Shown: positions 1-64,000 of the stretch, piece after piece
How the letters are laid out: the number at the start of each line of letters is the position of its first letter
How positions within the stretch are numbered: the stretch's first letter is position 1
Origin: Streptomyces davaonensis JCM 4913
GTDB taxonomy: Bacteria; Actinomycetota; Actinomycetes; Streptomycetales; Streptomycetaceae
Assembly: GCF_000349325.1 (NCBI RefSeq)
Contig: NC_020504.1
Span: 2,204,053 to 2,268,052, forward strand
DNA length: 64,000 nt
Direction of reading: 5' to 3'
Translations under genes and position numbers: made by a program
The notes under the pieces: generated by a model
Told to the model about the DNA's origin: nothing
The model's input: only the letters and a program-made list of their open reading frames with translations
Databases searched by the model: none

Positions 1-1071
1 CAGCCCGCGCCCGCGCACCTCCCGTACGTACGGCACCTGGGCGCCGACCGCCCGCAGCCGCTCGATGAGCAGCCCGCCGACCCGCCGGGCGTTGCCCTGG
101 AGGTCGTGCTCCAGGAGGTACGTCAGGTTCGCGAGCCCGGCCGCCATGGTGATCTGGGTGCCGCCGAACGTCGAGATGCTGTTGGCGTCCAGGCAGTTCA
201 TGATCTCGGCCCGGGCGATCACCCCGCCGATGGACGCGCCGTTGCCGATGCCCTTGGCGAAGGTGACGATGTCGGGCGGTCCGCTCTGCCCGTGCGCCTG
301 CCAGCCCCAGAAGTGCTCGCCGGTGCGGCCCCAGCCGGTCTGCACCTCGTCGGCGATCCACAGGATGCCCCGCTCCGCGAGCACGTCACGGAAGGCGGCG
401 TACAGCCCGTCCGGGCCCGAGGTGAACCCGCCGACGCCCTGGATGGGCTCGGCGATGAGGGCGGCGGGCGGGCGGGTGTGCCCGAGCAGGTCCTTCAGGT
501 CCTCGACGCAGGCCGCGACGAAGTCACGGTCGTCCAGCTCGGCGTACGGGCCGCGGGTGCGGACGCCGCCGTGGACGTAGAGCGTCTGGAGCGGTGACAG
601 GGAGGTCGGGGACCAGCCGCGGTTGCCGGTGATGCCGACGGCGCTGAAGGAGCGGCCGTGGTAGCTGTTGCGCATCGCCAGGATCGTGTTGCTCTGCCGG
701 TACGTCGTCGCGAGCAGCAGGGCCGTGTCGTTGGCCTCGGTGCCGGAGGTGGTGAAGAAGACCCGGGCGTCCGGGATGCCACTCAACTGGGCGATCCGCT
801 CGGCGAGTTCCACCATCGGCCGGTTGAGATAGAGCGTCGAGGAGTGCAGGATCCGCCCGGCCTGCTCGCTCACCGCCTTGGTCACCTCGGGCAGCGCGTG
901 CGCGGTCATCGTGGTGAGGATGCCGCCGAAGAAGTCGAGGTACTTGTTGCCCTCGGAGTCCCAGACATGGCGGCCCTCGCCATGGGTGATCTCCAGCGGG
1001 TCCTCGTAGTAGAGCGCGAGCCAGTCGGGCAGCACCCGGCGGTGGCGTCCCAGCAGATCGTCTCCCGTCAC
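1..1071 (-). CDS. Class III (PLP) aminotransferase, C-terminus cut by window edge
   Basis: Fold-type I PLP aminotransferase of the class III (aspartate/omega-amino acid aminotransferase) family. The visible 357 codons read in one frame from a GTG at 1071 to the window edge. They contain the TSGTEAND substrate/PLP loop near residue 109, the DEVQTG motif with the PLP-contacting Asp near 241 and the Schiff-base lysine in FAKGIGNG near 273. The GTG start overlaps the stop of the upstream beta-ureidopropionase gene by 4 bp (GTGA), so the two are probably translationally coupled. That context points to beta-alanine or beta-aminoisobutyrate transamination, the step after beta-ureidopropionase in reductive pyrimidine breakdown. 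The exact substrate is inferred, not shown. The last part of the protein lies outside the window. Confidence 0.93.
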   Translation of the reverse strand, partial: MTGDDLLGRHRRVLPDWLALYYEDPLEITHGEGRHVWDSEGNKYLDFFGGILTTMTAHALPEVTKAVSEQAGRILHSSTLYLNRPMVELAERIAQLSGIPDARVFFTTSGTEANDTALLLATTYRQSNTILAMRNSYHGRSFSAVGITGNRGWSPTSLSPLQTLYVHGGVRTRGPYAELDDRDFVAACVEDLKDLLGHTRPPAALIAEPIQGVGGFTSGPDGLYAAFRDVLAERGILWIADEVQTGWGRTGEHFWGWQAHGQSGPPDIVTFAKGIGNGASIGGVIARAEIMNCLDANSISTFGGTQITMAAGLANLTYLLEHDLQGNARRVGGLLIERLRAVGAQVPYVREVRGRGL

Positions 1072-1910
1072 GGCTGCACCAACCCTTCGTAGGCGTCGGG
1101 GCGGCGGTCGCGGTAGAAGGCCCACTGCTGCCGCACCTCTTCGATGACGTCGAAGTCGAGGTCGCGGACGACGAGTTCCTCCTTGCTGTCGCTGGCGACC
1201 TCCCCCACGAACTGTCCCCGCGGGTCGACGAAGTAACTCGTCCCGTAGAAGTCGTTGTCGCCGTACTCCTCGACGCCGACGCGGTTGATGGCCGCGACGA
1301 AGTACTCGTTGGCGACGGCCGCCGCGGGCTGTTCGAGGCGCCACAGGTAGGAGGAGAGCCCGCGGTGGGTGGCGGACGGGTTGTACACCAACTGGGCGCC
1401 GTTCAGTCCCAGTTGCCGCCAGCCCTCCGGGAAGTGCCGGTCGTAGCAGATGTAGACGCCGACCTTGCCGACGGCGGTGTCGAAGACGGGCCAGCCGGCG
1501 TTCCCGGGCTTGAAGTAGTACTTCTCCCAGAAGCCCTTGACCTGCGGGATGTGGTGCTTGCGGTACTTGCCGAGATACGAGCCGTCGGCGTCGATCACGG
1601 CGGCGGTGTTGTAGTAGAAGCCGGACTGCTCGACCTCGAAGACCGGGACGACGATCACCATGCCGGTCTCGCGCGCGAGCGCCCGCATCCGGCGCACGGT
1701 CGGCCCGTCGGGCACCGGCTCGGCCCAGCGGTAGTGCTCCGGCTCCTGCACCTGGCAGAAGTAGGGGGCGTTGAAGACTTCCTGGAACCCGATCACCTTG
1801 GCGCCCCGGCGGGCCGCCTCACGGGCGTGCTCCTCGTGTTTCGCCACCATGGACTCGGTGTCGCCGGTCCAGGTGGCCTGGACCAGAGCGGCGCGTACGA
1901 CGTTGGCCAT
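1068..1910 (-). CDS. Beta-ureidopropionase / nitrilase-superfamily hydrolase
   Basis: Carbon-nitrogen hydrolase of 280 residues that would release beta-alanine, CO2 and ammonia from N-carbamoyl-beta-alanine in the cytoplasm. The nitrilase triad is visible: Glu44 (GFQEVF), Lys118 (KYRKHH) and Cys155 (YICYDRHFPE). Its length is normal for the bacterial family. The ATG at 1910 was chosen because GGAG lies just upstream; a longer reading upstream has no family similarity. The gene overlaps the following aminotransferase start by 4 bp, forming a two-gene catabolic unit. A dihydropyrimidinase, often the third member, may lie beyond the left edge. An inverted repeat upstream is a plausible operator. 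A close alternative is an N-carbamoylputrescine-type amidase. Confidence 0.9.
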   Translation of the reverse strand: MANVVRAALVQATWTGDTESMVAKHEEHAREAARRGAKVIGFQEVFNAPYFCQVQEPEHYRWAEPVPDGPTVRRMRALARETGMVIVVPVFEVEQSGFYYNTAAVIDADGSYLGKYRKHHIPQVKGFWEKYYFKPGNAGWPVFDTAVGKVGVYICYDRHFPEGWRQLGLNGAQLVYNPSATHRGLSSYLWRLEQPAAAVANEYFVAAINRVGVEEYGDNDFYGTSYFVDPRGQFVGEVASDSKEELVVRDLDFDVIEEVRQQWAFYRDRRPDAYEGLVQP

Positions 1911-1938
1911 GAGCTGCTCCTTCGACGGGACGTCAGAG

Positions 1939-1969
1939 CCTCTACGCCCGTAGACGCAGGCCGTAGAGG
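1939..1969. promoter_or_regulatory. Inverted repeat upstream of the beta-ureidopropionase gene (candidate operator)
   Basis: CCTCTACG and CGTAGAGG form perfect 8-bp arms separated by 15 bp, and the left arm continues into a second short palindrome (CTACG-CC-CGTAG). The site is 29 bp upstream of the start codon, where a repressor or activator of the catabolic unit would bind. No regulator gene is adjacent in the window. Confidence 0.4.
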
Positions 1970-2068
1970 CACGAACGTAAGCCTCCCGGACGGGCTTGCC
2001 AAGACCATCGTCGTTAACCCGCTGAGTCGATGCGGTTTCGCACTCCTGTGGGTGAGTGCCCCACCCGG

Positions 2069-3394
2069 TCAGGCGGCGAATCCGGCGACCCTCAGCGCGT
2101 GGACGAGGTCCCAGGCGCGCTCCTCCGACACACCCCGGGCGGCCTCCAGCAGCAACGGTACGAGGGTCGGCGGGTCCGCGGCCACGCTGCGCACCGCTTC
2201 CTCGGGGGTGCGGACCCGGACGTAGGCGTCCAGCAGGGCGCCGATCTCGCGGCGGCGCCCCTGCCCGGCGAGCCCCAGCACGGCCCGCCCGATCTCGTCG
2301 GCGGGCCGGACGACCCCTTGGCGCATGATCTGCTCGGCGTCGGCGCCCCGGCCCGAGGCGACCAGCGCGTCCGCGGCGGCCACCAGCCGGTCGGCGGGCA
2401 GCGAGGCGGCCTCCCACAGCAGCGTGGCCCAGTCCGCGCCGAGCCCGGCCCGCTGAAGCTCCACGGCGAGCAGCGGATAGCGCGCGGGCGAGGAGTAGGT
2501 GATCTCGGCGAGCAGCGCGTGCGCCTCACCGCTGCGCCCTTCGTGCCGCAGCCGCACGAGCCTCTCGACGGCCCCCCTGACCTCCAGCCGATCACCCCCG
2601 TTCACCGTCTCGACCTGCGGCTCCGCAGGCTCTACGGCTTCGGCGGCCCCGGCGAACCGAGCGCCTCGGGGAGTACGGCCGCCCGCGGCGGGCTGCTCGG
2701 GCAGTGCGGGCATGACGGCGGGCGGGACGACGACGGGGGCGCTCTCCTCCTCGGCCATCCCGGCGAAGCGGGCGCTGCCGCGACGGCGTTTGCGCTGCTT
2801 GGGAGTGCCGCCGTCCTCGGGGGCGGAAGCCTGCACCGGCACCCTCGCGTGCTCAGTGGGCGCGGCCCCCGTTTTCGGCTCCATCAGCCGTCGGTCCAGC
2901 TCGGCCATCCGCGAGCGGAGTTCGGCGCAGCGCGCGGTGGCCCGCACATGGTCGTCGCGGGCCCAGGCGAGGTCGTACCGGATGGAGTCGGCCTCGTCCT
3001 GGCCGGCGGCGACGGACAGCGACCGTCCCAGTTCCGTCTGCCGTTCGGCCGCGTACCGCTGCTCGCGGAGCATGACGTCGAGCCGGTCACCGAGGGCGTC
3101 CCGGCCGCCGGGGCGGGAGTCGTAGGCGACGAGGGCGGAGGAGTGCAGGGCCCGTACGCCCTCCGCCTCGGCGCGGGCGGCTTCCGGGCCGTATTCCGCC
3201 GCGAGGTCCTGGAGGAGCGCCTCCACCACGTCCCACGGCGGCACCTCACGGCCGTCGAGACAGGCCCGTATGCCGTCCGGATCGCGCTGCCAGAACACCC
3301 CGCACCAGCCGCCGCCCTGATCGAGGCGCGCCATCAGGCCGTTCAGGTAGTTCGCGAACTCCCGCACCCGAGCCGGGAGTTGTTCCACAGCCAT
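2069..3394 (-). CDS. Conserved actinobacterial hypothetical protein (441 aa)
   Basis: A 441-residue protein that I cannot assign to a function. Residues about 1-110 are mixed alpha/beta (VFWQRDPDGIRACLDGREVP, then a helix-rich stretch). A charged helical segment around 100-180 could be a coiled coil. A Pro/Ala-rich linker holds two copies of an ARFAG-type sequence, and an alanine/leucine-rich helical-repeat C-terminus (about 270-440) resembles TPR-like solenoids. The ATG at 3394 has GGGAG eight bases upstream; the GTG three codons earlier lacks a well-spaced site. It is monocistronic and no neighbour suggests a role. It may be a scaffold or signalling protein, but that is a guess. Confidence 0.75.
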   Translation of the reverse strand: MAVEQLPARVREFANYLNGLMARLDQGGGWCGVFWQRDPDGIRACLDGREVPPWDVVEALLQDLAAEYGPEAARAEAEGVRALHSSALVAYDSRPGGRDALGDRLDVMLREQRYAAERQTELGRSLSVAAGQDEADSIRYDLAWARDDHVRATARCAELRSRMAELDRRLMEPKTGAAPTEHARVPVQASAPEDGGTPKQRKRRRGSARFAGMAEEESAPVVVPPAVMPALPEQPAAGGRTPRGARFAGAAEAVEPAEPQVETVNGGDRLEVRGAVERLVRLRHEGRSGEAHALLAEITYSSPARYPLLAVELQRAGLGADWATLLWEAASLPADRLVAAADALVASGRGADAEQIMRQGVVRPADEIGRAVLGLAGQGRRREIGALLDAYVRVRTPEEAVRSVAADPPTLVPLLLEAARGVSEERAWDLVHALRVAGFAA

Positions 3395-3529
3395 GCACAA
3401 CACTCCCGCCAGACCGGAGTACTCCGGTCCGTAGGCAACACCAGCCGTGTTACGGAGAGGCTACGGGGAGTTTTCAGGTGGGACGCAGAGTACGCCCGCC
3501 CTGCCAGAACGTGACGTGCGGCGGTCGTC

Positions 3530-3781
3530 TCACACCCCGACCGGCGAGCACATCCCGGCCAGGTCGTCCATGGAGAGGCCGAGCACGCGCGCCAGCGCGG
3601 CCACGGTGAAGAAGGCCGGGGTCGGTGCCCGGCCGGTCTCGATCTTCCGCAGGGTCTCGGCGGAGACACCGGCTGCCGCCGCGACCTCCGCCATGCTGCG
3701 GTCGCCGCGGGCCTCGCGGAGCAGGCGCCCGAGCCGTTCGCCGCGCTCGCGCTCTTCGGGGGTGAGGGGGTTACGCACCAT
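3530..3781 (-). CDS. Small XRE-family HTH regulator
   Basis: An 83-residue protein made almost entirely of a Cro/C1-type helix-turn-helix: MAEVAAAAGVSAETLRKIETG is the recognition segment at about residues 30-50. It lies divergent to a methionine aminopeptidase gene with only 32 bp between the ATG codons. A TAGAAT -10-like box sits 6 bp upstream of the ATG at 3781, so the mRNA is probably leaderless. That argues for this ATG over the in-frame GTG just before it. The shared palindrome ATACCGGTAT suggests that it represses itself and the aminopeptidase gene. The C-terminus ends soon after the HTH, with no ligand domain. Confidence 0.88.
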   Translation of the reverse strand: MVRNPLTPEERERGERLGRLLREARGDRSMAEVAAAAGVSAETLRKIETGRAPTPAFFTVAALARVLGLSMDDLAGMCSPVGV

Positions 3782-3787
3782 CACCCC

Positions 3788-3806
3788 ATTCTAATACCGG
3801 TATAGT
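3788..3806. promoter_or_regulatory. Divergent promoter pair with shared palindromic operator
   Basis: ATACCGGTAT (3794-3803) is a perfect 10-bp palindrome. It overlaps a TATAGT -10-like box on the plus strand (3801-3806, seven bases before the aminopeptidase ATG) and abuts TAGAAT on the minus strand (3793-3788, six bases before the regulator ATG). Both spacings are those of leaderless transcripts starting at the A of ATG. No good -35 box is visible on either side. Confidence 0.6.
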
Positions 3807-3813
3807 AATTGGC

Positions 3814-4581
3814 ATGGTGGAGCTCAAGACAGACACATCGATCGATGCCATGCACGCCGCCGGACAGGTCGTCGCGCACGCCCTGACGGCCGTACGAGAA
3901 GCCGCTGACGTGGGGGTTTCCCTGCTGGAGCTGGACGAGGTGGCGCGCGGGGTACTGCGCGAGTCCGGTGCGGGTTCGCCCTTCCTCGGCTACCGTCCCG
4001 ACTTCGCGCCGACGCCCTTCCCCGCCGTCATCTGCGCCTCGGTGAACGACGCGATCGTGCACGGCATCCCGACCGCCTACCGCCTGCGCGACGGCGACCT
4101 GGTCTCCATCGACTGCGGCGCCCAACTGGACGGCTGGGCGGGCGACTCGGCGATCAGCTTCACGGTGGGCCGCCCGCGTCCGGCCGACCTCCGCCTGATC
4201 GAGACCGCCGAGCGAGCCCTGGCGGCCGGCATCGAGGCGGCCGTCGTCGGCAACCGCATCGGCGACATCGCCCACGCCATCGGAACGATCTGCCGCCGGG
4301 CCGGCTACGGCATCCCCGAGGGCTTCGGCGGCCACGGCATCGGCCGCCACATGCACGAGGACCCTGGCGTCCCCAACGAGGGCCGCCCTCATCGGGGCAT
4401 GCCGCTCCGCCACGGCATGGCCCTGGCGATCGAGCCGATGCTGATCGCGGGAGGCAAGGACGGCTACCACGCGGCACCGGACGGCTGGACCCTCAAGACG
4501 AACGACGGCTCAAGGGCGGCACACGCGGAACACACGGTGGCGATCACGGAGGCCGGACCGAGGATTCTCACGGCACGATGA
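3814..4581 (+). CDS. map: Type I methionine aminopeptidase
   Basis: Removes the N-terminal methionine from nascent proteins in the cytoplasm, using two metal ions. All five metal ligands are recognisable: Asp100 (DCGA), Asp111 (GDSA), His174 (GGHGIGR), Glu207 (AIEPM) and Glu239 (AEHTV), plus the substrate-binding His83. The protein is 255 residues, typical of the short bacterial type I enzymes without an N-terminal zinc extension. Streptomyces normally also has a map gene near secY, so this is likely an additional copy. Its promoter is shared with a divergent XRE regulator, suggesting conditional expression. There is no Shine-Dalgarno sequence and a -10 box lies only 7 bp upstream, so translation is probably leaderless. 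Confidence 0.95.
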   Translation: MVELKTDTSIDAMHAAGQVVAHALTAVREAADVGVSLLELDEVARGVLRESGAGSPFLGYRPDFAPTPFPAVICASVNDAIVHGIPTAYRLRDGDLVSIDCGAQLDGWAGDSAISFTVGRPRPADLRLIETAERALAAGIEAAVVGNRIGDIAHAIGTICRRAGYGIPEGFGGHGIGRHMHEDPGVPNEGRPHRGMPLRHGMALAIEPMLIAGGKDGYHAAPDGWTLKTNDGSRAAHAEHTVAITEAGPRILTAR

Positions 4582-4662
4582 CGGGCCTGCACATGCCCAC
4601 CGCCCCCATCCGTGCCATCGTGACTTAAGCGCACCTTGTCCCATCGGGAAGGTACGAATCCG

Positions 4663-7214
<2,552 letters not shown>

Positions 7215-7218
<4 letters not shown>

Positions 7219-7395
7219 GTCCTGGCTGGAGTTCCCCGTCGTCCGCGCGGAGCGCGGGCGCAGCGGCGGTCGGTGCGTGCGATCGGCGTGCGGTGCCGTA
7301 GGTCATGTGGCGGAGCCACCTGTCCTGCGGCACCGTGCGGCGAGCGTGCGTGCCGGGCGTCGGGGCGCAGACGGGGAACTCCAGACAGGACCTAG
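7215..7395. repeat. ~180-bp palindromic dispersed element, copy 1
   Basis: The ends CTAGGTCCTG and CAGGACCTAG begin a 26-bp terminal inverted repeat (25 of 26 matches). The interior continues as a long imperfect stem whose mismatches are mostly G-T (G-U in RNA), closing on GTGGC-GGA-GCCAC. The left end includes the clp stop codon, and the element fills the space between the convergent clp and ggt genes, where it could end transcription from both sides. A second diverged copy lies at 22154-22330 with compensatory changes in the stem. No protein is encoded that I would support. Confidence 0.8.
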
Positions 7396-7401
7396 TTGTG
7401 A

Positions 7402-9201
7402 CTACGACACCGGCCGCACCACCATCGCGGAGCCGCCGCCGCGGCGTACCTTCTCGGCGGCGGCGAGCCACTTGCCGTTCGGCAGGCGTTGCACGCCGGT
7501 GGCCGCGCCGATCTCGGGATTGAGCCGGAAGCCGTGCCCGATGGCCTCCAGCTGTCCCTTCAACGCGCTGTCCCACAGGCCCGGTTCGAGCTCGGTGGTG
7601 GTCTGGTTGCGCTGGCTCGCGCGCGGCGCGGCGATGGCGTCGACGAGCGGCAGGCCGCGGTCCAGATGGCCGGTGAGGGTCTGAAGCACGGTGGTGATGA
7701 TCGTCGCGCCCCCGGGTGAACCGAGCGCCACCACGGGCCTGTTGTGCTCGTCGAGGACGATGGTCGGGGACATCGACGAGCGCGGGCGCTTGCCCGGCCC
7801 CGGCAGGTTCGGGTCGTGGACGTCGGGGCTCGCCGGGGCGAAGGAGAAGTCCGTCAGTTCGTTGTTGAGGATGAAGCCACGGCCCGGGACCGTGATACCG
7901 CTGCCGCCGGTCTGCTCGATGGTGAGCGTGTAGGAGACGACGTTGCCCCACTTGTCGGCCACCGTGAGATGGGTGGTGCTGTCGCCCTCGTACGTCGTCG
8001 GGGCCGCCGTGCCCCGGGCGTCGCAGTCCGCCGGGTCGCGCGGGTCGCCCGGGGCGAGCGGGCTGGTCAGCACCGCGTCGTCCTTGATCAGGCACTCACG
8101 GGAGTCGGCGTACTTCTGCGAGAGCAGTTCCTTCGTCGGTACGTCCTCGAAGGCGGGGTCGCCGACCCATCGCCCGCGGTCCGCGAACGCGATCCGGCTC
8201 GCCTCGATGTAGCGGTGGAGGTACTGGACCTCGCTCGCCTTCGACAGGTCGGTGTTCTCCAGGATGTTGAGGGCCTCGCCGACGGTCGTGCCGCCGGAGG
8301 AGGAGGGCGCCATGGAGTAGACGCCGAGACCGCGGTACGAGCTCCTGGTGGGCGCCTGGAGCTTGGTGCGGTAGGCGGCCAGGTCCTCGGCGGTGAGATC
8401 GCCGGGGCGGGCCTTCCAGCCGGAGGCCGGGTCCACGGGCGGGTGGTTGACGGTGTCGACGATGTCCTCGGCGAGGTCGCCGCGGTAGAGCGCGCGGACG
8501 CCCTTCCTCGCCAGCTCGGCGTAGGTGCGGGCGAGGTCGGGGTTCTTGAACGTGGCGCCGACGGCCGGAAGCTCGCCGCCCGGCAGGAACAACTCGGCGG
8601 TGTCGGGGAAGTGGCGGAACCGCGTCTCGTTGGCGGCGGTCTGGGCGCGGAAGGTCGCGTCGACGGTGAAGCCGTCCCGGGCGAGCCGCTCGGCGGGCTT
8701 CAGCAGCGTGCCGAGGCTCCGGCTCCCCCACTTGTCCAGCGCCCGCTGCCAGGTGGCGGGCGTGCCGGGCGTACCGACGCTCAGTCCGCTGCTGACGGCC
8801 TCGGCGAAGGGGATCGCGGTGCCGTTCTCCAGGAACAGTCCCGAGTCCGCGCTCAGCGGGGCGGTCTCTCGGCCGTCGATGGTGCGTACCGTGCGGGAGC
8901 GCGCGTCGTAATAGACGAAGTATCCGCCGCCTCCGATGCCCGCGGAGTACGGCTCGGTGACGCCCAGCGCGGCGGCGGTGGCGACGGCCGCGTCGACGGC
9001 GTTGCCGCCCTTCCTCAGCACCTCGATGCCGGCGGCGGAGGCGTCCGCGTCGACACTGGCGACGGCACCGCCGTAGCCGACGGCGACGGGGACCTTCTCG
9101 ACGGCCGTACCGGAGCCGCCGGGCGGCGCCGCGGCCCCCACCGACACGACGGCGGCCGAGACCGCGAGGACCGACAACTTGCGTGCGACGGTCGAACTCA
9201 T
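7402..9201 (-). CDS. ggt: Secreted gamma-glutamyltransferase
   Basis: Gamma-glutamyltranspeptidase proenzyme (599 residues) that hydrolyses or transfers the gamma-glutamyl group of glutathione-like compounds outside the cell. An N-terminal signal peptide of about 25 residues is clear. The large-subunit core has GGNAVDAAVA near 66 and GIGGGGYFV near 88. Autocleavage is expected before the catalytic Thr at about 409 in DSTTHLTVAD. The small subunit keeps the SSMSPT and GSPGGATI motifs. The ATG at 9201 follows GGAGG by five bases; the GTG two codons earlier would sit inside the ribosome-binding site. It converges on the clp gene across the palindromic element. Actinomycetes mostly use mycothiol rather than glutathione, so the natural substrate is uncertain. 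Confidence 0.95.
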   Translation of the reverse strand: MSSTVARKLSVLAVSAAVVSVGAAAPPGGSGTAVEKVPVAVGYGGAVASVDADASAAGIEVLRKGGNAVDAAVATAAALGVTEPYSAGIGGGGYFVYYDARSRTVRTIDGRETAPLSADSGLFLENGTAIPFAEAVSSGLSVGTPGTPATWQRALDKWGSRSLGTLLKPAERLARDGFTVDATFRAQTAANETRFRHFPDTAELFLPGGELPAVGATFKNPDLARTYAELARKGVRALYRGDLAEDIVDTVNHPPVDPASGWKARPGDLTAEDLAAYRTKLQAPTRSSYRGLGVYSMAPSSSGGTTVGEALNILENTDLSKASEVQYLHRYIEASRIAFADRGRWVGDPAFEDVPTKELLSQKYADSRECLIKDDAVLTSPLAPGDPRDPADCDARGTAAPTTYEGDSTTHLTVADKWGNVVSYTLTIEQTGGSGITVPGRGFILNNELTDFSFAPASPDVHDPNLPGPGKRPRSSMSPTIVLDEHNRPVVALGSPGGATIITTVLQTLTGHLDRGLPLVDAIAAPRASQRNQTTTELEPGLWDSALKGQLEAIGHGFRLNPEIGAATGVQRLPNGKWLAAAEKVRRGGGSAMVVRPVS

Positions 9202-9285
9202 CCGCACCTCCAGTCAAGGGGCCAGTTTGCGCAGCTTATTCCCTCGACATGCCCTCGTCAGGAGCACCCGCTACCATGCGCGCCC

Positions 9286-10044
9286 ATGAATGACGACGTA
9301 CGCAACATCGTCCTCGGCGTGGTGGCCGCGGGCATCAGTGCCGCGCTCGGCTGGCTGGCCCGGACCTATGTGTGGAAGCGAAAGCTGGCCCGCAAGCAGG
9401 CGTTCTTCGGGCTGCCGGAGAACTCCGAGTCACTCCTCGTCGTCAACCGCGACCCGGCCACCTCCGAACCCGCGGTGCACCGCTTCGACGTGTTCGCGCT
9501 GCTGGAGCTGTCCGCGCTGATCAAGGACTGCGGCGCGCACACCCAGGTGGTCACGCAGGACGCGGTCCATCAGGGTTTCGGCGAGCGCACCGAGTTCTGT
9601 GTGGGCGGCCCGGGCTCCAACCGGCGCATGGCGGCCCATATGTCCGCGATGCTGCCCGGAATACGTGTCAACGTCGACCCCGAACCCGGCCCGGACCGGG
9701 GCGCCTTCCAGATCGGCACCGAGCGCTACCGCCTGGAGGCGGGCGTGGCCGAGTACGTGCTGCTGGCCCGGCTCACCGCGGGCGACCCGAAGCAGAGCCG
9801 TCCGGTCTTCCTCTTCTGCGGCCAGCGCGCCATCACCAACCAGGCCGCGACCCGCTATCTGGCCCGCAACCACGAGCGGCTGGCCCGCAAGTACAAGGAC
9901 AACTCCTTCGTCCTGCTGCTGAAGGTGACCAACTCCCAGGCCTACGGACCGGATGTGGTCGAACTCGTCGGCGATGTCACCCGGACCGCGCAGGCACCCC
10001 TGCCGGCCGCGGCGACTCCCCGGAACTCCCACCGCGCCTCCTGA
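9286..10044 (+). CDS. Membrane-anchored hypothetical protein
   Basis: A 252-residue protein with one N-terminal membrane segment (about residues 8-24, VLGVVAAGISAALGWLA) followed by a basic KRKLARK stretch, which would place the bulk of the protein in the cytoplasm. The remainder is a soluble alpha/beta domain with strands such as SLLVVNRDP and PVFLFCGQRAITN. The C-terminal tail is Ala/Pro-rich. The ATG is preceded by a weak purine stretch. I do not recognise a catalytic motif. The segment TEFCVGGPGSNRRMA, with the glycine-rich GGPGSN, could bind a nucleotide or phosphate. It stands alone between ggt and an exported hydrolase. Confidence 0.72.
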   Translation: MNDDVRNIVLGVVAAGISAALGWLARTYVWKRKLARKQAFFGLPENSESLLVVNRDPATSEPAVHRFDVFALLELSALIKDCGAHTQVVTQDAVHQGFGERTEFCVGGPGSNRRMAAHMSAMLPGIRVNVDPEPGPDRGAFQIGTERYRLEAGVAEYVLLARLTAGDPKQSRPVFLFCGQRAITNQAATRYLARNHERLARKYKDNSFVLLLKVTNSQAYGPDVVELVGDVTRTAQAPLPAAATPRNSHRAS

Positions 10045-10096
10045 GGTCGCCGACACTCCAACAATCGTTACTCCCACGTAACTTACCCACGGGTTA

Positions 10097-10107
10097 CTTA
10101 CGGTAAG
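10097..10107. promoter_or_regulatory. CTTAC-G-GTAAG palindrome upstream of the S15-type hydrolase
   Basis: A perfect 11-bp odd palindrome lies within a TTAC/GTAA-rich stretch (10067-10126) that also holds GTAACTTACCC, GGGTTACTTACG and GGTTACC. It is about 55 bp upstream of the GTG start, in the right place for an operator. No -10/-35 pair is convincing. Confidence 0.3.
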
Positions 10108-10160
10108 AGGTCTTGGTTACCGTCGGGTCACTTTGCACTGACACGAGTGAGGAGTGACCC

Positions 10161-11714
10161 GTGGGACATCGCAGGGCTCTGCGCACGACCGCCGTGGGCC
10201 TCGTCTCGGCGACCCTCATCGCCGGGATCGGCCCCGTCGCGTCGGCATCTACCGGCGGCATCCGCTTCGTCGACATCACCGGCGACGGCGGTACGACACT
10301 CAAGGCGAACGTCGTCACCCCGGCCGACGCCGACGGCAGCCGCCGCTACCCGCTGCTGGTGTTCCCGACGAGCTGGGGCACACCGCAGGTCCAGTACCTC
10401 GCCCAGGCCCAGAAGCTCGCGAACTCCGGTTACGTCGTGGTCAGTTACAACGTCCGCGGCTTCTGGCAGTCCGGCGGCGAGATAGAAGTGGCGGGTCCGC
10501 CCGACGTGGCCGACGCCTCCCGGGTGATCGACTGGGCGCTCGCCAACACCCCGGCGGACGCGGGGCGGATCGGCATGGGCGGGATGTCGTACGCGGCGGG
10601 CATCAGCCTGCTCACGGCCGCGCAGGACGAGCGGGTCAGGGCGGTCGCGGCGCTCAGCGGCTGGGCCGACCTCATCGATTCGATCTACTCCGGCCGCACG
10701 CAGCACACCCAGGCCGCCGCACTGCTGGACGGCGTGAGCCTGGCCACCGGCAGGCAGAGCGCCGAAGTCAGGGAGATCTTCCACGCCTTGCGGACCTCCG
10801 ACCTGAGCAAGGAGGACGCGATGATCGCCTGGGGAAAGAAACGTTCAGTCACAACCTATCTGGACCAGCTCAACGACAACGCCCCCGCGGTGTTCCTCGC
10901 CAACGCCTGGGGCGACTCGATCTTCCCGCCCAACCAGTACGCGGACTTCTACGACAAGCTCACCGGCCCCAAGCGCCTTCAGTTCCGCCCCGGCGACCAC
11001 GCCACCGCCGAACTCACGGGGTTGCTCGGTCTGCCCAACGACGTCTGGACCGACACCGAGCGCTGGTTCGACCACCATCTGAAGGGCGAGGCCAACGGCA
11101 TCGACGGCGAGCAGCCGGTGCGGCTCAAGTCCCGTTCCAGCGGCGGCTACGAGGGCTACCCGGACTGGAAGTCGGTCGGCGCGACCAGCCGCAAGATCGC
11201 CCTCGCGGGCTCGACCACGATCCGTACGAACGTCAACTCCGGTGCGGACGGCGGTCTTGTGGTGCTCAGCGGCATCCTGGACCAGATCGCCAAGGTGCCC
11301 CCGATGGCGTCCATTCCGCTGCTCCCCCGCCGTTGGGCGGCCGTATGGCAGTCCGAGAAGTACGGATCCGCCCAACAGGTGCGCGGCACCGCCCGGCTGC
11401 ACACCACCCTCACCCCGACCGAGGAGAGCGGCACCCTCGTCGCCTACCTCTACGACGTGGGGCCGCTCGGCCTCGGCAAGCTGGTCAGCAACGCGCCGTA
11501 CACCTTCCACGGGCGTACGCCCGGAGAGCCGTTCGGCGTGGACCTGGAGCTGTTCTCCACGGCCTACGACGTCCCGGCAGGGCATCGCCTCGCCCTGGTC
11601 GTCGACACGGTCGACCCGCTCTATGCCGAGCACAACCCGACCGGCGCGCAGCTGACCTTCTCCTCGCCGGCGAACGACCCGTCCTTCGTGTCGGTCCCGT
11701 TGCGCGAGCAGTGA
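10161..11714 (+). CDS. Exported X-Pro dipeptidyl-peptidase S15 / CocE-type hydrolase
   Basis: A 517-residue alpha/beta-hydrolase with a Sec signal peptide (residues 1 to about 30, ending AxA-like VASAS). The probable triad is Ser143 in GMSYAAG (GxSxxxG elbow), an Asp in NAWGDSIFP and a His in PGDHATAE. The C-terminal half is beta-rich, matching the jelly-roll domain of the PepX/CocE family. It probably acts outside the cell on peptides or esters; the family includes prolyl dipeptidyl peptidases and acyl esterases, and the sequence does not tell which. The GTG at 10161 follows GAGGAG closely. It is single-gene, downstream of a palindrome-rich promoter region. Confidence 0.9.
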   Translation: MGHRRALRTTAVGLVSATLIAGIGPVASASTGGIRFVDITGDGGTTLKANVVTPADADGSRRYPLLVFPTSWGTPQVQYLAQAQKLANSGYVVVSYNVRGFWQSGGEIEVAGPPDVADASRVIDWALANTPADAGRIGMGGMSYAAGISLLTAAQDERVRAVAALSGWADLIDSIYSGRTQHTQAAALLDGVSLATGRQSAEVREIFHALRTSDLSKEDAMIAWGKKRSVTTYLDQLNDNAPAVFLANAWGDSIFPPNQYADFYDKLTGPKRLQFRPGDHATAELTGLLGLPNDVWTDTERWFDHHLKGEANGIDGEQPVRLKSRSSGGYEGYPDWKSVGATSRKIALAGSTTIRTNVNSGADGGLVVLSGILDQIAKVPPMASIPLLPRRWAAVWQSEKYGSAQQVRGTARLHTTLTPTEESGTLVAYLYDVGPLGLGKLVSNAPYTFHGRTPGEPFGVDLELFSTAYDVPAGHRLALVVDTVDPLYAEHNPTGAQLTFSSPANDPSFVSVPLREQ

Positions 11715-11774
11715 TCTCCGGCTGCCGCCGGGCGGGTATGGCTCCATGACTGCCAACCCCGCGGTCCAGGGGCC

Positions 11775-11799
11775 GTGGGGAACCCCCACCTGCCGGCAG
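11775..11799. terminator. GC-rich hairpins downstream of the S15-type hydrolase
   Basis: GTGGGG-AAC-CCCCAC (11775-11789) is followed directly by the perfect palindrome CTGCCGGCAG (11790-11799), 60 bp after the hydrolase stop codon. There is no T-run, which is common for Streptomyces terminators. The assignment rests on position and stem strength only. Confidence 0.4.
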
Positions 11800-11853
11800 C
11801 GTCCCCCTCGCGACCTACGTCAGGGCCGGTCCTAGGGGGACGAACCGCTCATC

Positions 11854-11946
11854 CTAGTCGAGGGTCGTCGGGAGGTACTTCCCGGGCGGGGGGCGGGGCT
11901 TGAGCATCCGGCGTCCGGTGCCGTCGAGGGCACACGTGTGGTACAC
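11854..11946 (-). pseudogene. Possible gene remnant (3' end only) downstream of gluA
   Basis: The last ~30 codons of a minus-strand frame ending at a TAG (11854) have strongly biased G/C third positions, for example the stretch GKYLPTTLD before the stop. This looks like a genuine coding 3' end, yet no initiation site or longer homologous gene is visible. It lies where gluB would normally follow gluA. It could be a relic of a gene lost by rearrangement, or chance in GC-rich DNA. Confidence 0.25.
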
Positions 11947-11968
11947 GGCATTGGGTGGAGCTCCCCGC

Positions 11969-12712
<744 letters not shown>

Positions 12713-12837
12713 GCCCAGCCCTACCCACTCTCAGCTGTGTCTGGTTGCCGCAACCTACCCAGATAAGAGGGGAGTTAAGGTGCGACACGCACTTATCGGG
12801 CATTAGCCGTATTTAACCCGCAGCTCAGGCCAGGGTT

Positions 12838-13278
12838 TCACGCCTCCGCGACCTCGGCGTACAGCTGCGAGAGCTCGGGCACGCCGCTGGAGGCCCACTC
12901 GTGCCCCGACGCGACCACATCGAACTCACGGCCCGAGGAGAGCCGTACGACGGGCTGGCCGTTCGGCCAGATCTCCCACTGGGCGCCGGGGACCGTGCGC
13001 ACGATGACCGTGCCGAGGTACAGACCGGCGTCGTTGCCGAGCCAGGGCAGCACCTCCTCGTCGTCCCGCCAGCGCGGAAGCAGCTGGTCCAGCGCCTCCA
13101 GCGAGGCCGCGGAGTCGTCGAGCCGGATGCCCTCCCGGGCCGCCTGGGAGCGGAGCAGATCACACTCGGAGAGCAGCTCGGCGATGCCCTCGTGAGTGTC
13201 GTCGCCGTCCGCGAACACGGCTACGCCGCGGGCTGTCGAGTGCCGCTTCCGCCAGCCGCCCAGGAAAGGGATGTTCAT
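12838..13278 (-). CDS. DUF6278-type conserved Streptomyces protein
   Basis: A 146-residue cytoplasmic protein starting MNIPFLGGWRKRH, with a C-terminal segment ending in SQLYAEVAEA. I recognise the overall pattern as the Streptomyces family catalogued as DUF6278; the match is from memory. No catalytic motif is visible. The predicted fold is helix (about 30-75) followed by several strands. The ATG at 13278 is preceded by a GAGG-type site and is preferred over a longer, poorly conserved reading. It is divergent from the radical SAM operon, with a 156-bp shared upstream region. Any functional link to that operon is unknown. Confidence 0.75.
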   Translation of the reverse strand: MNIPFLGGWRKRHSTARGVAVFADGDDTHEGIAELLSECDLLRSQAAREGIRLDDSAASLEALDQLLPRWRDDEEVLPWLGNDAGLYLGTVIVRTVPGAQWEIWPNGQPVVRLSSGREFDVVASGHEWASSGVPELSQLYAEVAEA

Positions 13279-13434
13279 ACGCTCAGCCTCGCACCGACCA
13301 TGCCACCGGCACCACCGGCACGCGGGAACCGACCGCCCGGATACCTCTTGCCAAAGCTTATTCATTCTCCGTAGAGTTCATCAGGTCATGAGTTCAACGA
13401 ATGTTGACTTTGGCCTTCCGGGAGGCGAGGACTC

Positions 13435-14751
13435 GTGCGGAAGATCCCATTCCAGGTGAACGAGGGCGGACTGGTCGCCTTACTGCCCAACGGCCATGTG
13501 GAGTTCCTCGCCGACTCGGCGCGCCGGCTGATCCTGCGGCACAACGCCGGACGGCCGGTGTCCGCCGAGGAGTTGATGACCCACGCGCTCAGCGATCCGC
13601 TGGTGACCCTGGACCGGTTCCATCTCTCCGCCCCGGCCATCGCGTTCGTGGAGACCACGAACCTGTGCAACCTGCGGTGCAAGCACTGCTACGCGGACTC
13701 CGCGCTCAAGCGGCCGGACGAGATGTCGACCCCGCGGATCAAGGCCCTGCTGGACGAGTTCGCCGAGATGGGCGTGCTCCAGGTCTTCCTCACCGGGGGC
13801 GAGATCTTCTCGCACCGGGACGCGGTCGAGATCATCCGGCATGCCCGCAGCAAGCCGTTCTCCACCCAGATCTTCACCAACGGGCTGCTCATCACCGAGG
13901 AGAAGCTCGCGGCGATCCCGCCCGGCCAGTCGTTCTTCATCAGCTTCGACACGGCCGACCCCGAGCGCACCGTGCGCGGGCGGATGGACTTCCCCAAGCT
14001 CCAGCACGCCTTCGAGATGATGCGCAAGCACGGCCATGTGTTCCGCACCGCGATCTCCGTCCACCGCAACAACATCCAGGACGCCGAGGAGATCTTCGAA
14101 TGGTGCGCGGAGCACGGCTATCCGCGCCCGCAGTGGCTGGAGACCCACCCCGTGGGCCGCGCCCTGCTCCACCCCGACATGCTGCTGCGCCCCGAGGACG
14201 TCGACGAGGTCTTCGAGGTCTATCGCAGGTGCATGGAGCGGTACTCGACCTCCCCCGACACCGACTCCGGCACCGAACCCGCGAGCGCCCCCGGCACCCA
14301 GCCGGGCCGGCGCGCCGCGGACGAGATCCGCGGGGTGGACACCATCCAGTTCTGCCAGCGCCTCGAACGCGCCGTCGGCCAGGAGAAGTGCGGCCGCTCG
14401 GTGGTCTACGTCAACAGCCGCGGCGACATCTACCCGTGCAGCAACTGCATGTCGGGACAGCTGCACCGGGCCGGGAACCTCGCCGAGCGGTCCTTCGCCG
14501 AGATCTGGGAGAGCGGCTTCGACGCCTTCCGTGACATCCGGTTCAGCGACCACACCGTGTGCGGGAGCTGCCCCGTGGCCAAGGAGGACATCTGGTGCCA
14601 GTTCCGGTGCCCTCCGCTGGCCCGCAATCTCACCGGTGACTCGAAGGGGTGCGGTGCCACCGAGTACCTCCAGGAGTTCATGCTGCGCTCCGGCCGCTAC
14701 TGGCGCGAGCGCAGGCAGCGCAACGTACGCCTGACTCTCACCCCGCGCTAG
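13435..14751 (+). CDS. Radical SAM/SPASM peptide maturase with PqqD-like N-terminus
   Basis: A 438-residue radical SAM enzyme, likely modifying the small peptide encoded just downstream. Residues about 10-65 resemble a PqqD-type peptide-recognition domain (LLPNGHVEFLADSARR, then GRPVSAEEL). The radical SAM core binds its cluster through Cys78, Cys82 and Cys85 (CxxxCxxC), with the GGE motif at 121-123. The C-terminus has a cysteine-rich SPASM region (Cys307, 319, 335, 338, 376, 379, 388, 392, 406) expected to hold auxiliary Fe-S clusters. Codon 16 (13480-13482) is TTA, so translation should depend on the bldA tRNA. The GTG start at 13435 follows GGGAGGCGAGG. The reaction could be a C-C, C-N or thioether crosslink or an epimerisation, which I cannot decide. 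Confidence 0.92.
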   Translation: MRKIPFQVNEGGLVALLPNGHVEFLADSARRLILRHNAGRPVSAEELMTHALSDPLVTLDRFHLSAPAIAFVETTNLCNLRCKHCYADSALKRPDEMSTPRIKALLDEFAEMGVLQVFLTGGEIFSHRDAVEIIRHARSKPFSTQIFTNGLLITEEKLAAIPPGQSFFISFDTADPERTVRGRMDFPKLQHAFEMMRKHGHVFRTAISVHRNNIQDAEEIFEWCAEHGYPRPQWLETHPVGRALLHPDMLLRPEDVDEVFEVYRRCMERYSTSPDTDSGTEPASAPGTQPGRRAADEIRGVDTIQFCQRLERAVGQEKCGRSVVYVNSRGDIYPCSNCMSGQLHRAGNLAERSFAEIWESGFDAFRDIRFSDHTVCGSCPVAKEDIWCQFRCPPLARNLTGDSKGCGATEYLQEFMLRSGRYWRERRQRNVRLTLTPR

Positions 14752-14877
14752 ACGCGGCCCGAGGCCGCACGGCCCGGCCCGCGCCGGGCCCCACCGACCC
14801 CGCTCCCGATGACGTGAGCGGGCCCCGTCCGCGGGCGGCGCGACCGCTGCCGCCCCTCATCGAAGGGAACACGGACA

Positions 14878-15038
14878 TGCCCGAAGAGAAGAAGGTCATC
14901 CGCATCCACCTCGAGCCGGGCGAGGAGGGCGTGACGCTCAGCGCCGTCGGCGCCGCCTCGGCCACCGCGCCCAGCGAGACCCTCCTGGTGGAGGCCACCA
15001 ACATCACCGAGGCCACGATCATCGAGGTCGAGGTCTGA
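14878..15038 (+). CDS. Putative RiPP precursor peptide (53 aa)
   Basis: A 53-residue acidic peptide between two radical SAM genes, with a good ribosome-binding site (GAAGGGAA) before its ATG. The N-terminal half (MPEEKKVIRIHLEPGEEG) is charged and looks like a leader. The C-terminal half is rich in Thr, Ala, Ile, Val and Glu and ends IIEVEV. There is no Cys, Ser is sparse and there is no aromatic residue apart from His11, so thioether or Trp/Tyr crosslinks are excluded. Chemistry on aliphatic or Thr/Glu/Asn side chains or on alpha-carbons is left. Hairpins on both sides may set its expression apart from the enzymes. The precursor role is inferred from size, position and composition. Confidence 0.75.
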
Positions 15039-15171
15039 CCAACTCCCGTCATGTGAAGGACCGGAGCGGAGCAGGACCCCCCGGGCTCGTAGAGGGACGG
15101 GCTCGCGGAAGAGCGCTCGAGGGACCCCCGGGACCGCTGAGGGATCGGAATCGGGGGCGGGCGCTGCACGG

Positions 15172-15204
15172 CCTTCCCGGCCCGTGAGGGACGGGCCGGG
15201 AAGG
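15172..15204 (+). terminator. Strong hairpin between precursor peptide and HemN-like gene
   Basis: CCTTCCCGGCCCGT (15172-15185) pairs perfectly with ACGGGCCGGGAAGG (15191-15204) around a 5-base loop. It lies 130 bp after the peptide stop codon and 70 bp before the next start. There is no T-tract. It could be a partial terminator or an mRNA-stabilising stem that raises peptide levels relative to the downstream enzymes, a common design in RiPP operons. Confidence 0.6.
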
Positions 15205-15273
15205 GCCGCGCGAACGTCAGGCGCGGCGTGACCGACGAACGGGGGCCGACCCCGGACAGGAGACGAGGTCGCG

Positions 15274-16746
15274 ATGAGCAAGGCGGTTGCTTCAGCCGGC
15301 ACGACAGCCGTGCGCCCCGGCACGGGGCTCGCGCGGCTGCTCCAGGAGAACCCGGCCCTCAGGATCGGCCAGGACGACTACAACATCAACGTGACGGCCA
15401 ACTACGGTGACCGGCTCGACCCTTCGGAGGTCGCCGACGCCCTGCGCGCCCACCCCGGCGCCGGCCGCCCCGCGCATCTGTACTTCCATGTGCCGCTGTG
15501 CGCGTACATCTGTCACTTCTGCAATTACGTCAAGCGCAAGGTCCCCGGCGGTGCGGAGGGCGAGCGTGCCTCGCGGGTGTGGACCGATCTGCTGCTGGAG
15601 GAGTCCGGCCGCCGGCTGGCGCACGCGCCCTGGCTCGCCGATGCCCGCATCGAGTCGGTCTATCTGGGCGGCGGCACCGCGTCCCTGCTGGGCACCGAGC
15701 AGTTGGGGCGGCTGGTCGCGCACATGCGGGACAACTACGCGCTGACCGACGACTGCGAGATCTCCTTGGAGGGCAATCCCGACAACTTCCAGCACGACGA
15801 GCTGGCCGAGGCCTGCGCGATCGGCTTCAACCGCTTCAGCGTGGGCGTGCAGTCGCTCCAGAGCGAGGTCAACGCCTTCGCCGGACGCGGCCACGACGCG
15901 GAGATGTCGCTGCGGGCGATCGAGAAACTCCGGGCGACGGGGCGGCCGTTCAACGTCGACATGATGTTCGGGCTGCCGCACCAGACCCCCGCCAAGGTCG
16001 CCGACGACATCCGCCGGCTGACCGATCTGGAGGTGCCCACGATCACCATCTACCGGCTGCGCAACGCGGACCGGGCGAAGATGGGGATCGGCAACCGCGC
16101 GCTGTGGAACGTGGAGAGCGTCCGCGACCGGCTGCGCGAGGAGCACGCCTTCCCGGGTCTCGACGAGACGTACGAGATGCGCGAGGCCATCGTCGAGCTG
16201 CTGCTGGACGCGGGCTACCACCCGAGCCCCTGCGGCTGGTGGAACCGGCCCGGCATCTACCCCGAGGGCAACATCCCGCGCGTCTCGCGCAACAAGTGGC
16301 AGCGCCACGACTCGATGATCGCCTACGGACCCGGCGCCTACGGCTGGCTCACCGGGGACGACGACACCGTCGTGCAGACCCACAACATCGCCGACATCGG
16401 CGGCTACGCCCGGCTGATCCAGAACGGCCCCGAGCTGCCGCTGGCGTTCGGGCGACGGCTGGTGGGCCTGGAGGCGATCGGTCTGGTGCTCGGCTTCAAC
16501 TTCAAGGCCAACCAGCCCATCGACGCGGCACGGTTCCGCCGCCGGTTCGGCGTCGAGCTGTTCCACGACGAGCCGTTCGCCGGGGTGTTCGACGAACTCC
16601 TGGAGCGCGGACTGGTCGAGCCGGTGCCGGGGGCCGCGGAGAGCGTCGTGCCCACGCTGGACGGCGAGGCCCTGCACGAGGAGATCATCAGTGTCTACTT
16701 CCACCAGCGCATCGGCTCCTTCGCCGAAGCCGTGTGCCGGAGGTGA
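15274..16746 (+). CDS. HemN/HemW-like radical SAM enzyme
   Basis: A 490-residue radical SAM protein of the oxygen-independent coproporphyrinogen oxidase-like class. The cluster cysteines are Cys76, Cys80 and Cys83 (CAYICHFC), followed by the YLGGGTAS motif and the EGNPD and FNRFSVGVQS segments of the HemN family. A HemN C-terminal domain is present (about 380-480). True haem enzymes cluster with haem genes. Here the gene sits between a precursor-like peptide and tailoring genes, so a peptide-modifying role is more likely, by analogy with class C radical SAM methylases and related enzymes that bind two SAM molecules. The ATG at 15274 is preceded by GGAGACGAGG. The reaction is not determined. 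Confidence 0.9.
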   Translation: MSKAVASAGTTAVRPGTGLARLLQENPALRIGQDDYNINVTANYGDRLDPSEVADALRAHPGAGRPAHLYFHVPLCAYICHFCNYVKRKVPGGAEGERASRVWTDLLLEESGRRLAHAPWLADARIESVYLGGGTASLLGTEQLGRLVAHMRDNYALTDDCEISLEGNPDNFQHDELAEACAIGFNRFSVGVQSLQSEVNAFAGRGHDAEMSLRAIEKLRATGRPFNVDMMFGLPHQTPAKVADDIRRLTDLEVPTITIYRLRNADRAKMGIGNRALWNVESVRDRLREEHAFPGLDETYEMREAIVELLLDAGYHPSPCGWWNRPGIYPEGNIPRVSRNKWQRHDSMIAYGPGAYGWLTGDDDTVVQTHNIADIGGYARLIQNGPELPLAFGRRLVGLEAIGLVLGFNFKANQPIDAARFRRRFGVELFHDEPFAGVFDELLERGLVEPVPGAAESVVPTLDGEALHEEIISVYFHQRIGSFAEAVCRR

Positions 16747-16750
16747 CGGC

Positions 16751-17476
16751 GTGATCGTGCACCGCCATGTCCAGTGGCGCAGGGATTCCACCGGGGAGCC
16801 GTACCGCATCAGGCGGTCGTTCCCCGCGGGCCCGGCCACCGCGACCGCTGTGCTCGCCGGCCCCGGAAGCGTCTCGTCCGTCGACGGCGAGGGCCGGGAC
16901 GATCTGCTGCTCGACCGGCTGACGCAGCGTCTGGTCGGCGCGGGATGGCAGGTGCTCCAGTGCGACATGCCCGTGCGTGATCCGCTGGTCCCCTTCACCG
17001 ACAAGGAGTTCCAGGCCCGGGTGGAGCGGCTGGACCATCTCCTGCGCGGCCACCGGCATCTGATGACCGGACCGCTGACCCTGGTCGGCTTCTCGCTGGG
17101 CGGCCTGGCCCTGCTGGAGCTGCTGGAGTCCGGCACTCCCCCGCGCACCGACCGGGTGGTCCTGGTGGGCACCGTCATGGAGGAGGACGTCTTCCTCGCC
17201 TCGCGCGTCCCCGCCGTCGAACTGGTCTACGGCAGCCGCGACCTGATCGGCTATCTGATCGAGGACACCTCGAACTCGGGCGCGAAGCCGCAGCCCATCG
17301 TCTTCGACCCGGGCATGTACGCCGACTGGTCCGCGCGCCACGTCATCGGCTCGCCCACGCCCGAGGTCCGGGTCCACATGCTCGAAGGGCTCGGGCACAC
17401 CCTGCATCCCTGCGGTCCGGGCCCCGCCCGTGACCCACTGCCGGAGCTCACCTCCCTGGTGGGCATCGCCTCATGA
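16751..17476 (+). CDS. Alpha/beta-hydrolase in the radical SAM cluster
   Basis: A 241-residue alpha/beta-hydrolase with the nucleophile elbow GFSLGG, a likely acidic residue in YGSRD and a late His in LGHTLHP. It could release the modified peptide from its leader or hydrolyse an ester; both are guesses. The GTG at 16751 starts just after the HemN-like stop, and its Shine-Dalgarno GGAGGTGA lies over that stop codon, so translation is tightly coupled. There is no signal peptide, so it acts in the cytoplasm. No dedicated RiPP protease family is otherwise visible in this cluster, making this the best candidate for leader removal. Confidence 0.85.
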   Translation: MIVHRHVQWRRDSTGEPYRIRRSFPAGPATATAVLAGPGSVSSVDGEGRDDLLLDRLTQRLVGAGWQVLQCDMPVRDPLVPFTDKEFQARVERLDHLLRGHRHLMTGPLTLVGFSLGGLALLELLESGTPPRTDRVVLVGTVMEEDVFLASRVPAVELVYGSRDLIGYLIEDTSNSGAKPQPIVFDPGMYADWSARHVIGSPTPEVRVHMLEGLGHTLHPCGPGPARDPLPELTSLVGIAS

Positions 17477-17515
17477 CGTCGCGTCAGCTCACAGCACCAA
17501 AGGAAAGGGAACGAC

Positions 17516-18313
17516 ATGCCCGCGAGTGAGACTCTCTCCAGCCGCCGGTTCGACAAGATCGCCAACAACTTCGCCACCAGCGAGGTGCACAGGTCGAGCC
17601 CGACGATGGCCGCCCTGCACGAGACGCTCGGGCCGCAGACGGGCAGCGCGATCTGCGACGTGGCCTGTGGCGCGGGCCATCTGGCGCTGTCCTTCGCCGA
17701 GGAGTACCCGGCCCGGCTGGTGGGCGTCGACCCGGCGCCCTCGATGCTGGAGTCGTTCCGTGGCCTGGCCGCCGAGCGGCAGGTGACGGTGGAGACCGCG
17801 CAGGCCGTCGCCGAGGAACTGCCTTTCCCGGACGCCTCGTTCGACCTCGTGGTGTCGCGGCTCGCCCCGCACCACTTCCAGGACATGCCGAAGGCGGTCG
17901 GTGAGATGACCCGGCTGCTGCGGCCCGGCGGGCGGCTGGCGGTGATCGATCTGGAGGGCCACACCGACCCGGTGATCGACGCGCTCAACCATGAGCTGGA
18001 GATCCTGCACGACCCCACCCATGTGCGCAGCTACACCCTCGACGAGTGGGTCGAGTTCTTCCAGGGCGCCGGGCTCAACGTCCCGGTCGCCCGCGGCGGT
18101 CAGGCGGAGAGCCGTACCGGCGTGCCCGTCAAGCGCTGGTGCGAGATCGCCTCCTCCGGCGCCGAGGCGGAGGCCGCGATCCGGCGGCGGCTCGCCGAGG
18201 CCCCCGAGGCGCACCGGGAGGCGCTCGGCATCCGGCAGGAGGGCGAGGAGTTCTTCATCCCCGTGCGCACCTGCATGCTGATCGGGGTCAAGCCGCTGAG
18301 CGGGGTGCGCTGA
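17516..18313 (+). CDS. Class I SAM-dependent methyltransferase
   Basis: A 265-residue Rossmann-fold methyltransferase of the UbiE/Methyltransf_11 type. Motif I is ICDVACGAGH (about 47-55), an acidic residue follows in VGVDPAP, and the post-motif segment LPFPDASFDLVVSRLAPHHF is typical. It probably methylates the peptide product at N, O or C-terminal carboxylate. AAAGGAAAGGGA precedes the ATG. The next gene begins one base after this stop codon, so the two are probably coupled. The C-terminal quarter (Glu/Ala-rich helix, then FFIPVRTCMLIGVKPL) matches the small-molecule methyltransferase group, not rRNA enzymes. The target is unknown. Confidence 0.9.
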   Translation: MPASETLSSRRFDKIANNFATSEVHRSSPTMAALHETLGPQTGSAICDVACGAGHLALSFAEEYPARLVGVDPAPSMLESFRGLAAERQVTVETAQAVAEELPFPDASFDLVVSRLAPHHFQDMPKAVGEMTRLLRPGGRLAVIDLEGHTDPVIDALNHELEILHDPTHVRSYTLDEWVEFFQGAGLNVPVARGGQAESRTGVPVKRWCEIASSGAEAEAAIRRRLAEAPEAHREALGIRQEGEEFFIPVRTCMLIGVKPLSGVR

Positions 18314-18314
18314 C

Positions 18315-19160
18315 ATGCCCGTCATCAGGCTGTTCTCCCCGGACGCGAGTCCCGGCCCCACCGCCCTGGAACAACTCGCCGCCGACATCACCGAGTTGCT
18401 CGGGCTGCCCGCGGGCCACTGCTGGGTGTGGTGGCAGCGCCTCGAACCCGGCACCTACCACCGGCCCGAGTGGCGCGCCGCGGACGCTCCCCCGGCCCCG
18501 GTCGGGTTCGTGGTGTGCAAGGAGAGCTACAGCAAGGACCAGGTGGGCGCGCTGCTCCGGCTGCTCCAGAGCAGGCTCTCGGAGCTGCTGAACGTCCCGG
18601 CCGACGAGATCTTCCTGACCGTCCAGCGGGCCGTCACGGGTGAGTTGCTGGTCCGCGACGAGGTGTGGTTCGCGCACCTGGAGGAGCCCCGGCCGAACGC
18701 CGTCACCGACCTGGTGCCGATCGGGCGCGTCCACAGCGACCGCAGCGATCTGTCCGACGACTACTGGGGCGACGTGACCTCGGTGATCCGGCTGGACGGC
18801 GGGCGGTTCGCCCCGGAGGCGCTGCTCGGCCTGGACACCTTCTCCCATCTGGAGGTCGTCTTCCATTTCCACCGGGTGGCCCCGGAGAAGATCCACACCG
18901 GCGCCCGGCATCCGCGGGGCAACCCCGACTGGCCGCGGACCGGGATCTTCGCCCAGCGTGCGAAGAACCGCCCCAACCGCATCGGGGTCTCGCGGTGCAG
19001 GCTGCTGAAGGTGGACGGGCTCGATGTGCATGTGCGCGGCCTGGACGCCGTGGACGGCACGCCCGTGCTCGATCTCAAGCCGTATCTCACGCAGTTCGGG
19101 CCGCGCGAGGCCGTCGTACAGCCGGAGTGGGTGGACGAGCTGATGCGGGACTACTACTGA
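18315..19160 (+). CDS. Tautomerase-like / TrmO (TsaA) fusion protein
   Basis: A 281-residue protein with two parts. Residues 1 to about 117 look like a pair of tautomerase-superfamily beta-alpha-beta units. The first keeps Pro2 as the potential N-terminal catalytic proline after Met removal (MPVIRLF), and the second starts around GFVVCKESY. Residues about 133-260 match the TrmO/TsaA/YaeB family: IGRVHSDRSD, LDTFSHLEVVFHFHR, TGARHPRGNPDWP and GIFAQRAKNRPNRIG. TrmO of E. coli is a SAM-dependent N-methyltransferase for the t6A nucleoside of tRNA. Here the domain sits in a peptide-tailoring operon, so a repurposed methyltransferase is plausible. The ATG follows the preceding stop by one base. Both the fusion and the context are unusual. 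Confidence 0.82.
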   Translation: MPVIRLFSPDASPGPTALEQLAADITELLGLPAGHCWVWWQRLEPGTYHRPEWRAADAPPAPVGFVVCKESYSKDQVGALLRLLQSRLSELLNVPADEIFLTVQRAVTGELLVRDEVWFAHLEEPRPNAVTDLVPIGRVHSDRSDLSDDYWGDVTSVIRLDGGRFAPEALLGLDTFSHLEVVFHFHRVAPEKIHTGARHPRGNPDWPRTGIFAQRAKNRPNRIGVSRCRLLKVDGLDVHVRGLDAVDGTPVLDLKPYLTQFGPREAVVQPEWVDELMRDYY

Positions 19161-19209
19161 CACGTCCACCGGACTGACCCGAACCGAACCTCCGCCGATC
19201 GGAGCCGAC

Positions 19210-20481
19210 ATGAAGAAGTCCGCCGAGCGGGAGCGGCTGCCGCGCAGCGCGCTCGTGCTGCTGGCCGCGGTGTTCGTGGACGCCCTCGGCAGCGGGCTCT
19301 ACATGGCGGTCTCCGTCGTCTTCCTCACCCGCTACCTGGACCTGGGCAGCAGTGAGGTGGGGCTCGGTCTGGGCGTCGCGGGCGCGGTGTCCTTCGCGCT
19401 GCTGGTGCCCACCGGGATCCTGGCGGACCGGGCCGGTCCGCGCCGCATGCTGATCGCCGCCCATGTGACCCGGGCGGCGCTGCTCGCGTGTTACCCCTTC
19501 GCTTCCGGGTTCGTGCCGTTCCTGTGCGTGGTCTCCCTGCTCGCGGTGGCCGACCGCGCCGCCTCGCCGCTGGTGCAGGGCCTGTTCGGGGCGGCCGTGG
19601 AGGCCGGGCAGCGGGTGCGGGCGATGGGGATGGCCCGTTCGCTTCAGAACCTGGGTCTCTCGCTCGGCGGTCTCGCTGCCGCCGGGGCGCTGCTGTGGGA
19701 CAGCGACGGGGTGTATCTGGCCGTCGTGTACGGCAACTCGCTGTCGTTCGTGCTCGCCGCGGCGCTGGTGACCCGGCTCAGGGCGGGCGGCGCGGGCGGG
19801 GGCCGGCCATTGCCGTGGCGGCGTCGCCTCGCGGTCTTCCGGGACCGCCGGTTCACCGTGCTGACCTGCCTCAACTCCGTGGTGAGCCTGCATGTGACGG
19901 TGCTGACGGTGGGCATTCCGCTGTGGGTGCTGGCCCATGACGAGCTGCCCCGCTCGGTGATCGCCTGGACGCTGGTGCTCAACACGGTCGTGGTGGTGCT
20001 GTTCCAGGTCCGGGCGACGCGCGGGATCGAGACGGCCGAGGACGGCGGCCGTGCGCTCAGGCTGAGCGGGCTGCTGCTCGCCGTGGGCTGCTGCGCCCTC
20101 GCCGCCACCGGGGCGCTGCCGGCGGCCGCGGCGGTCGCGGTGCTGCTCGGCGCGGTGGCCTTCCAGGCGTTCGCGGAGATGCACCAGCAGGCGGGCGCCT
20201 GGGCGATCTCCTACGATCTCGCGCCCGAGGACCGCCGCCAGGTCTATCTGGCTTTCTTCAGCCTGGGCAACGCCGCCCGCAACACCTACGGTCCGCTCGT
20301 CGTCACGTTTCTCGTGGTGCAGCGCGGGGCCGTCGGCTGGCTGCTGCTCGGTGCCCTGGCGCTCGGCTCCGGTGCCTGGGCGGCGCGAGCCGGCCGGCCG
20401 TCCGCCGCTCCCGGTGCGCCGCCCGCGCCGGCCGTATCGCTGACCGATGTCCAAGGAGAGACCCATGGCACCCACCCCTGA
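19210..20481 (+). CDS. MFS transporter, likely product exporter
   Basis: A 423-residue major facilitator with about 12 membrane helices. The family A-motif is seen between helices 2 and 3 as GILADRAGPRR, and a long Ala/Pro-rich C-terminal tail follows. A CGGAG site precedes the ATG at 19210. Its last 17 bases overlap the start of the FAD monooxygenase gene, and the monooxygenase ribosome-binding site lies inside it. The most likely role is export of the mature product or self-protection, since no other transporter belongs to this operon. Substrate direction is inferred from context, not from sequence. Confidence 0.9.
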   Translation: MKKSAERERLPRSALVLLAAVFVDALGSGLYMAVSVVFLTRYLDLGSSEVGLGLGVAGAVSFALLVPTGILADRAGPRRMLIAAHVTRAALLACYPFASGFVPFLCVVSLLAVADRAASPLVQGLFGAAVEAGQRVRAMGMARSLQNLGLSLGGLAAAGALLWDSDGVYLAVVYGNSLSFVLAAALVTRLRAGGAGGGRPLPWRRRLAVFRDRRFTVLTCLNSVVSLHVTVLTVGIPLWVLAHDELPRSVIAWTLVLNTVVVVLFQVRATRGIETAEDGGRALRLSGLLLAVGCCALAATGALPAAAAVAVLLGAVAFQAFAEMHQQAGAWAISYDLAPEDRRQVYLAFFSLGNAARNTYGPLVVTFLVVQRGAVGWLLLGALALGSGAWAARAGRPSAAPGAPPAPAVSLTDVQGETHGTHP

Positions 20482-22093
20482 GCAGTCCGTCATCATCGTC
20501 GGAGCGGGACCCACCGGACTGGCCCTGGCCTGTGAACTGGCCGCGGCCGGAGTCTCCTGCACCGTGCTGGAGCGCCGTACGAAGCCGTCCGCGCAGTCCC
20601 GTGCCATGGCGCTGTACAGCAGGACGCTGGAGGTGCTCGATCTGCGCGGGCACGCCGACGCGCTGACCGCCGTGGGCCGGCCGGTCGGCCGGATGCGGCC
20701 CGCGCAGGGCGCGTCGATCGACTTCACCGGCATCGACAGCCGCTTCCCGGCCCTCTACGTGGTCCCGCAGAGCCGCACCGAGGAGGCGCTCCAGCAGCGC
20801 GCGATCGATCTCGGAGTCATCGTGCAGCGCGGCGCCGAGGTGTTCGGCGTGGAGCAGGACGCCACGGGTGTACGGCTGCTTGTGCGCACCGAGTCCGGTG
20901 AGTGGGAGGAGACCGCGGACTACGTGGTGGGCTGCGACGGCGCCCACAGCGCGGTGCGCGAACTGTCCGGCATCTCCTTCCGCGGCCGTACGTACGACAT
21001 CGCGCCGATCCTCGCCGACGTCCGTCTCGAGACTCCGCCGCAGGACGACGTGGTGCTGCTGTCCGGGGGCGGCGCGTTGATGGTGTCGGTGCCGTTCGGG
21101 GACGGGCTGTACCGGGTGGCGGTGATGCACCGGGACCACCCGTGGACGCGGGACGAGGTGACGCTGGAGGAGCTGGCCGAGCGGCTGACGGAGGTGCTGG
21201 GCTTCGACCCGAAGCCGCACGACCCGCAGTGGCTGGCCCGGTTCAAGATCCACCAGCGGCTCGCCGACCAGTACCGCACCGGCCGGGTGCTGCTGGCGGG
21301 CGACGCGGCGCATCTGCACTCGCCGCTCGGCGGGCAGGGCCTCAACCTCGGTATCCAGGACGCCGTCAACCTCGGCTGGAAGCTGGCGGCCACGATCCAG
21401 GGCTGGGCGCCGGCCGGGCTGCTCGACACCTACCAGTCCGAGCGGCGCCCGCAGGCGCAGCGGATCCTCAAGGCCACCGACCACGCCACTCGGATGGCCA
21501 CGCACCCCTCCCCCGTGGTCAGCCATCTGCGCCGGGTGATGCTGTCCCGGCTGCTCGGGCGGCGCCGGATCAACAAGGTCGCCGGTGAGGCGATCTCCGG
21601 GCTGCGCGCCGGATACGCGGGCCGGGGCCGTCCGGTCGCGCTGGGCGGCGCCCGGCTGCGCCCCGGCCAGCGGGTGCCGGATCTGGCGGTGCCGCAGGCG
21701 GAGGGTGCGCCGGTGCGGCTGTACGAGCTGATGCGCGACGGCCGGTTCCTGCTGCTCGACCTGGGCGCGGACGGTACGGCGGCCGCGGTCTGTGAGTCCT
21801 GGGGCTCGCGGGTCTGCCCGGTCCGGGTGGCCGGACCGGTTCCGCAACTCTCCGGCGTCAGCACAGTGTTGGTCCGCCCGGACGGCTACGCTGCCTGGGT
21901 GGACAGCACGTCGTCGACCACGGGCCGCGAGGAGCGCGTACGGCAGGCGCTGCACCGCTGGTGCGGCACCGAGGGCCCGGCCGGCGGGCGCGGCACGTCC
22001 CCCGCCGCCGAGACCGCGACCCCGGCCCGGCGGGCCCAGGAGGAGACCGCCGAAGCCGCCGACTCGGAACCGGCCCGCGCCGACCGCACGTGA
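20465..22093 (+). CDS. FAD-dependent aromatic-type monooxygenase
   Basis: A 542-residue class A flavoprotein monooxygenase (PHBH/TetX-like). Motifs in order are IVGAGPTGLALACELAAAG (FAD ADP-binding, residues 11-29), the DG motif VVGCDGAHSAVRELSG and the GD motif LLAGDAAHLHSPLGGQGLN. A C-terminal thioredoxin-like domain (about 400-490) is as found in phenol-hydroxylase and polyketide hydroxylase relatives. It uses NAD(P)H and O2 to hydroxylate a substrate in the cytoplasm. The ATG at 20465 with AAGGAGAG upstream was chosen over an earlier in-frame start. It may act on the peptide or on the product of the nearby type III polyketide synthase. A substrate with an aromatic ring would favour the second. 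Confidence 0.92.
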   Translation: MAPTPEQSVIIVGAGPTGLALACELAAAGVSCTVLERRTKPSAQSRAMALYSRTLEVLDLRGHADALTAVGRPVGRMRPAQGASIDFTGIDSRFPALYVVPQSRTEEALQQRAIDLGVIVQRGAEVFGVEQDATGVRLLVRTESGEWEETADYVVGCDGAHSAVRELSGISFRGRTYDIAPILADVRLETPPQDDVVLLSGGGALMVSVPFGDGLYRVAVMHRDHPWTRDEVTLEELAERLTEVLGFDPKPHDPQWLARFKIHQRLADQYRTGRVLLAGDAAHLHSPLGGQGLNLGIQDAVNLGWKLAATIQGWAPAGLLDTYQSERRPQAQRILKATDHATRMATHPSPVVSHLRRVMLSRLLGRRRINKVAGEAISGLRAGYAGRGRPVALGGARLRPGQRVPDLAVPQAEGAPVRLYELMRDGRFLLLDLGADGTAAAVCESWGSRVCPVRVAGPVPQLSGVSTVLVRPDGYAAWVDSTSSTTGREERVRQALHRWCGTEGPAGGRGTSPAAETATPARRAQEETAEAADSEPARADRT

Positions 22094-22153
22094 CGAGAGG
22101 ACACCGTGAAGGACCGACCGAGCCCGGCCGAATCCCTCGAACCGCCTCCCGCG

Positions 22154-22330
22154 AGGGCCTGTTCTGAGTTCCCCGTCGTTCGCGCGGAGCGCGGGCGCAG
22201 CGGCGTTCGGTGCGTGCCCTCGGTGTGCGGTGTCGCTGGTCATGTGGCGGAGCCACCTGTCCAGCGGCGCCGTGCGGCGAGGGTGCGTGCCGGGCGTCGC
22301 TGCGCAGGCGGGGAACTCAGAACAGGCCCT
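22154..22330. repeat. ~180-bp palindromic dispersed element, copy 2
   Basis: It begins AGGGCCTGTTCTGAG and ends CTCAGAACAGGCCCT. It has the same orientation and core (ATGTGGCGGAGCCACCTG) as copy 1 at 7215-7395. Stem pairs differ from copy 1 on both arms in a compensating way: CTGGAG/CTCCAG becomes CTGAG/CTCAG, and CGTAGG/CCTGCG becomes CGCTGG/CCAGCG. It lies between the monooxygenase and the first TetR gene. The remaining sequence between those genes is only short leader DNA. Confidence 0.8.
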
Positions 22331-22370
22331 AGGGGGCCTGTGCGGACCAGACGTGGAAAGGCTCGTCGCC

Positions 22371-22940
22371 GTGGCACAACAGCTGATGCCGACGCGTTCC
22401 CAGCGGACCCGGGAGGCCATACTGCGCGCGGCCCGGATGCACTTCGCGGCCGACGGCTACCAGCGGTCGACGATCAGGGCGATCGCGGCGACGGCGTCCA
22501 TCGACCCTTCCATGGTCATGCGCTACTTCGGCAGCAAGGAGCAGCTGTTCGACGCGGCCCTCGACGTGGACCTGGGTTTACCGGACCTCACCGGTACGCC
22601 CATGGAACGGCTGCCGCAGGAGCTGATCACGCACTTCCTCGCGCCCTGGGAGGACGACCTCGACGAGGGCTCGATGCGGCTGCTGCTGCGCTGTGCGGCG
22701 ACCAACGAGCGGGCGGCGGAGCATCTTCGGCGGATGCTGCACGAGCAGTTCACCAGCAGTCTGCGCGGCGCCCTGGGTCCGGAGCGCGCGGACGCGTGCA
22801 GCGGGGTGCTGGCGGCGCAGCTGCTGGGCGTGGCGTTCACCCGCTACGTTCTGCGGCTGCGGCCGATCGCCGATCTGCCGGTGGCGGCGCTGGCGGATCT
22901 GGTGGCGCCCTCACTGCGTACGGTACTGGCGGCGGAGTGA
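22371..22940 (+). CDS. TetR-family regulator 1 (TTA-containing)
   Basis: A 189-residue TetR regulator. The DNA-binding helix-turn-helix lies at about 25-60 (STIRAIAATASIDPSMVMRYFGSKEQLF), with a helical ligand domain behind it. The GTG at 22371 has GGAAAGG nine bases upstream. A longer reading would run back into the palindromic element and is rejected. Codon 70 (22578-22580) is TTA, so it should be translated only when the bldA tRNA is available. It probably represses the adjoining biosynthetic or export genes until a product or intermediate binds. It is followed by a second TetR gene of different sequence. Confidence 0.9.
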   Translation: MAQQLMPTRSQRTREAILRAARMHFAADGYQRSTIRAIAATASIDPSMVMRYFGSKEQLFDAALDVDLGLPDLTGTPMERLPQELITHFLAPWEDDLDEGSMRLLLRCAATNERAAEHLRRMLHEQFTSSLRGALGPERADACSGVLAAQLLGVAFTRYVLRLRPIADLPVAALADLVAPSLRTVLAAE

Positions 22941-23000
22941 ACAGGATGGGTCGGAGTAAGGAAGAAGCCAAGACTCCGCATGTCCATGGTCTGACAAGTT

Positions 23001-23075
23001 CCGACCTGATAGAGTATTTTCATTATACAGTGAATTACTTGTTCCGAAACCCCCCATCCAAAGTGCAGTGATCTC
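23001..23075 (+). promoter_or_regulatory. AT-rich promoter region of the second TetR gene
   Basis: The most AT-rich stretch of this neighbourhood holds TATACA (23024-23029) as a likely -10 box and an imperfect palindrome around AATT (ACA..AATT..TGT, 23027-23042). CAAGTTCCGA and TTGTTCCGAA occur as near-direct repeats on its two sides. One or both TetR proteins may bind here. The leader would be about 40 bases, without a strong ribosome-binding site. Confidence 0.4.
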
Positions 23076-23795
23076 ATGAAACCCAGGCGCTCAGATGATT
23101 CCGCTTCTACGTCCCGGGGGGCCGACAAGGCCGACCCGCCCGACGATTCGCAGACCCAGCTGAGCCGTCCGAAGCGCGCCCGCAGCGGGCGCCGCCCGGG
23201 GGAGAGCGGCACCCGGGAGCAGATCCTCGAATCCGCGCTCCACCTCTTCGCCGACCGCGGTTACGCGCGCACCACCATCCGCGCCATCGCCGAGAGCGCC
23301 AAAGTGGACCCCGCGCTGGTGCACCACTTCTTCGGCAACAAGGAGGGGGTGTTCGACGCCGCGGTCAACTCGTCCTTCAGTGTCTCGACATCCTTCGACG
23401 AGACACCATTCGGGGATCCCACCTCCACCCAGGCATCCTGGATCGCGCAGACGTACTTCTCCTTCTGGGAGAACGAGAGGACGCGCTACGCCATGACCGC
23501 CATCTACCGGGCGGGCATGGCCGACAGTGGCACCTCGGGGGTGCTCCGCAGGCGGATCGAGTCAAGTACCAAGTCCTGGTCGAACGCCTCCGGTTACCGG
23601 GACCTGCCCGACGCCGAGATCCGTGCCGCACTGGCCGCCAGCCATCTCGCCGGGCTCGCCGTCATGCGCTACATCCTCCAGCTCCAACCCCTGGCCGGCA
23701 TGGAGTTCGCCGAATTCCTGGCCTGGGTGACGCCGGCGCTGGAGGTGCGGCTGTCGACCACACTCACCCCCGCCAACCCCGACGAATCGCGCTGA
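23076..23795 (+). CDS. TetR-family regulator 2
   Basis: A 239-residue TetR regulator with a 40-residue charged, Arg-rich N-terminal extension before the HTH (about 55-90, ARTTIRAIAESAKVDPALVHHFFGNKEGVF). The ligand domain (about 100-230) is unrelated to that of the preceding TetR gene beyond the family fold. The HTH of the two proteins is similar in pattern. It is expressed from its own AT-rich promoter, and a strong hairpin follows the stop codon. It may control the type III polyketide synthase that converges on it, or the radical SAM operon. Neither is shown by the sequence. Confidence 0.9.
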   Translation: MKPRRSDDSASTSRGADKADPPDDSQTQLSRPKRARSGRRPGESGTREQILESALHLFADRGYARTTIRAIAESAKVDPALVHHFFGNKEGVFDAAVNSSFSVSTSFDETPFGDPTSTQASWIAQTYFSFWENERTRYAMTAIYRAGMADSGTSGVLRRRIESSTKSWSNASGYRDLPDAEIRAALAASHLAGLAVMRYILQLQPLAGMEFAEFLAWVTPALEVRLSTTLTPANPDESR

Positions 23796-23796
23796 T

Positions 23797-23832
23797 CGCC
23801 CGAACCCCCGTTCCACAGACCGGGGGTGGGCG
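23797..23832. terminator. Bidirectional terminator between tetR2 and the type III PKS gene
   Basis: ACCCCCG and CGGGGGT pair around a 10-base loop, and the stem extends outward with CGCCC and GGGCG past a 2-base bulge. It lies directly after the tetR2 stop and 24 bp from the convergent polyketide synthase stop. Confidence 0.65.
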
Positions 23833-23856
23833 ACCCTGTGCCGGAGCCACGTACCG

Positions 23857-24918
23857 TCAGACGCCGTCGCGCCAGACGGTCTTCACCGCCGTCAGGCAAA
23901 CCCCCGGGCCCACCGCGACCATGAGGCCGCGCTGGCCCGGCTGCGGGCGCTTGGCAAAGGTCCGTTCCATGACCTCCAGTACCGACGCGGCTCCCAGGTT
24001 GCCCAGGTCGCGCAGCGAGTCACGGGCCAGTCCGAACATCTCCGGCGGGCAGTCGAGACCGTCCGCGAGGCAGTCCAGGATCCGGGGGCTTCCGGTGTGC
24101 GAGACGACGAAGTCGGGGGCACCGTCAGTGCCGACGGGCGCGGTCGCCCTCAGCCATTTCCGCAGGCCCACGAGGAGGCCGCCGACCGACTCCGCCAGGC
24201 GGGGGGAGTTGTGCATGTGCAGCCCGTCGCCCTCGGGACCACCGCCCACCACGTCCCGGCCGCTGACGTCCAGGCACTCCCAGGAACCCTCGATCTCCAT
24301 GTGCGGTCCCTTGGCTCGATCCCGGACCACGCAGGCGCCGCCCCCGTCACCGAGGATGGCCTTGAAGATCATCCCGTCCATGCCCGTGTCACCGGGATGC
24401 AGGTAGTGGCTCAGAGCGTCCGCGCACACCACCAGCACGATGGCGTCCGGTCGGGCCCTCACCAGCTCCGCGGCCGTGGAGACGGCGAAAACACCGCCGG
24501 CACAGCCCAGCTGACTCACTGGCATGCGCCGGACGGACGGGGACAGACCGAGCCGCTCCATCAGCAGGACGTCGAGTCCGGGAACGGTGTGTCCGGTGGC
24601 GCTGGACACGACGAGGGCGGTGACGTCCTCCGGCTTCAGCCCGGCCTCCCGCAGCGCCGCACGGCCGGCACGCTCCGCCAGGTCGAGGCAATCCAGCAGA
24701 TGCCGGCTGGTGGACTCGCGGAGCGGACGGTCCGTGAGGAACTGCTGGTCCAGCGGCCGGGTGTACCAGCGGGTGCGGACTCCGCTGCGCCGCATGACCT
24801 GGTGGATCGCGCGCAGCCTGGGGTGATCGGGATACAACTCGCCGATGCGTTCGATGAGTTCGTCGGTGGTCACCTGATGACGAGGCAGCGCGACAACCGG
24901 AGCGGTGACGACAGGCAT
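23857..24918 (-). CDS. Type III polyketide synthase (chalcone synthase-like)
   Basis: A 353-residue homodimeric ketosynthase that builds a small polyketide from acyl-CoA and malonyl-CoA. The catalytic triad is present: Cys139 (QLGCAGG), His274 (VVSHTGSP) and Asn307 (LGNLGAAS). The C-terminal GVCLTAV segment matches the conserved end of the family. The sequence is not that of the usual tetrahydroxynaphthalene synthase RppA, and no P450 partner is adjacent. The product could be a pyrone, resorcinol or phloroglucinol type. The ATG at 24918 has GGAGAT three bases upstream; a longer reading upstream has no family similarity. It converges on tetR2 across a terminator and is the only biosynthetic gene on this strand here. 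Confidence 0.94.
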   Translation of the reverse strand: MPVVTAPVVALPRHQVTTDELIERIGELYPDHPRLRAIHQVMRRSGVRTRWYTRPLDQQFLTDRPLRESTSRHLLDCLDLAERAGRAALREAGLKPEDVTALVVSSATGHTVPGLDVLLMERLGLSPSVRRMPVSQLGCAGGVFAVSTAAELVRARPDAIVLVVCADALSHYLHPGDTGMDGMIFKAILGDGGGACVVRDRAKGPHMEIEGSWECLDVSGRDVVGGGPEGDGLHMHNSPRLAESVGGLLVGLRKWLRATAPVGTDGAPDFVVSHTGSPRILDCLADGLDCPPEMFGLARDSLRDLGNLGAASVLEVMERTFAKRPQPGQRGLMVAVGPGVCLTAVKTVWRDGV

Positions 24919-25336
24919 GACATCTCCAAAGCAGTGTGAAGGAAGCTGATGAAGGAGGCACTGGTCCCGTCCGGCCCGGTGCTCGGGCGCCCGGGACACG
25001 CACAACTTCGCCGCTTCTTGGCTCTGGCCAGGAAATCCGCGCATGCCGAACACTCCCCCCGGTTTCTGACGGTGCTGTCCTTCGCTGGCGCCTGAGAGGC
25101 GCGTCTCACCGAACGCGCGCACGACAAATCGGCGCGCGACGACGCATGGCGATGCTGAAACGACGTGTCGGAGGCGTCCCTCACTCGGGCACTACCCAGG
25201 GTCGACCTCTGAACAAGACGTTACGAGTGGGGAGTTGACTCCAACTAGAGCGAAATTCAACGCACATGGAATTTAATCCGAGAGGACAGCCGAGAGTCAC
25301 GGCCACCGGGATCACACCGAGAAAGGGCCGACCGCC
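24919..25336. other. 418-bp intergenic region between type III PKS and whiB-like genes
   Basis: It contains the divergent upstream regions of both genes. Visible structure includes GGCGCCTGAGAGGCGC (25087-25102) and overlapping short palindromes GGAGT-TG-ACTCC and AGTTG-ACTC-CAACT near 25233-25246. An AT-richer segment (25240-25280) upstream of the whiB-like start could hold its promoter. No gene is supported. Confidence 0.5.
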
Positions 25337-27346
25337 ATGCACGCACCACCGCACTACGCGGACCCTGACCCCTGGACCGAACGCGCGGCCTGCCGCGATA
25401 CCGACCCCGAGATGTTCTTCCCGCTCCCCGGAGCCTCGGGCGGCCTCGACCGCGAGGCCATCGCCAAACGACTGTGCGGGCGCTGCCCGGTGGCCCGGGA
25501 GTGCCTGCGCGAGGCGCTCGTGCGCGACGAGAGTGCCGGGATCTGGGGCGGGTTCAACGCGCGGGAACGGCGTGAGCTGCTGCGGATCGCGGGCACGCTG
25601 GAGTCGACCGGAGCGGAGCTGGCCGCGTACCTGGCGGGCGGCGGCCGCAGGCTGAGCGCGACGCCCCGCGAACGCCCGGCGTACGTGTGGTACCTCCGCC
25701 GCCACGGTTGGACCCCGCGCCGCATCGCAGGCGCCCTCGGCGTGAGCTTCGGCCAGGTCCAACAGGCGTGGCAGCTGGCCGAGTTGGCCTCGTCCTGCAC
25801 CCGCGGCCCGGTGAGCGGGATGCCGAATCCCCGGGCACCGCGGAAGCGGGTACGGCGACCCAGCGCCGACGAGCAGGTGGTGCCGGGCACTCAACGCCCC
25901 GCGGTGCGCAACGGCATGACGACCATGGGACGAGCCCCACTCCCGACGTACGGCTCGCCCACCCGGCGTGTACCGGCGGCACGTCCTCAACTCCCGCCTG
26001 TCGGGGGGCATCCGGCGGGGCCGGTGCCTGCGGAGCGGTCCGGGGCGGGTGGGGCTGGGCCTGGGGGTTCGGGCTCGGTTTCGGGCTCGGGGGCGGGTGT
26101 GCAGAACCCGGAGGCGGGGGCGCGTGCCGGGGCGGCTGGACCGGCTGGCTCGGGTTCGGGTGCGCGTGCCGCGGCAACTGGACCGGCAGGCGTTGGTTCA
26201 GGTGTGCGGAACTCAGGGGCGGGCGCACGTGCCGGGGCAGCTGGACCAGCCGGCTCGGGTTCGGGCCTGAGGAACTCGGGGGCAGGTGCTGTCGATGGAC
26301 GGCGGGTTGCGGGTACGGGCCAGGGTGGGCGCAACGCCGTGCCGGGCCCTTCCGATGGGCGGCGGGTGCCGGGCGTCGGTCGGCCCTCGGTGCCGGTCGA
26401 GCCTGGTGGGCGAGGAGTGTCGGGCGGTGGCCGGGCGCCGGTCCCGCGTGGGTCCGATGGGCGAGGTGTCCCGGGCGGCGCCCGGACCTCGGTGCCGCTG
26501 GGACCTGATGGGCGGCCCCTGACCGGCGGTACCCGGGGTTCACAGGGCTCGCAGGTACCGCCCGGTGTGCGGTATCCGGCTGGGCCGCCGCTCGTTGACG
26601 GAACGCGCATGCCGCTGACCGCGGACGGCCGGCGCGCCCCGGGCACGGCCCCCGGCGGGCGCCCCGGCACACCTGCCAACCCCAACTCCCAGCGGACCCC
26701 AGCCGAACGGTCCCGCGCACCCTTCTCCCCCGGCGGGCGCCTGGGCACACCCAGCAGCCCCAACTCCCAGCGCGCGCCCGGGGACCAGCCCCGAGTGCCC
26801 CTCACTCCGGACGGCCGGCGTGCCGCAGGTATGCCCCCCGGTGGGCGCCCCGGCACACCCGGCACCCCCAACTCCCAGCGCATCCCGGCCGAGGGGCCCC
26901 GCACACCTCTCGGGCCCAACTCCCAGCGTGTACCCGGCGACCGGACCCGGGCTCCCTTCATCCCTACCTCCCAGCGCACACCCGGCAACCAGCCCCGGAC
27001 CCCTCTCACCCCCACCTCCCAGCGCACACCCGGCAACCAGCCCCGGACTCCCCTCACCCCCAACCCCCAGCGCACACCCGGCGACCAACCCCGCGCCCCC
27101 CTCACCCCCAACCCCCAGCGCACCCCGGGTGATTGCTCGCCCCTGGCGCTCGGATCCGGTCCTCGGCGGGGCGCTGGGGGCATCGTTGCGGATCGGGTGC
27201 GGATGTCGGTCGGGGCGAAGGTTCGGCGGCAGCCGGAGGGGCCTCGGGTGACCTTGACCAGTAGCTCCGCTCGAACCTACGTGGCGCCGGGGAGTCCGCG
27301 GGTGACCATCACCATTCGGCCCGTTCCGGGAGGTGGGGCGTCATGA
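25337..27346 (+). CDS. WhiB-like (Wbl) Fe-S protein with very long repetitive tail
   Basis: A 669-residue protein. The first ~90 residues are a WhiB domain with four cluster cysteines: Cys19 (RAACRDTD), then Cys47, Cys50 and Cys56 (LCGRCPVARECL). The GIWGG turn follows. A predicted helix-turn-helix (TPRRIAGALGVSFGQVQQAW) spans about 130-150. From about residue 170 onward it is disordered, very rich in Gly, Pro, Arg and Ser. It ends with 16-residue repeats of the form SQRTPGxQPRxPLTP, then a short ordered-looking C-terminus (RVTLTSSSARTYVAPGSPRVTITIRPV). Normal Wbl proteins have 80-130 residues. The following hydrolase overlaps its stop by 4 bp (ATGA). A regulatory role is known for the family; the tail is unexplained. 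Confidence 0.88.
   Translation: MHAPPHYADPDPWTERAACRDTDPEMFFPLPGASGGLDREAIAKRLCGRCPVARECLREALVRDESAGIWGGFNARERRELLRIAGTLESTGAELAAYLAGGGRRLSATPRERPAYVWYLRRHGWTPRRIAGALGVSFGQVQQAWQLAELASSCTRGPVSGMPNPRAPRKRVRRPSADEQVVPGTQRPAVRNGMTTMGRAPLPTYGSPTRRVPAARPQLPPVGGHPAGPVPAERSGAGGAGPGGSGSVSGSGAGVQNPEAGARAGAAGPAGSGSGARAAATGPAGVGSGVRNSGAGARAGAAGPAGSGSGLRNSGAGAVDGRRVAGTGQGGRNAVPGPSDGRRVPGVGRPSVPVEPGGRGVSGGGRAPVPRGSDGRGVPGGARTSVPLGPDGRPLTGGTRGSQGSQVPPGVRYPAGPPLVDGTRMPLTADGRRAPGTAPGGRPGTPANPNSQRTPAERSRAPFSPGGRLGTPSSPNSQRAPGDQPRVPLTPDGRRAAGMPPGGRPGTPGTPNSQRIPAEGPRTPLGPNSQRVPGDRTRAPFIPTSQRTPGNQPRTPLTPTSQRTPGNQPRTPLTPNPQRTPGDQPRAPLTPNPQRTPGDCSPLALGSGPRRGAGGIVADRVRMSVGAKVRRQPEGPRVTLTSSSARTYVAPGSPRVTITIRPVPGGGAS
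26870..27131 (+). repeat. 48-bp tandem repeats in the whiB-like tail
   Basis: Five full 48-bp units start at 26870, 26918, 26966, 27014 and 27062, and a sixth partial unit starts at 27110. Each encodes 16 residues around SQR-P-G-PR-P. The third and fourth units are almost identical at DNA level, suggesting recent expansion. Looser repeats of the same theme extend back to about 26600. Confidence 0.85.
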
Positions 27347-28365
27347 GTGGTGCGGTGGCCGGGATGCAGGACCGGCGGCTTGCGGGGACCGTGGTGACCG
27401 GGGACGGCGCCGAGATCGTCGTATACGCGCATGGGTCGCCGCAGGCCGAGGCCACCGTCGTGCTGTCGCACGGGTGGACCATGTCGGCACTTGAATGGCG
27501 GCCGCACATCGAGGCGTTGACGCGGCCCCGGCCCGGGTTTCCCGCCCTGCGGGCCGTCAGCTACGACCAGCGTGGGCACGGTCGGTCGACAAGAGGGGCG
27601 GCGCCGTTGGACATGGCGCTGCTCGGGCGGGATCTGGATCTCGTGCTGCGTCGGGCCACCGCGCCTGAGGACGGGCCCGTGTTGCTCGTGGGGCACTCCA
27701 TGGGCGGTATGTCCGTGCAGCAACTCGCCGCTGCCCAACCCGAGTTGTTCGGACCCTGGGTCTCCGGCGTGGCGCTCTTCTCGACCTGTGTCGAGGACGT
27801 GGGAGCCGTTCCGTTCATACCCCAGGACCGGGGCGCGCAACGGCGGGCACAGGCCGAACGCCTGGTCGCCGACGGGCTGTTGCGCTCGCCGGGCTGGGCC
27901 AAGGCCGTGCACCGGCTGCTCACCGGACCGCTCTCGCACCCCTCGACCGCCCCCTTGTGGCACGCCCTGTTCGGGCGCGGCCCGCAGACCGACAGCGCAC
28001 GGGCCGACGCGCATTCACTGCGCGCCATCCCGCCACTCACCGTCGCCGAGTTCTTCGCCGCGCTCACCACCCATGACTGCGCGGGCCGGCTCGACGCGCT
28101 CGGCCGGATCCCGACCCGGATCCTGGTCGGCGCTCTGGACACCTACACACCACCGGCCCAGGCCCTGCGCCTGGCCGACGACATCCCGGGGGCGACCCTG
28201 CACACCGTGCCGAAACAGGGCCATGACCTGCCCTACGAGCGTCCCGTGCTGGTCGTGGAGACCGTGCACGCGCTCCTGCGCGACCTACGACAACGGCGCG
28301 ACACCTCCCCGGCCGCACCGGCCGTACCCCGGGAGCTCGCCCTCGAATCTGGAGCGGAACGATGA
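27343..28365 (+). CDS. Alpha/beta-hydrolase coupled to whiB-like and proB genes
   Basis: A 340-residue alpha/beta-hydrolase. The oxyanion region is LSHGWTMS, the nucleophile elbow GHSMGG, the likely acid Asp in GALDTYTP and the base His in KQGHDLPYE. It is cytoplasmic, with no signal peptide. Its ATG overlaps the whiB-like stop (ATGA), and its own stop overlaps the proB start in the same way, so the three genes should be co-translated. Family members include lipases, esterases and epoxide or halide hydrolases. The substrate cannot be read from the sequence, and its link to proline synthesis is unclear. Confidence 0.88.
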   Translation: MSGAVAGMQDRRLAGTVVTGDGAEIVVYAHGSPQAEATVVLSHGWTMSALEWRPHIEALTRPRPGFPALRAVSYDQRGHGRSTRGAAPLDMALLGRDLDLVLRRATAPEDGPVLLVGHSMGGMSVQQLAAAQPELFGPWVSGVALFSTCVEDVGAVPFIPQDRGAQRRAQAERLVADGLLRSPGWAKAVHRLLTGPLSHPSTAPLWHALFGRGPQTDSARADAHSLRAIPPLTVAEFFAALTTHDCAGRLDALGRIPTRILVGALDTYTPPAQALRLADDIPGATLHTVPKQGHDLPYERPVLVVETVHALLRDLRQRRDTSPAAPAVPRELALESGAER

Positions 28366-29588
28366 CCTTGCCCGTCACCAACGCCGCGGAGAACGGCGGA
28401 CTGCGCCCTGATGTGCTCAGGGCCCGCCGGATCGTGGTGAAGGTGGGCTCGTCGTCACTGACGACCGCGGTCGGCGGACTGGACTCCGACCGCGTGGACG
28501 CCCTCGTCGACGTGCTCTCCCGCACCCGCTCCGGCGGCACCGAGATCGTGCTCGTCTCCTCGGGCGCCATCGCCGCCGGACTCGCCCCCCTTGGCCTGGC
28601 CGAACGCCCCGCCGACCTGGCCGGACAGCAGGCGGCGGCCTGTGTCGGCCAGGGCCTGCTGGTGGCCCGGTACACGGCCTCCTTCGCCCGCTACGGTCTA
28701 CGGGTCGGCCAAGTCCTGCTGACCGCCGACGACATCGGCCGCCGCGCCCAGTACCGCAATGCCTACCGCGCCCTCACCAAGGTGCTGTCCATGGGCGCGG
28801 TACCGATCGTCAACGAGAACGACACGGTCGCCACGTCGGAGATCCGCTTCGGCGACAACGACCGCCTCGCCGCCCTGGTCTCCCATCTCGTCCGCGCCGA
28901 CCTGCTGGTCCTGCTGTCCGACATAGACGGCCTGTACGACGGCGACCCCCGGCGCCCCGGGGCACAGCGCCTGACCGACGTCTACGGCCAACAGGACCTG
29001 GCGAGCGTGGAGTTGGGCGGCGCCGGGACGTCCGGCGTCGGCACCGGCGGGATGAAGACCAAGGTGGAGGCGGCCCGCATCGCCACCGGCGCGGGCGTCC
29101 CGGTGGTGCTCACCGCCGCCCGGCACGCCGCCGACGCCCTCGCCGGACGGGAGACGGGCACCCTCTTCCACCGCACCGGGGACCGCAACTCCGACCATCT
29201 GCTGTGGCTGGAGCACGCCAGCAGCCCGCGCGGCACGGTGCAGCTCACCGCGGACGCGGTGCACGCACTGGTCCAGGGCCGGGGCGCGCTGCCGGCGACC
29301 GGGGTGACCCGGGTCGCGGGCCAGTTCGTGGCGGGTGACCCGGTGGAACTCCTCGACGAGGAGGGCCATGTGGTCGCCCGCGGCCTCGCCTCGCTCGCCT
29401 TCCAGGAGCTGTCGCTGCTGCGCGGCCGTTCGGGCCGGGAGGTGGTGCACCAGGACGACCTGGTCCTGCTGCCGGCCGCGGCCCGCGCCGCCGCGGCGCT
29501 TCCGGCACAACTACGCCGCGCGGTGAACGTACGAGTGCTGCCCGCCCGCGAGTTCGCGTCCCGGGACGCGGGCGGCCCCGGAATCTGA
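28362..29588 (+). CDS. proB: Glutamate 5-kinase
   Basis: Catalyses ATP-dependent phosphorylation of glutamate at the gamma-carboxylate, the first step of proline synthesis. The amino-acid kinase domain (about 20-270) has KVGSSSLT, VSSGAIAAG, NENDTV and the RFGDNDRLAA substrate loop. A PUA domain (about 305-395) completes the protein, 408 residues overall. GGAGCGG precedes the ATG, which overlaps the hydrolase stop by 4 bp. A strong bidirectional hairpin follows. proA lies just beyond on the opposite strand, so the two pathway genes converge and are not in one operon. Confidence 0.95.
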   Translation: MTLPVTNAAENGGLRPDVLRARRIVVKVGSSSLTTAVGGLDSDRVDALVDVLSRTRSGGTEIVLVSSGAIAAGLAPLGLAERPADLAGQQAAACVGQGLLVARYTASFARYGLRVGQVLLTADDIGRRAQYRNAYRALTKVLSMGAVPIVNENDTVATSEIRFGDNDRLAALVSHLVRADLLVLLSDIDGLYDGDPRRPGAQRLTDVYGQQDLASVELGGAGTSGVGTGGMKTKVEAARIATGAGVPVVLTAARHAADALAGRETGTLFHRTGDRNSDHLLWLEHASSPRGTVQLTADAVHALVQGRGALPATGVTRVAGQFVAGDPVELLDEEGHVVARGLASLAFQELSLLRGRSGREVVHQDDLVLLPAAARAAAALPAQLRRAVNVRVLPAREFASRDAGGPGI

Positions 29589-29613
29589 GATCCGCTCAGG
29601 GCCGGACGAACAC

Positions 29614-29652
29614 GGGGCGGCGCCCGTCGAATCGCACGACGGGCGCCGCCCC
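29614..29652. terminator. Bidirectional terminator between proB and the proA operon
   Basis: Perfect 16-bp stem GGGGCGGCGCCCGTCG / CGACGGGCGCCGCCCC with a 7-base loop, 25 bp after the proB stop and 23 bp from the stop of the convergent small gene. It is the cleanest terminator in the window. Confidence 0.85.
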
Positions 29653-29675
29653 GAGTCCTGAGTCGCTGAAGCCGT

Positions 29676-29834
29676 TCAGTCGATGCTGCGCACGATGTGC
29701 GGCTCACCGGGTTCGTTGTCCACTCCGGCCAGGCCCAACGGGGGTGCGAGCGCCCGGCGTCGGACCCGCCGCGCCTCGTCCTGGTACACGAGCCGGCCCG
29801 CCGGCCTGGTCTTGGTGATGATGCGTATCTGCAT
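29676..29834 (-). CDS. Small basic protein downstream of proA (52 aa)
   Basis: A 52-codon gene (MQIRIITKTRPAGRLVYQDE..., ending HIVRSID). GGGAGG lies six bases before its ATG, and third positions are strongly G/C-biased. It starts 15 bp after the proA stop and ends just before the proB/proA terminator, so it is the last gene of the proA operon. The N-terminal half is basic with a run of Arg (RRVRRR). I do not recognise a family and give no function. It is too short to be picked up by long-ORF searches. Confidence 0.7.
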   Translation of the reverse strand: MQIRIITKTRPAGRLVYQDEARRVRRRALAPPLGLAGVDNEPGEPHIVRSID

Positions 29835-29849
29835 GAACGGACCTCCCGT

Positions 29850-31169
29850 CTAGGGCAGCGGGGCGGCGGTTCCGCCCCTGGTGTGCCCGTCACCCACCAG
29901 GACGTACTTGGTGGTGGTCAGCGCGGTCAGCCCCATCGGGCCGCGCGCGTGCAACTTCTGTGTGGAGACGCCGAGTTCGGTGCCGAGTCCGAGTTCGCCG
30001 CCGTCGGCGAACCGGGTGGAGGCGTTGACGGCGACGACCGCGGTGTCCAGCGCGGCGACGAACCGGCGGGCGGCGGACTGCGAGTCGGTGACGATGGCCT
30101 CGGTGTGCCCGGTGCCGTACCGGCGGATGTGCTCGACGGCCGCGTCCAGCGACCCGACGACCGCGGCGGAGATCTCAAGACCCAGATACTCCCGGCCCCA
30201 GTCCTCCCCGGTAGCCGCGACGACCGCACCGTGGCAGGCCCGTACGCGCGCGTCCCCGTGCACGACGACACCCCGCTCGACCAGCGCCGCGAGCGCCCGG
30301 GGCAGGAAGTCGGCCGCCACGGCCTCGTGCACGAGGAGCGACTCGGCGGCGTTGCACACGGAGGTCCGCTGGGTCTTGGCGTCGACGACGATCGCGAGAG
30401 CCTTGTCGAGGTCGGCGTGGGCGTCGACGTAGACATGGCAGTTGCCGACACCGGTCTCGATCACGGGTACGGCCGACTCGCGCACGGTGGTCCGGATCAG
30501 CTCGGCGCCGCCGCGCGGGACGAGGACGTCCACCAGGCCGCGCAGGGACATGAGTTCGTGTACGGCGGCATGCGTGGTCCCGGGCACCAGCTGCACCGCG
30601 TCGACGGGGACGCCGGTGTCGGCGAGGGCCTGGCGCATGGCGGCGACGAGCGCGGCGTTGGTGTGCCGGGCGGTCGAGGAGCCGCGCAGCAAAGCGGAGT
30701 TGGCGCTCTTGAGACAGAGGGCGGCGGCGTCGACGGTCACATTGGGCCGTCCCTCGTAGATCATCCCGACCACACCCAGCGGCACCCTGATCCGTCGTAC
30801 GTCGAGCCCGTTGGGCATGACGGTGCCGTCCACGGCGGCGCCGACGGGGTCCGGCTGGGCGGCGAGGAAGCGTACGGTGCCGGCGAGCGAGTCGAGCTGC
30901 TCACGAGTGAGGGTCAACCGGTCCAGCACGCTCCCGCCGAGCCCCGCGTCCCGGGCGGCGGCGAGGTCACGCTGATTGGCGGCGAGGATGTCGGCGGGGT
31001 CGACGGTCAGGCGCCGGGCGACGGCGAGCAGCGCGGCGTTGCGTACGTCAGCGGTGGTACCGGCAAGCAGCAGGGAGGCGGCGCGGGCGGCAAGGGCAGC
31101 GCCCCGCACGTCCCGCTCGCCGGGCTCCTTCGCCTCGGTCGGGGCGCCGACGGACACATCGGCGGTCAT
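29850..31169 (-). CDS. proA: Gamma-glutamyl phosphate reductase
   Basis: A 439-residue NADPH-dependent reductase that converts glutamyl-5-phosphate to the semialdehyde, the second step of proline synthesis. It is a member of the aldehyde dehydrogenase superfamily. The catalytic Cys is in [17 protein letters not shown], and the conserved GLEISAAVV and [30 protein letters not shown] blocks are present. Its ATG at 31169 overlaps the stop of a 49-residue gene by 4 bp. The order on this strand is small gene, proA, small gene, facing proB across a terminator. Start and length are normal for the family. Confidence 0.96.
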
Positions 31170-31315
31170 CCCTCACCGCCGTCCCCCACCACTACATCCA
31201 CCTCGGCCCCGGGTGGCGGCACGGGCTCGGTCCCAGACAGCTCGGCCAGCATCACCCAGGCCAGCGCCTCGGCCTCGTCCGGATGGACGGTCAGACCGGA
31301 ACCGGTGCCGCTCAT
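31166..31315 (-). CDS. Small acidic protein coupled to proA (49 aa)
   Basis: A 49-codon gene starting [20 protein letters not shown], with GGGAG before its ATG at 31315. Its stop overlaps the proA start (ATGA), so it can act as a translational lead-in for proA. The product is acidic with one amphipathic helix ([14 protein letters not shown]). No family is recognised. An in-frame upstream extension to 31372 is possible but lacks a ribosome-binding site. Confidence 0.7.
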
Positions 31316-31696
31316 AGCAACTCCCTGTGGTGGACCCCCACCGCCCACCGGACGGCAAGGGAAACTCAACAACTGCTGAACTCACCTCACAGAAGCGTTC
31401 CACGCCCCAGAACCCCCGACAAGGCCGGCAGTCGCCGGGCACGACCGACTCTGAGCCGGGACTCGAGCGGGCCTCCACAGCGAAGGGACGACACGGTCGA
31501 CGCACCCACCCGAGCCAAGCAATTGGCAATCACCAACAGCACAGTCAGAGCAGATCACCAACAGCACCGCAAGGAACCCACGCCCCCACGCAAGCCGCCA
31601 ACGGCGAATCCGCCCCACAGGGGCCACCCGCACCCGACTCTGATAGCGGTGGTGCGGGTGGGAACACCATCCAGGCCGAAGGCGAAGCCGAGGCCG
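31316..31696. other. 381-bp region between the proA operon and a DMT transporter gene
   Basis: Upstream region for the proA operon and downstream region of the transporter gene. The reading frames here have no coding-type third-position bias, and no strong palindrome or promoter stands out. It is somewhat less GC-biased (CAA/CAC-rich) than its surroundings. No gene is supported. Confidence 0.5.
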
Positions 31697-32635
31697 TTAC
31701 CGCCGCGACCCCACCACCACCGCCGCCGACCTCCGCAGCCGTATGCCCCAGAAGTGCCCCCCAGGCGCCGCCACCTGAGGCCGAGACCCCTCCGGCGCCC
31801 CCGACGTCTCGGCGCGGGCCAGGATGAACACCCCCCGCCCCGCAGCAACCGCCGCGACCAGCCCGACAGCCACCGTCATCAGCCCCGTCGCGTACCGATC
31901 CCCGAGCACCGCCACCCCCACCACCACCGCGAACACCGGATTCACCAGCGTCACCGTGGCGAGCGGCGCCTCCAACCCGCCCCGATAGGCGAGTTGACAC
32001 AGCAACAGCCCCGCCGGCGCGAGAAACAGCACCCCACCGGCCACCAGCACCGTGGACGCGAACGTCCCGGACCCCAGCCCGGTCACCTGAAGCACCGCGG
32101 TCTGCGCCAGCGCGGACGCCGCCGCGAAGGCGACCCCCGCCGCGGCCGCGTACGACAGGCTCGCCACCATCGCCCCCCGCCCCACCGCCGCCACGACCAC
32201 CGGCACCCCCATCGCGACCGCGGTCAGCAGCACGACCCCGATCAGCTCACCGGAGTCCAGCGTCCGGCTCTCCCCCGCGGACGGCACCAACGCGAGCAGC
32301 CCCACGACCCCGGCCACGGTCAGCCCCGTCCCCGACCACTGCGCGGCGCTCAGCCGCTGCCGTAACACGGCCGACGACAGCAAGGGCGCCGCGACCAGGG
32401 TCAGCACACCGAGCATCTGAACGGCGACCAGCGAGCCGTACCGCAGCGCCGCCGTGTGCAGCACCGCACCGAGCGCGTTCAGCAGCAGCGAGATCCACCA
32501 CGCCCCCGACCGCCGAAGCCCCAACCCATGCGACCCGGCGGACCGGAGCGCAGCGACCCGCTGCGCCACCGCCGCGGCGGCATACGCCAACGCGGATGCC
32601 GTACCGAGCACCAGAACCGAGAACACCGTGTTCAC
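31697..32635 (-). CDS. DMT-superfamily (EamA-like) membrane transporter
   Basis: A 312-residue integral membrane protein with about ten hydrophobic helices arranged as two five-helix halves, the drug/metabolite transporter pattern. The C-terminal ~30 residues are soluble. Segments such as ALRYGSLVAVQMLGVLTLVAAPLLSSAVLRQRLS resemble EamA-domain proteins, which export amino acids, nucleotides or drugs. The ATG at 32635 follows AAAGGACGTCGTGA. It stands alone between the proA operon and a divergent ferredoxin gene; 227 bp with an AT-rich core separate it from the latter. The substrate is unknown. Confidence 0.85.
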   Translation of the reverse strand: MNTVFSVLVLGTASALAYAAAAVAQRVAALRSAGSHGLGLRRSGAWWISLLLNALGAVLHTAALRYGSLVAVQMLGVLTLVAAPLLSSAVLRQRLSAAQWSGTGLTVAGVVGLLALVPSAGESRTLDSGELIGVVLLTAVAMGVPVVVAAVGRGAMVASLSYAAAAGVAFAAASALAQTAVLQVTGLGSGTFASTVLVAGGVLFLAPAGLLLCQLAYRGGLEAPLATVTLVNPVFAVVVGVAVLGDRYATGLMTVAVGLVAAVAAGRGVFILARAETSGAPEGSRPQVAAPGGHFWGIRLRRSAAVVVGSRR

Positions 32636-32862
32636 GACGTCCTTTCACCGCGCCGGGCACGGGAGCGAGAGGTACCGACCTGCATATTTCATCTACCGTT
32701 GAAGTCTACGGGTGCTGAATTAGCTCGGGCAACCAGGACAGTCGTGGGCAACATGAGTTCGAGAAGGACTCCATCCGACGTCCACGGGGATTCCTGCCGC
32801 GGCTCCTACCCTCACCGCACTCACCCGCCCGGCAAGGACATCTGGACCACGGAGAGTCGCTC

Positions 32863-33186
32863 ATGGCGTATGTCATCGCCCAGCCCTGCGTCGACATCAA
32901 GGACAAGTCCTGCGTCGACGAGTGCCCCGTCGACTGCATCTACGAAGGCCAGCGGAAGATGTACATCAACCCCGACGAATGCGTCGACTGCGGCGCCTGC
33001 GAGCCCGTCTGTCCGGTGGAGGCCATCTTCTTCGAGGACGACGTCCCCTCCGAGTGGACGGACTTCCGCCGCGCCGACACGGAGTTCTTCGCCGAGCTCG
33101 GCTCCCCGGGCGGCGCCGCCAACGTCGGCCCCGTCGAGAGCGACCACGCAGTCGTCGCGGAGCTGCCCGTGTCGGAGACCCAGTGA
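32863..33186 (+). CDS. fdxA: 7Fe/8Fe bacterial ferredoxin
   Basis: A 107-residue small electron carrier. Cysteines occur at 9, 17, 21 and 25 and in the second motif at 40, 43, 46 and 50 (CVDCGACEPVCP). The CVDIKDKSCVDECPVDC pattern is typical of the actinobacterial [3Fe-4S][4Fe-4S] FdxA type. An acidic C-terminal tail of about 50 residues follows. It may deliver electrons to P450s or radical SAM enzymes, several of which lie in this window, but it is encoded alone and is usually a housekeeping gene. GGAGAG precedes the ATG. Confidence 0.93.
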   Translation: MAYVIAQPCVDIKDKSCVDECPVDCIYEGQRKMYINPDECVDCGACEPVCPVEAIFFEDDVPSEWTDFRRADTEFFAELGSPGGAANVGPVESDHAVVAELPVSETQ

Positions 33187-33307
33187 CGAACGGGTGAGTT
33201 CGACGGCTGTTCACACGGCCCTCGTTGACGTACGTCCGCCCCGTCCATAGCTTCGTGCCCGCCTGACATCACGTCAGCAAAGGGTTCGCCGAGGAGAGGG
33301 GCGGGAC

Positions 33308-35074
33308 GTGCGGATGGGTCTTCGGGGCGCGGGGGTCGTGTGCGCGCTGATCGCGGGTCTGCTGCCGATGTCGTCGGCGACCGCCGCCGCGAGGACCGCG
33401 GGCGAGCCACTCCCGTTGGAGCGGCTCTTCGACAACACCGCGGTCAGCGCCGACACCCGCCCCGCCGAGGCGGACTTCGACGGCCACGGCGCCTCCCTGT
33501 CCGCCACCGACCTGGCCGCCGCCGGCTGGCGCCCCGGCGGCGCGCTCACCGTGCAGGGCGCCCGGCTGACCTGGCCGGACCGCGCCGCGGGCGAGCCGGA
33601 CAACGTCGTGGCCGACGGCCAGGACGTCCGGGTCCACGGCCGCGGTGACGCCCTCGCCCTCCTCGTCGCCGGCACGACCGGCACGGAGGTGAGCGGCTCC
33701 GGCACGGTGGCGTACGCGAACGGTACGCGCACCCCGTACACGCTCGCCGCCCCCGACTGGCGCACCGGCCCGCTCGCCACCAAGGCCCTGGCCCTCCCGC
33801 ACATCAACACCCCGGACGGCCGACTCACCGAGAAACCCCGGCTGTACGTCGTCACCGTGCCCCTCGCGACGGACCGCGAGGTGACCTCGGTACGGCTGCC
33901 CCGGGCGGCCGGACTGCATGTGTTCGCGATGTCCGTGCGCACCACCGGCCGGGGCTGGACCGGCAGTTGGGCCACCGCGACGGGCGGCTACACGGCCGTC
34001 GGCCCGTGGACCGACCGGACGCTGCGGCTGGTCGTGCACACCTCGGCGGGCGGGCCGCGGGTCCGGGTCCGGTTCGACAACACCTTCGCGGCGACGCCGG
34101 TACGGATCGGCAGCGCCACGGTGGCGGTCCAGGCGTCCGGCGCCACCCCGCGGAGCGCGCCCGTGCCGCTGTCGTTCGGCGGCGCCACGGGCACCGAGAT
34201 CCCGGCGGGCGCGCAGATGTTCAGCGATCCGCTCGGCTTCCCGGTGCCCCCGGACACGAACCTCCTGATCAGCTTCCATCTGCCCGGCACGGTCACGACG
34301 GCGCCCGTCCACCGCCTCGCCCAGCAGCGGTCGTACCTCAGCGATCCGGGCGACCATACGGCCGACGGTTCCGCCACGCCCTACACCTCGGCCCTGACCA
34401 ACTGGCCGCTGCTCGCCGGGGTGGACGTGAGCGGCGGGCCGGGGTCCGTGGTGCTGCTCGGGGACTCGATCACGGACGGGGACAAGTCCACGGTCGACGC
34501 CAACCGGCGCTGGCCGAACGTCCTGGCCTCCCGGCTGCTCGCCCAGGACGAGGTGCCGCGCTACGGCGTGCTCAACCAGGGCATCTCCGGCAACCGGATC
34601 ATCGCCGACCGCTATCCCGGCGACGGCGTCTCCACGGACACGGCCGGGGTGCACGCCCTCAACCGCTTCGACCGCGATGTCCTCGCCCAGCCGTCGGTGC
34701 GTACGGCGGTGGTCTTCGAGGGCGTCAACGACGTCCGCTGGGGCGCGACCTCGGAACAGGTCATCGAGGGCCTGCGCCTGCTCGCCGACCGGGGACACGC
34801 CCGGGGCCTGCGGATGCTCGCGGCCACGATCGTCCCCTGCGAGGGCGAGACGCGCTGCACGGCCGCCGTGGACGCGGAGCGGGTCGAGGTGAACGCGTGG
34901 ATCCGGGACGCCGGCGTGTTCGACGGCGTCCTGGACTTCGACGCGGCGGTACGGGATCCCGCGCACCCGTCACGGATGCTGCCCGTCTACGACAGCGGCG
35001 ATCATCTGCACCCCGGCGATGCGGGGCTGGCCGCGCTGGCGGAGTCGGTGGACCTGCGGATGTTGGTCCCGTAG
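33308..35074 (+). CDS. Secreted SGNH/GDSL hydrolase with N-terminal beta domain
   Basis: A 588-residue exported protein with a signal peptide (about 1-28, ending ATAAA). It has a beta-sandwich-like region (about 40-330) and an SGNH esterase domain. Block I is VVLLGDSITDG with the nucleophile Ser, the block II Gly is in NQGISGNRI, block III is FEGVNDVRW (Asn) and block V holds the Asp/His pair as DHLHPGDAG. It probably removes acetyl or other acyl groups from polysaccharides or peptidoglycan outside the cell. GTG at 33308 or ATG at 33314 are both possible starts. The GAGGAGAGG site is spaced better for the GTG. Confidence 0.9.
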   Translation: MRMGLRGAGVVCALIAGLLPMSSATAAARTAGEPLPLERLFDNTAVSADTRPAEADFDGHGASLSATDLAAAGWRPGGALTVQGARLTWPDRAAGEPDNVVADGQDVRVHGRGDALALLVAGTTGTEVSGSGTVAYANGTRTPYTLAAPDWRTGPLATKALALPHINTPDGRLTEKPRLYVVTVPLATDREVTSVRLPRAAGLHVFAMSVRTTGRGWTGSWATATGGYTAVGPWTDRTLRLVVHTSAGGPRVRVRFDNTFAATPVRIGSATVAVQASGATPRSAPVPLSFGGATGTEIPAGAQMFSDPLGFPVPPDTNLLISFHLPGTVTTAPVHRLAQQRSYLSDPGDHTADGSATPYTSALTNWPLLAGVDVSGGPGSVVLLGDSITDGDKSTVDANRRWPNVLASRLLAQDEVPRYGVLNQGISGNRIIADRYPGDGVSTDTAGVHALNRFDRDVLAQPSVRTAVVFEGVNDVRWGATSEQVIEGLRLLADRGHARGLRMLAATIVPCEGETRCTAAVDAERVEVNAWIRDAGVFDGVLDFDAAVRDPAHPSRMLPVYDSGDHLHPGDAGLAALAESVDLRMLVP

Positions 35075-35088
35075 CCGCACCCGCCCGC

Positions 35089-35868
35089 TCAAACCTCCAG
35101 GTCGACCACCACCGGCGCGTGATCCGACGCGCCCTTGCCCTTGCGCTCCTCGCGGTCGACGTAGGAGTCCTTGACGGCCTTGGCGAAGGGTTCGTTGCCG
35201 TAGACCAGGTCGATGCGCATGCCGCGGTTCTTGGGGAAGCAGAGCTGGCGGTAGTCCCAGTAGGTGAAGGGGTGGTCGTACTTCAGGGGGCGCGGGACCA
35301 CGTCCGACAGGCCCGACTCGCGGAGGGAGGCGAGGGCGGCCCGCTCGGCGGGGGTGACATGGGTGAGGCCCTCGAAGGCGGCGACGTCGTAGACGTCGTC
35401 GTCCGTCGGCGCCACGTTGTAGTCGCCCATGACCGCGAACGGGCGGCTGCCCGCCGCGTCGCCCGCGACCGCCGCCTTCAGCGCCTCGAACCACTGGAGC
35501 TTGTAGGCGTAGTGCGGGTGGTCCACCTCGCGGCCGTTCGGCACGTACACCGACCAGACCCGGACCGGGCCGCAGGTCGCGGAGATGGCGCGGGGCTCCA
35601 CCGAGCCGTCGTAGCCGGGGTCTCCGGGCAGGCCCTTGACGACGTCCTCCAGGCCGACGCGGGAGAGCACCGCCACGCCGTTCCACCGGCCGGTGGCGTG
35701 GACCGCCGACTCGTAGCCCAGCTCGCGCAGCTGCTCGGCCGGGAAGGCGTCCTCGGCGACCTTGGCCTCCTGGAGGCACAGCACGTCGGTGCCGCTGCTC
35801 TCCAGCCAGGCCAGGAGCCTCGGCAGGCGGGCGGTGATCGAGTTCACGTTCCAGGTCGCGATGCGCAT
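35089..35868 (-). CDS. xthA: Exonuclease III-type AP endonuclease
   Basis: A 259-residue member of the EEP phosphatase/endonuclease superfamily acting in base-excision repair: it cleaves abasic sites and removes 3' blocking groups. N-terminal RIATWNVNS carries the metal-contacting Asn, LQEAK the catalytic Glu, MGDYNVAP the Asp/Asn pair and the C-terminal GASDHAPVVVDL the Asp-His dyad. Its length matches ExoIII. It converges on the SGNH hydrolase gene with 14 bp between stops and starts 30 bp downstream of the metallo-hydrolase stop, so the latter may share its transcript. Confidence 0.95.
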   Translation of the reverse strand: MRIATWNVNSITARLPRLLAWLESSGTDVLCLQEAKVAEDAFPAEQLRELGYESAVHATGRWNGVAVLSRVGLEDVVKGLPGDPGYDGSVEPRAISATCGPVRVWSVYVPNGREVDHPHYAYKLQWFEALKAAVAGDAAGSRPFAVMGDYNVAPTDDDVYDVAAFEGLTHVTPAERAALASLRESGLSDVVPRPLKYDHPFTYWDYRQLCFPKNRGMRIDLVYGNEPFAKAVKDSYVDREERKGKGASDHAPVVVDLEV

Positions 35869-35898
35869 GCCTCACAACCTACCCGGCACCACTGACAA

Positions 35899-36534
35899 TC
35901 AGAGTGCCGCGCTCTCCCCGGGCGCCAGCCTGAGGTGCTCGGCCCCGCCGAGGGCGCCGATCTGGTTGTCGTAGATGGGCCGCGCGAGGTCGGTGAGCAG
36001 GGCGTCATGGATGTCGTAGGCGCGCTGCGGCTTGACCTCACGGACGTAGTCGATGACCTCCGAGATCTTGTTCCAGGGGGCCATGACCGGGAGCATGAGC
36101 GTCTCGACCGGGCGGTCGGGGACGGTGAGGGCGTCGCCGGGGTGGAAGACGCGGCCGCCGTCGACGAGGTAGCCGACGTTGGTGATGCGCGGGATGTCGG
36201 GGTGGATGACGGCGTGCAGTTCGCCGTGGACCTGGACGTCGAATCCGGCGGCGGTGAAGGTGTCGCCGTGGCCGACGGTGTGCACGCGGCCGGGGAAGGC
36301 GGCCGCGATCTTGTCGGCGACCGACTTCAGGGTCCAGATCTCGACGGCCGGGTCGGCCTCCAGGGCGCCGCGCAGCTTCCGCTCGTCGAAGTGGTCGGGG
36401 TGTTCGTGCGTGACGAGGATCGCGTCCGCGCCGAGCGCGGCGTCCTCCTCGCTGAAGACTCCGGGGTCGAGGACGAGCGTGCGCCCGTCCTTCTCCAGAC
36501 GGACGCAGGCGTGCGACTTCTTCGTGAACCTCAT
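35899..36534 (-). CDS. Metallo-beta-lactamase-fold hydrolase
   Basis: A 211-residue MBL-fold protein with the metal motif THEHPDH (HxHxDH), a later His in GELHAVIHPD and an Asp in FHPGDALTV, enough for a two-metal site. It is similar in size to the UlaG/UPF0173-like group, whose substrates are lactones or phosphodiesters. There is no signal peptide. It is the middle gene of a minus-strand run between a PcaL-like fusion (33 bp upstream) and exonuclease III (30 bp downstream). The substrate is not known. Confidence 0.88.
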   Translation of the reverse strand: MRFTKKSHACVRLEKDGRTLVLDPGVFSEEDAALGADAILVTHEHPDHFDERKLRGALEADPAVEIWTLKSVADKIAAAFPGRVHTVGHGDTFTAAGFDVQVHGELHAVIHPDIPRITNVGYLVDGGRVFHPGDALTVPDRPVETLMLPVMAPWNKISEVIDYVREVKPQRAYDIHDALLTDLARPIYDNQIGALGGAEHLRLAPGESAAL

Positions 36535-36567
36535 GGCACCATCCTGCCCCTGCGGTGCCGGGCGGGC

Positions 36568-37896
36568 TCACTCGGTGGGCGTGGTCTCCTCCCGGATGAC
36601 CTGCTGCGCCACGGTGAACGCGCTGTTCGCGGCCGGAATCCCGCAGTAGACGGCGGCCTGGAGCAGCACCTCCTTGATCTCGGTGGGCGTCAGGCCGTTG
36701 CGCAGGGCGGCGCGGGTGTGGAAGGCGAGCTCGTCCAGGTGTCCCCCGGCGACCAGAGCGGTGAGGGTGACACAGCTGCGGGAGCGCCGGTCGAGGCCGG
36801 GCCGGTCCCAGATCTCGCCCCACGCGTAGCGGGTGACGAACTCCTGGAAGTCGCCGGAGAAGTCGTCCGCCTGCTCCAGGGCCCGGTCGACGTGCGCGTC
36901 GCCGAGCACCTCGCGGCGCACCTTGATCCCCGCGTCGTAGGGGTCGGGGCGGCCGCCCGGCACGGGGGCGGGCACGACGGCCGGGGCGATCTCGGCAATG
37001 GGCGCGGGCTGTGGGGGCGCCATCTGGGCGACCGGTGCCACCGGTGCCGTGGCCAGGACCGGCTTCACGAGTGCGGCGGGGAGGGCGACCTGGCCGGTGC
37101 TGGAGTCGTAGGCGGGGTGCCAGGCCGTGGAGAAGTGCCTGACCAGCAGGTCGGTGACGGCGGCGGGCTGCTCGACCGGTACCAGGTGGGAGGCGCCGGG
37201 CACCACGGCGAGCCGTGCGTCCGGGATCCCGGCGACCAGCGTGCGCGCCTCGGCGGGCCCGGTGACCTGGTCCTCGGAGCCGACCAGGACGAGGGTGGGC
37301 ACGCCGACGCCGGCCATCTCGTGCCGGACGTCGAAGGCGGCCAGCGCCTCGCAGGCGGCGATGTAGCAGCCGGGGTCGGTGGTGCGCACCATCTGTACGG
37401 CCCAGTCCGTGATGGCGGGCTGGGCGGCGGCGAAGCCGTGGGTGAACCAGCGCTCGGGGGAGGTGCGGGCGATGGGGTCGAGGCCGTTGGTGCGCACTAT
37501 CACGCCGCGCTGCCGGAACTCGTCGGCCGTACCGAAACGGGGCGAGGCGGCGATCAGGGCGAGCGAGGCGATCCGCTCGGGGTGGCGCAGGGCCAGCTCC
37601 ACGCCGATGGCGCCGCCGAACGCGCAGCCCGCGTAGCCGAAGCGCTGCACGCCGAGGCCGTCCAGGGTGCCGAGCAACCGTGCGGCGAGTTCGCCGACGG
37701 AGCCGGTCGGGTAGGCGGGTGCGCCGCCGTGTCCCGGCAGGTCGAACCGGAAGACCCGCCACTGCTTGACCAGTTCCGGGATCTGACGGTCCCACATGTG
37801 CCAGGTGGTGCCCAGCGAGGGGCCCAGGATCAGTACGGGGGCGTCCTCCGGCCCGTCGAAGCGGTACTGCAAGGTGTTCGTCACGCTCTCACTCAC
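36568..37896 (-). CDS. PcaL-like fusion: enol-lactonase-type hydrolase plus carboxymuconolactone decarboxylase domain
   Basis: A 442-residue two-domain protein. Residues about 1-260 form an alpha/beta-hydrolase like 3-oxoadipate enol-lactonase (LGTTWHMWDRQIPEL, FDLPGHG, VGSEDQVTGP, PGASHLVP). A Pro/Ala-rich linker follows. Residues about 325-440 are a carboxymuconolactone decarboxylase/AhpD-like domain (RSRSCVTLTALVAGG, FHTRAALRNGLTPTEIKEVLLQAA). This is the PcaL arrangement of the protocatechuate branch of the beta-ketoadipate pathway. The nucleophile elbow reads GCAFGG, with Cys where active lactonases have Ser. No other pca gene is nearby, so the pathway role is uncertain. The GTG at 37896 gives a family-like MSES start. 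Confidence 0.85.
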   Translation of the reverse strand: MSESVTNTLQYRFDGPEDAPVLILGPSLGTTWHMWDRQIPELVKQWRVFRFDLPGHGGAPAYPTGSVGELAARLLGTLDGLGVQRFGYAGCAFGGAIGVELALRHPERIASLALIAASPRFGTADEFRQRGVIVRTNGLDPIARTSPERWFTHGFAAAQPAITDWAVQMVRTTDPGCYIAACEALAAFDVRHEMAGVGVPTLVLVGSEDQVTGPAEARTLVAGIPDARLAVVPGASHLVPVEQPAAVTDLLVRHFSTAWHPAYDSSTGQVALPAALVKPVLATAPVAPVAQMAPPQPAPIAEIAPAVVPAPVPGGRPDPYDAGIKVRREVLGDAHVDRALEQADDFSGDFQEFVTRYAWGEIWDRPGLDRRSRSCVTLTALVAGGHLDELAFHTRAALRNGLTPTEIKEVLLQAAVYCGIPAANSAFTVAQQVIREETTPTE

Positions 37897-38004
37897 GCCC
37901 TGCACGCTCTCACATCTCACCATTTCTCACGTGCTTGGGTCGCAACCCCGTGCAAGCCGTCCCACCTTGTGACGGCCCCGTAAAGATCCTTTGCGTCCGC
38001 GTCC

Positions 38005-39105
38005 CTACCCTCGCGGGCCCAGGTCGGCGAGGGCGGCAAGGGCCGCTTCGTACAGGGCCGGGGCGACCAGTTCCCCGGGCACCAGCAGGAAGTCGGCGAC
38101 CGGGGTGAGCAGCAGGGTGCCGGACTCGAAGGCGTGCGGCTCGGCGGTGTCCGGGGAGCGGCCGGGACGCGGGCCCGGGGCGACCGGGGTGAGCCGCATG
38201 CCGTAGTGCAGGGTGCGGGGGTCGTCGGGTCCGCTCGGCCCGGTGTCCTCGCTCCGCCACTCCTCGCGTCGCCGGACCTCACGTACCGCCGCCGGGTCAA
38301 GGTCCTTGAACAGCGCGTCGAGGCGAGCTGCGCCCTCGGGGTCCACGTCCGCCCACTGCCGCAGCAGTTCCAGGAGTTCGGGTGCCAGCCTGAACTCGTC
38401 GGCGAGCCGCGTGAGTCGGGGGATGTCGACATCGCGTTCCGGCGTCAGCGTCATCATCACGTCGACAACATCCTTGGCGTTGAAGGGCCGTTCGAAGCGT
38501 TCCTCGGCGACGGCGAGGAGTCCGGCGGCGACCGGGTCGTCCGGCAGCCGCGGACGGAGCGGGACCGCACCCCCGTCGCCGGTGAGCGCGCAGGTGAAGA
38601 TCTCCACGCGGGGGTCGTAGTCCAGCAGCGGATCGGCGGCCGGCCAGGACAGCGTCACCAGGAAGTGACGGCCTTCCGCGCCGAACATCGTCAGGTCCAT
38701 CTCGGTCGGGCCGTACTCGGCGGCGAGCGCGCCGACGACCCGCCACAGGGCGGTCCGGTCCGGGACCACCAGGTCGATGTCGTTCATCGGGCGGGGCAGG
38801 TCGGCCGGGTACCACGGGGCGAGCGCGAACCCCTTGACCGGCCGTGCGCCGAGCGGTTCGGCGGTGCGCCGGAGGCGGGCGTAGAACGCGGTCCGCTCGG
38901 CGAGGCGGCGCACTTCGTCGGCGGAGCCCGTGCCGAGCACGCCCTCCCGGGCGGCGGCCGTCACCACCAGCATCCGCGTGGCGGGCGAGATCCGGCCGGC
39001 CGCCTCCACCACCGCGCGCGGCGATTCGTCCTCGTGCAGGTCGAACACGCGCCGGAAGAAGGCGAGATCGACAGTGGGCGCAGTCACATCGGTTTCCTGA
39101 CTCAT
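38005..39105 (-). CDS. Nucleotidyltransferase-fold protein of a putative peptide operon
   Basis: A 366-residue protein resembling the uncharacterised nucleotidyltransferase family PF14907 (NTP_transf_5). The pattern KGFAL-WYP-RPMNDIDLVVPD (about 90-115) gives the DxD metal motif, with a later FNAKDVVD segment. Members are found in lasso-peptide and other peptide clusters, where a nucleotidyl or phosphate group may be added to a product. Its ATG overlaps the stop of the GNAT-like gene by 4 bp (ATGA), making it the last gene of the ABC transporter/peptide/M16 operon. The C-terminal ~100 residues hold no recognised motif. Confidence 0.8.
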   Translation of the reverse strand: MSQETDVTAPTVDLAFFRRVFDLHEDESPRAVVEAAGRISPATRMLVVTAAAREGVLGTGSADEVRRLAERTAFYARLRRTAEPLGARPVKGFALAPWYPADLPRPMNDIDLVVPDRTALWRVVGALAAEYGPTEMDLTMFGAEGRHFLVTLSWPAADPLLDYDPRVEIFTCALTGDGGAVPLRPRLPDDPVAAGLLAVAEERFERPFNAKDVVDVMMTLTPERDVDIPRLTRLADEFRLAPELLELLRQWADVDPEGAARLDALFKDLDPAAVREVRRREEWRSEDTGPSGPDDPRTLHYGMRLTPVAPGPRPGRSPDTAEPHAFESGTLLLTPVADFLLVPGELVAPALYEAALAALADLGPRG

Positions 39106-39905
39106 GAGTTGGGGGCGTGCCAGTAGACGTGATCGGTCTCCCAGCCCCGCCGGTGCAGCGCGGCCACGACCCGGGCGCTGTGCTCCTGGCCCGGGGCGCC
39201 CGTTCGGTGCACGACGTTGCCGAGCAGGGGAAGTCCGGCCCGGGTGCCCCGCGCGAGGGCGGCGTCGGTCAGGAGCCTGCTGAGCGGGCGGGTCTCGAAG
39301 GGGACGGGGACCAGGACGTCGAAGAGTTCGAGGTACTCGATCCCGGTCACCTCGTCGGTGAAGGGGAGCAGCGTCGCGTGCCCGGCGGGCTCGCCGCCGG
39401 CGAGGGTCGCGACCAGCGTCAGCCGCTCGGGGGCGGCCAGTACCGTGTCGGCCTGCGCCTCGGCGTCCGCCCGCGGCACGGTGACGCCCTGCTCGGCCGC
39501 CCCGGTCCGGAAGGCGTCGGCGAACCAGCCCCGGACCCGCTCCTCGTGCTCGGGCCCGGCGGGCAGCACGGTCACGTCGTCCGGGCCGGGCCCGCTCGTA
39601 CCCCCGATGTCATGGCGCACATAGGTCAGGTGCTCGGTCCAGGGCGGGCCGAGTCGGACCCCGGGCCCGGTGCGCAGCAGCACGCCGGAGACCTCGGGAT
39701 GGGCGGCGACGGCGTACGCGCGCAGCGCTTCGGCTGCGGCCTGCGAGCCGGGCGGCGGATCGGCGTACTCGATGAGACAGAAGTCCCGCCCGGTGAGCGC
39801 GTCGTCGGTCCTGCCGAGCACGCACTCCACCTCGCCGACCCGGACCACGAGGTCGGCGTCCCGGCAGGCGGCGAGGTACGCGGGGTCCACGCGCACGGCG
39901 GTCAC
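39102..39905 (-). CDS. GNAT-like acyltransferase of a putative peptide operon
   Basis: A 267-residue protein whose C-terminal half (about 125-265) has the look of a GNAT acetyltransferase: VATLAGGEPAGHATLLPF as beta4, the YLELFDVLVPVPFETRPLSRLLTDAAL helix-loop and a late LHRRGWETDHVYW strand. The N-terminal half is a separate small alpha/beta domain. The GTG at 39905 overlaps the M16 peptidase stop (GTGA), and the stop overlaps the nucleotidyltransferase start. Much longer in-frame readings exist but only shadow the peptidase gene. A possible job is acylation of the peptide encoded upstream. The Ac-CoA loop is not textbook, so the family call is moderate. Confidence 0.75.
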   Translation of the reverse strand: MTAVRVDPAYLAACRDADLVVRVGEVECVLGRTDDALTGRDFCLIEYADPPPGSQAAAEALRAYAVAAHPEVSGVLLRTGPGVRLGPPWTEHLTYVRHDIGGTSGPGPDDVTVLPAGPEHEERVRGWFADAFRTGAAEQGVTVPRADAEAQADTVLAAPERLTLVATLAGGEPAGHATLLPFTDEVTGIEYLELFDVLVPVPFETRPLSRLLTDAALARGTRAGLPLLGNVVHRTGAPGQEHSARVVAALHRRGWETDHVYWHAPNS

Positions 39906-41113
39906 ACCGGTTCCCGGGTGGGTCGTACGACGGTGATCTGGCGGTCGGCGATCGCGGCGGCGGCGCTGCGGACCTCCTCGGCGGACACCGCCTCCAGGGC
40001 GTGGATCCCTTCCTCCACGCTCCAGGGCCGGGTGCCCAGCGCGGTCTCCCGGCCCAGCGTCATCGCGTGGTCCCAGGGTCGCTCGGCACCGGTCACCAGC
40101 TCCATGACGGCCTGCCGCCGCGCCACGTCGAGGTCCTCCGGATCCGGTCCGTGCCCGGCGACCTCCAGGAGCAACTCCCGTACGACTTCCTGGGCGCGGC
40201 CCAGGTTGTGGTGCTCGACCCCGGCCATGATCCGCCAGGCCCCGGCCTCCGTGTAGTGGCGGGACCAGGCGAGGAAGGCGTAGACGAGCCCTTCGCGGCC
40301 GCGCAGTCTCCGGTAGAGCAGGGACGACGGGGAGGGGCCGAGGAGATGGGCGAGGACGTTGTAGGCGTGTCGGCGTGGGTCGCTCATCGAGGGGGCGCGG
40401 CTGCCGGTGGCGAACCAGGAGAACTCGCCGGTGCCGTCCTCTCGTGGATGCCAGGGTCCGGGCGTGAGTTCGGTCAGGGGGACGGTCCCCGACAGCGCTG
40501 TCGAGTGCACGGGGGCGGTCTCGGCGACGTGCTTCGCCGCTTCGGCCGGCCCGGTTCCGCCTGTGCACACCAGAGCCATGCGTCGGCGCAGCAGCACCTC
40601 GTGGTGGACGGCGAGCACATCGGGGAGGGTGAGGCGGTTGATGTCCTCGACGGTTCCGCCGACCGGACGGCCGAGTGGATGCTCCGGGAAGACGGCCGCC
40701 AGGAAGGCGTCCTGCACGGTGTCGCTGGGATCGGCGTCCGCAGCGGCCAACTCCTGGAGGACGGCCTGCCGTTCGGTGTCGAGGACCTTCTCGTCGAGCC
40801 GCGGTTCCAGGACGGCCCGGGTCAACAGCCCGACCACCTCGGGTACGTGCGCGCTGAGCACCTGCGCCTGGAAGTACATCTGATCAAGCCCGGTGACGGC
40901 GTTGGCCTGTCCGCCCAGCCGCTCGATCCGCTCGCTCAGCGAGCGCCCACCGTCCAGCGGCGCCGACATGAGCAGATGCTCCAGCATGTGCGCAGCCCCG
41001 CCCTGTCCGGCCGGATCGTCACGCGACCCGAAGTCGGCGGCCAGGCACAGGGTGCTGGTGCGCCATCGCCCATCACTCTCACCGATCACCGCAACCGGCA
41101 GATCATCGCTCAT
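39902..41113 (-). CDS. M16 zinc peptidase (processing-peptidase-like)
   Basis: A 403-residue single-chain M16B peptidase. The inverted zinc motif HMLEH (His42, Glu45, His46) and a distal Glu in the ERQAVLQE helix are present, so it should be catalytically active. A second M16 domain follows (about 200-390). Related proteins process peptides such as PQQ (PqqF) or act in heterodimers; here only one subunit is encoded. It lies 106 bp downstream of a 22-codon peptide gene and overlaps the GNAT-like gene, so cleavage of that peptide is an attractive guess. There is no signal peptide, so it would act in the cytoplasm. Confidence 0.9.
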   Translation of the reverse strand: MSDDLPVAVIGESDGRWRTSTLCLAADFGSRDDPAGQGGAAHMLEHLLMSAPLDGGRSLSERIERLGGQANAVTGLDQMYFQAQVLSAHVPEVVGLLTRAVLEPRLDEKVLDTERQAVLQELAAADADPSDTVQDAFLAAVFPEHPLGRPVGGTVEDINRLTLPDVLAVHHEVLLRRRMALVCTGGTGPAEAAKHVAETAPVHSTALSGTVPLTELTPGPWHPREDGTGEFSWFATGSRAPSMSDPRRHAYNVLAHLLGPSPSSLLYRRLRGREGLVYAFLAWSRHYTEAGAWRIMAGVEHHNLGRAQEVVRELLLEVAGHGPDPEDLDVARRQAVMELVTGAERPWDHAMTLGRETALGTRPWSVEEGIHALEAVSAEEVRSAAAAIADRQITVVRPTREPV

Positions 41114-41219
41114 CGCGCTCCATACACCTTCGTTCGTGTCGTTCGTTTCGTTCGTTTCGGAGGGGCCGGGGGTGAAACGCTGCCGGGAAGCAGCCGATGG
41201 CTTCCCGGCAGCGCGGCCG

Positions 41220-41288
41220 TCACTTGCCCGGCTTCACCTTGACCTTGTCCAGGCGCGGCCGAAGGCCGGTGGCGTGGTTGCGCTCCAT
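41220..41288 (-). CDS. Putative 22-residue lysine/arginine-rich peptide
   Basis: An ATG at 41288 with a near-perfect ribosome-binding site (GGAGAGGAGGTG, seven bases away) opens a 22-codon frame starting MERNHATGLR and ending KVKVKPGK before a TGA. It sits between the ABC permease and M16 peptidase genes on the same strand. The quality of the initiation site and the G/C-ending codons argue that it is translated. It is basic, has no Cys or aromatic residue, and could be the substrate of the neighbouring peptidase, acyltransferase and nucleotidyltransferase. No similarity to a known peptide is recognised. Confidence 0.65.
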   Translation of the reverse strand: MERNHATGLRPRLDKVKVKPGK

Positions 41289-41425
41289 GGGTGCACCTCC
41301 TCTCCGGGCTCGGGTACGAGGAACTCGACCGGGCCCGGGGCTTGCGCCTCCGGGGCCGGCCACCGGCACCGCTCCGTGGCGAGCACGGCCGCGGACCGGC
41401 GGTTCAGGGGCTGAGGGGCGTGGCG

Positions 41426-42253
41426 TCACGTGCCGAACTCGATCGTTCCCGTCCGCCGCCCCCGCCGGGCGACCCGGCCGAAGCCCAGCACCGCCATGGC
41501 CAGCCAGCCGGCGCCGGTGACCGCGCCGAGCACGGCCCGGCCGAGGATCCGGGCCGCCGGATCGCCGTCGACGACGCCTCTCAGCGCGGCGAGCTCATGG
41601 GTCAACGGAATGGTCTGGGCGAGGAGTTGGACCGGCACCGGCCAGTGGTCCACGGGAACCTGCACTCCACAGACGACCATCATGCCGAGGTAGGCCACGT
41701 TGGAGACGAGGTTGCGCAGGGAGGGCCGGTCGGCGACGAGCGCGGCGAGGGCGAGGCCGACGCAGTAGGTGCCGAGCGCCGTGAGCAGCACCAGGACCAC
41801 CGCCGCCGAGGCGCTGCCCAGGGTCCACCGCACGCCGAAGACGGGACCGAGGGCGAACAGCGCGACGAGCGAGGTCGCGGTGCCGGTGAGCACCCACTGG
41901 AGGCTGCGCACGACGAAGGTCCAGGCGAGGTGGGTGGGCGCGGCGACGAGCAGGGGCAGTGTGCCGAGGGACCGCTCCCAGGCGCTGGAGGCGACGACCA
42001 TGGTGGCTTCGATGGCGCAGACCATGAGGGCGTTGCCGATGACGAGGAACTCCTCGTCGCCTCCGGCGTCGGTGAGGCGGGCCACGAGGGTGAAGAACAG
42101 GACCTGGCTGAGCATCCGGACGAGCCAGCCGAACAGCCAGGTCTTCCAGGTGTAGATGACGGCGAGGTCGGCCAGGGCGATGGCACTGCCGTGCCGGAGC
42201 AGAGGGAGCGCCTTGGGGCGCGTACTTGCATTGGGGCGCGTACTTGCCGTCAT
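41426..42253 (-). CDS. ABC-2-type transporter permease 1
   Basis: A 275-residue membrane protein with six predicted helices, of the ABC-2/daunorubicin-exporter permease kind. It starts MTASTRPNASTRPK and its ATG overlaps the stop of the upstream permease (ATGA). Longer in-frame readings are shadows of that gene. Together with the second permease and the ATPase it forms a likely exporter, with the small peptide 137 bp downstream as candidate cargo. The proteins share little sequence, suggesting a heterodimeric membrane part. The short N-terminus holds a direct repeat (ASTRPxA) encoded by a repeated 18-bp segment near 42217-42251. Confidence 0.88.
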   Translation of the reverse strand: MTASTRPNASTRPKALPLLRHGSAIALADLAVIYTWKTWLFGWLVRMLSQVLFFTLVARLTDAGGDEEFLVIGNALMVCAIEATMVVASSAWERSLGTLPLLVAAPTHLAWTFVVRSLQWVLTGTATSLVALFALGPVFGVRWTLGSASAAVVLVLLTALGTYCVGLALAALVADRPSLRNLVSNVAYLGMMVVCGVQVPVDHWPVPVQLLAQTIPLTHELAALRGVVDGDPAARILGRAVLGAVTGAGWLAMAVLGFGRVARRGRRTGTIEFGT

Positions 42254-43050
42254 GCGTGCCCCAGGGTGCCGAGGACCCGCACTCGGGCGAGGACACGGCG
42301 CAGCAGCAGCGTGGCGCAGCCGAGCGCGGCCGCGGCGAGCAGCACCAACGCCAGGATCTGCACGGGCAGTCGGCCGGGCTCCTCGGAACGGAAGGCGGAC
42401 CGCAGCAGATCGGCCGACCACGACAGATAGATCACCCGGCTGAGCGGACGCACCCACTCCGGCAGCAGCCCGAGCGGTACGACGATCCCGGACAGCAGAT
42501 AGAGCGGAAAGCTCAACGAGTTCTGATACGGCCGCCCGGCCCGGGTCAGCACCAGCACCGAGGCGATCACCGCGGCCGTGCAGGCGGTGGTGAGGGCGGT
42601 CGCGAGGATGCCGGTGACGAGAACGAGCGGATGGTGCACGGTCAGCCGGACGCCGAAGCAGAGGCCGACGGCCCACGCCTCGGCGAAGGCAACGAGCCCG
42701 GCCGCGGTCACCGCGCAGATGCGTCCGGTGATGACCGGCGCGAGGGCTGCCGGTGCGGCGACGGTGGCCTCCAGGGTGCCCTCGGCACGGTCGCGGTCGA
42801 TCAGGTCCCCGGCGGTGAACAGCGCCATCGACCACAGGGCCATCAAGGTCGGGGCGATGACGACCGTGGGGGCGAGTCCGGCGCGGTGGGGGGCGTCGGT
42901 CATGGCCAGCAGGACGAGGGTGTACAGCGGAACGGTGGCCAGCATGTGCAGTTCGCCGGGAGAGCGCCACAACAGGGCGGCCTGGAGGCTCAGTCCGGCC
43001 CGGAAGGTCCTGAAGTGGCTCATGAGGCTCGTCGAGATCGTCCGGCTCAT
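42250..43050 (-). CDS. ABC-2-type transporter permease 2
   Basis: A 266-residue permease with about six membrane helices; the middle segment YQNSLSFPLYLLSGIVVPLGLLPEWVRPLSRVIYLSW is the typical ABC-2 loop before the last helices. The ATG at 43050 overlaps the ATPase stop, and its own stop overlaps the next permease start. It is the partner of the ATPase (43047-44006) and of permease 1. The gene order ATPase-permease-permease is that of multidrug or bacteriocin-type exporters. Confidence 0.88.
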   Translation of the reverse strand: MSRTISTSLMSHFRTFRAGLSLQAALLWRSPGELHMLATVPLYTLVLLAMTDAPHRAGLAPTVVIAPTLMALWSMALFTAGDLIDRDRAEGTLEATVAAPAALAPVITGRICAVTAAGLVAFAEAWAVGLCFGVRLTVHHPLVLVTGILATALTTACTAAVIASVLVLTRAGRPYQNSLSFPLYLLSGIVVPLGLLPEWVRPLSRVIYLSWSADLLRSAFRSEEPGRLPVQILALVLLAAAALGCATLLLRRVLARVRVLGTLGHA

Positions 43051-44006
43051 GAGGCGACCTCCATGCCGCGGTCGCCGATCAACCGGAGGTAGACCTCTTC
43101 GAGGCTCGGCCGGGTGGTCGCCAGGTCGGTGACGCCACCGTCGACGAGGAGCCGCAGCACCGGTCCGAGCGCGCTTTGTCCGGAGACCTCGATCACGGTC
43201 GAGCCGTCGGGGCCGGTGCGGACGGAGGTGACCTCGGGGCAGCTGTCCAGCCGGGCGAGCAGCGGGGCGGGGACGCCGCCGACCTCGATGCGTTCGTGCC
43301 GGGACAGCAGTGCGCCCAGTTCCCTCGGGGTCGCGGTGTGCCGGATCCGGCCGCCGTCGATGAGGGTGGCGCGGTCGCAGACGGTCTCGGCCTCCGCCAT
43401 GTCATGGGTGGTGAGCAGGACGGAACGGCCCTCGCCGCGCAGTTCGCCGATCAGCGTACGGAAGTCCCGCGCGGCGACGGGGTCCATGCCGGTCGTCGGT
43501 TCGTCGAGCAGCAGCACCCGTGGGCCGTGCATCAGCCCGCGGGCGAGATGCAGACGCTGCTTCATGCCCCGCGAGAAGGTCTCCACCCGCTCGTCCGCGT
43601 GAGCCCTGAGTCCGAAGCGGTCCAGCAACTCGGCGGCACGGCCCCGGATTTCCCGGCCGGGTATCCCGTACAGAGCGCCCCAGTAGCAGAGGTTCCGGCG
43701 GGCGGAGAGCCGACCGTAGAGTCCCCGGTCGCCGCCGAAGACGCAGCCGATCAGCGGGCGGACGGTGGTGAGTTCGGTGACGACGTCGTGGCCGAGGATG
43801 CGTGCCGTGCCCGCGCTGGGGACCAGGACGGTGGCGAGAATCCTGCACAGGGTGGTCTTGCCCGCGCCGTTGGGGCCGAGCAGCGCGTGCACTTCGCCTT
43901 CGCCGACGGTGAGGTCGATCCCGTCGAGGGCGGTGCGGGAGGGGTTGCGGCCGCCCTTGGAGGGCGGGAACTCGCGGCGCAGTCCCAGAACTTCGACGGC
44001 GTTCAT
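43047..44006 (-). CDS. ABC transporter ATP-binding protein (exporter type)
   Basis: A 319-residue ATPase like those of daunorubicin-resistance (DrrA-type) exporters. It has Walker A LLGPNGAGKTT, the Q-loop region FGGDRGLYGRLSARRNL, signature FSRGMKQRL, Walker B LLLDEPTTG, the H-loop TTHDM and a ~90-residue C-terminal domain. It drives the two permeases encoded immediately downstream. The ATG at 44006 has only a weak ribosome-binding site. It is the first clear gene of the minus-strand operon that ends with the nucleotidyltransferase; the 380 bp upstream carry repeats and a possible further peptide. Confidence 0.93.
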   Translation of the reverse strand: MNAVEVLGLRREFPPSKGGRNPSRTALDGIDLTVGEGEVHALLGPNGAGKTTLCRILATVLVPSAGTARILGHDVVTELTTVRPLIGCVFGGDRGLYGRLSARRNLCYWGALYGIPGREIRGRAAELLDRFGLRAHADERVETFSRGMKQRLHLARGLMHGPRVLLLDEPTTGMDPVAARDFRTLIGELRGEGRSVLLTTHDMAEAETVCDRATLIDGGRIRHTATPRELGALLSRHERIEVGGVPAPLLARLDSCPEVTSVRTGPDGSTVIEVSGQSALGPVLRLLVDGGVTDLATTRPSLEEVYLRLIGDRGMEVAS

Positions 44007-44066
44007 CGCGGCGCCTGTCGGCGGGGCGGGGGCCGTCGGTCGGATGCGCGGGAGGGTGGGGGTGAA

Positions 44067-44282
44067 TCAGGGTGGTGCGGTGGTCGGCGGGGGGTGAGGG
44101 GGCGGGCCTGGACCGGTAATCGGACCTGTAATCGCAGCTGTGACCGGACCGGTAATCGGCAGAGGCGGGGCGGGCCGAGGAGCCAGGAACGGCTCGATAA
44201 TCGCCGGCCCGACGTTCGCGAACACGACCTGGATTTCGCGTATTCCACGACAGGCATTGCCCTCCTCGTGTGTGCGAGACAC
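44067..44282 (-). CDS. Possible repeat-containing peptide upstream of the ABC operon
   Basis: A 71-codon frame whose middle (EIQVVFANVGPAIIEPFL) shows good G/C third-position bias and whose C-terminal half repeats an ITGP motif (PITGPV, AITGP, PITGPG) before a Pro-rich end. It has no convincing ribosome-binding site at its GTG. A GAGGAGG with an ATG lies nearby but in another frame that contains several TTA codons. If real, it could be a second peptide substrate of the operon. It may equally be untranslated leader DNA with repeated operator sites. Confidence 0.35.
   Translation of the reverse strand: MSRTHEEGNACRGIREIQVVFANVGPAIIEPFLAPRPAPPLPITGPVTAAITGPITGPGPPPHPPPTTAPP
44110..44159. repeat. 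Three GGACCGGTAATCGG-type direct repeats before the ABC operon
   Basis: Repeats at 44110-44123, 44122-44134 (one T for G) and 44146-44159, each containing a GGACC(G/T)GTAATCG core. They lie 104-153 bp upstream of the ATPase start. They may be binding sites for a regulator, or simply encode the ITGP repeats of the overlapping frame. Confidence 0.6.
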
Positions 44283-44388
44283 GACTGGCAGCCGGCGCGG
44301 TGGTCGGTGACTCGTGCGCCAGTCGAGTCTTGACCATGGTAATGCGGGAGCCGCTGGAGGGGTACCGGGCCTGGGCCAGGCGCGGCCC

Positions 44389-46299
44389 TCATGGGTCAGC
44401 GGGCCCGCCCAGACCGGTCAGTGCGCCGACCGGGTCCAGGTCGGGCGTGCCTCGGGGCCACCAGTCCTCGTGGCCGGGTTCTGATTCGTACGCGTACCAC
44501 AAGCCGTCTTGTCCCAGGCGGAGTTGGACATGGCCGCGGGGGTGGGTGAGGCGGTTGCGCCACGGCCGGAAGGCGGGGAGGTCGGCGGCGAGGAGGAGCG
44601 GTCGGGCCCGGTCGAAGCGACCGGCGGGCGGGTCCCACGGCTCTTCCAGTACGGCGAGCCCTTCGGGACCTCCCTGGCGCCACGCGGCCACCGCCCGCGC
44701 CAGCTCGGCGGGCGTGCGCTCGGCGGCGGAGGCCAGCGAGGCGTACAGGGCGCGGCCTCCTGCGGTGAGCCCGGAACCGGGGCGCGCCGCGGCCAGTCGT
44801 ACGGCGTCCTGCCACAGCGTCAGTTCGGCGAGGGGGTCGCGGCCGGTGCCGAGGAGCGCGTGGGCGCGGGCGGCGGCGTCGGTGGCCAGCTGGTCGAGAG
44901 CGAACGGGTCCGGACCACCCGGTGCCGCCGGATAGACCGGGGGCTGCTCGGGGTGCGGCGGTACCGGCAACGGCGATGGCAGGGGCGGGAGTTGACGGCG
45001 GGCGAGGGCCTCGCTTGCGCGTACGCCCGGCAGCGGCGCCGGTTCCTTGTCCTGCGCCGCACGGGCCGCTCGGGCAGCGCTGAGGCGGGACAGGGCGTCG
45101 AGCAGTTCGCGTTCGCCCCGGCCGCGCAGCAGGAGCAGGACGAAGGGGTCGGCGTCGAGCAGACGGGCGGTCTGGTAGCAGAGCGCGGCCGCGTGCTTGC
45201 AGGGGTGCCCGGAGTCGGGGCAACTGCACTGGGGGTCCAAGTCCCGCGGTCCCGGCAGCAGCGGCACGCCGCACTCGGCCAGAGAGTGCGGCATCTCCTT
45301 GTCCAGCAGCGCGGCAATATGCCCCGGCCGCTCGGCGGCGGCATCCAGAAACCGCTCCCAGTCCGCGTCGTCAAGCGTCCTAAGCCGCACCTGAACCCGG
45401 TACGGCCGCGGCCGACTGCCCTTCACATACGCGAGAACCAGCCCCGGCGTGACGGTGATGGCATCGACATTCCCCTGCTCGGCATACCCCCGCCCCCGAG
45501 CGAGCCGCTTGGGGTCGAGCGCCCCCTCCTCCAACGCCGACACCCACGCATTCCCCCACCACGTCTCCGCGAACCCGCTGCCACCGGCATCCCGAGCGGG
45601 AAACGCCGGGAAGGTACGCCGCAGGTCGCTGTCCCGGGAGGGGGCGGCCATGGAGTGGGGGGCTCGGGGGGTGGCGGGCGGGGACGGGGTGGGAGGCCGG
45701 TCGAGGGGCAGGCGAGCCGACGCGGATCCGGCAGGGTGCGCGGAGGCTTCGGACTCGGTCGGGCGTTCCTCCGGTGCCTCCTGCGGCGACTCCACGTCCG
45801 CGGGCAACCGGAAGGCGTCGGCGAGGAGTTCACGCATGGCGCGGACCCGAGCCGCTGCCGGGTCGTTCCGGGGTGCGCGACGGGCCGCGCGGGGCGGCTC
45901 CGTCCGGTCCGGGGCCCGACTCCGGTCGCGGCGAGCTGCGCGGAGCGCCTCGCGCGCTACGTCCGCGGGGCGGGTCGGGTGCTGACGGGCAGAGCCGCTC
46001 GCGTGGCCGTCGTGCTCGTCGGCAGCGCCGTCCGCGAAGCCGTCCGCATCCTCGGCAGCGCCGGAGTCCGCCCCCGTGGTCCCGGCGCCACGATGGGTCG
46101 ACACCGCCCGCCGCAGCGCCGCGCGCGCCGCATCCCCCGGACGGGACGCATGCTCCCCCTCCGGCTCGGCGGCTCCCTCTGTGTGGGGCGTCGCCACCGT
46201 CGCCCTCGTAGCCGCTGCGTCGTCCTCGGCCTTCCCGGTCTCCCGGTCCCGTGCCTCCCGCAACGCGCGCCGTGCCTCGTCCGAAGGGCGGGAAGTCAT
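44389..46299 (-). CDS. SWIM zinc-finger protein
   Basis: A 636-residue protein. The first ~230 residues are charged and low-complexity, with repeated (A)REALRxAR(D/R) elements. The SWIM zinc finger is at about 420-435 (CSCPDSGHPCKHAAALCY, the CxCxnCxH pattern). A C-terminal helical region follows. SWIM domains bind DNA or protein. The ATG at 46299 overlaps the SNF2 helicase stop by 4 bp (ATGA), so the two are made together and probably form a complex. A longer reading upstream only shadows the helicase gene. Its function is unknown; repair or recombination is plausible. Confidence 0.88.
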   Translation of the reverse strand: MTSRPSDEARRALREARDRETGKAEDDAAATRATVATPHTEGAAEPEGEHASRPGDAARAALRRAVSTHRGAGTTGADSGAAEDADGFADGAADEHDGHASGSARQHPTRPADVAREALRAARRDRSRAPDRTEPPRAARRAPRNDPAAARVRAMRELLADAFRLPADVESPQEAPEERPTESEASAHPAGSASARLPLDRPPTPSPPATPRAPHSMAAPSRDSDLRRTFPAFPARDAGGSGFAETWWGNAWVSALEEGALDPKRLARGRGYAEQGNVDAITVTPGLVLAYVKGSRPRPYRVQVRLRTLDDADWERFLDAAAERPGHIAALLDKEMPHSLAECGVPLLPGPRDLDPQCSCPDSGHPCKHAAALCYQTARLLDADPFVLLLLRGRGERELLDALSRLSAARAARAAQDKEPAPLPGVRASEALARRQLPPLPSPLPVPPHPEQPPVYPAAPGGPDPFALDQLATDAAARAHALLGTGRDPLAELTLWQDAVRLAAARPGSGLTAGGRALYASLASAAERTPAELARAVAAWRQGGPEGLAVLEEPWDPPAGRFDRARPLLLAADLPAFRPWRNRLTHPRGHVQLRLGQDGLWYAYESEPGHEDWWPRGTPDLDPVGALTGLGGPADP

Positions 46300-49136
46300 G
46301 GCGTCCTCCGCAGGGAGACCAGGTCGGACAGTTCGCGGGCGGTCAGCTCCGTGAGGGCCGATTCGCCGGAGCCGAGGATCGCGTCGGCCAGGGCTCGCTT
46401 GGATTCGAGCATGTCGGCGATGCGGTCCTCGATCGTGCCCTCGGTGATGAGGCGGTGGACCTGGACGGGCTGGGTCTGGCCGATGCGGTAGGCGCGGTCG
46501 GTGGCCTGTTCCTCCACGGCCGGGTTCCACCAGCGGTCGAAGTGGATGACATGACCGGCGCGGGTGAGGTTCAGGCCGGTGCCCGCCGCCTTGAGGGACA
46601 GCACCAGGACCGGGGTTTCGCCTGCCTGGAAGCGGTCCACCATGCGTTCCCGTTCCGGGACCGGTGTGCCGCCGTGGAGCAGGTCCACCGGGACCGCGCG
46701 GGAGGCGAGGTGGGAGGTGATCAGGCGGGCCATGCCCACGTACTGCGTGAACACCAGGGCCGAGCCGTCCTCGGAGAGGAGGGTGTCCAGGAGTTCGTCC
46801 AGCAGTGCCAGCTTGCCCGAGCGGGCGAGCAGGCCGTCCCCCGCCGCGGGCTCCTTGAGGTACAGCGCCGGGTGGTCGCAGATCTGTTTCAGCGCCGACA
46901 GCAGCTTCAGCACCAGGCCCCGGCGTGCCATGCCCTCCGCCGTCTCGATGGCGAGCATCGACTCGCGCACCACCGCCTCGTACAGCGCGGCCTGTTCACG
47001 GGTGAGCGGCACCGGATGGTCGGTCTCCGTCTTGGGCGGCAGTTCCGGCACGATCCCGGGGTCGGACTTCTTGCGGCGCAGGAGGAAGGGCCGCACCAGC
47101 CGGGCCAGCCGCTCCACCGCCTCCTCGTCCTCGCCGTTCTCCACGGCACGCGCGTGCCGGGCCCGGAAGGACTTCAGCGGCCCGAGGAGCCCCGGCGTCG
47201 TCCAGTCCAGCAGGGCCCACAGCTCGGACAGGTTGTTCTCCACCGGTGTGCCGGTCAGCGCCACCCGCGCCGGTGTCGGAATCGTGCGCAGCGCCTTCGC
47301 CGTCGCCGAGTACGGGTTCTTGACGTGCTGTGCCTCGTCCGCGACGACCATGCCCCACGCCTGCTGGGCAAGGACCGGCGCGGCCGACCGCATGGTGCCG
47401 TACGTCGTGAGGACGAAGCCTCCGGTCAGGTCGTCCAGGGTGCGGTCGGGGCCGTGGAAGCGGCGGACGGGGACGCCGGGCGCGAAGCGGGTGATCTCGC
47501 GCTGCCAGTTGCCGAGGAGGGAGGCCGGGCAGACCACCAGGGTCGGTTCGGTGCGGGCCCGCTTCAGGTGCAGGGCGATGACGGTGATGGTCTTGCCGAG
47601 CCCCATGTCGTCGGCGAGGCAGCCGCCGAGGCCGAGGGTGGTCATGAGGTCCAGCCAGGCCAGCCCGCGCAGTTGGTAGTCGCGGAGGGTGGCCTTGAGC
47701 CCCGGCGGCGCCTCGGCGGGGCGCACTCCTGCCGTGAGCCGGTCACGCAGGGCAGCGAGGGCGCCGACCGGGACCGCCTCCACGGTGTCGCCGTCGACCT
47801 CCGCGGTGCCGGTGAGCGCGACGGACAGCGCGTCGACCGGGTCGAGCAGGCCCAGTTCGCGCTTACGGGCCTTGCGGACCAAGGCCGGGTCCACCAGCAC
47901 CCAGTGGTCACGGAGCCGGACGACCGGGCGGTGCGCCTCGGCGAGCGCGTCCATCTCGGCCTCGCTGAGCGGCTCCCCGCCGAGCGCCAACTGCCAGCGG
48001 AACTGGTGCAGTTCCTCGCTCTCGAAGAACCCGGTGCCGTCGGTCGCCGAGCCCGGGGCGGGCCGTACCACCGCGGCGGCGGTGAGGTCCTGGGCGAGGT
48101 CCCGGGGCCAGTGCACCCCGACGCCCGCCGCCGCGAGCCGGGTCGCCGCCACGCCGAGCAGATCGCCCAACTCCTCGTCGGAGAGGGCCAGTACATCGGG
48201 CACGTCCTGCTCGGCGAGCCGGTCGAGCGGCGGCCAGATCCGGGCCGCGCGGCGCACCGCGAGGGCCGCGTCGACCCGCGCGCGTGGGCCGAAGGCCGCG
48301 TCCGCCGACCCCGCCCACAGTGCCGCCGCGTCGGCCACCAGCGTGGGGTCGGCGAGGCTGTGCACCTGGACGATCGCCGCGCCCGCGCTGCGGACACCCT
48401 CCTCCGCGTCGAAGAGTTCGTGCGCCGACAGGTCGAGGCGCAGGGAGATCCGCACGCCCGCGTCCATCCCGGCGGCGACCTCGGCGGCCCAGTCATGGGC
48501 CTCGGGCAGACGCTGCGGTCGACGGTCCGCGAAGGGCTTCCCGGAGGCGTACGGGGCGGCCGGGGTGCGGGGCAGGGTGTCCGCGACGGCGTCCAGGAAG
48601 GATCGCATCAGCGCTTCGGGTTCGGGCAGCCGGAGCGGGCCGGGGCCGGGCAGCGGCACCGCGTGGCCCTCGTACGGCAGGGCGGCGGCGATGGCCCGCA
48701 GGTGGGCGATGTCGTCCGGGTCGAGCGGACCGGCCCGCCAGGCGTCGTGGCCGGTGGGGGTCAGTCCGGGCAGGAGGCGGCCGCGCGCGGTGAGGCGCAG
48801 CGCGTGCTGGGCGGCGGCGCCCCAGGCGGCCGTGGCGGGATGGGCGGCGGGGTCGCGGCGGGCCCGTACGAGCAGGGGCAGCGCGGCGTCGAGCGGAAGG
48901 GTCAGCGCGGGGGCGGGCCTGCGGCGGACGCCTGATCCGTGCGGCCGTACGACGGTCAGCTCGGTCGGCTCCGGTCCGGCGGGCAGCGGGCCGTCCTCCG
49001 GGTCCCAGAAGGCGATCCGGCCCTCACGCGGGAGGGGCGCGGGCAGGAAGACGGCGGCCAGGCGCACCGGCACCGAGTCCGCCGTACGAGGACCGCCTGT
49101 GCGGTCGTCGACGACCGCAGCCGTTTCACCCACCAT
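46296..49136 (-). CDS. SNF2/RapA-type DEAD-like helicase
   Basis: A 946-residue SWI2/SNF2 ATPase. Residues 1 to about 470 form the N-terminal SNF2-associated region. The helicase core starts with LRDYQLRGLAWLD, then motif I DDMGLGKT, II DEAQ (VVADEAQHVKN), III ALTGTP, V VLSLKAAGTGLNL and VI DRAYRIGQTQ. Such proteins translocate on duplex DNA and remodel protein-DNA complexes. GGAGG lies six bases before the ATG. The downstream SWIM gene is coupled by overlap, a pairing I recall as recurrent in Streptomyces. There is no nuclease domain, so it is not an obvious restriction system by itself. Confidence 0.95.
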   Translation of the reverse strand: MVGETAAVVDDRTGGPRTADSVPVRLAAVFLPAPLPREGRIAFWDPEDGPLPAGPEPTELTVVRPHGSGVRRRPAPALTLPLDAALPLLVRARRDPAAHPATAAWGAAAQHALRLTARGRLLPGLTPTGHDAWRAGPLDPDDIAHLRAIAAALPYEGHAVPLPGPGPLRLPEPEALMRSFLDAVADTLPRTPAAPYASGKPFADRRPQRLPEAHDWAAEVAAGMDAGVRISLRLDLSAHELFDAEEGVRSAGAAIVQVHSLADPTLVADAAALWAGSADAAFGPRARVDAALAVRRAARIWPPLDRLAEQDVPDVLALSDEELGDLLGVAATRLAAAGVGVHWPRDLAQDLTAAAVVRPAPGSATDGTGFFESEELHQFRWQLALGGEPLSEAEMDALAEAHRPVVRLRDHWVLVDPALVRKARKRELGLLDPVDALSVALTGTAEVDGDTVEAVPVGALAALRDRLTAGVRPAEAPPGLKATLRDYQLRGLAWLDLMTTLGLGGCLADDMGLGKTITVIALHLKRARTEPTLVVCPASLLGNWQREITRFAPGVPVRRFHGPDRTLDDLTGGFVLTTYGTMRSAAPVLAQQAWGMVVADEAQHVKNPYSATAKALRTIPTPARVALTGTPVENNLSELWALLDWTTPGLLGPLKSFRARHARAVENGEDEEAVERLARLVRPFLLRRKKSDPGIVPELPPKTETDHPVPLTREQAALYEAVVRESMLAIETAEGMARRGLVLKLLSALKQICDHPALYLKEPAAGDGLLARSGKLALLDELLDTLLSEDGSALVFTQYVGMARLITSHLASRAVPVDLLHGGTPVPERERMVDRFQAGETPVLVLSLKAAGTGLNLTRAGHVIHFDRWWNPAVEEQATDRAYRIGQTQPVQVHRLITEGTIEDRIADMLESKRALADAILGSGESALTELTARELSDLVSLRRTP

Positions 49137-49241
49137 GTGTCACCTCCCTGCCCTGAGTCGGATCAGACGTCTTCGACTCTACGGGCGGGGTCTGACAATC
49201 GGCCCCGGCGACCGGCCCGGGCGGGCTGGTCGGTCGGTCGG

Positions 49242-49841
49242 TTACGGAACCGTGCGGGAGACGACGTACACCATGGGGAACTCCGGGTTGCCCGTGTTCA
49301 CCACTATGTCCTGCGTCGGCGCGGGGTTCTTCTGCTCGCGGACCAGGCCGAAGTAGTCGCCGGGCCGGGAGCCCTCGCCCGCGAACTTCCAGCCGGTTAC
49401 CTTCTGGTCGCGGGCGCCGATGGTGATGTCGTCGCGCTCCAGGTCGTCCCGGGTCAGGCCCAGTTCGGCCAGGAAGGCGTCGAGACCGGCGTGCGTGGTC
49501 TGGAACTGGACGTAGAGACGACTGGTGCGCCAGTTGTTGGTCTCGTAGTACGCGACCTGGTTCGCCGGATGCGGTATCGGGATCTGGTAGAGGCGGCGCT
49601 GGACCTTGGACGGCCAGCCCTCGGTGAGTCCCCTCGCCGAGTACTTGGCCTCCTTGTCCTTGCCGCTGTCCCGGCTCTGGTTGGCGGAGATCACCAGGTA
49701 GCCGGCCGGGACGCCGATGAGCAGCCCGATGATGAGCAGGGTCAGGGCACGGCGGCGGATCATGTGGCGCCGGTCCTCGGCGGGCCGGGACGGCTCGTCC
49801 GCGGGTTCGGCCTGGCGGGGCAGATCGGGCGTCATGGTCAC
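49242..49841 (-). CDS. Membrane-anchored hypothetical protein behind the ROK kinase
   Basis: A 199-residue protein with a short Pro/Glu-rich cytoplasmic N-terminus, basic RRHMIRRRA, one membrane helix (about 30-48, LTLLIIGLLIGVPAGYLVI) and an extracytoplasmic domain containing WRTSRLYVQFQTT and VKGW-like strands. No family is recognised with confidence. The GTG at 49841 overlaps the ROK kinase stop (GTGA); an ATG two codons later is also possible. The coupling suggests the same transcript as the kinase, but no functional link can be read. Confidence 0.75.
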   Translation of the reverse strand: MTMTPDLPRQAEPADEPSRPAEDRRHMIRRRALTLLIIGLLIGVPAGYLVISANQSRDSGKDKEAKYSARGLTEGWPSKVQRRLYQIPIPHPANQVAYYETNNWRTSRLYVQFQTTHAGLDAFLAELGLTRDDLERDDITIGARDQKVTGWKFAGEGSRPGDYFGLVREQKNPAPTQDIVVNTGNPEFPMVYVVSRTVP

Positions 49842-50986
49842 GCGGGCCCCTGCGACGCACGGCGGGAGGCCACGTACCGCTCGTAGCGCTCGTGGCGCTC
49901 CACGCGGCGCCGGTTGGCGCGCCGGAAGCGGCGGGCGACCAGCCGGGCGAGGTCGGCGGCGCCGACCATGCCGGCCTCGGGGCCGAGCTGGGCGCGCGCG
50001 ATCCGGGCCTCGGGTCGGTAGCCGCGGCCGGTGAGATGGCGCTTGAAGGCGTCCCGCGCGGGGGCGATCAGCAGGTCGTCGGCGGCCGAGACACCGCCGC
50101 CGATGACGAAGCAGGAGGGGTCGAGGGCAGCGGCGAGGTTGGCGATGCCGACGCCGAGCCACTGCCCGATGTCCTGGAGCAGCTCGATGCACATGGCGTC
50201 GCCCTCGCGGGCCAGCTCGGTGATCATCGGGCCGCTGATGTCGGCGATGTTGCCCTTGACGTGCTCGATGATCCCGTACGCCACCGGGGAGTCGGCCGCG
50301 GCCAGCTCACGCGCCTCGCGCACCAGCGCGTTGCCGGAGCTGTACTGCTCCCAGCAGCCGCGGTTGCCGCACGGGCAGCGGTGTCCGCCGGGGACGACCT
50401 GCATATGGCCGAACTCGCCCGCGACGCCGAACTTGCCGCGCTTGACCTGGCCGTCCTCCAGGATCGCGCCGCCGATACCGGTGCCCAGCGTGATCATGAC
50501 CAGGTGGTCCTCGCCCCGGCCCGCGCCGAACCGCCACTCCGCCCACGCGGCCGTGTTGGCGTCGTTGTCGACCAGCACGGGCACCGCGAGCCGCCCGGCG
50601 AGCCGGTCCCGGAGCGGTTCGTTGCGCCAGGACAGGTGCGGGGCGAACAGGACGCGGTTGCGGTCGGCGTCGACCCAGCCGGCCGCGCCGATGCCGACGG
50701 CGTGCACGTCGTGCCGGTCGGAGAGGTCCAGCACCAGCTCGACGATGGTGTCCTCGACGACCTTGGGGCTCTTGGACTTGTCCGGGGTCTCCGCGCGGAG
50801 CTTCTCCAGGATGTTGCCGTCGGCGTCGACGACACCGGCCATCACCTTGGTGCCGCCGATGTCGATGCCGACGGTGGGGACCCGGGGTGCGGTCAGATGT
50901 GACCGGCGCTCCCGTGTGCCGACGGTACGTAGCGCCGGCGCGCGGCGGGAGCCGATGGGGGCGGTGAAGGTGCCGTAGGTGCTCAT
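49838..50986 (-). CDS. ROK-family sugar kinase (glucokinase-like)
   Basis: A 382-residue ROK kinase. The ATP-binding phosphate loop is IDIGGTK (41-47), the catalytic Asp lies in LVDNDANTAAW, and the ROK zinc motif is CPCGNRGCWEQY. Both its sequence and its position next to a ribose-type sugar ABC transporter indicate phosphorylation of an imported sugar. It resembles Streptomyces GlkA but has a 37-residue N-terminal extension and an Arg-rich C-terminus, so it is a paralogue. There is no HTH, hence it is a kinase and not a ROK repressor. The ATG at 50986 lacks a ribosome-binding site; a start further in is possible. Confidence 0.92.
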   Translation of the reverse strand: MSTYGTFTAPIGSRRAPALRTVGTRERRSHLTAPRVPTVGIDIGGTKVMAGVVDADGNILEKLRAETPDKSKSPKVVEDTIVELVLDLSDRHDVHAVGIGAAGWVDADRNRVLFAPHLSWRNEPLRDRLAGRLAVPVLVDNDANTAAWAEWRFGAGRGEDHLVMITLGTGIGGAILEDGQVKRGKFGVAGEFGHMQVVPGGHRCPCGNRGCWEQYSSGNALVREARELAAADSPVAYGIIEHVKGNIADISGPMITELAREGDAMCIELLQDIGQWLGVGIANLAAALDPSCFVIGGGVSAADDLLIAPARDAFKRHLTGRGYRPEARIARAQLGPEAGMVGAADLARLVARRFRRANRRRVERHERYERYVASRRASQGPA

Positions 50987-51079
50987 CGGGGTTGATTGTG
51001 CCTCACCGTCGGTAGGGGTGCCGTACGGGGAAACAATGGGGTGGTTGCGCGCGTACGCCGTGTGAAAGCCGTCTGTGGC

Positions 51080-51103
51080 TGGTCGCGCAGTTCCCCGCGC
51101 CCC
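51080..51103. repeat. Streptomyces-type GTCGCGCAGTTCCCCGCGCCCC motif
   Basis: The sequence directly after the sugar ATPase stop codon contains CGCAGTTCCCCGCGCCCC. I recall near-identical copies scattered in intergenic DNA of many Streptomyces genomes. Only this clear copy is seen in the window, between the ATPase and ROK genes. Its role is unknown. Confidence 0.45.
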
Positions 51104-51874
51104 TCAGGAACGTTCCAGCTCGTGGCGTAGATCGTCCAGGTCGTTTCCGCCCGCCATCTGTCTCGTCAGCTCGTCCAGGGTGATCTCATCGCGCGCGTAG
51201 TTACCCACCATCGCGCCCCTCTTCAGCAGCACGAAGCGGTCGCCGACCATATACGCGTGGTGCGGGTTGTGTGTGATGAAGACAACGCCCAGGCCCTCGT
51301 CCCTCGCCGTCGCCACCATCTTGAGGACCACGCCCGACTGCTTCACGCCGAGCGCCGCCGTCGGTTCGTCGAGGACCAGGACCCGCGCGCCGAAGTGGAC
51401 CGCCCGCGCGATGGCCACGCACTGGCGTTCGCCGCCGGAGAGGGTGCCGATGGGCTGGTCGACGTCTCGGAGGTCGATGCCCATGTTGCGCAGCTCCGCC
51501 CAGGTGGCGCGGCGCATGTAGTCGACGTCCATGCGCTTGAAGGGGCCCCTGCCCTTGCGGGGTTCGGAGCCGAGGAAGAAGTTCCGCCAGACCGGCATCA
51601 GGGGTACGACGGCCAGGTCCTGGTAGACCGTGGCGATGCCGCGGTCCAGGGCGTCGCGCGGGGAGGACAGTTTCGTCTCCTCGCCGTCGATGCGCAGGGT
51701 GCCGCCGTCGTGCTGGTGCAGCCCGGAAATGATCTTGATCAGGGTGGACTTGCCCGCGCCGTTGTCGCCGAGGACGCAGGTGATCTCGTCCTCGTTGACC
51801 TCCAGGGAGACGCCTTCGAGGGCGCGGATGTTGCCGTATTGCTTGCTGACGTCGGCCAGCTCGACGAGTGTCAC
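51104..51874 (-). CDS. Sugar ABC transporter ATP-binding protein (ribose/fructose type)
   Basis: A 256-residue single-domain ATPase, like FrcA and unlike the duplicated ~500-residue RbsA. It has Walker [13 protein letters not shown]-loop VYQDLAV, signature LSGGERQ, Walker B VLVLDEPT and H-loop FITHN. It powers uptake through the permease encoded immediately upstream, whose stop it overlaps (GTGA at 51874-51871). The ATPase is the last gene of the binding protein-permease-ATPase unit; the ROK kinase lies 117 bp further in the same direction. Confidence 0.94.
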
Positions 51875-52902
51875 TTGGTGGCCTCCGCACGCTTGCGGAC
51901 CCAGGCGTTGAGCAGGGTCGCGAGGAGCAGCATCGCTCCGAGGAAGAACTTGAACCAGTCGGGGTTCCACTCGGCGAAGACGATGCCCTTGCTGGTCATG
52001 CCGAAGATGAACGCGCCGACCGCCGAGCCGACCGCGCTGCCGTAGCCGCCGGTGATCAGACAGCCGCCGATGACGGCCGCGATGATGTAGATCAGCTCGT
52101 TGCCGACGCCCTCGCCGGACTGGACGACGTCGTACGAGAAGAGCAGGTGCTGGCCGGAGATCCAGGCGCCGAAGGCGACGCCCATGTAGAGGCCGATCTT
52201 GGTCTTGGCGACGGGCACGCCCACCGCGCGGGCCGCGTCCTGGTTGCCGCCGACCGCGAAGATCCAGTTCCCCGCGCGGGTGCGCAGCAGGATCCAGGAG
52301 GCGAGGGCGACCAGGCCGAACCACCACAGGATGGTGATCTTGAAGTCGACGTCGCCGATCGTGAGCGTCGAGGCGAAAACGTCCTGGGCGCTGGAGAAGC
52401 CCTCCATGTCGGCGATCGACTTCGTCGAGACCGTGTCGTCGATCAGCTTGGTGAAGCCGAGGTTCATGCCGGTCAGCATCAGGAAGGTGCCGAGCGTGAT
52501 GATGAAGCTCGGCAGCTTGGTGCGGGTGAGCATGAAGCCGTTGAACGCGCCGATGGCCAGGGTGACCAGCAGGGACACGCCTACGCCGACCCAGGTGTTG
52601 GCAGTCATCTGGTAGCTGAACATCGACGACACCAGGGCCGACGACGTCACCATCACGCCTGCCGAGAGGTCGAACTCGCCGCCGATCATCAGCAGGGCGA
52701 CCGGGACCGCCATGATGCCGATCGTGGACGAGGCGTAGAGGACCGTGCTGAGGCTGGAGGCGCGCAGGAAGCCGTCGGCCACGAACGCGAAGAAGACGAA
52801 GACGGCGATCGCGCCGACCACCGAGCCGAGTTCGGGTCGGCCGAGCAGCTTGCGCAGCGCGGAGGTCTCGATGAGCCGGGTGTCGGCCGTGCCGGCGCTC
52901 AT
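51871..52902 (-). CDS. Sugar ABC transporter permease (RbsC/FrcC type)
   Basis: A 343-residue membrane protein of the BPD_transp_2 (ribose/branched-chain) family with about ten helices. It includes the conserved [10 protein letters not shown] and [23 protein letters not shown] segments. It forms the homodimeric channel for the lipoprotein-bound sugar. The ATG at 52902 overlaps the binding-protein stop, and its stop overlaps the ATPase start. The [12 protein letters not shown] motif is the ATPase-coupling loop. Confidence 0.94.
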
Positions 52903-53912
52903 CGGGTGCCCCGCTCCGTGTACTCCTCCAGCTCGGCGGCCTGGTCCTTGGTGATGATCTGCGGGCCGGTGAGCACGGGCTTGCCGCCGCCGAGGACGTC
53001 GGCGTTGTACTTGTACAGCCACAGCAGGTCCACGGCCTGGTAGCCCTGGAGGTAGGGCTGCTGGTCCACGGCGAAGCCGAGGGTGCCGTCCTGGAGCGAG
53101 GCCGCGACCTTGGCGTTGAGGTCGAAGGTGTCGATCTCGGCGTCACTGCCGGCGCCCTGCTTGGCCTTGACGGCGGTGTCGGCGTAGGGCGCGCCGAGGG
53201 TGACGACCGAGTCGATGGAGTCGTCGGCCTGGAGCTTGGCCTCGATGGCGGACTGGACGTCCGGCATGTTGGTGCCGGTGACGTAGAGGTCCTGGACGGT
53301 GCCGTCGAAGGTGTTCTTGATGCCGTCGCAGCGCTGTTCGTGGCCGACGTTGCCCTGCTCGTGCAGGACGCAGACGGCCTTCTTGCGGCCGCGCGCGTTC
53401 AGCTCCTCGCCGACGGCCTCACCGGCGATGGTCTCGTCCTGCCCGATGTGGGTGAGCGCGCCGAAGTCCTTGGACTCCGCCGAGCCGGAGTTCACGGTGA
53501 TCACCGGGATTCCGGCCTTGCGGGCGCGCGCCACGGCGGCCTTCATGGCGTCGGGCTTGGCGAGGGAGACAATGATCCCGTCGACCTGCTTGTCGACGGC
53601 CGCGTCGACGAGCTGGGCCTGCTGCTGGGCCTCGTCGTCGTGGGAGTAGAGGAAGTTGATGTTGTCCTTGACCGCGGCCTGCTTCGCGCCGCTCTGGACG
53701 ATGTCCCAGAAGGTGTCGCCATCACCCGAGTGGGTGATCATCGCGAAGGTCCAGCGGGGGGTGTTCACCGCCGCTCTGCCCTGGGCCGCCGCGGCCTTGC
53801 GGGCGTCCTCGGCGCGCTTGCCGCCGGTGCTGCTGCAACCGGCCATCAATGGGACTGTCGCGCACAGTGCCCCTGCCAGCGCGATTCCTGTCCAGGTCCT
53901 CAACCGTGCCAC
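52899..53912 (-). CDS. Sugar-binding lipoprotein of the ABC transporter
   Basis: A 337-residue periplasmic-binding-protein type 1 (LacI-like fold, Peripla_BP_4) lipoprotein. The lipobox is LMAGC with Cys26 as the lipidation site. The mature protein shows the family's [26 protein letters not shown] and PVITVNSGS blocks. It captures a sugar, perhaps a pentose, fructose, inositol or similar, for the permease. The GTG at 53912 gives a proper signal peptide; a longer in-frame start does not. A 24-bp palindromic operator lies 120 bp upstream, between this gene and the GntR regulator, so it is probably the controlled promoter. Confidence 0.92.
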
Positions 53913-54031
53913 GAGGCCGTGCCCTTCTTGCTGTGCCTGACGAACGCAAGGGGCCGGTGCCCTCACCAGCCCCAAACGCCCCAGTATCAAACACAGGGAT
54001 CATGTGCCGGGTGACCGGGGAGCGCGAGTCG

Positions 54032-54055
54032 GTCGCATTGTCCGGACATTGCGAC
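54032..54055. promoter_or_regulatory. 24-bp palindromic operator upstream of the sugar ABC operon
   Basis: GTCGCA and TGCGAC arms flank the perfect core TGTCCGGACA. Only the two A/T positions beside the core break the symmetry. It lies between the transporter promoter region and the end of the gntR gene. The half-site TGTC..GACA recurs at 54897-54906 upstream of gntR and the dehydrogenase gene, so the GntR protein is the likely ligand. Confidence 0.7.
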
Positions 54056-54081
54056 GAACTCGGGTTTTCCAGCGGGGCCCG

Positions 54082-54846
54082 CTACGGCCGTACGAGGAGC
54101 TGGAACTCGAAGGAGTAGCGGCTCGGCCGGTAGATGTGATCGCCGTACTCGACCGCCCGGCCGGTGTCGTCGTAGGTGGTGCGCTGCATGGTGAGCAGCG
54201 GGGCGCCCTCGGCCTCGGCGAGCCGCTCGGCCTCGGCGGCGGTGGCGGCGCGGGCGCCGATGGACTGGCGGGCGCTGTGCAGGGTGATCCCGGCGGAGCG
54301 CATCATCCGGTACAGGCCGGTGGCCTCCAGCTGGGCGGTGTCCAGGTCGAGCAGTCCGCCGGGCAGATGGTTGCTCAGGTACGCCATCGGCTCGCCGTGC
54401 GCGAGGCGCAGCCGCTCCACCTTGTGCACCTCGCTGCCCTCGGGGACGCCGAGCGCTGCGGCGATCTCGGCGGAGGCCGGGACGACGGTGTTGACCAGCA
54501 CCGTGGTGGCGGGGCGCTGGCCGGCCGCCTCCAGGTCGTCGTAGAGGCTGCTGAGCTCCAGGGGGCGCTTGACCTGGCTGTGCACGACCTGGGTACCGAC
54601 GCCGCGGCGGCGGACCAGCAGGCCCTTGTCGACCAGCGACTGGATGGCCTGGCGGACGGTCGGCCGGGACAGGCCGAGCCGTGCGGCGAGCTCGATCTCG
54701 TTGCCCAGCAGGCTGCCGGGGGTGAGGGCGCCGTGCTCGATCGCGGCCTCCAGCTGCTGGGACAGCTGGAAGTACAACGGCACCGGGCTGCTCCGGTCCA
54801 CGGCGAGGTCGAGTGACACGGTCGGGTCCACTTCTGGTTTCGGCAC
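54082..54846 (-). CDS. GntR/HutC-family transcriptional regulator
   Basis: A 254-residue regulator with an N-terminal winged HTH (about 18-85: PLYFQLSQQLEAAIEHG, ELAARLGLSRPTVRQAIQSLVDKGLLVRRRGVGTQV) and a C-terminal UTRA ligand domain (about 100-250) typical of the HutC subfamily, which senses sugars or sugar phosphates. It lies between the sugar transporter operon and a divergent dehydrogenase gene. Palindromic TGTC..GACA sites on both sides suggest that it controls both and itself. The GTG at 54846 is the family-like start; the ribosome-binding site is poor. Confidence 0.93.
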   Translation of the reverse strand: MPKPEVDPTVSLDLAVDRSSPVPLYFQLSQQLEAAIEHGALTPGSLLGNEIELAARLGLSRPTVRQAIQSLVDKGLLVRRRGVGTQVVHSQVKRPLELSSLYDDLEAAGQRPATTVLVNTVVPASAEIAAALGVPEGSEVHKVERLRLAHGEPMAYLSNHLPGGLLDLDTAQLEATGLYRMMRSAGITLHSARQSIGARAATAAEAERLAEAEGAPLLTMQRTTYDDTGRAVEYGDHIYRPSRYSFEFQLLVRP

Positions 54847-54896
54847 GGGGCGAGCGTAGCTCCGTGGCCGGTTGACGGGAAGTCGTGAGGTTTGGT

Positions 54897-54906
54897 TGTC
54901 AGGACA
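54897..54906. promoter_or_regulatory. TGTC-AG-GACA site between gntR and the dehydrogenase gene
   Basis: A 10-bp palindrome sharing the TGTC/GACA arms of the 54032-54055 operator, 51 bp upstream of the gntR start and 43 bp upstream of the dehydrogenase start. A TTGACA (54913-54918) beside it may be a -35 box for the dehydrogenase gene. Confidence 0.45.
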
Positions 54907-54948
54907 TACGGATTGACAGGGTGCCCGATGCGACCGCACTTTGTTCCC

Positions 54949-55971
54949 ATGCGCCTCGGAGTCATCGGTACGGGCCGGATCGGCACGATCCATGCGAACA
55001 CGCTGAGCCGACATCGTGAGGTCGGTTCGCTGATCCTCACGGACGCCGACCCCGGGCGGGCCGCTGCGCTCGCGGTGCGGCTGGGCGAGACGGCGGCACC
55101 GGGGGTGGACGAGATCTTCCGGTGGGGCGTGGACGGCGTGGTCATCACCACGGCGACCTCGGCGCACGCCGAGCTGATCGGACGGGCGGCACGTTCGGGG
55201 CTGCCGGTGTTCTGCGAGAAGCCCATAGCGCTGGATCTGCCCGGCACGCTCCAGGCCATCGGCGAGGTGGAGAGCGCCGGAACGATCCTTCAGATGGGCT
55301 TCCAGCGCCGCTTCGACACGGGCTATGCCGGAGCCCGGGAGGCCGTGCGCGCGGGGCGGCTCGGGCGGCTGCACACCGTTCGGGCGCTCACCAGCGACCA
55401 GGCGCCGCCACCGGCCGACTATCTGCCGCTGTCCGGCGGGCTCTACCGGGACACGCTGATCCATGACTTCGACGTGCTGCGCTGGGTGACCGGGCGCGAG
55501 GTGAGCGAGGTGTACGCGGCCGGGTCGGACGCCGGCGGCCCGATGTTCCGTGCGGCGGGCGATGTGGACACCGCCGCGGTGGTGCTGACCCTCGACGACG
55601 GGACGCTCGCCACGGCCACCGCGACCCGGCTGAACGGCGCCGGGTACGACGTGCGCATGGAGCTGGCCGGGGAGCGGGACACGATCGTCGTAGGCCTCGA
55701 CGACCGCACCCCGATCGCCTCCACCGAGCCGACCGGACCACCGGCCGCGGACAAGCCCTGGCCCGGCTTCCTGGAGCGCTTCGGACCCGCCTACGAGGCC
55801 GAACTGGCGGCGTTCGTCGAGGTGGTCATGGGCGAGCGGGCCAACCCCTGCGACGGCCGCGAGGCCCTTCAGGCGCTGCGGGTCGCCGAGGCCTGCGAGC
55901 TCTCCCGACGGGACCGAAGACCGGTCCGGCTGGTGGAACTCCCGGGCGGGCAGGAGACGGCGCGGATCTGA
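54949..55971 (+). CDS. Gfo/Idh/MocA-family dehydrogenase
   Basis: A 340-residue NAD(P)-dependent sugar or inositol dehydrogenase. Its Rossmann start is LGVIGTGRIGTIHANTL, followed by the conserved CEKPIALD (catalytic Lys) and the HDFDVLRW motif containing the active-site Asp/His pair. The family includes myo-inositol 2-dehydrogenase, and the sequence QMGFQRRFDTGYAGAREAV fits that group. It is divergent from gntR and probably induced with the sugar transporter, suggesting that the imported compound is a cyclitol or an unusual sugar. The ATG at 54949 places the Rossmann motif at the N-terminus; a longer reading is rejected. Confidence 0.93.
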   Translation: MRLGVIGTGRIGTIHANTLSRHREVGSLILTDADPGRAAALAVRLGETAAPGVDEIFRWGVDGVVITTATSAHAELIGRAARSGLPVFCEKPIALDLPGTLQAIGEVESAGTILQMGFQRRFDTGYAGAREAVRAGRLGRLHTVRALTSDQAPPPADYLPLSGGLYRDTLIHDFDVLRWVTGREVSEVYAAGSDAGGPMFRAAGDVDTAAVVLTLDDGTLATATATRLNGAGYDVRMELAGERDTIVVGLDDRTPIASTEPTGPPAADKPWPGFLERFGPAYEAELAAFVEVVMGERANPCDGREALQALRVAEACELSRRDRRPVRLVELPGGQETARI

Positions 55972-56003
55972 CACGTCCGGCATGACACCGCGAAGCCGAC
56001 CGC

Positions 56004-57182
56004 CTACCACCGCACCGGCAGGCTTCGCATGCCCCGCATGAGCATGCCGGGGAGCCATTCTCCGGGCGGGCCGTCGAGGGCCAGGTCGGGGGCGCGGTCC
56101 AGCAGCGCGCGTATCGCCGTGCGCGCCTCGAGGCGGGCCAGGGGTGCGCCCAGGCAGTAGTGGATGCCGTGGCCGAATGCGACATGGCCGCGGGTGTCCC
56201 GGCGGATGTCGAAGCGGCCGGGGTCGGGGTAGCGGGCCTCGTCCCGGTCGGCCGCCGTGAGGCAGACCATCACCGGGTCGCCCGCCGCCACCTCGACGCC
56301 GCCGATCTCCAGGGGCTCGGCGGCGAACCGGAAGGTGGCGTTCTCCACCGGGCCCTCGTAGCGCAGCATCTCCTCCACGGCGCCGTCGACGAGGGTCATG
56401 TCGGCCCGCAGGGCGGCGAGTTGGTCGGGGTGGGTGAGCAGGGCGTGGACGCCGCTGGTGATGAGGTTGACCGTGGTCTCGTGGCCGGCGATCAGCAGGA
56501 TGAAGGCCATGCCGCGCAGTTCGTCCGCCGAGAGCCGGTCGCCGTCCTCGGCGGTGGTGCGGATCAGATCGCTGAGCAGGTCGCCGCTCGGTCCCGCGGC
56601 CCGCTTGTCCTCGATCAGCTCGGTGAAGTAGGCGGCGAGGCCGACGAAAGCGTCGTACTCACTGCCCGAAGTGGTGGGCGCGACCGCCTCGGTGGACATC
56701 TTGCGGAACTCCGCGCGATCCATCTCGGGCACCCCGAGCAGTTCGCAGATCACGGTCAACGGCAGCGGGTGGGCGAAGGACTCCACCAGTTCGGCGCGGC
56801 CGTACGGCTGCATCGCGTCGAGCAGGTCGTCGGTGATCCGCTGGACACGCGGACGCAGTTCCTCCACGCGGCGCATGGTGAAGGCGCGGGAGATCAGTCC
56901 GCGCAGCCGGGTGTGCTGGGGCGGGTCGCAGACCAGCAGGTTCTTCCCGATCAGCTCCTCGTCGAGCGAGGACAGGCCGATCTTGGCGGCGTCCTTGGCG
57001 AGCCGGGGGTCGGCCAGCGCGGCGCGCGCCTCCTCGTGGCCGACGACCAGCCAGGTCTCCGACTCCCACCCGGCCGGGCGGACCCGGTGGACCGGACCCA
57101 GGGCGCGCAGGCGGGCGTAGGCCGGATGCGGATCGCTCCGGAACTCCTCGCCGAACTCCCCCAGGTCGATGACGCCGCTCAT
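56004..57182 (-). CDS. Cytochrome P450
   Basis: A 392-residue soluble bacterial P450 that uses O2 and electrons from a ferredoxin to oxidise a small molecule. The I-helix oxygen-binding motif is AGHETT, the K-helix ExxR is EMLR and the haem-ligand Cys is in FGHGIHYCLGAPLAR. GGGAG lies seven bases before the ATG at 57182; an upstream GTG is less likely. It converges on the dehydrogenase gene. No redox partner is adjacent; the fdxA gene at 32863 is one of many possible donors. No biosynthetic gene adjoins it, so its substrate is open. Confidence 0.95.
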   Translation of the reverse strand: MSGVIDLGEFGEEFRSDPHPAYARLRALGPVHRVRPAGWESETWLVVGHEEARAALADPRLAKDAAKIGLSSLDEELIGKNLLVCDPPQHTRLRGLISRAFTMRRVEELRPRVQRITDDLLDAMQPYGRAELVESFAHPLPLTVICELLGVPEMDRAEFRKMSTEAVAPTTSGSEYDAFVGLAAYFTELIEDKRAAGPSGDLLSDLIRTTAEDGDRLSADELRGMAFILLIAGHETTVNLITSGVHALLTHPDQLAALRADMTLVDGAVEEMLRYEGPVENATFRFAAEPLEIGGVEVAAGDPVMVCLTAADRDEARYPDPGRFDIRRDTRGHVAFGHGIHYCLGAPLARLEARTAIRALLDRAPDLALDGPPGEWLPGMLMRGMRSLPVRW

Positions 57183-57236
57183 GCCCGCTCCCCCTCGCAC
57201 ACTGCCCGACATCCGGACAACGGACGGCGGCCACGG

Positions 57237-57917
57237 CTAGTGCCCGTTCTCCTCGGGTTCCTCGAGCAGATCCGCGTCGTAGGCCAGCAGGGCGATCTGC
57301 ACCCGGTTGTTGAGGTCGAGCTTGGTCAGGATGCGGGAGACATGGGTCTTCACCGTGGCGACGCTCATGAACAGGCCGGTCGCGATCTCCGCGTTGGACA
57401 GGCCCCGGCCCACCGCCACGGCGACCTCGCGCTCGCGGTCGTTCAGCGCGGCGACCCGGTCACGCGCGCGGGTGCGGCGGGTGTCGGCGGCGCCGCCCGC
57501 CGCGTGCTCCATCAACTGGCGTGTCACGGTGGGCGACAACACCGGATCGCCCGCGGCGACCCGCCGCACCGCCTCGACGATCTCTGCGGGCGGGGTGTCC
57601 TTGAGGACGAACCCGGCGGCGCCCGCGCGCAGGGCGCGCAGCACCTGCTCGTCGGCGTGGAAGGTGGTGAGCAGGACCACCTGCGGGGCGTCGGGGCGGC
57701 CGCGCAGCCGCTCGGTTGCGGTGAGGCCGTCCATCGAGGGCATCCGGATGTCCATCAGCACGACGTCGGGGCGGGAGCGTTCGACGAGTTCCTCCACCTC
57801 GGCGCCGTCGGAGGCCTCGCCGACGATCTCGATGTCGTCCGCGCCGCCCATCATCAGGGACAGACCGGCCCTTACCAGCGGATCGTCGTCGACGAGGAGG
57901 AGTCTGATGGCAGTCAT
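57237..57917 (-). CDS. NarL/LuxR-type response regulator
   Basis: A 226-residue regulator with a receiver domain (acidic pocket DDD at 10-12, phospho-acceptor Asp56 in VVLMDIRMP, conserved Lys in FVLKDTPP). The LuxR-type HTH lies in about 155-220 (REREVAVAVGRGLSNAEIATGLFMSVATVKTHVSRILTKL). It lies 54 bp upstream of the P450 gene, in the same direction, and could control it. A matching histidine kinase of the HisKA_3 class is found at 60192-61439, separated by two genes on both strands, instead of adjacent as is usual. Confidence 0.95.
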   Translation of the reverse strand: MTAIRLLLVDDDPLVRAGLSLMMGGADDIEIVGEASDGAEVEELVERSRPDVVLMDIRMPSMDGLTATERLRGRPDAPQVVLLTTFHADEQVLRALRAGAAGFVLKDTPPAEIVEAVRRVAAGDPVLSPTVTRQLMEHAAGGAADTRRTRARDRVAALNDREREVAVAVGRGLSNAEIATGLFMSVATVKTHVSRILTKLDLNNRVQIALLAYDADLLEEPEENGH

Positions 57918-58003
57918 GGACCTTAACCAATCATGGTTGCCGGGGCGCGGGTCGCAGGGTCGGGCTAGATTGCCGAACCTAGCGACCGACGAGAGGGATC
58001 TCC

Positions 58004-59038
58004 TTGCGTTACCGGCTTCTGGGCCGTACCGGCCTGCGTGTGTCCGAGCTGTTCCTGGGTGCCATGACCTTCGGGGAGGGCGACGGGGTGGGGGTGCCCC
58101 GCAAGGAGTGCGCGCGCATCCTCGACACCTACGCGGAGGCGGGCGGGAACGTCGTCGACACCGCCGTCAACTACGGTGACGGGCAGAGCGAGACGATCGT
58201 CGGCGAGCTGCTCAAGGGGCGGCGCGACCGGTTCGTGCTGTCCACCAAATACACCTGCACTCGGGACGGCGAGGACCCCAACGCCGCGGGCAACCACCGC
58301 AAGAACCTGACCCAATCGCTGGAGACGAGCCTGCGCCGGCTCGGCACTGACTACATCGACCTGTACTGGGTGCACATCTGGGACCCCAACACCCCGGTCG
58401 AGGAGACGATGCGCGCCCTCGACGACGCCGTGCGCTCCGGAAAGGTGCTCTACATCGGCGTCTCGGACGCCCCGGCCTGGCTGGTGTCCCGCGCCAACAC
58501 CCTGGCGGAGCTGCGGGGTTGGACGGAGTTCGCCGGGCTCCAGGTGCCGTACAGCCTGCTGAACCGGGACGTCGAGCGGGAACTGCTGCCCATGGCCGAG
58601 GCGTTGGGTCTTTCGGTGGCGGCGTGGAGTCCGCTCCAGGGCGGGATCCTGTCCGGCAAGTACACGCGTCCGGGCGGTGTCGGCGAGGGCGAGCCCGCAC
58701 GGCTGGACGCGGGTGCGCTCGGTGAGCGGGAGCACGCCGTGGCGCGGGCGGTGGGTTCGGTGGCGGACGAACTCGGCGTCTCCCCGGCGCAGGTGGCCCT
58801 CGCGTGGACCATGACCCGCTCCTCCGCCGTACATCCGATCGTCGGCGCCCGGCGGGCCGAGCAACTCGCGGACAACCTGGGCGCGGCCGGACTGACCCTG
58901 CCCGCCGAGCTGATGACGAGACTCGAAGAACCGACCGGCTTCCGGCTCGGCTTCCCGGCCGAGTTCATCGACGGCACGTCGAAGTGGGTGTACGGGGCGG
59001 CGGGTCAGCGAGTCGTGCCTCGCCGCCGCCCCCACTGA
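58004..59038 (+). CDS. Aldo/keto reductase
   Basis: A 344-residue NADPH-dependent (beta/alpha)8 reductase. The catalytic tetrad is visible: Asp in NVVDTAVNYGDG, Tyr in the same motif, Lys in LSTKYT and His in WVHIWD. It belongs to the AKR group related to general stress or YajO-like enzymes. The TTG at 58004 is chosen because GAGAGGGAT precedes it and the protein starts MRYRLLGRTGLRVS as in relatives. It converges with only 6 bp on a membrane protein gene. The substrate is unknown. Confidence 0.93.
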   Translation: MRYRLLGRTGLRVSELFLGAMTFGEGDGVGVPRKECARILDTYAEAGGNVVDTAVNYGDGQSETIVGELLKGRRDRFVLSTKYTCTRDGEDPNAAGNHRKNLTQSLETSLRRLGTDYIDLYWVHIWDPNTPVEETMRALDDAVRSGKVLYIGVSDAPAWLVSRANTLAELRGWTEFAGLQVPYSLLNRDVERELLPMAEALGLSVAAWSPLQGGILSGKYTRPGGVGEGEPARLDAGALGEREHAVARAVGSVADELGVSPAQVALAWTMTRSSAVHPIVGARRAEQLADNLGAAGLTLPAELMTRLEEPTGFRLGFPAEFIDGTSKWVYGAAGQRVVPRRRPH

Positions 59039-59044
59039 CGGCCC

Positions 59045-60091
59045 TCAGGCCCGCAGGACGACGCCGTAGCGCGTGCGCAGGCGGTGCAGCTCCCAGCGGA
59101 CCACCGCCGTCACCGAGGCCGGTCCGGCCAGGACGGCGAGCATCTGGACGACGGGCGGACCGGGCGGCAGCCCGCCCGCGACCAGGCTGATCAGCGCGAA
59201 CTCCCACACCAGCACCAGCGTGAGCAAGGCGGGCAACGCGGCGTGCACGCCCGCGGAGTTGAAGCCGGTGCGCACGGCGGGCCCGGTGGCGAAGAAGAGG
59301 AAGAACAGCAGCCAGAAGACGGGCAGGGTGAGCCCCAACTCCAGCCAGGGGAAACCGCCGTTGGGGTCGACGGGCCTGCGGTCCTGGGCCAGGGCGATCG
59401 CGACGAAGCACAGCGGTACGGCGGTCACCGCACCGACGTACCACAGGGCCGACTTCCCGGCGGCCCGCACCCGCGGCCGCATCTCGGCCTTGGTCTGGGG
59501 CGACGCCATGCGGAACAGGAACGCGATCACCAGGGGCGCACTCAGGAGCAGCAGCGGCGGGGTGACGGCGATGCGCATCATGTACTGCTGCTGCGCCTCG
59601 CTGATGTCCTCCGGCTTGCCGTACATCACCAGCAGCCCGATGGACATGGCGACCGCGGTCCAGGCCCGCACCCGCTGGACGCGCATCAGGTCCGGATCCT
59701 CGATACGGCGGTGCCCGTTCGGCGGGAAGAGGCGGTGCGCCCGGCTGCGGGCGGAGCGGGCGAAGACGTACCCGGCCATCAGCGGCAGCGACACGAACCA
59801 GGTGCAGGGGAAGAGGAGCAACGCCCAGGCACAGCCATGGACCCGGGTCCTACCGCCCCGCAACAGCACGCGCAGGGGCGGCCATTCGGCATCGCGCAGT
59901 CCGCGCAGACCGCCCAGCAGGGTGGTGGGCCGGGGCTGCGGCGGCGGCACGTAGGGAGGGGGCGGCGGATAGCCGTAGGGGTAGGGGTACGGCTGGGGCG
60001 GGACCTGCGGGGGCGGCGGCGGGTACGGTCCGCCGTTCGGCGGTCCCGGTGGCGGTGGCTGGTACGGGTTGTACGGTCCCCCGAAACTCAC
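59045..60091 (-). CDS. Membrane protein with Pro/Tyr-rich N-terminus
   Basis: A 348-residue protein. The first ~55 residues are a Pro/Tyr/Gly-rich low-complexity segment (NPYQPPPPGPP, PYPYPYGYPPPP). Six or so membrane helices follow in about 85-340. The GTG at 60091 starts MSFGG after GGAAGG. The segment just before the helices, GLRGLRDAEWPPLRVLLRGGRT, is amphipathic. No family function is recognised; it may be a scaffold in the membrane. It lies 100 bp downstream of the histidine kinase gene on the same strand. Confidence 0.8.
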   Translation of the reverse strand: MSFGGPYNPYQPPPPGPPNGGPYPPPPPQVPPQPYPYPYGYPPPPPYVPPPQPRPTTLLGGLRGLRDAEWPPLRVLLRGGRTRVHGCAWALLLFPCTWFVSLPLMAGYVFARSARSRAHRLFPPNGHRRIEDPDLMRVQRVRAWTAVAMSIGLLVMYGKPEDISEAQQQYMMRIAVTPPLLLLSAPLVIAFLFRMASPQTKAEMRPRVRAAGKSALWYVGAVTAVPLCFVAIALAQDRRPVDPNGGFPWLELGLTLPVFWLLFFLFFATGPAVRTGFNSAGVHAALPALLTLVLVWEFALISLVAGGLPPGPPVVQMLAVLAGPASVTAVVRWELHRLRTRYGVVLRA

Positions 60092-60191
60092 TGTGCGGTT
60101 TTCCTTCCGGAGACTGCGGGCTGTGCGTCGCCGCACAACGGTGTGACAGCCGTCCCACCCTAGTCAACCCGGTTCACCCCAGCCGCAGTTG

Positions 60192-61439
60192 TCACCCCCA
60201 GGGCAGCCAGGCCCGCACCTCGAAACCGCCGCCCGCCGTCGGGCCGTGCGCCAGTCGGCCACCGGTCAGCGTCGCCCGCTCCGTCAGCCCGATCAGGCCC
60301 TGCCCGGAGCCGGGCACATGCGGCACCTCGCGCTCCGGCGCCGGATTGCGCACCAGCACGTCGAGGCCGTCGCCCGGGGCGCCGGTGACCAGGACGGTGA
60401 CCTCGGTGCCGGGGGCGTGCTTGCGGGCGTTGGTCAGCCCCTCCTGGGCGATGCGATAGGCGGTGCGGCCCACGGAGGCGGGGACGGCGGCGGGATCGGT
60501 GACGCGGTTCTCGAGGGCGACCTTCATCCCGGCCTCGCGGGACTCGGCGACCAGCGACTCCAGCGCGCCGAGCGTGGGCTGGGGGCGGCTGTTGTCGTCG
60601 CGGTCCCCCGCCCGCAGTACGCCGATGATCTCCCGCAGGTCCTGGAGCGCCTCGTGGGCGCTCTCCCGGATGACCCCGGCGGCCCGCGCGATCTCCTCCT
60701 CGGGCGCGCCCGGCCGGAACTCCAGGGCGCCCGCGTGCACGCTCAGCAGCGTCAGCCGGTGGGCGAGGACGTCGTGCATCTCCCGCGCGATGGCCTCGCG
60801 CGCCAGCCGCTGCGCCTGCTCGGCCCGCAATTGGGCTTCGGTCTCGGCGCGCTGGGCGCGGTCGCGGAGGCTGAGCATGAGCTGTCGCTTCGACCTGACG
60901 AACATGCCCCAGCCGACGACGGCGCCGTTCAGTACCACGCCGATGATCAGCGTCCAGACGTACGGGATGTCGGGGTCGGGGCGCAGCCAGTAGAAGAGCG
61001 GGCTCAGGGCGAGCGCGATCCCGCTCACCCAGGCCACGTACCGGAAGGGCCGGTGCACGGCGAGGGTGAACACCGCGACCAGGATCGCGCCCGACGCGGT
61101 GATGGAGAGGAGACCGACCGGGATCATCGCCACGGCGAGCCCCAGCGGCCAGCGGCGGCGCAGCCAGACCGCGGCGCAGGCGAGCGCGCCGAGCACCTGA
61201 TCGAGGGCGGCGACGGCCTCGGGGAGGTGCTCCTGCTCCAGGCCGTCGGCGGTCAGCAGGCCGAAGCAGACGGCCGTCAGGAAGCAGCTGAAGTCGACGA
61301 GCCAGTCCCGCGCGGTACGCCGGTGCCGTCGCCCCGGGCGCTCGCCGTCGGGGTCGAGCTCCTTCACCACGGCCGAGGGCAGCAGCCAGCGCTGCGCCAC
61401 GAAGGGCTGCGGTTCGGGGTCCGGCGTCTCACCACTCAC
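60192..61439 (-). CDS. Sensor histidine kinase (HisKA_3/NarX type)
   Basis: A 415-residue kinase with about five membrane helices (45-180), a short coiled coil, the phospho-acceptor His222 (REMHDVLAHRLTLL) and a C-terminal HATPase (NARKHAPG N-box-like, GSGQGLIGLTERATLTGG). It is the class that phosphorylates NarL-type regulators; the response regulator at 57237-57917 is the nearest candidate. The GTG at 61439 gives the MSGETPD start; longer readings are not supported. The signal sensed by the membrane part is unknown. Confidence 0.92.
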   Translation of the reverse strand: MSGETPDPEPQPFVAQRWLLPSAVVKELDPDGERPGRRHRRTARDWLVDFSCFLTAVCFGLLTADGLEQEHLPEAVAALDQVLGALACAAVWLRRRWPLGLAVAMIPVGLLSITASGAILVAVFTLAVHRPFRYVAWVSGIALALSPLFYWLRPDPDIPYVWTLIIGVVLNGAVVGWGMFVRSKRQLMLSLRDRAQRAETEAQLRAEQAQRLAREAIAREMHDVLAHRLTLLSVHAGALEFRPGAPEEEIARAAGVIRESAHEALQDLREIIGVLRAGDRDDNSRPQPTLGALESLVAESREAGMKVALENRVTDPAAVPASVGRTAYRIAQEGLTNARKHAPGTEVTVLVTGAPGDGLDVLVRNPAPEREVPHVPGSGQGLIGLTERATLTGGRLAHGPTAGGGFEVRAWLPWG

Positions 61440-61617
61440 GGTCGACAAATCTACGCAGGCCCGCGCCGCGACACCGCTTCCCGAACGAGATCGTCGACCA
61501 AAGTCGCGGCATCGCCGACTTTCGGCGCGGCGGAGCGGTGGAGAGGTGCACTTCCGTCGGCCCGACCTCGCCCCGGGGCCGATGTGTGGGGGAGGTCCCC
61601 GGGACGAGGGTGGCGCC

Positions 61618-61818
61618 ATGAAGGAGTTGCTGGAAGTTCTCGGGTTCCTCGCCCTGGTCCAGGGCATCGCCGGCCTGCTGCACGAGTTCACCGACTGGGA
61701 CTGGGGCCTCGTGCAGAAGCTCGGCTTCCTCGACGGCTACGAGATCTTCGCGAGCGTCACGCTGCTGGTGCTGGCGTTCGCACTGTTCGCGGTCGCCGAG
61801 AGCCGGAAGCCCGGCTGA
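61618..61818 (+). CDS. Small membrane protein (66 aa)
   Basis: A 66-residue protein with two hydrophobic helices (about 4-20 and 45-62) separated by a short acidic/aromatic loop (HEFTDWDWGLVQK). The ATG at 61618 follows ACGAGGG. It ends with a charged SRKPG. Third positions are strongly G/C-biased, supporting a real gene. No known family or partner is recognised. Confidence 0.72.
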   Translation: MKELLEVLGFLALVQGIAGLLHEFTDWDWGLVQKLGFLDGYEIFASVTLLVLAFALFAVAESRKPG

Positions 61819-61878
61819 ACCCGGGCCGGGCCTCCGGCCGGTCGCACCCTTCCTCGGGTCCGACCGTGATCGCCCGGT

Positions 61879-62283
61879 TCAGCAGCCGTAGTCGATCAGG
61901 TCGAAGGAGGCGTAGTGGTCGGAGGTGTAGTAGTCCTCCTCGTACGCCTGACCGGTGACGATCCGGCGGGCGCCGCGCGTGGACACGCCCGGCGTCTTGA
62001 CCGTGTACTCGTGGTAGTAGCCCGACGAGTGGCTGGGCAGGATGCCTTCCCGGTTGTAGAAGACGGATCCGTCCTGCGAGTACGGGAAGGGCCCGCCCTG
62101 CTCGATCAGATTGAGCGTGGTGTAGGCCTGGGAGGGCAGGTCGCTGTAGCAGATGTCACCGACGGCGGTGGCGGCCGCGGTCGCCGAGGTCGCGGTGACG
62201 GTACCGCCCAGCAGGACGGCGGACAGGAGCGCGGCTGCGGCGCCGATACGAGTGGGTCGTGGGGGGAATCTCATACGTGCCAT
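61879..62283 (-). CDS. Secreted guanyl-specific ribonuclease (RNase Sa type)
   Basis: A small extracellular RNase of the N1/T1/barnase superfamily, clearly homologous to Streptomyces RNase Sa. A signal peptide (about 1-40) precedes a ~95-residue mature domain with GPFPYSQDGSVFYNREG, the catalytic Glu in GYYHEYTV, Arg in GARRIVTG and His in SDHYASFDLI. Two Cys (ICYSDLP near the start, DYGC at the end) match the RNase Sa disulphide. It cleaves after guanosine in single-stranded RNA. There are ATG options at 62283 or 62274. No barstar-type inhibitor gene is next to it. Confidence 0.93.
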   Translation of the reverse strand: MARMRFPPRPTRIGAAAALLSAVLLGGTVTATSATAAATAVGDICYSDLPSQAYTTLNLIEQGGPFPYSQDGSVFYNREGILPSHSSGYYHEYTVKTPGVSTRGARRIVTGQAYEEDYYTSDHYASFDLIDYGC

Positions 62284-62663
62284 GATGACGCGCGTAGACC
62301 ATGGCATGTCAATGACAACTCTAGAGATTTGCCCGTCAAGTCCAAGAAGTTTTCAGGGAGTTAACCTGCCACGCCAGCGCCCCCGCACCGGACGGACCGC
62401 CGGCCGGCAACGGCGGGGCACGGAGCGGCGAGCATCCCGCCGCAACTGGAACGAATGACTCACACCAAATCGAACAAATATGGAAACAGGGATTCCGAAT
62501 TACCTCCCGACGCGGGCGGAATTCGAACACTCGCCGCCTTCTTGTTCAATTTCCAATTGATCAACAATCGCGCTCTTCCTGATTGAGTCAAACCCTTACG
62601 GGCGCCACCGCCTGGTGCTACAACTACTGGCACGGTCTCGCGGGGTCCCAGGGGGGTGGTCCG
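62284..62663. other. 380-bp AT-richer intergenic region with divergent promoters
   Basis: Upstream of both the RNase gene and the vWA gene. It is noticeably lower in GC than the rest, with TTGTTCAATT...ATTGATCAACAA (62541-62566) as an imperfect inverted repeat and CCAATTG and AACAAATATGG segments. Promoter boxes are not certain. No gene is supported. Confidence 0.5.
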
Positions 62664-64000
62664 ATGATGACGGGCGCCTCCAGCCCTTCGTCGAAACGGC
62701 GGAGCATAACGTCGCGAGACTCATTACGCCGCATCTCATTTCGGTCGATCAGCTTGCTGAACACGGTGCGAGTGATTTGCGCGTTATTACTCGCGCTGCT
62801 GCCGTCGGTCATTCCCGTACCGGCCCACGCCGAGGATCATCAGGGGGCTCTGCGGCCCGGACCCGTCGACTTCGTCGTCCTGGTCGACGAGTCCGGAAGC
62901 CTGTCGAAGGCGGACGTAGCCGCGGAGCGTGCGGCCGCCGCGGTGCTGGCGCTCGGGGAGGTCTCTGAGCAGTCCCGCGTGGCCGTGGTCGGCTTCGGCA
63001 GCGTGACCCGGTCCGGACAGGCCCCCGTGGACACCGTGTGCCCGCTGACCCGGGTGGACGCGGCCGGCCGGGAGCGGCTGAGTTCCTGCGTCTCGGGCCT
63101 GCACCGGCGCACCGACGCCGAGGGCAACGGCACCGACTTCCCCGCGGCCCTGGCGCAGGCGCTGTCACTCCTCTCCAGCAGCGAGGACAGCACCCCGAAG
63201 ATCGTCTTTCTGCTGACCGACGGTCGACTCGACGTCAGCGAGAGCCCCGCCTACGGCGACGACCCCGACTCGCGCAATGCCAACGCTCAGAAGGCGCTGA
63301 AGAAGAAGATCGAACAGGCCCGCGCGGACGAGGTGCAGATCTGGCCCCTCGGCTTCGGCTCGGCCATCGACAAACGGCAGTTGGACGCGCTGGCGGCGGG
63401 CGGCTACCAGAGCCGCTGCGCCGATCTGCCCTCCGCCCGCCCCACCGCGCGTGTCACGGCAGGTTCCGCCGACGTGGCCGAGGTCCTGCTCACCGCCTTC
63501 GCGGGCGCACGCTGCGCGCGCACGACCCCCGGTGACACGGCGTCGGTGTCGTCCAGCGCCGATCTGGAGGTGACGATCCCGCCGGTCGCGACGGACGGGA
63601 CCATCGACGTCATCAAGGAGAACCCGGACGGCGTCGCGGTGACGTACTACGACCCGCGCGGCCGAAAGGTGCCGCTGAACGGCAGAGCCCACGGTTCGGA
63701 GTTCGAACTGGTCGGCCAGTCCGGGCCGGTGGAGGCGCTGCGCATCCGCAATCCCTACCCCGGAACCTGGCGCGTCCATGTGCAGGTGCTCGACGGGGCC
63801 TCGGCACAACGGATCACGGCCACCGCGATCTGGCAGGGCGTCCTGCGCTCCTACATCCTGGTCTCCCCGCCGGTCCCGACCGCCGGACAGCAGGTCACAG
63901 CCCACGTCACGCTCCAGACCCGGCAGGGCGTCGTCCTCACCGAGCGCGCGCAACTGGACGGCATCAGAGTGTCGGTGAAACTGACCGGCACCGGCTTCTC
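62664..64000 (+). CDS. Secreted von Willebrand factor A-domain protein, 3' end beyond window
   Basis: The first 445 codons of an exported protein. After a basic N-terminus (about 1-35, rich in Ser/Arg) comes a signal peptide (VICALLLALLPSVIPVPAHAED). A vWA domain with the MIDAS motif DESGS (LVDESGSLS), the conserved Thr and a TDG (LLTDGR) occupies about 60-260. Immunoglobulin-like beta domains follow. It may bind a partner protein through a metal at the cell surface. Three TTA codons (62724-62726, 62784-62789) predict bldA dependence, hence late, developmental expression. GGGGGG lies before the ATG. The C-terminus is outside the window. Confidence 0.88.
   Translation, partial: MMTGASSPSSKRRSITSRDSLRRISFRSISLLNTVRVICALLLALLPSVIPVPAHAEDHQGALRPGPVDFVVLVDESGSLSKADVAAERAAAAVLALGEVSEQSRVAVVGFGSVTRSGQAPVDTVCPLTRVDAAGRERLSSCVSGLHRRTDAEGNGTDFPAALAQALSLLSSSEDSTPKIVFLLTDGRLDVSESPAYGDDPDSRNANAQKALKKKIEQARADEVQIWPLGFGSAIDKRQLDALAAGGYQSRCADLPSARPTARVTAGSADVAEVLLTAFAGARCARTTPGDTASVSSSADLEVTIPPVATDGTIDVIKENPDGVAVTYYDPRGRKVPLNGRAHGSEFELVGQSGPVEALRIRNPYPGTWRVHVQVLDGASAQRITATAIWQGVLRSYILVSPPVPTAGQQVTAHVTLQTRQGVVLTERAQLDGIRVSVKLTGTGF

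Follow-up and report, generated by a model that had tools for sequence, protein, structure and literature searches.

The Tvg pathway of Halomonas, which makes a poly-cyclopropylglycine RiPP, resembles the locus described here in that a SPASM-family enzyme acts on a repeated, Cys-free core containing Val-Gly. The Tvg core, however, is a repeated TVGG, a motif that is missing from the core found here, GITLxxVGAAS, and the Tvg enzyme is partnered by a dioxygenase and by two transporter/peptidase proteins; the five-gene set has no HemN-like, TrmO or tautomerase protein (all according to the excerpted text of PMC9062424). A HemN-like radical SAM enzyme and a class I methyltransferase also make up C10P/C10Q, the two-component cyclopropanase of CC-1065, but its substrate is a small molecule and not a ribosomal peptide (excerpts of PMC6050322), and in Caballeronia the class I methyltransferase of our locus is matched at just 28%, over 160 residues. 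The class C methylase NosN/NocN is a HemN-family enzyme of a RiPP pathway and its two-SAM residues are kept here. In the excerpts of PMC12871812 it acts, however, on the indolic side ring of a thiopeptide, and its sequence alignment with our HemN-like protein covers the radical SAM domain only, ending at residue 264.

Further relatives are enzymes with a radical SAM and SPASM fold. SkfB and CteB make thioethers on Cys (for CteB also according to the title of entry 5wgg, which is presumably this enzyme), whereas such a Cys is normally missing from the core here. Together with SuiB (structures 6efn for SkfB, 5v1s for SuiB and 5wgg for CteB), they share the fold of our SPASM enzyme, though at 15-23% identity. 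The original prediction had recognised no described RiPP class with this gene set, and we recognised none in the profile libraries and open-licence PMC literature searched; among the titles and abstract beginnings listed from open-licence PMC papers, no work on the gene set was found.

Results

Re-reading the ORFs of the window, that is the whole stretch of 64,000 nucleotides, recovered all eight ORFs of the cluster on the plus strand at 13435-22093, where the original prediction had placed a two-radical-SAM gene set (Table 1). Twelve loci were available for comparison from a contig scan with the window's SPASM protein, ten of them from Streptomyces and one each from Actinacidiphila and Caballeronia (L009 and L011). 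Each of the other Streptomyces loci, 10 of 10, had all eight genes in the same order. This is the co-conservation that had been put forward as support for the prediction, and no refutation came from it. The eight genes are a real co-conserved unit. As a fixed group of eight, the set did not hold up outside the genus. Actinacidiphila and, in changed order, Caballeronia keep the genes for the SPASM enzyme, peptide, HemN-like enzyme, hydrolase, tautomerase and TrmO together; L009 and L011 encode tautomerase and TrmO separately, the monooxygenase was not found in either, and the methyltransferase match in Caballeronia is the weak one given above. We take the flavin monooxygenase, the transporter and the class I methyltransferase for probable additions of particular lineages.

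Table 1. Features of the cluster and its flank, in window positions
Feature	Position	Strand	Basis
SPASM radical SAM enzyme, presumed peptide maturase	13435..14751	+	PF04055, PF13186, conserved Cys, model
N-terminal region of SPASM enzyme, PqqD/RRE-like	13435..13629	+	predicted model, structural alignments
53-aa precursor peptide	14877..15038	+	homologues, dN/dS
Leader motif R-I-H-L-E, presumed recognition strand	14901..14915	+	homologue alignment
Presumed core G-V-T-L-S-A-V-G-A-A-S, single copy	14928..14960	+	homologue alignment
HemN-like radical SAM enzyme, predicted class C-like (two-SAM) methylene transferase	15274..16746	+	PF04055, NCBIfam, NocN residues
Alpha/beta-hydrolase, presumed triad S135/D184/H236	16691..17476	+	conservation, predicted fold
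Class I SAM methyltransferase	17516..18313	+	PF08241 E 1.2e-25
Tautomerase-TrmO fusion ORF	18315..19160	+	Pfam, Pro-1
Tautomerase-like domain, Pro-1; domain end approximate	18315..18716	+	boundary from TrmO-only match of L009
TrmO_N-type SAM methyltransferase domain	18717..19160	+	PF01980 E 4.4e-26
MFS transporter, presumed exporter	19210..20481	+	PF07690
FAD-dependent aromatic-hydroxylase-type monooxygenase	20447..22093	+	PF01494 E 2.9e-86
TetR-family regulator, possible local regulator	22230..22940	+	PF00440, PF17920

The 53-aa ORF was found in 12 of 12 loci, by tblastn in the ten Streptomyces loci and Caballeronia and by reading in Actinacidiphila. Its presence in 10 of 10 Streptomyces loci and its median dN/dS of 0.09 in this genus (computed from the 54 of 55 pairs whose dS exceeds 0.05; the highest single ratio is 0.63) mean that it is a gene and not a chance ORF. 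A precursor search gave 86 rows at E <= 10, of which 73 were aligned, 61 of them with two repeats. Outside the alignment were six seemingly unrelated rows (P0200 and P0202-P0206, E 0.67 to 6.6), the apparent Streptomyces fragment P0201 (E 0.85), which was excluded from the counts, the N-extended P0175 and P0177, and the short P0195, P0196, P0197 and P0199. Homologues were found in Pseudomonadota, and most relatives outside the actinomycetes have a peptide of about 80 residues in which G-I/V-T-L-A/S-x-V-G-A-A-S/T is present twice. G..L...GAA was seen in both repeats of all 61 aligned two-repeat homologues, and six of six peptides tested for the repeat beat shuffled sequences. The leader reads R-[IVL]-[HN]-[LMF]-[DE] across the same 61 sequences (R in 59, K in 2), RVHLD in L009 and RIHLD in L011; the boundary between leader and core is one that we infer. 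Because a Cys lies inside the core of one S. bobili relative (P0171) and of the fragment P0201, the Cys-free core is a tendency only. Nine precursors compared with NCBIfam and ten with Pfam gave nothing near a cut-off.

Such a small protein might also do its work unmodified, as a folded carrier or complex subunit, and the two similar segments, each readable as strand-turn-strand, could form a small beta protein. We regard this as very unlikely: the enzyme with which the peptide is co-conserved has RiPP maturases as its nearest structures, neither the Streptomyces nor the Actinacidiphila form tested (P0001, P0132) showed a second segment, and the second core of the two-repeat forms stands at the C-terminus. 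The pairing of the peptide with a maturase is well supported.

The presumed maturase matched PF04055 (E 6.9e-22) and PF13186 (E 3e-10) in Pfam and has a CX3CX2C motif and a SPASM domain. Across 62 homologues, the radical SAM cluster cysteines C78/C82/C85 and the SPASM cysteines C319, C335, C376, C379, C388, C392 and C406 are either invariant or conserved to at least 90%. In the AF2 model (pLDDT 92), whose nearest structures are SkfB and SuiB, the N-terminal region has three strands and two helices; the third helix of a PqqD/RRE domain was not seen. This region is included in the structural alignments with SkfB (from residue 2) and SuiB (from residue 1). The PqqD-like N-terminus proposed earlier agrees with the modelled secondary structure and with the range of these alignments, but Pfam gave no match to residues 1-66 at E <= 0.1. 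None of the named NCBIfam SPASM maturases (PqqE, mycofactocin, StsB, WgkB, SkfB and others) passed its cut-off among the best 25 of 59 families.

The second radical enzyme is assigned by PF04055 (Pfam), as HemN-like by NCBIfam, and by C76/C80/C83. It is not a housekeeping haem enzyme. Another protein of the same genome is the separate HemW, at 237 bits against a cut-off of 205.4 (TIGR00539), whereas the cluster protein reached 121.3, and 113.2 against 324.95 for TIGR00538; the concern that the gene serves haem housekeeping is thereby answered. Its CX3CX2C motif and the SAM-II-binding residues of class C methylases are present. The two-SAM residues reported for NocN are kept at seven positions, with one Ser-to-Thr change in a hand-counted mapping. 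HemN, not a methylase, also binds two SAM molecules, and only one of the seven positions, Y130, separates our protein from it (His in E. coli HemN). Pfam listed Radical_SAM as the one domain of this protein and gave no HemN-like C-terminal domain.

The best NCBIfam model of the HemN-like protein is that of the anaerobic haem-degrading methyltransferase ChuW/HutW (TIGR04107), AhbD and NirJ are among the models with a score for the SPASM protein, and some JGI names read AdoMet-dependent heme synthase. One might therefore suppose that both enzymes act on haem or another tetrapyrrole and that the peptide is incidental. This is highly improbable in our view, since the scores lie far below the cut-offs (164.4 against 400; 94.9 against 500), the neighbours scanned with Pfam include no haem gene, and beyond Streptomyces the SPASM enzyme is still accompanied by the precursor family.

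As for the remaining enzymes, the hydrolase label, weak by Pfam (sub-threshold, E 0.0067), was strengthened by S135, D184 and H236, which are invariant in 13 of 13 homologues and presumably form a catalytic triad, and by a model with alpha/beta-hydrolase fold (pLDDT 81). The fold search returned many near-tied esterases, lipases, dienelactone hydrolases and thioesterases, and we therefore assign no substrate class. Its start is uncertain, four of the ten Streptomyces loci having no in-frame ATG, GTG or TTG upstream of the match. In the predicted tautomerase/TrmO fusion, the TrmO part stands by its TrmO_N domain (91.8 against 26.8 bits, passed; the full-length TIGR00104 stays at 80.8 against 93.25) and Pro-1 is present in three of three lineages read, but the tautomerase profile is weak (best E 0.0024, 18.2 against 22 bits, for the free-standing Caballeronia homologue) and the two are not fused in L009 and L011. 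Pfam agreed with the earlier labels of the other three proteins. The methyltransferase (Methyltransf_11) has a 56% homologue in Actinacidiphila and YcgJ as best solved-structure match, the transporter (MFS_1) is matched in 11 of 12 loci, and the monooxygenase (FAD_binding_3) in all ten Streptomyces loci.

In a search that scored the 7999 candidates with most words in common, SPASM orthologues of about 60% identity came from Bacillota, Pseudomonadota and Chloroflexota, and the precursor family is spread over Streptomyces, Pseudomonadota and metagenomes. No precursor row was named for Bacillota, though SPASM orthologues are named there. Gene neighbourhoods were read in Streptomyces, Actinacidiphila and Caballeronia; in other groups, precursor and SPASM gene were linked through the lengths of their contigs, and 14 of 41 precursors on contigs longer than 2 kb were without a match. 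Profile searches, in overlapping samples and limited to the few best candidates of each genome, found SPASM orthologues in 1 of 394 sampled genomes of the class (E <= 1e-40; the own genome counts as a match). At E <= 1e-60 the counts were 3 of 392 in the genus sample, which includes the window's own genome, 1 of 274 and 1 of 399 around Caballeronia, the match being that Caballeronia genome, and 0 of 382 around E. coli. A looser search gave some match at E <= 1e-3 in 90 of 100 genomes; among the rows listed, all but the window's own match and a 40-residue remnant in G040 are 23-37% identical and represent other radical SAM proteins. Plasmids held no match to the SPASM or the HemN-like protein at E <= 1e-60, and viral contigs a single one of 27%.

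Discussion

We consider it probable that the cluster encodes a RiPP pathway of undescribed class. The genes, their co-conservation, coding selection, the precursor family, its duplicated core, the kept two-SAM residues and the invariant hydrolase Ser/Asp/His are what the analysis shows, and from these we infer all chemistry, the order of steps and the product. The 53-aa peptide would be the precursor, its R-I-H-L-E strand being held by the N-terminal region of the SPASM enzyme, which may carry out a first radical reaction, a dehydrogenation or C-C bond formation, on the aliphatic core. The HemN-like enzyme, with two SAM bound, would transfer a methylene from SAM to the unsaturated product, so that a C-methyl group or a cyclopropane results. 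The hydrolase may cleave or release an acyl group, the Pro-1 tautomerase isomerise and the TrmO-type enzyme methylate the product; class I methyltransferase, MFS exporter and flavin monooxygenase would be Streptomyces additions. With a duplicated core, two product units could arise per precursor. Several points count against this best reading. The N-terminal region of the SPASM enzyme has no Pfam match, none of the cluster proteins matched a peptidase family, and two SAM molecules are bound by HemN as well. Class C enzymes act on sp2 carbons (excerpts of PMC12871812), and the core side chains have none unless another enzyme makes one. Of the predicted RiPP with two radical reactions and methylation on a Cys-free core, the two radical SAM enzymes and the RiPP-like character stood, and the absence of Cys became the tendency noted above.

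In the PqqA and mycofactocin pathways a peptide serves as scaffold, and residues are excised from it and converted. Likewise, a small molecule might be made here from one or two core residues after their crosslinking and excision. The hydrolase, tautomerase, methyltransferases and aromatic-hydroxylase-type monooxygenase look like enzymes that tailor small molecules, PqqE and the mycofactocin maturase are among the SPASM profile scores (all far below cut-off), and excision of two units from each precursor would suit a duplicated core. We nevertheless hold this unlikely: the Streptomyces peptide has His as its sole aromatic residue, no cluster protein matched a peptidase family in Pfam, and some 11 conserved core residues are long for excising one or two. 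The S15 peptidase gene at 10161-11714 is part of a flank also present in cluster-free relatives.

For the reading as a RiPP pathway, a more specific form can be put forward tentatively, as possible though doubtful: a class spread over several phyla whose two radical enzymes form rings derived from methylene, such as cyclopropanes, on aliphatic residues of the duplicated GITLxxVGAAS core, with a TrmO-type enzyme and a Pro-1 tautomerase recruited to act on a peptide. TrmO-type enzymes are otherwise known for tRNA modification. The main text of the RiPP methyltransferase review PMC11285071, as covered by a term search, does not contain TrmO, SPOUT or tautomer. If the RiPP reading is right, the locus would represent an unassigned RiPP class whose precursors form an unannotated family. 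It would also offer a candidate route by which two radical enzymes modify aliphatic residues, and TrmO-type methyltransferases and tautomerases might have roles on peptides. Since the duplicated core gives short, defined substrates, the chemistry is directly testable.

Downstream of the eight genes, the TetR gene is matched at 76-92% in eight of the ten Streptomyces loci.

Probable precursor peptide and SPASM enzyme

We consider it probable that the 53-residue peptide and the SPASM enzyme are a RiPP precursor and its maturase. All eight genes of the original prediction were found when the ORFs of the window were read, on the plus strand throughout. Pfam and NCBIfam confirmed the radical SAM/SPASM protein, the HemN-family radical SAM protein, the class I methyltransferase, the TrmO_N domain, the MFS transporter and the FAD monooxygenase. 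Two labels stood less firmly by profile: the alpha/beta-hydrolase match was weak, but Ser, Asp and His are invariant and the model fold agrees; the tautomerase match was also weak, but Pro-1 is present and the separate Caballeronia gene gave a sub-threshold match.

The 53-residue ORF is a gene and a member of a precursor family. A sequence search with the peptide gave nine close relatives, and a profile built from three peptides gave 86 rows at E ≤ 10, including Photorhabdus, Massilia, Mesorhizobium, Caballeronia and many metagenomic proteins; Bacillota were absent from the named rows of this search. Among 11 Streptomyces peptide sequences the median dN/dS was 0.09 (54 of 55 pairs, dS > 0.05), the largest single ratio being 0.63. 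No NCBIfam family (nine precursors tested) or Pfam family (ten precursors tested) covered the precursor, matches being few and at chance level.

Most of the newly found precursors have about 80 residues, with two copies of the presumed core segment. In 61 aligned two-repeat sequences, the G, L, G, A and A of the motif G-[IV]-T-L-[AS]-x-V-G-A-A-[ST] were invariant in both repeats, as was the motif V of the second repeat; in the first repeat this V was replaced by A in four sequences and by I in one. The 46-residue forms P0132 (Actinacidiphila) and P0182 (Streptomyces sp.) also have A at this position, so that Val is not strictly required. Some Streptomyces-type precursors have AAA, SAA or ESS instead of GAA. 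None of 1000 shuffles reached the internal repeat score in any of the six two-repeat precursors tested. For one Streptomyces and one Actinacidiphila form the score was reached often (726 and 774 of 1000 shuffles, respectively), and these two therefore retain a single core copy. In P0171 (S. bobili) and P0201, Cys occurs inside and just past the core (TLCAVGAAS...DDCS).

The SPASM profile search returned at least 120 proteins at E ≤ 1e-60. Among the matches listed, those at about 60% identity came from Geobacillus, Bacillus, Paludifilum, Photorhabdus, Roseovarius, Mesorhizobium, Massilia and a Dehalococcoidia bacterium, and a more distant group (P0116-P0122, P0124, P0125), Taibaiella included, was 45-50% identical, centring near 47%. 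Most of this distant group lack the precomputed SPASM domain. The size of the longest source contig was compared between 66 precursors and 72 SPASM proteins out of the at least 120: 28 precursors shared an identical size with a SPASM protein. On contigs above 2 kb the count was 27 of 41, leaving 14 without a match. In a control of 2000 trials, with each precursor contig size moved by 1-10%, coincidences averaged 0.2 and never exceeded 3. Matching contig sizes are indirect evidence that the precursor accompanies the SPASM enzyme beyond the neighbourhoods read.

Conservation of the gene set

Scanning genomes with the SPASM protein gave 12 loci, the closest named ones being Streptomyces with up to 96% identity. 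Co-conservation of the eight genes, proposed as a check in the original prediction, was borne out in all ten Streptomyces loci, in the same order. The Actinacidiphila locus has the SPASM, peptide, HemN-like, hydrolase, methyltransferase, tautomerase, TrmO and MFS genes, with no match to the monooxygenase gene. In the Caballeronia locus the genes run SPASM, peptide, hydrolase, tautomerase, TrmO, HemN-like and then methyltransferase, the last matching at only 28% over 160 residues; the MFS and monooxygenase genes had no match there. In both loci tautomerase and TrmO each have a gene of their own, so the single protein seen in Streptomyces is a fusion. The cluster genes form a conserved unit, and the strongest evidence for their presumed joint function is the common but reordered gene set in two phyla. 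Among the papers listed in the literature searched, which covered few subscription papers, we found none on this gene set; an earlier description in print may exist.

HemN-like enzyme

The HemN-like gene is not a housekeeping haem gene; a second protein of the genome passes the HemW cut-off. The fourth Cys of E. coli HemN is replaced by Tyr85. The residues holding two SAM molecules were identified in the NocN structure (PMC12871812). In a HMMER alignment with positions counted by hand, the cluster protein retains Tyr34, Tyr96, Arg153, Arg171, Asp196 and Arg230 of NocN and has Thr in place of Ser225; all seven positions are invariant in five homologues. The Tyr96 position is His in E. coli HemN, and the catalytic Tyr276 falls beyond the aligned part. 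This comparison supports a two-SAM, class C-like reaction as the probable activity.

The SPASM enzyme would first generate an sp2 centre, to which the HemN-like enzyme would then add a carbon; this order is proposed because class C enzymes add carbon to such centres (PMC12871812). A HemN-like enzyme and a class I methyltransferase form the cyclopropane of CC-1065 (PMC6050322), and a SPASM enzyme makes cyclopropylglycine in Tvg (PMC9062424). We regard these as precedents, not as evidence for the product of the window cluster. The full scheme as worded seems to us somewhat favoured, though less likely than the precursor-maturase pairing, its chemistry being the weakest part.

Boundary and distribution in Streptomyces

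The DUF6278 gene is present in 23 of 41 genomes, the 9.6-Mb, high-GC host genome included. Stretches of about 16 kb around it, some ending early, were taken from ten of the other 22; its neighbours there were an S15 peptidase (nine), an ABC ATPase (seven) and a gamma-glutamyltranspeptidase (five). Over about 10 kb on the opposite side of DUF6278 in these ten stretches, no window gene from SPASM through aldehyde dehydrogenase had a match at E ≤ 1e-8. The left boundary of the cluster in Streptomyces is sharp.

In the related genome G040 the copy is decayed: the same place has just fragments of the SPASM, hydrolase and tautomerase-TrmO genes and, weakly, of the MFS gene. Within the genus, SPASM orthologues occur in three of the 392 genomes sampled, one of the three being the genome of the window. 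The distribution is one of sporadic presence and at least one loss.

Features of the window and of the related genome G040
Feature	Position	Strand	Remark
DUF6278 gene	12838-13365		left of cluster
Small ORF (probable precursor)	14877-15038	+	53 residues
Tandem pair of TetR-family regulator genes	22230-23795		downstream of cluster
Chalcone synthase/ketoacyl synthase III-like gene	23857-25122	-	adjoins cluster
Putative 669-aa ORF	25337-27346		WhiB domain at N-terminus
Aldehyde dehydrogenase gene	29850-31169		right end of gene range compared
Decayed cluster copy	L056 (G040:C1:8373000-8392000), about 8157-9298		between flanking genes common with window

The chalcone synthase/ketoacyl synthase III-like gene was also seen in four of the ten Streptomyces loci (L001, L002, L003 and L007).
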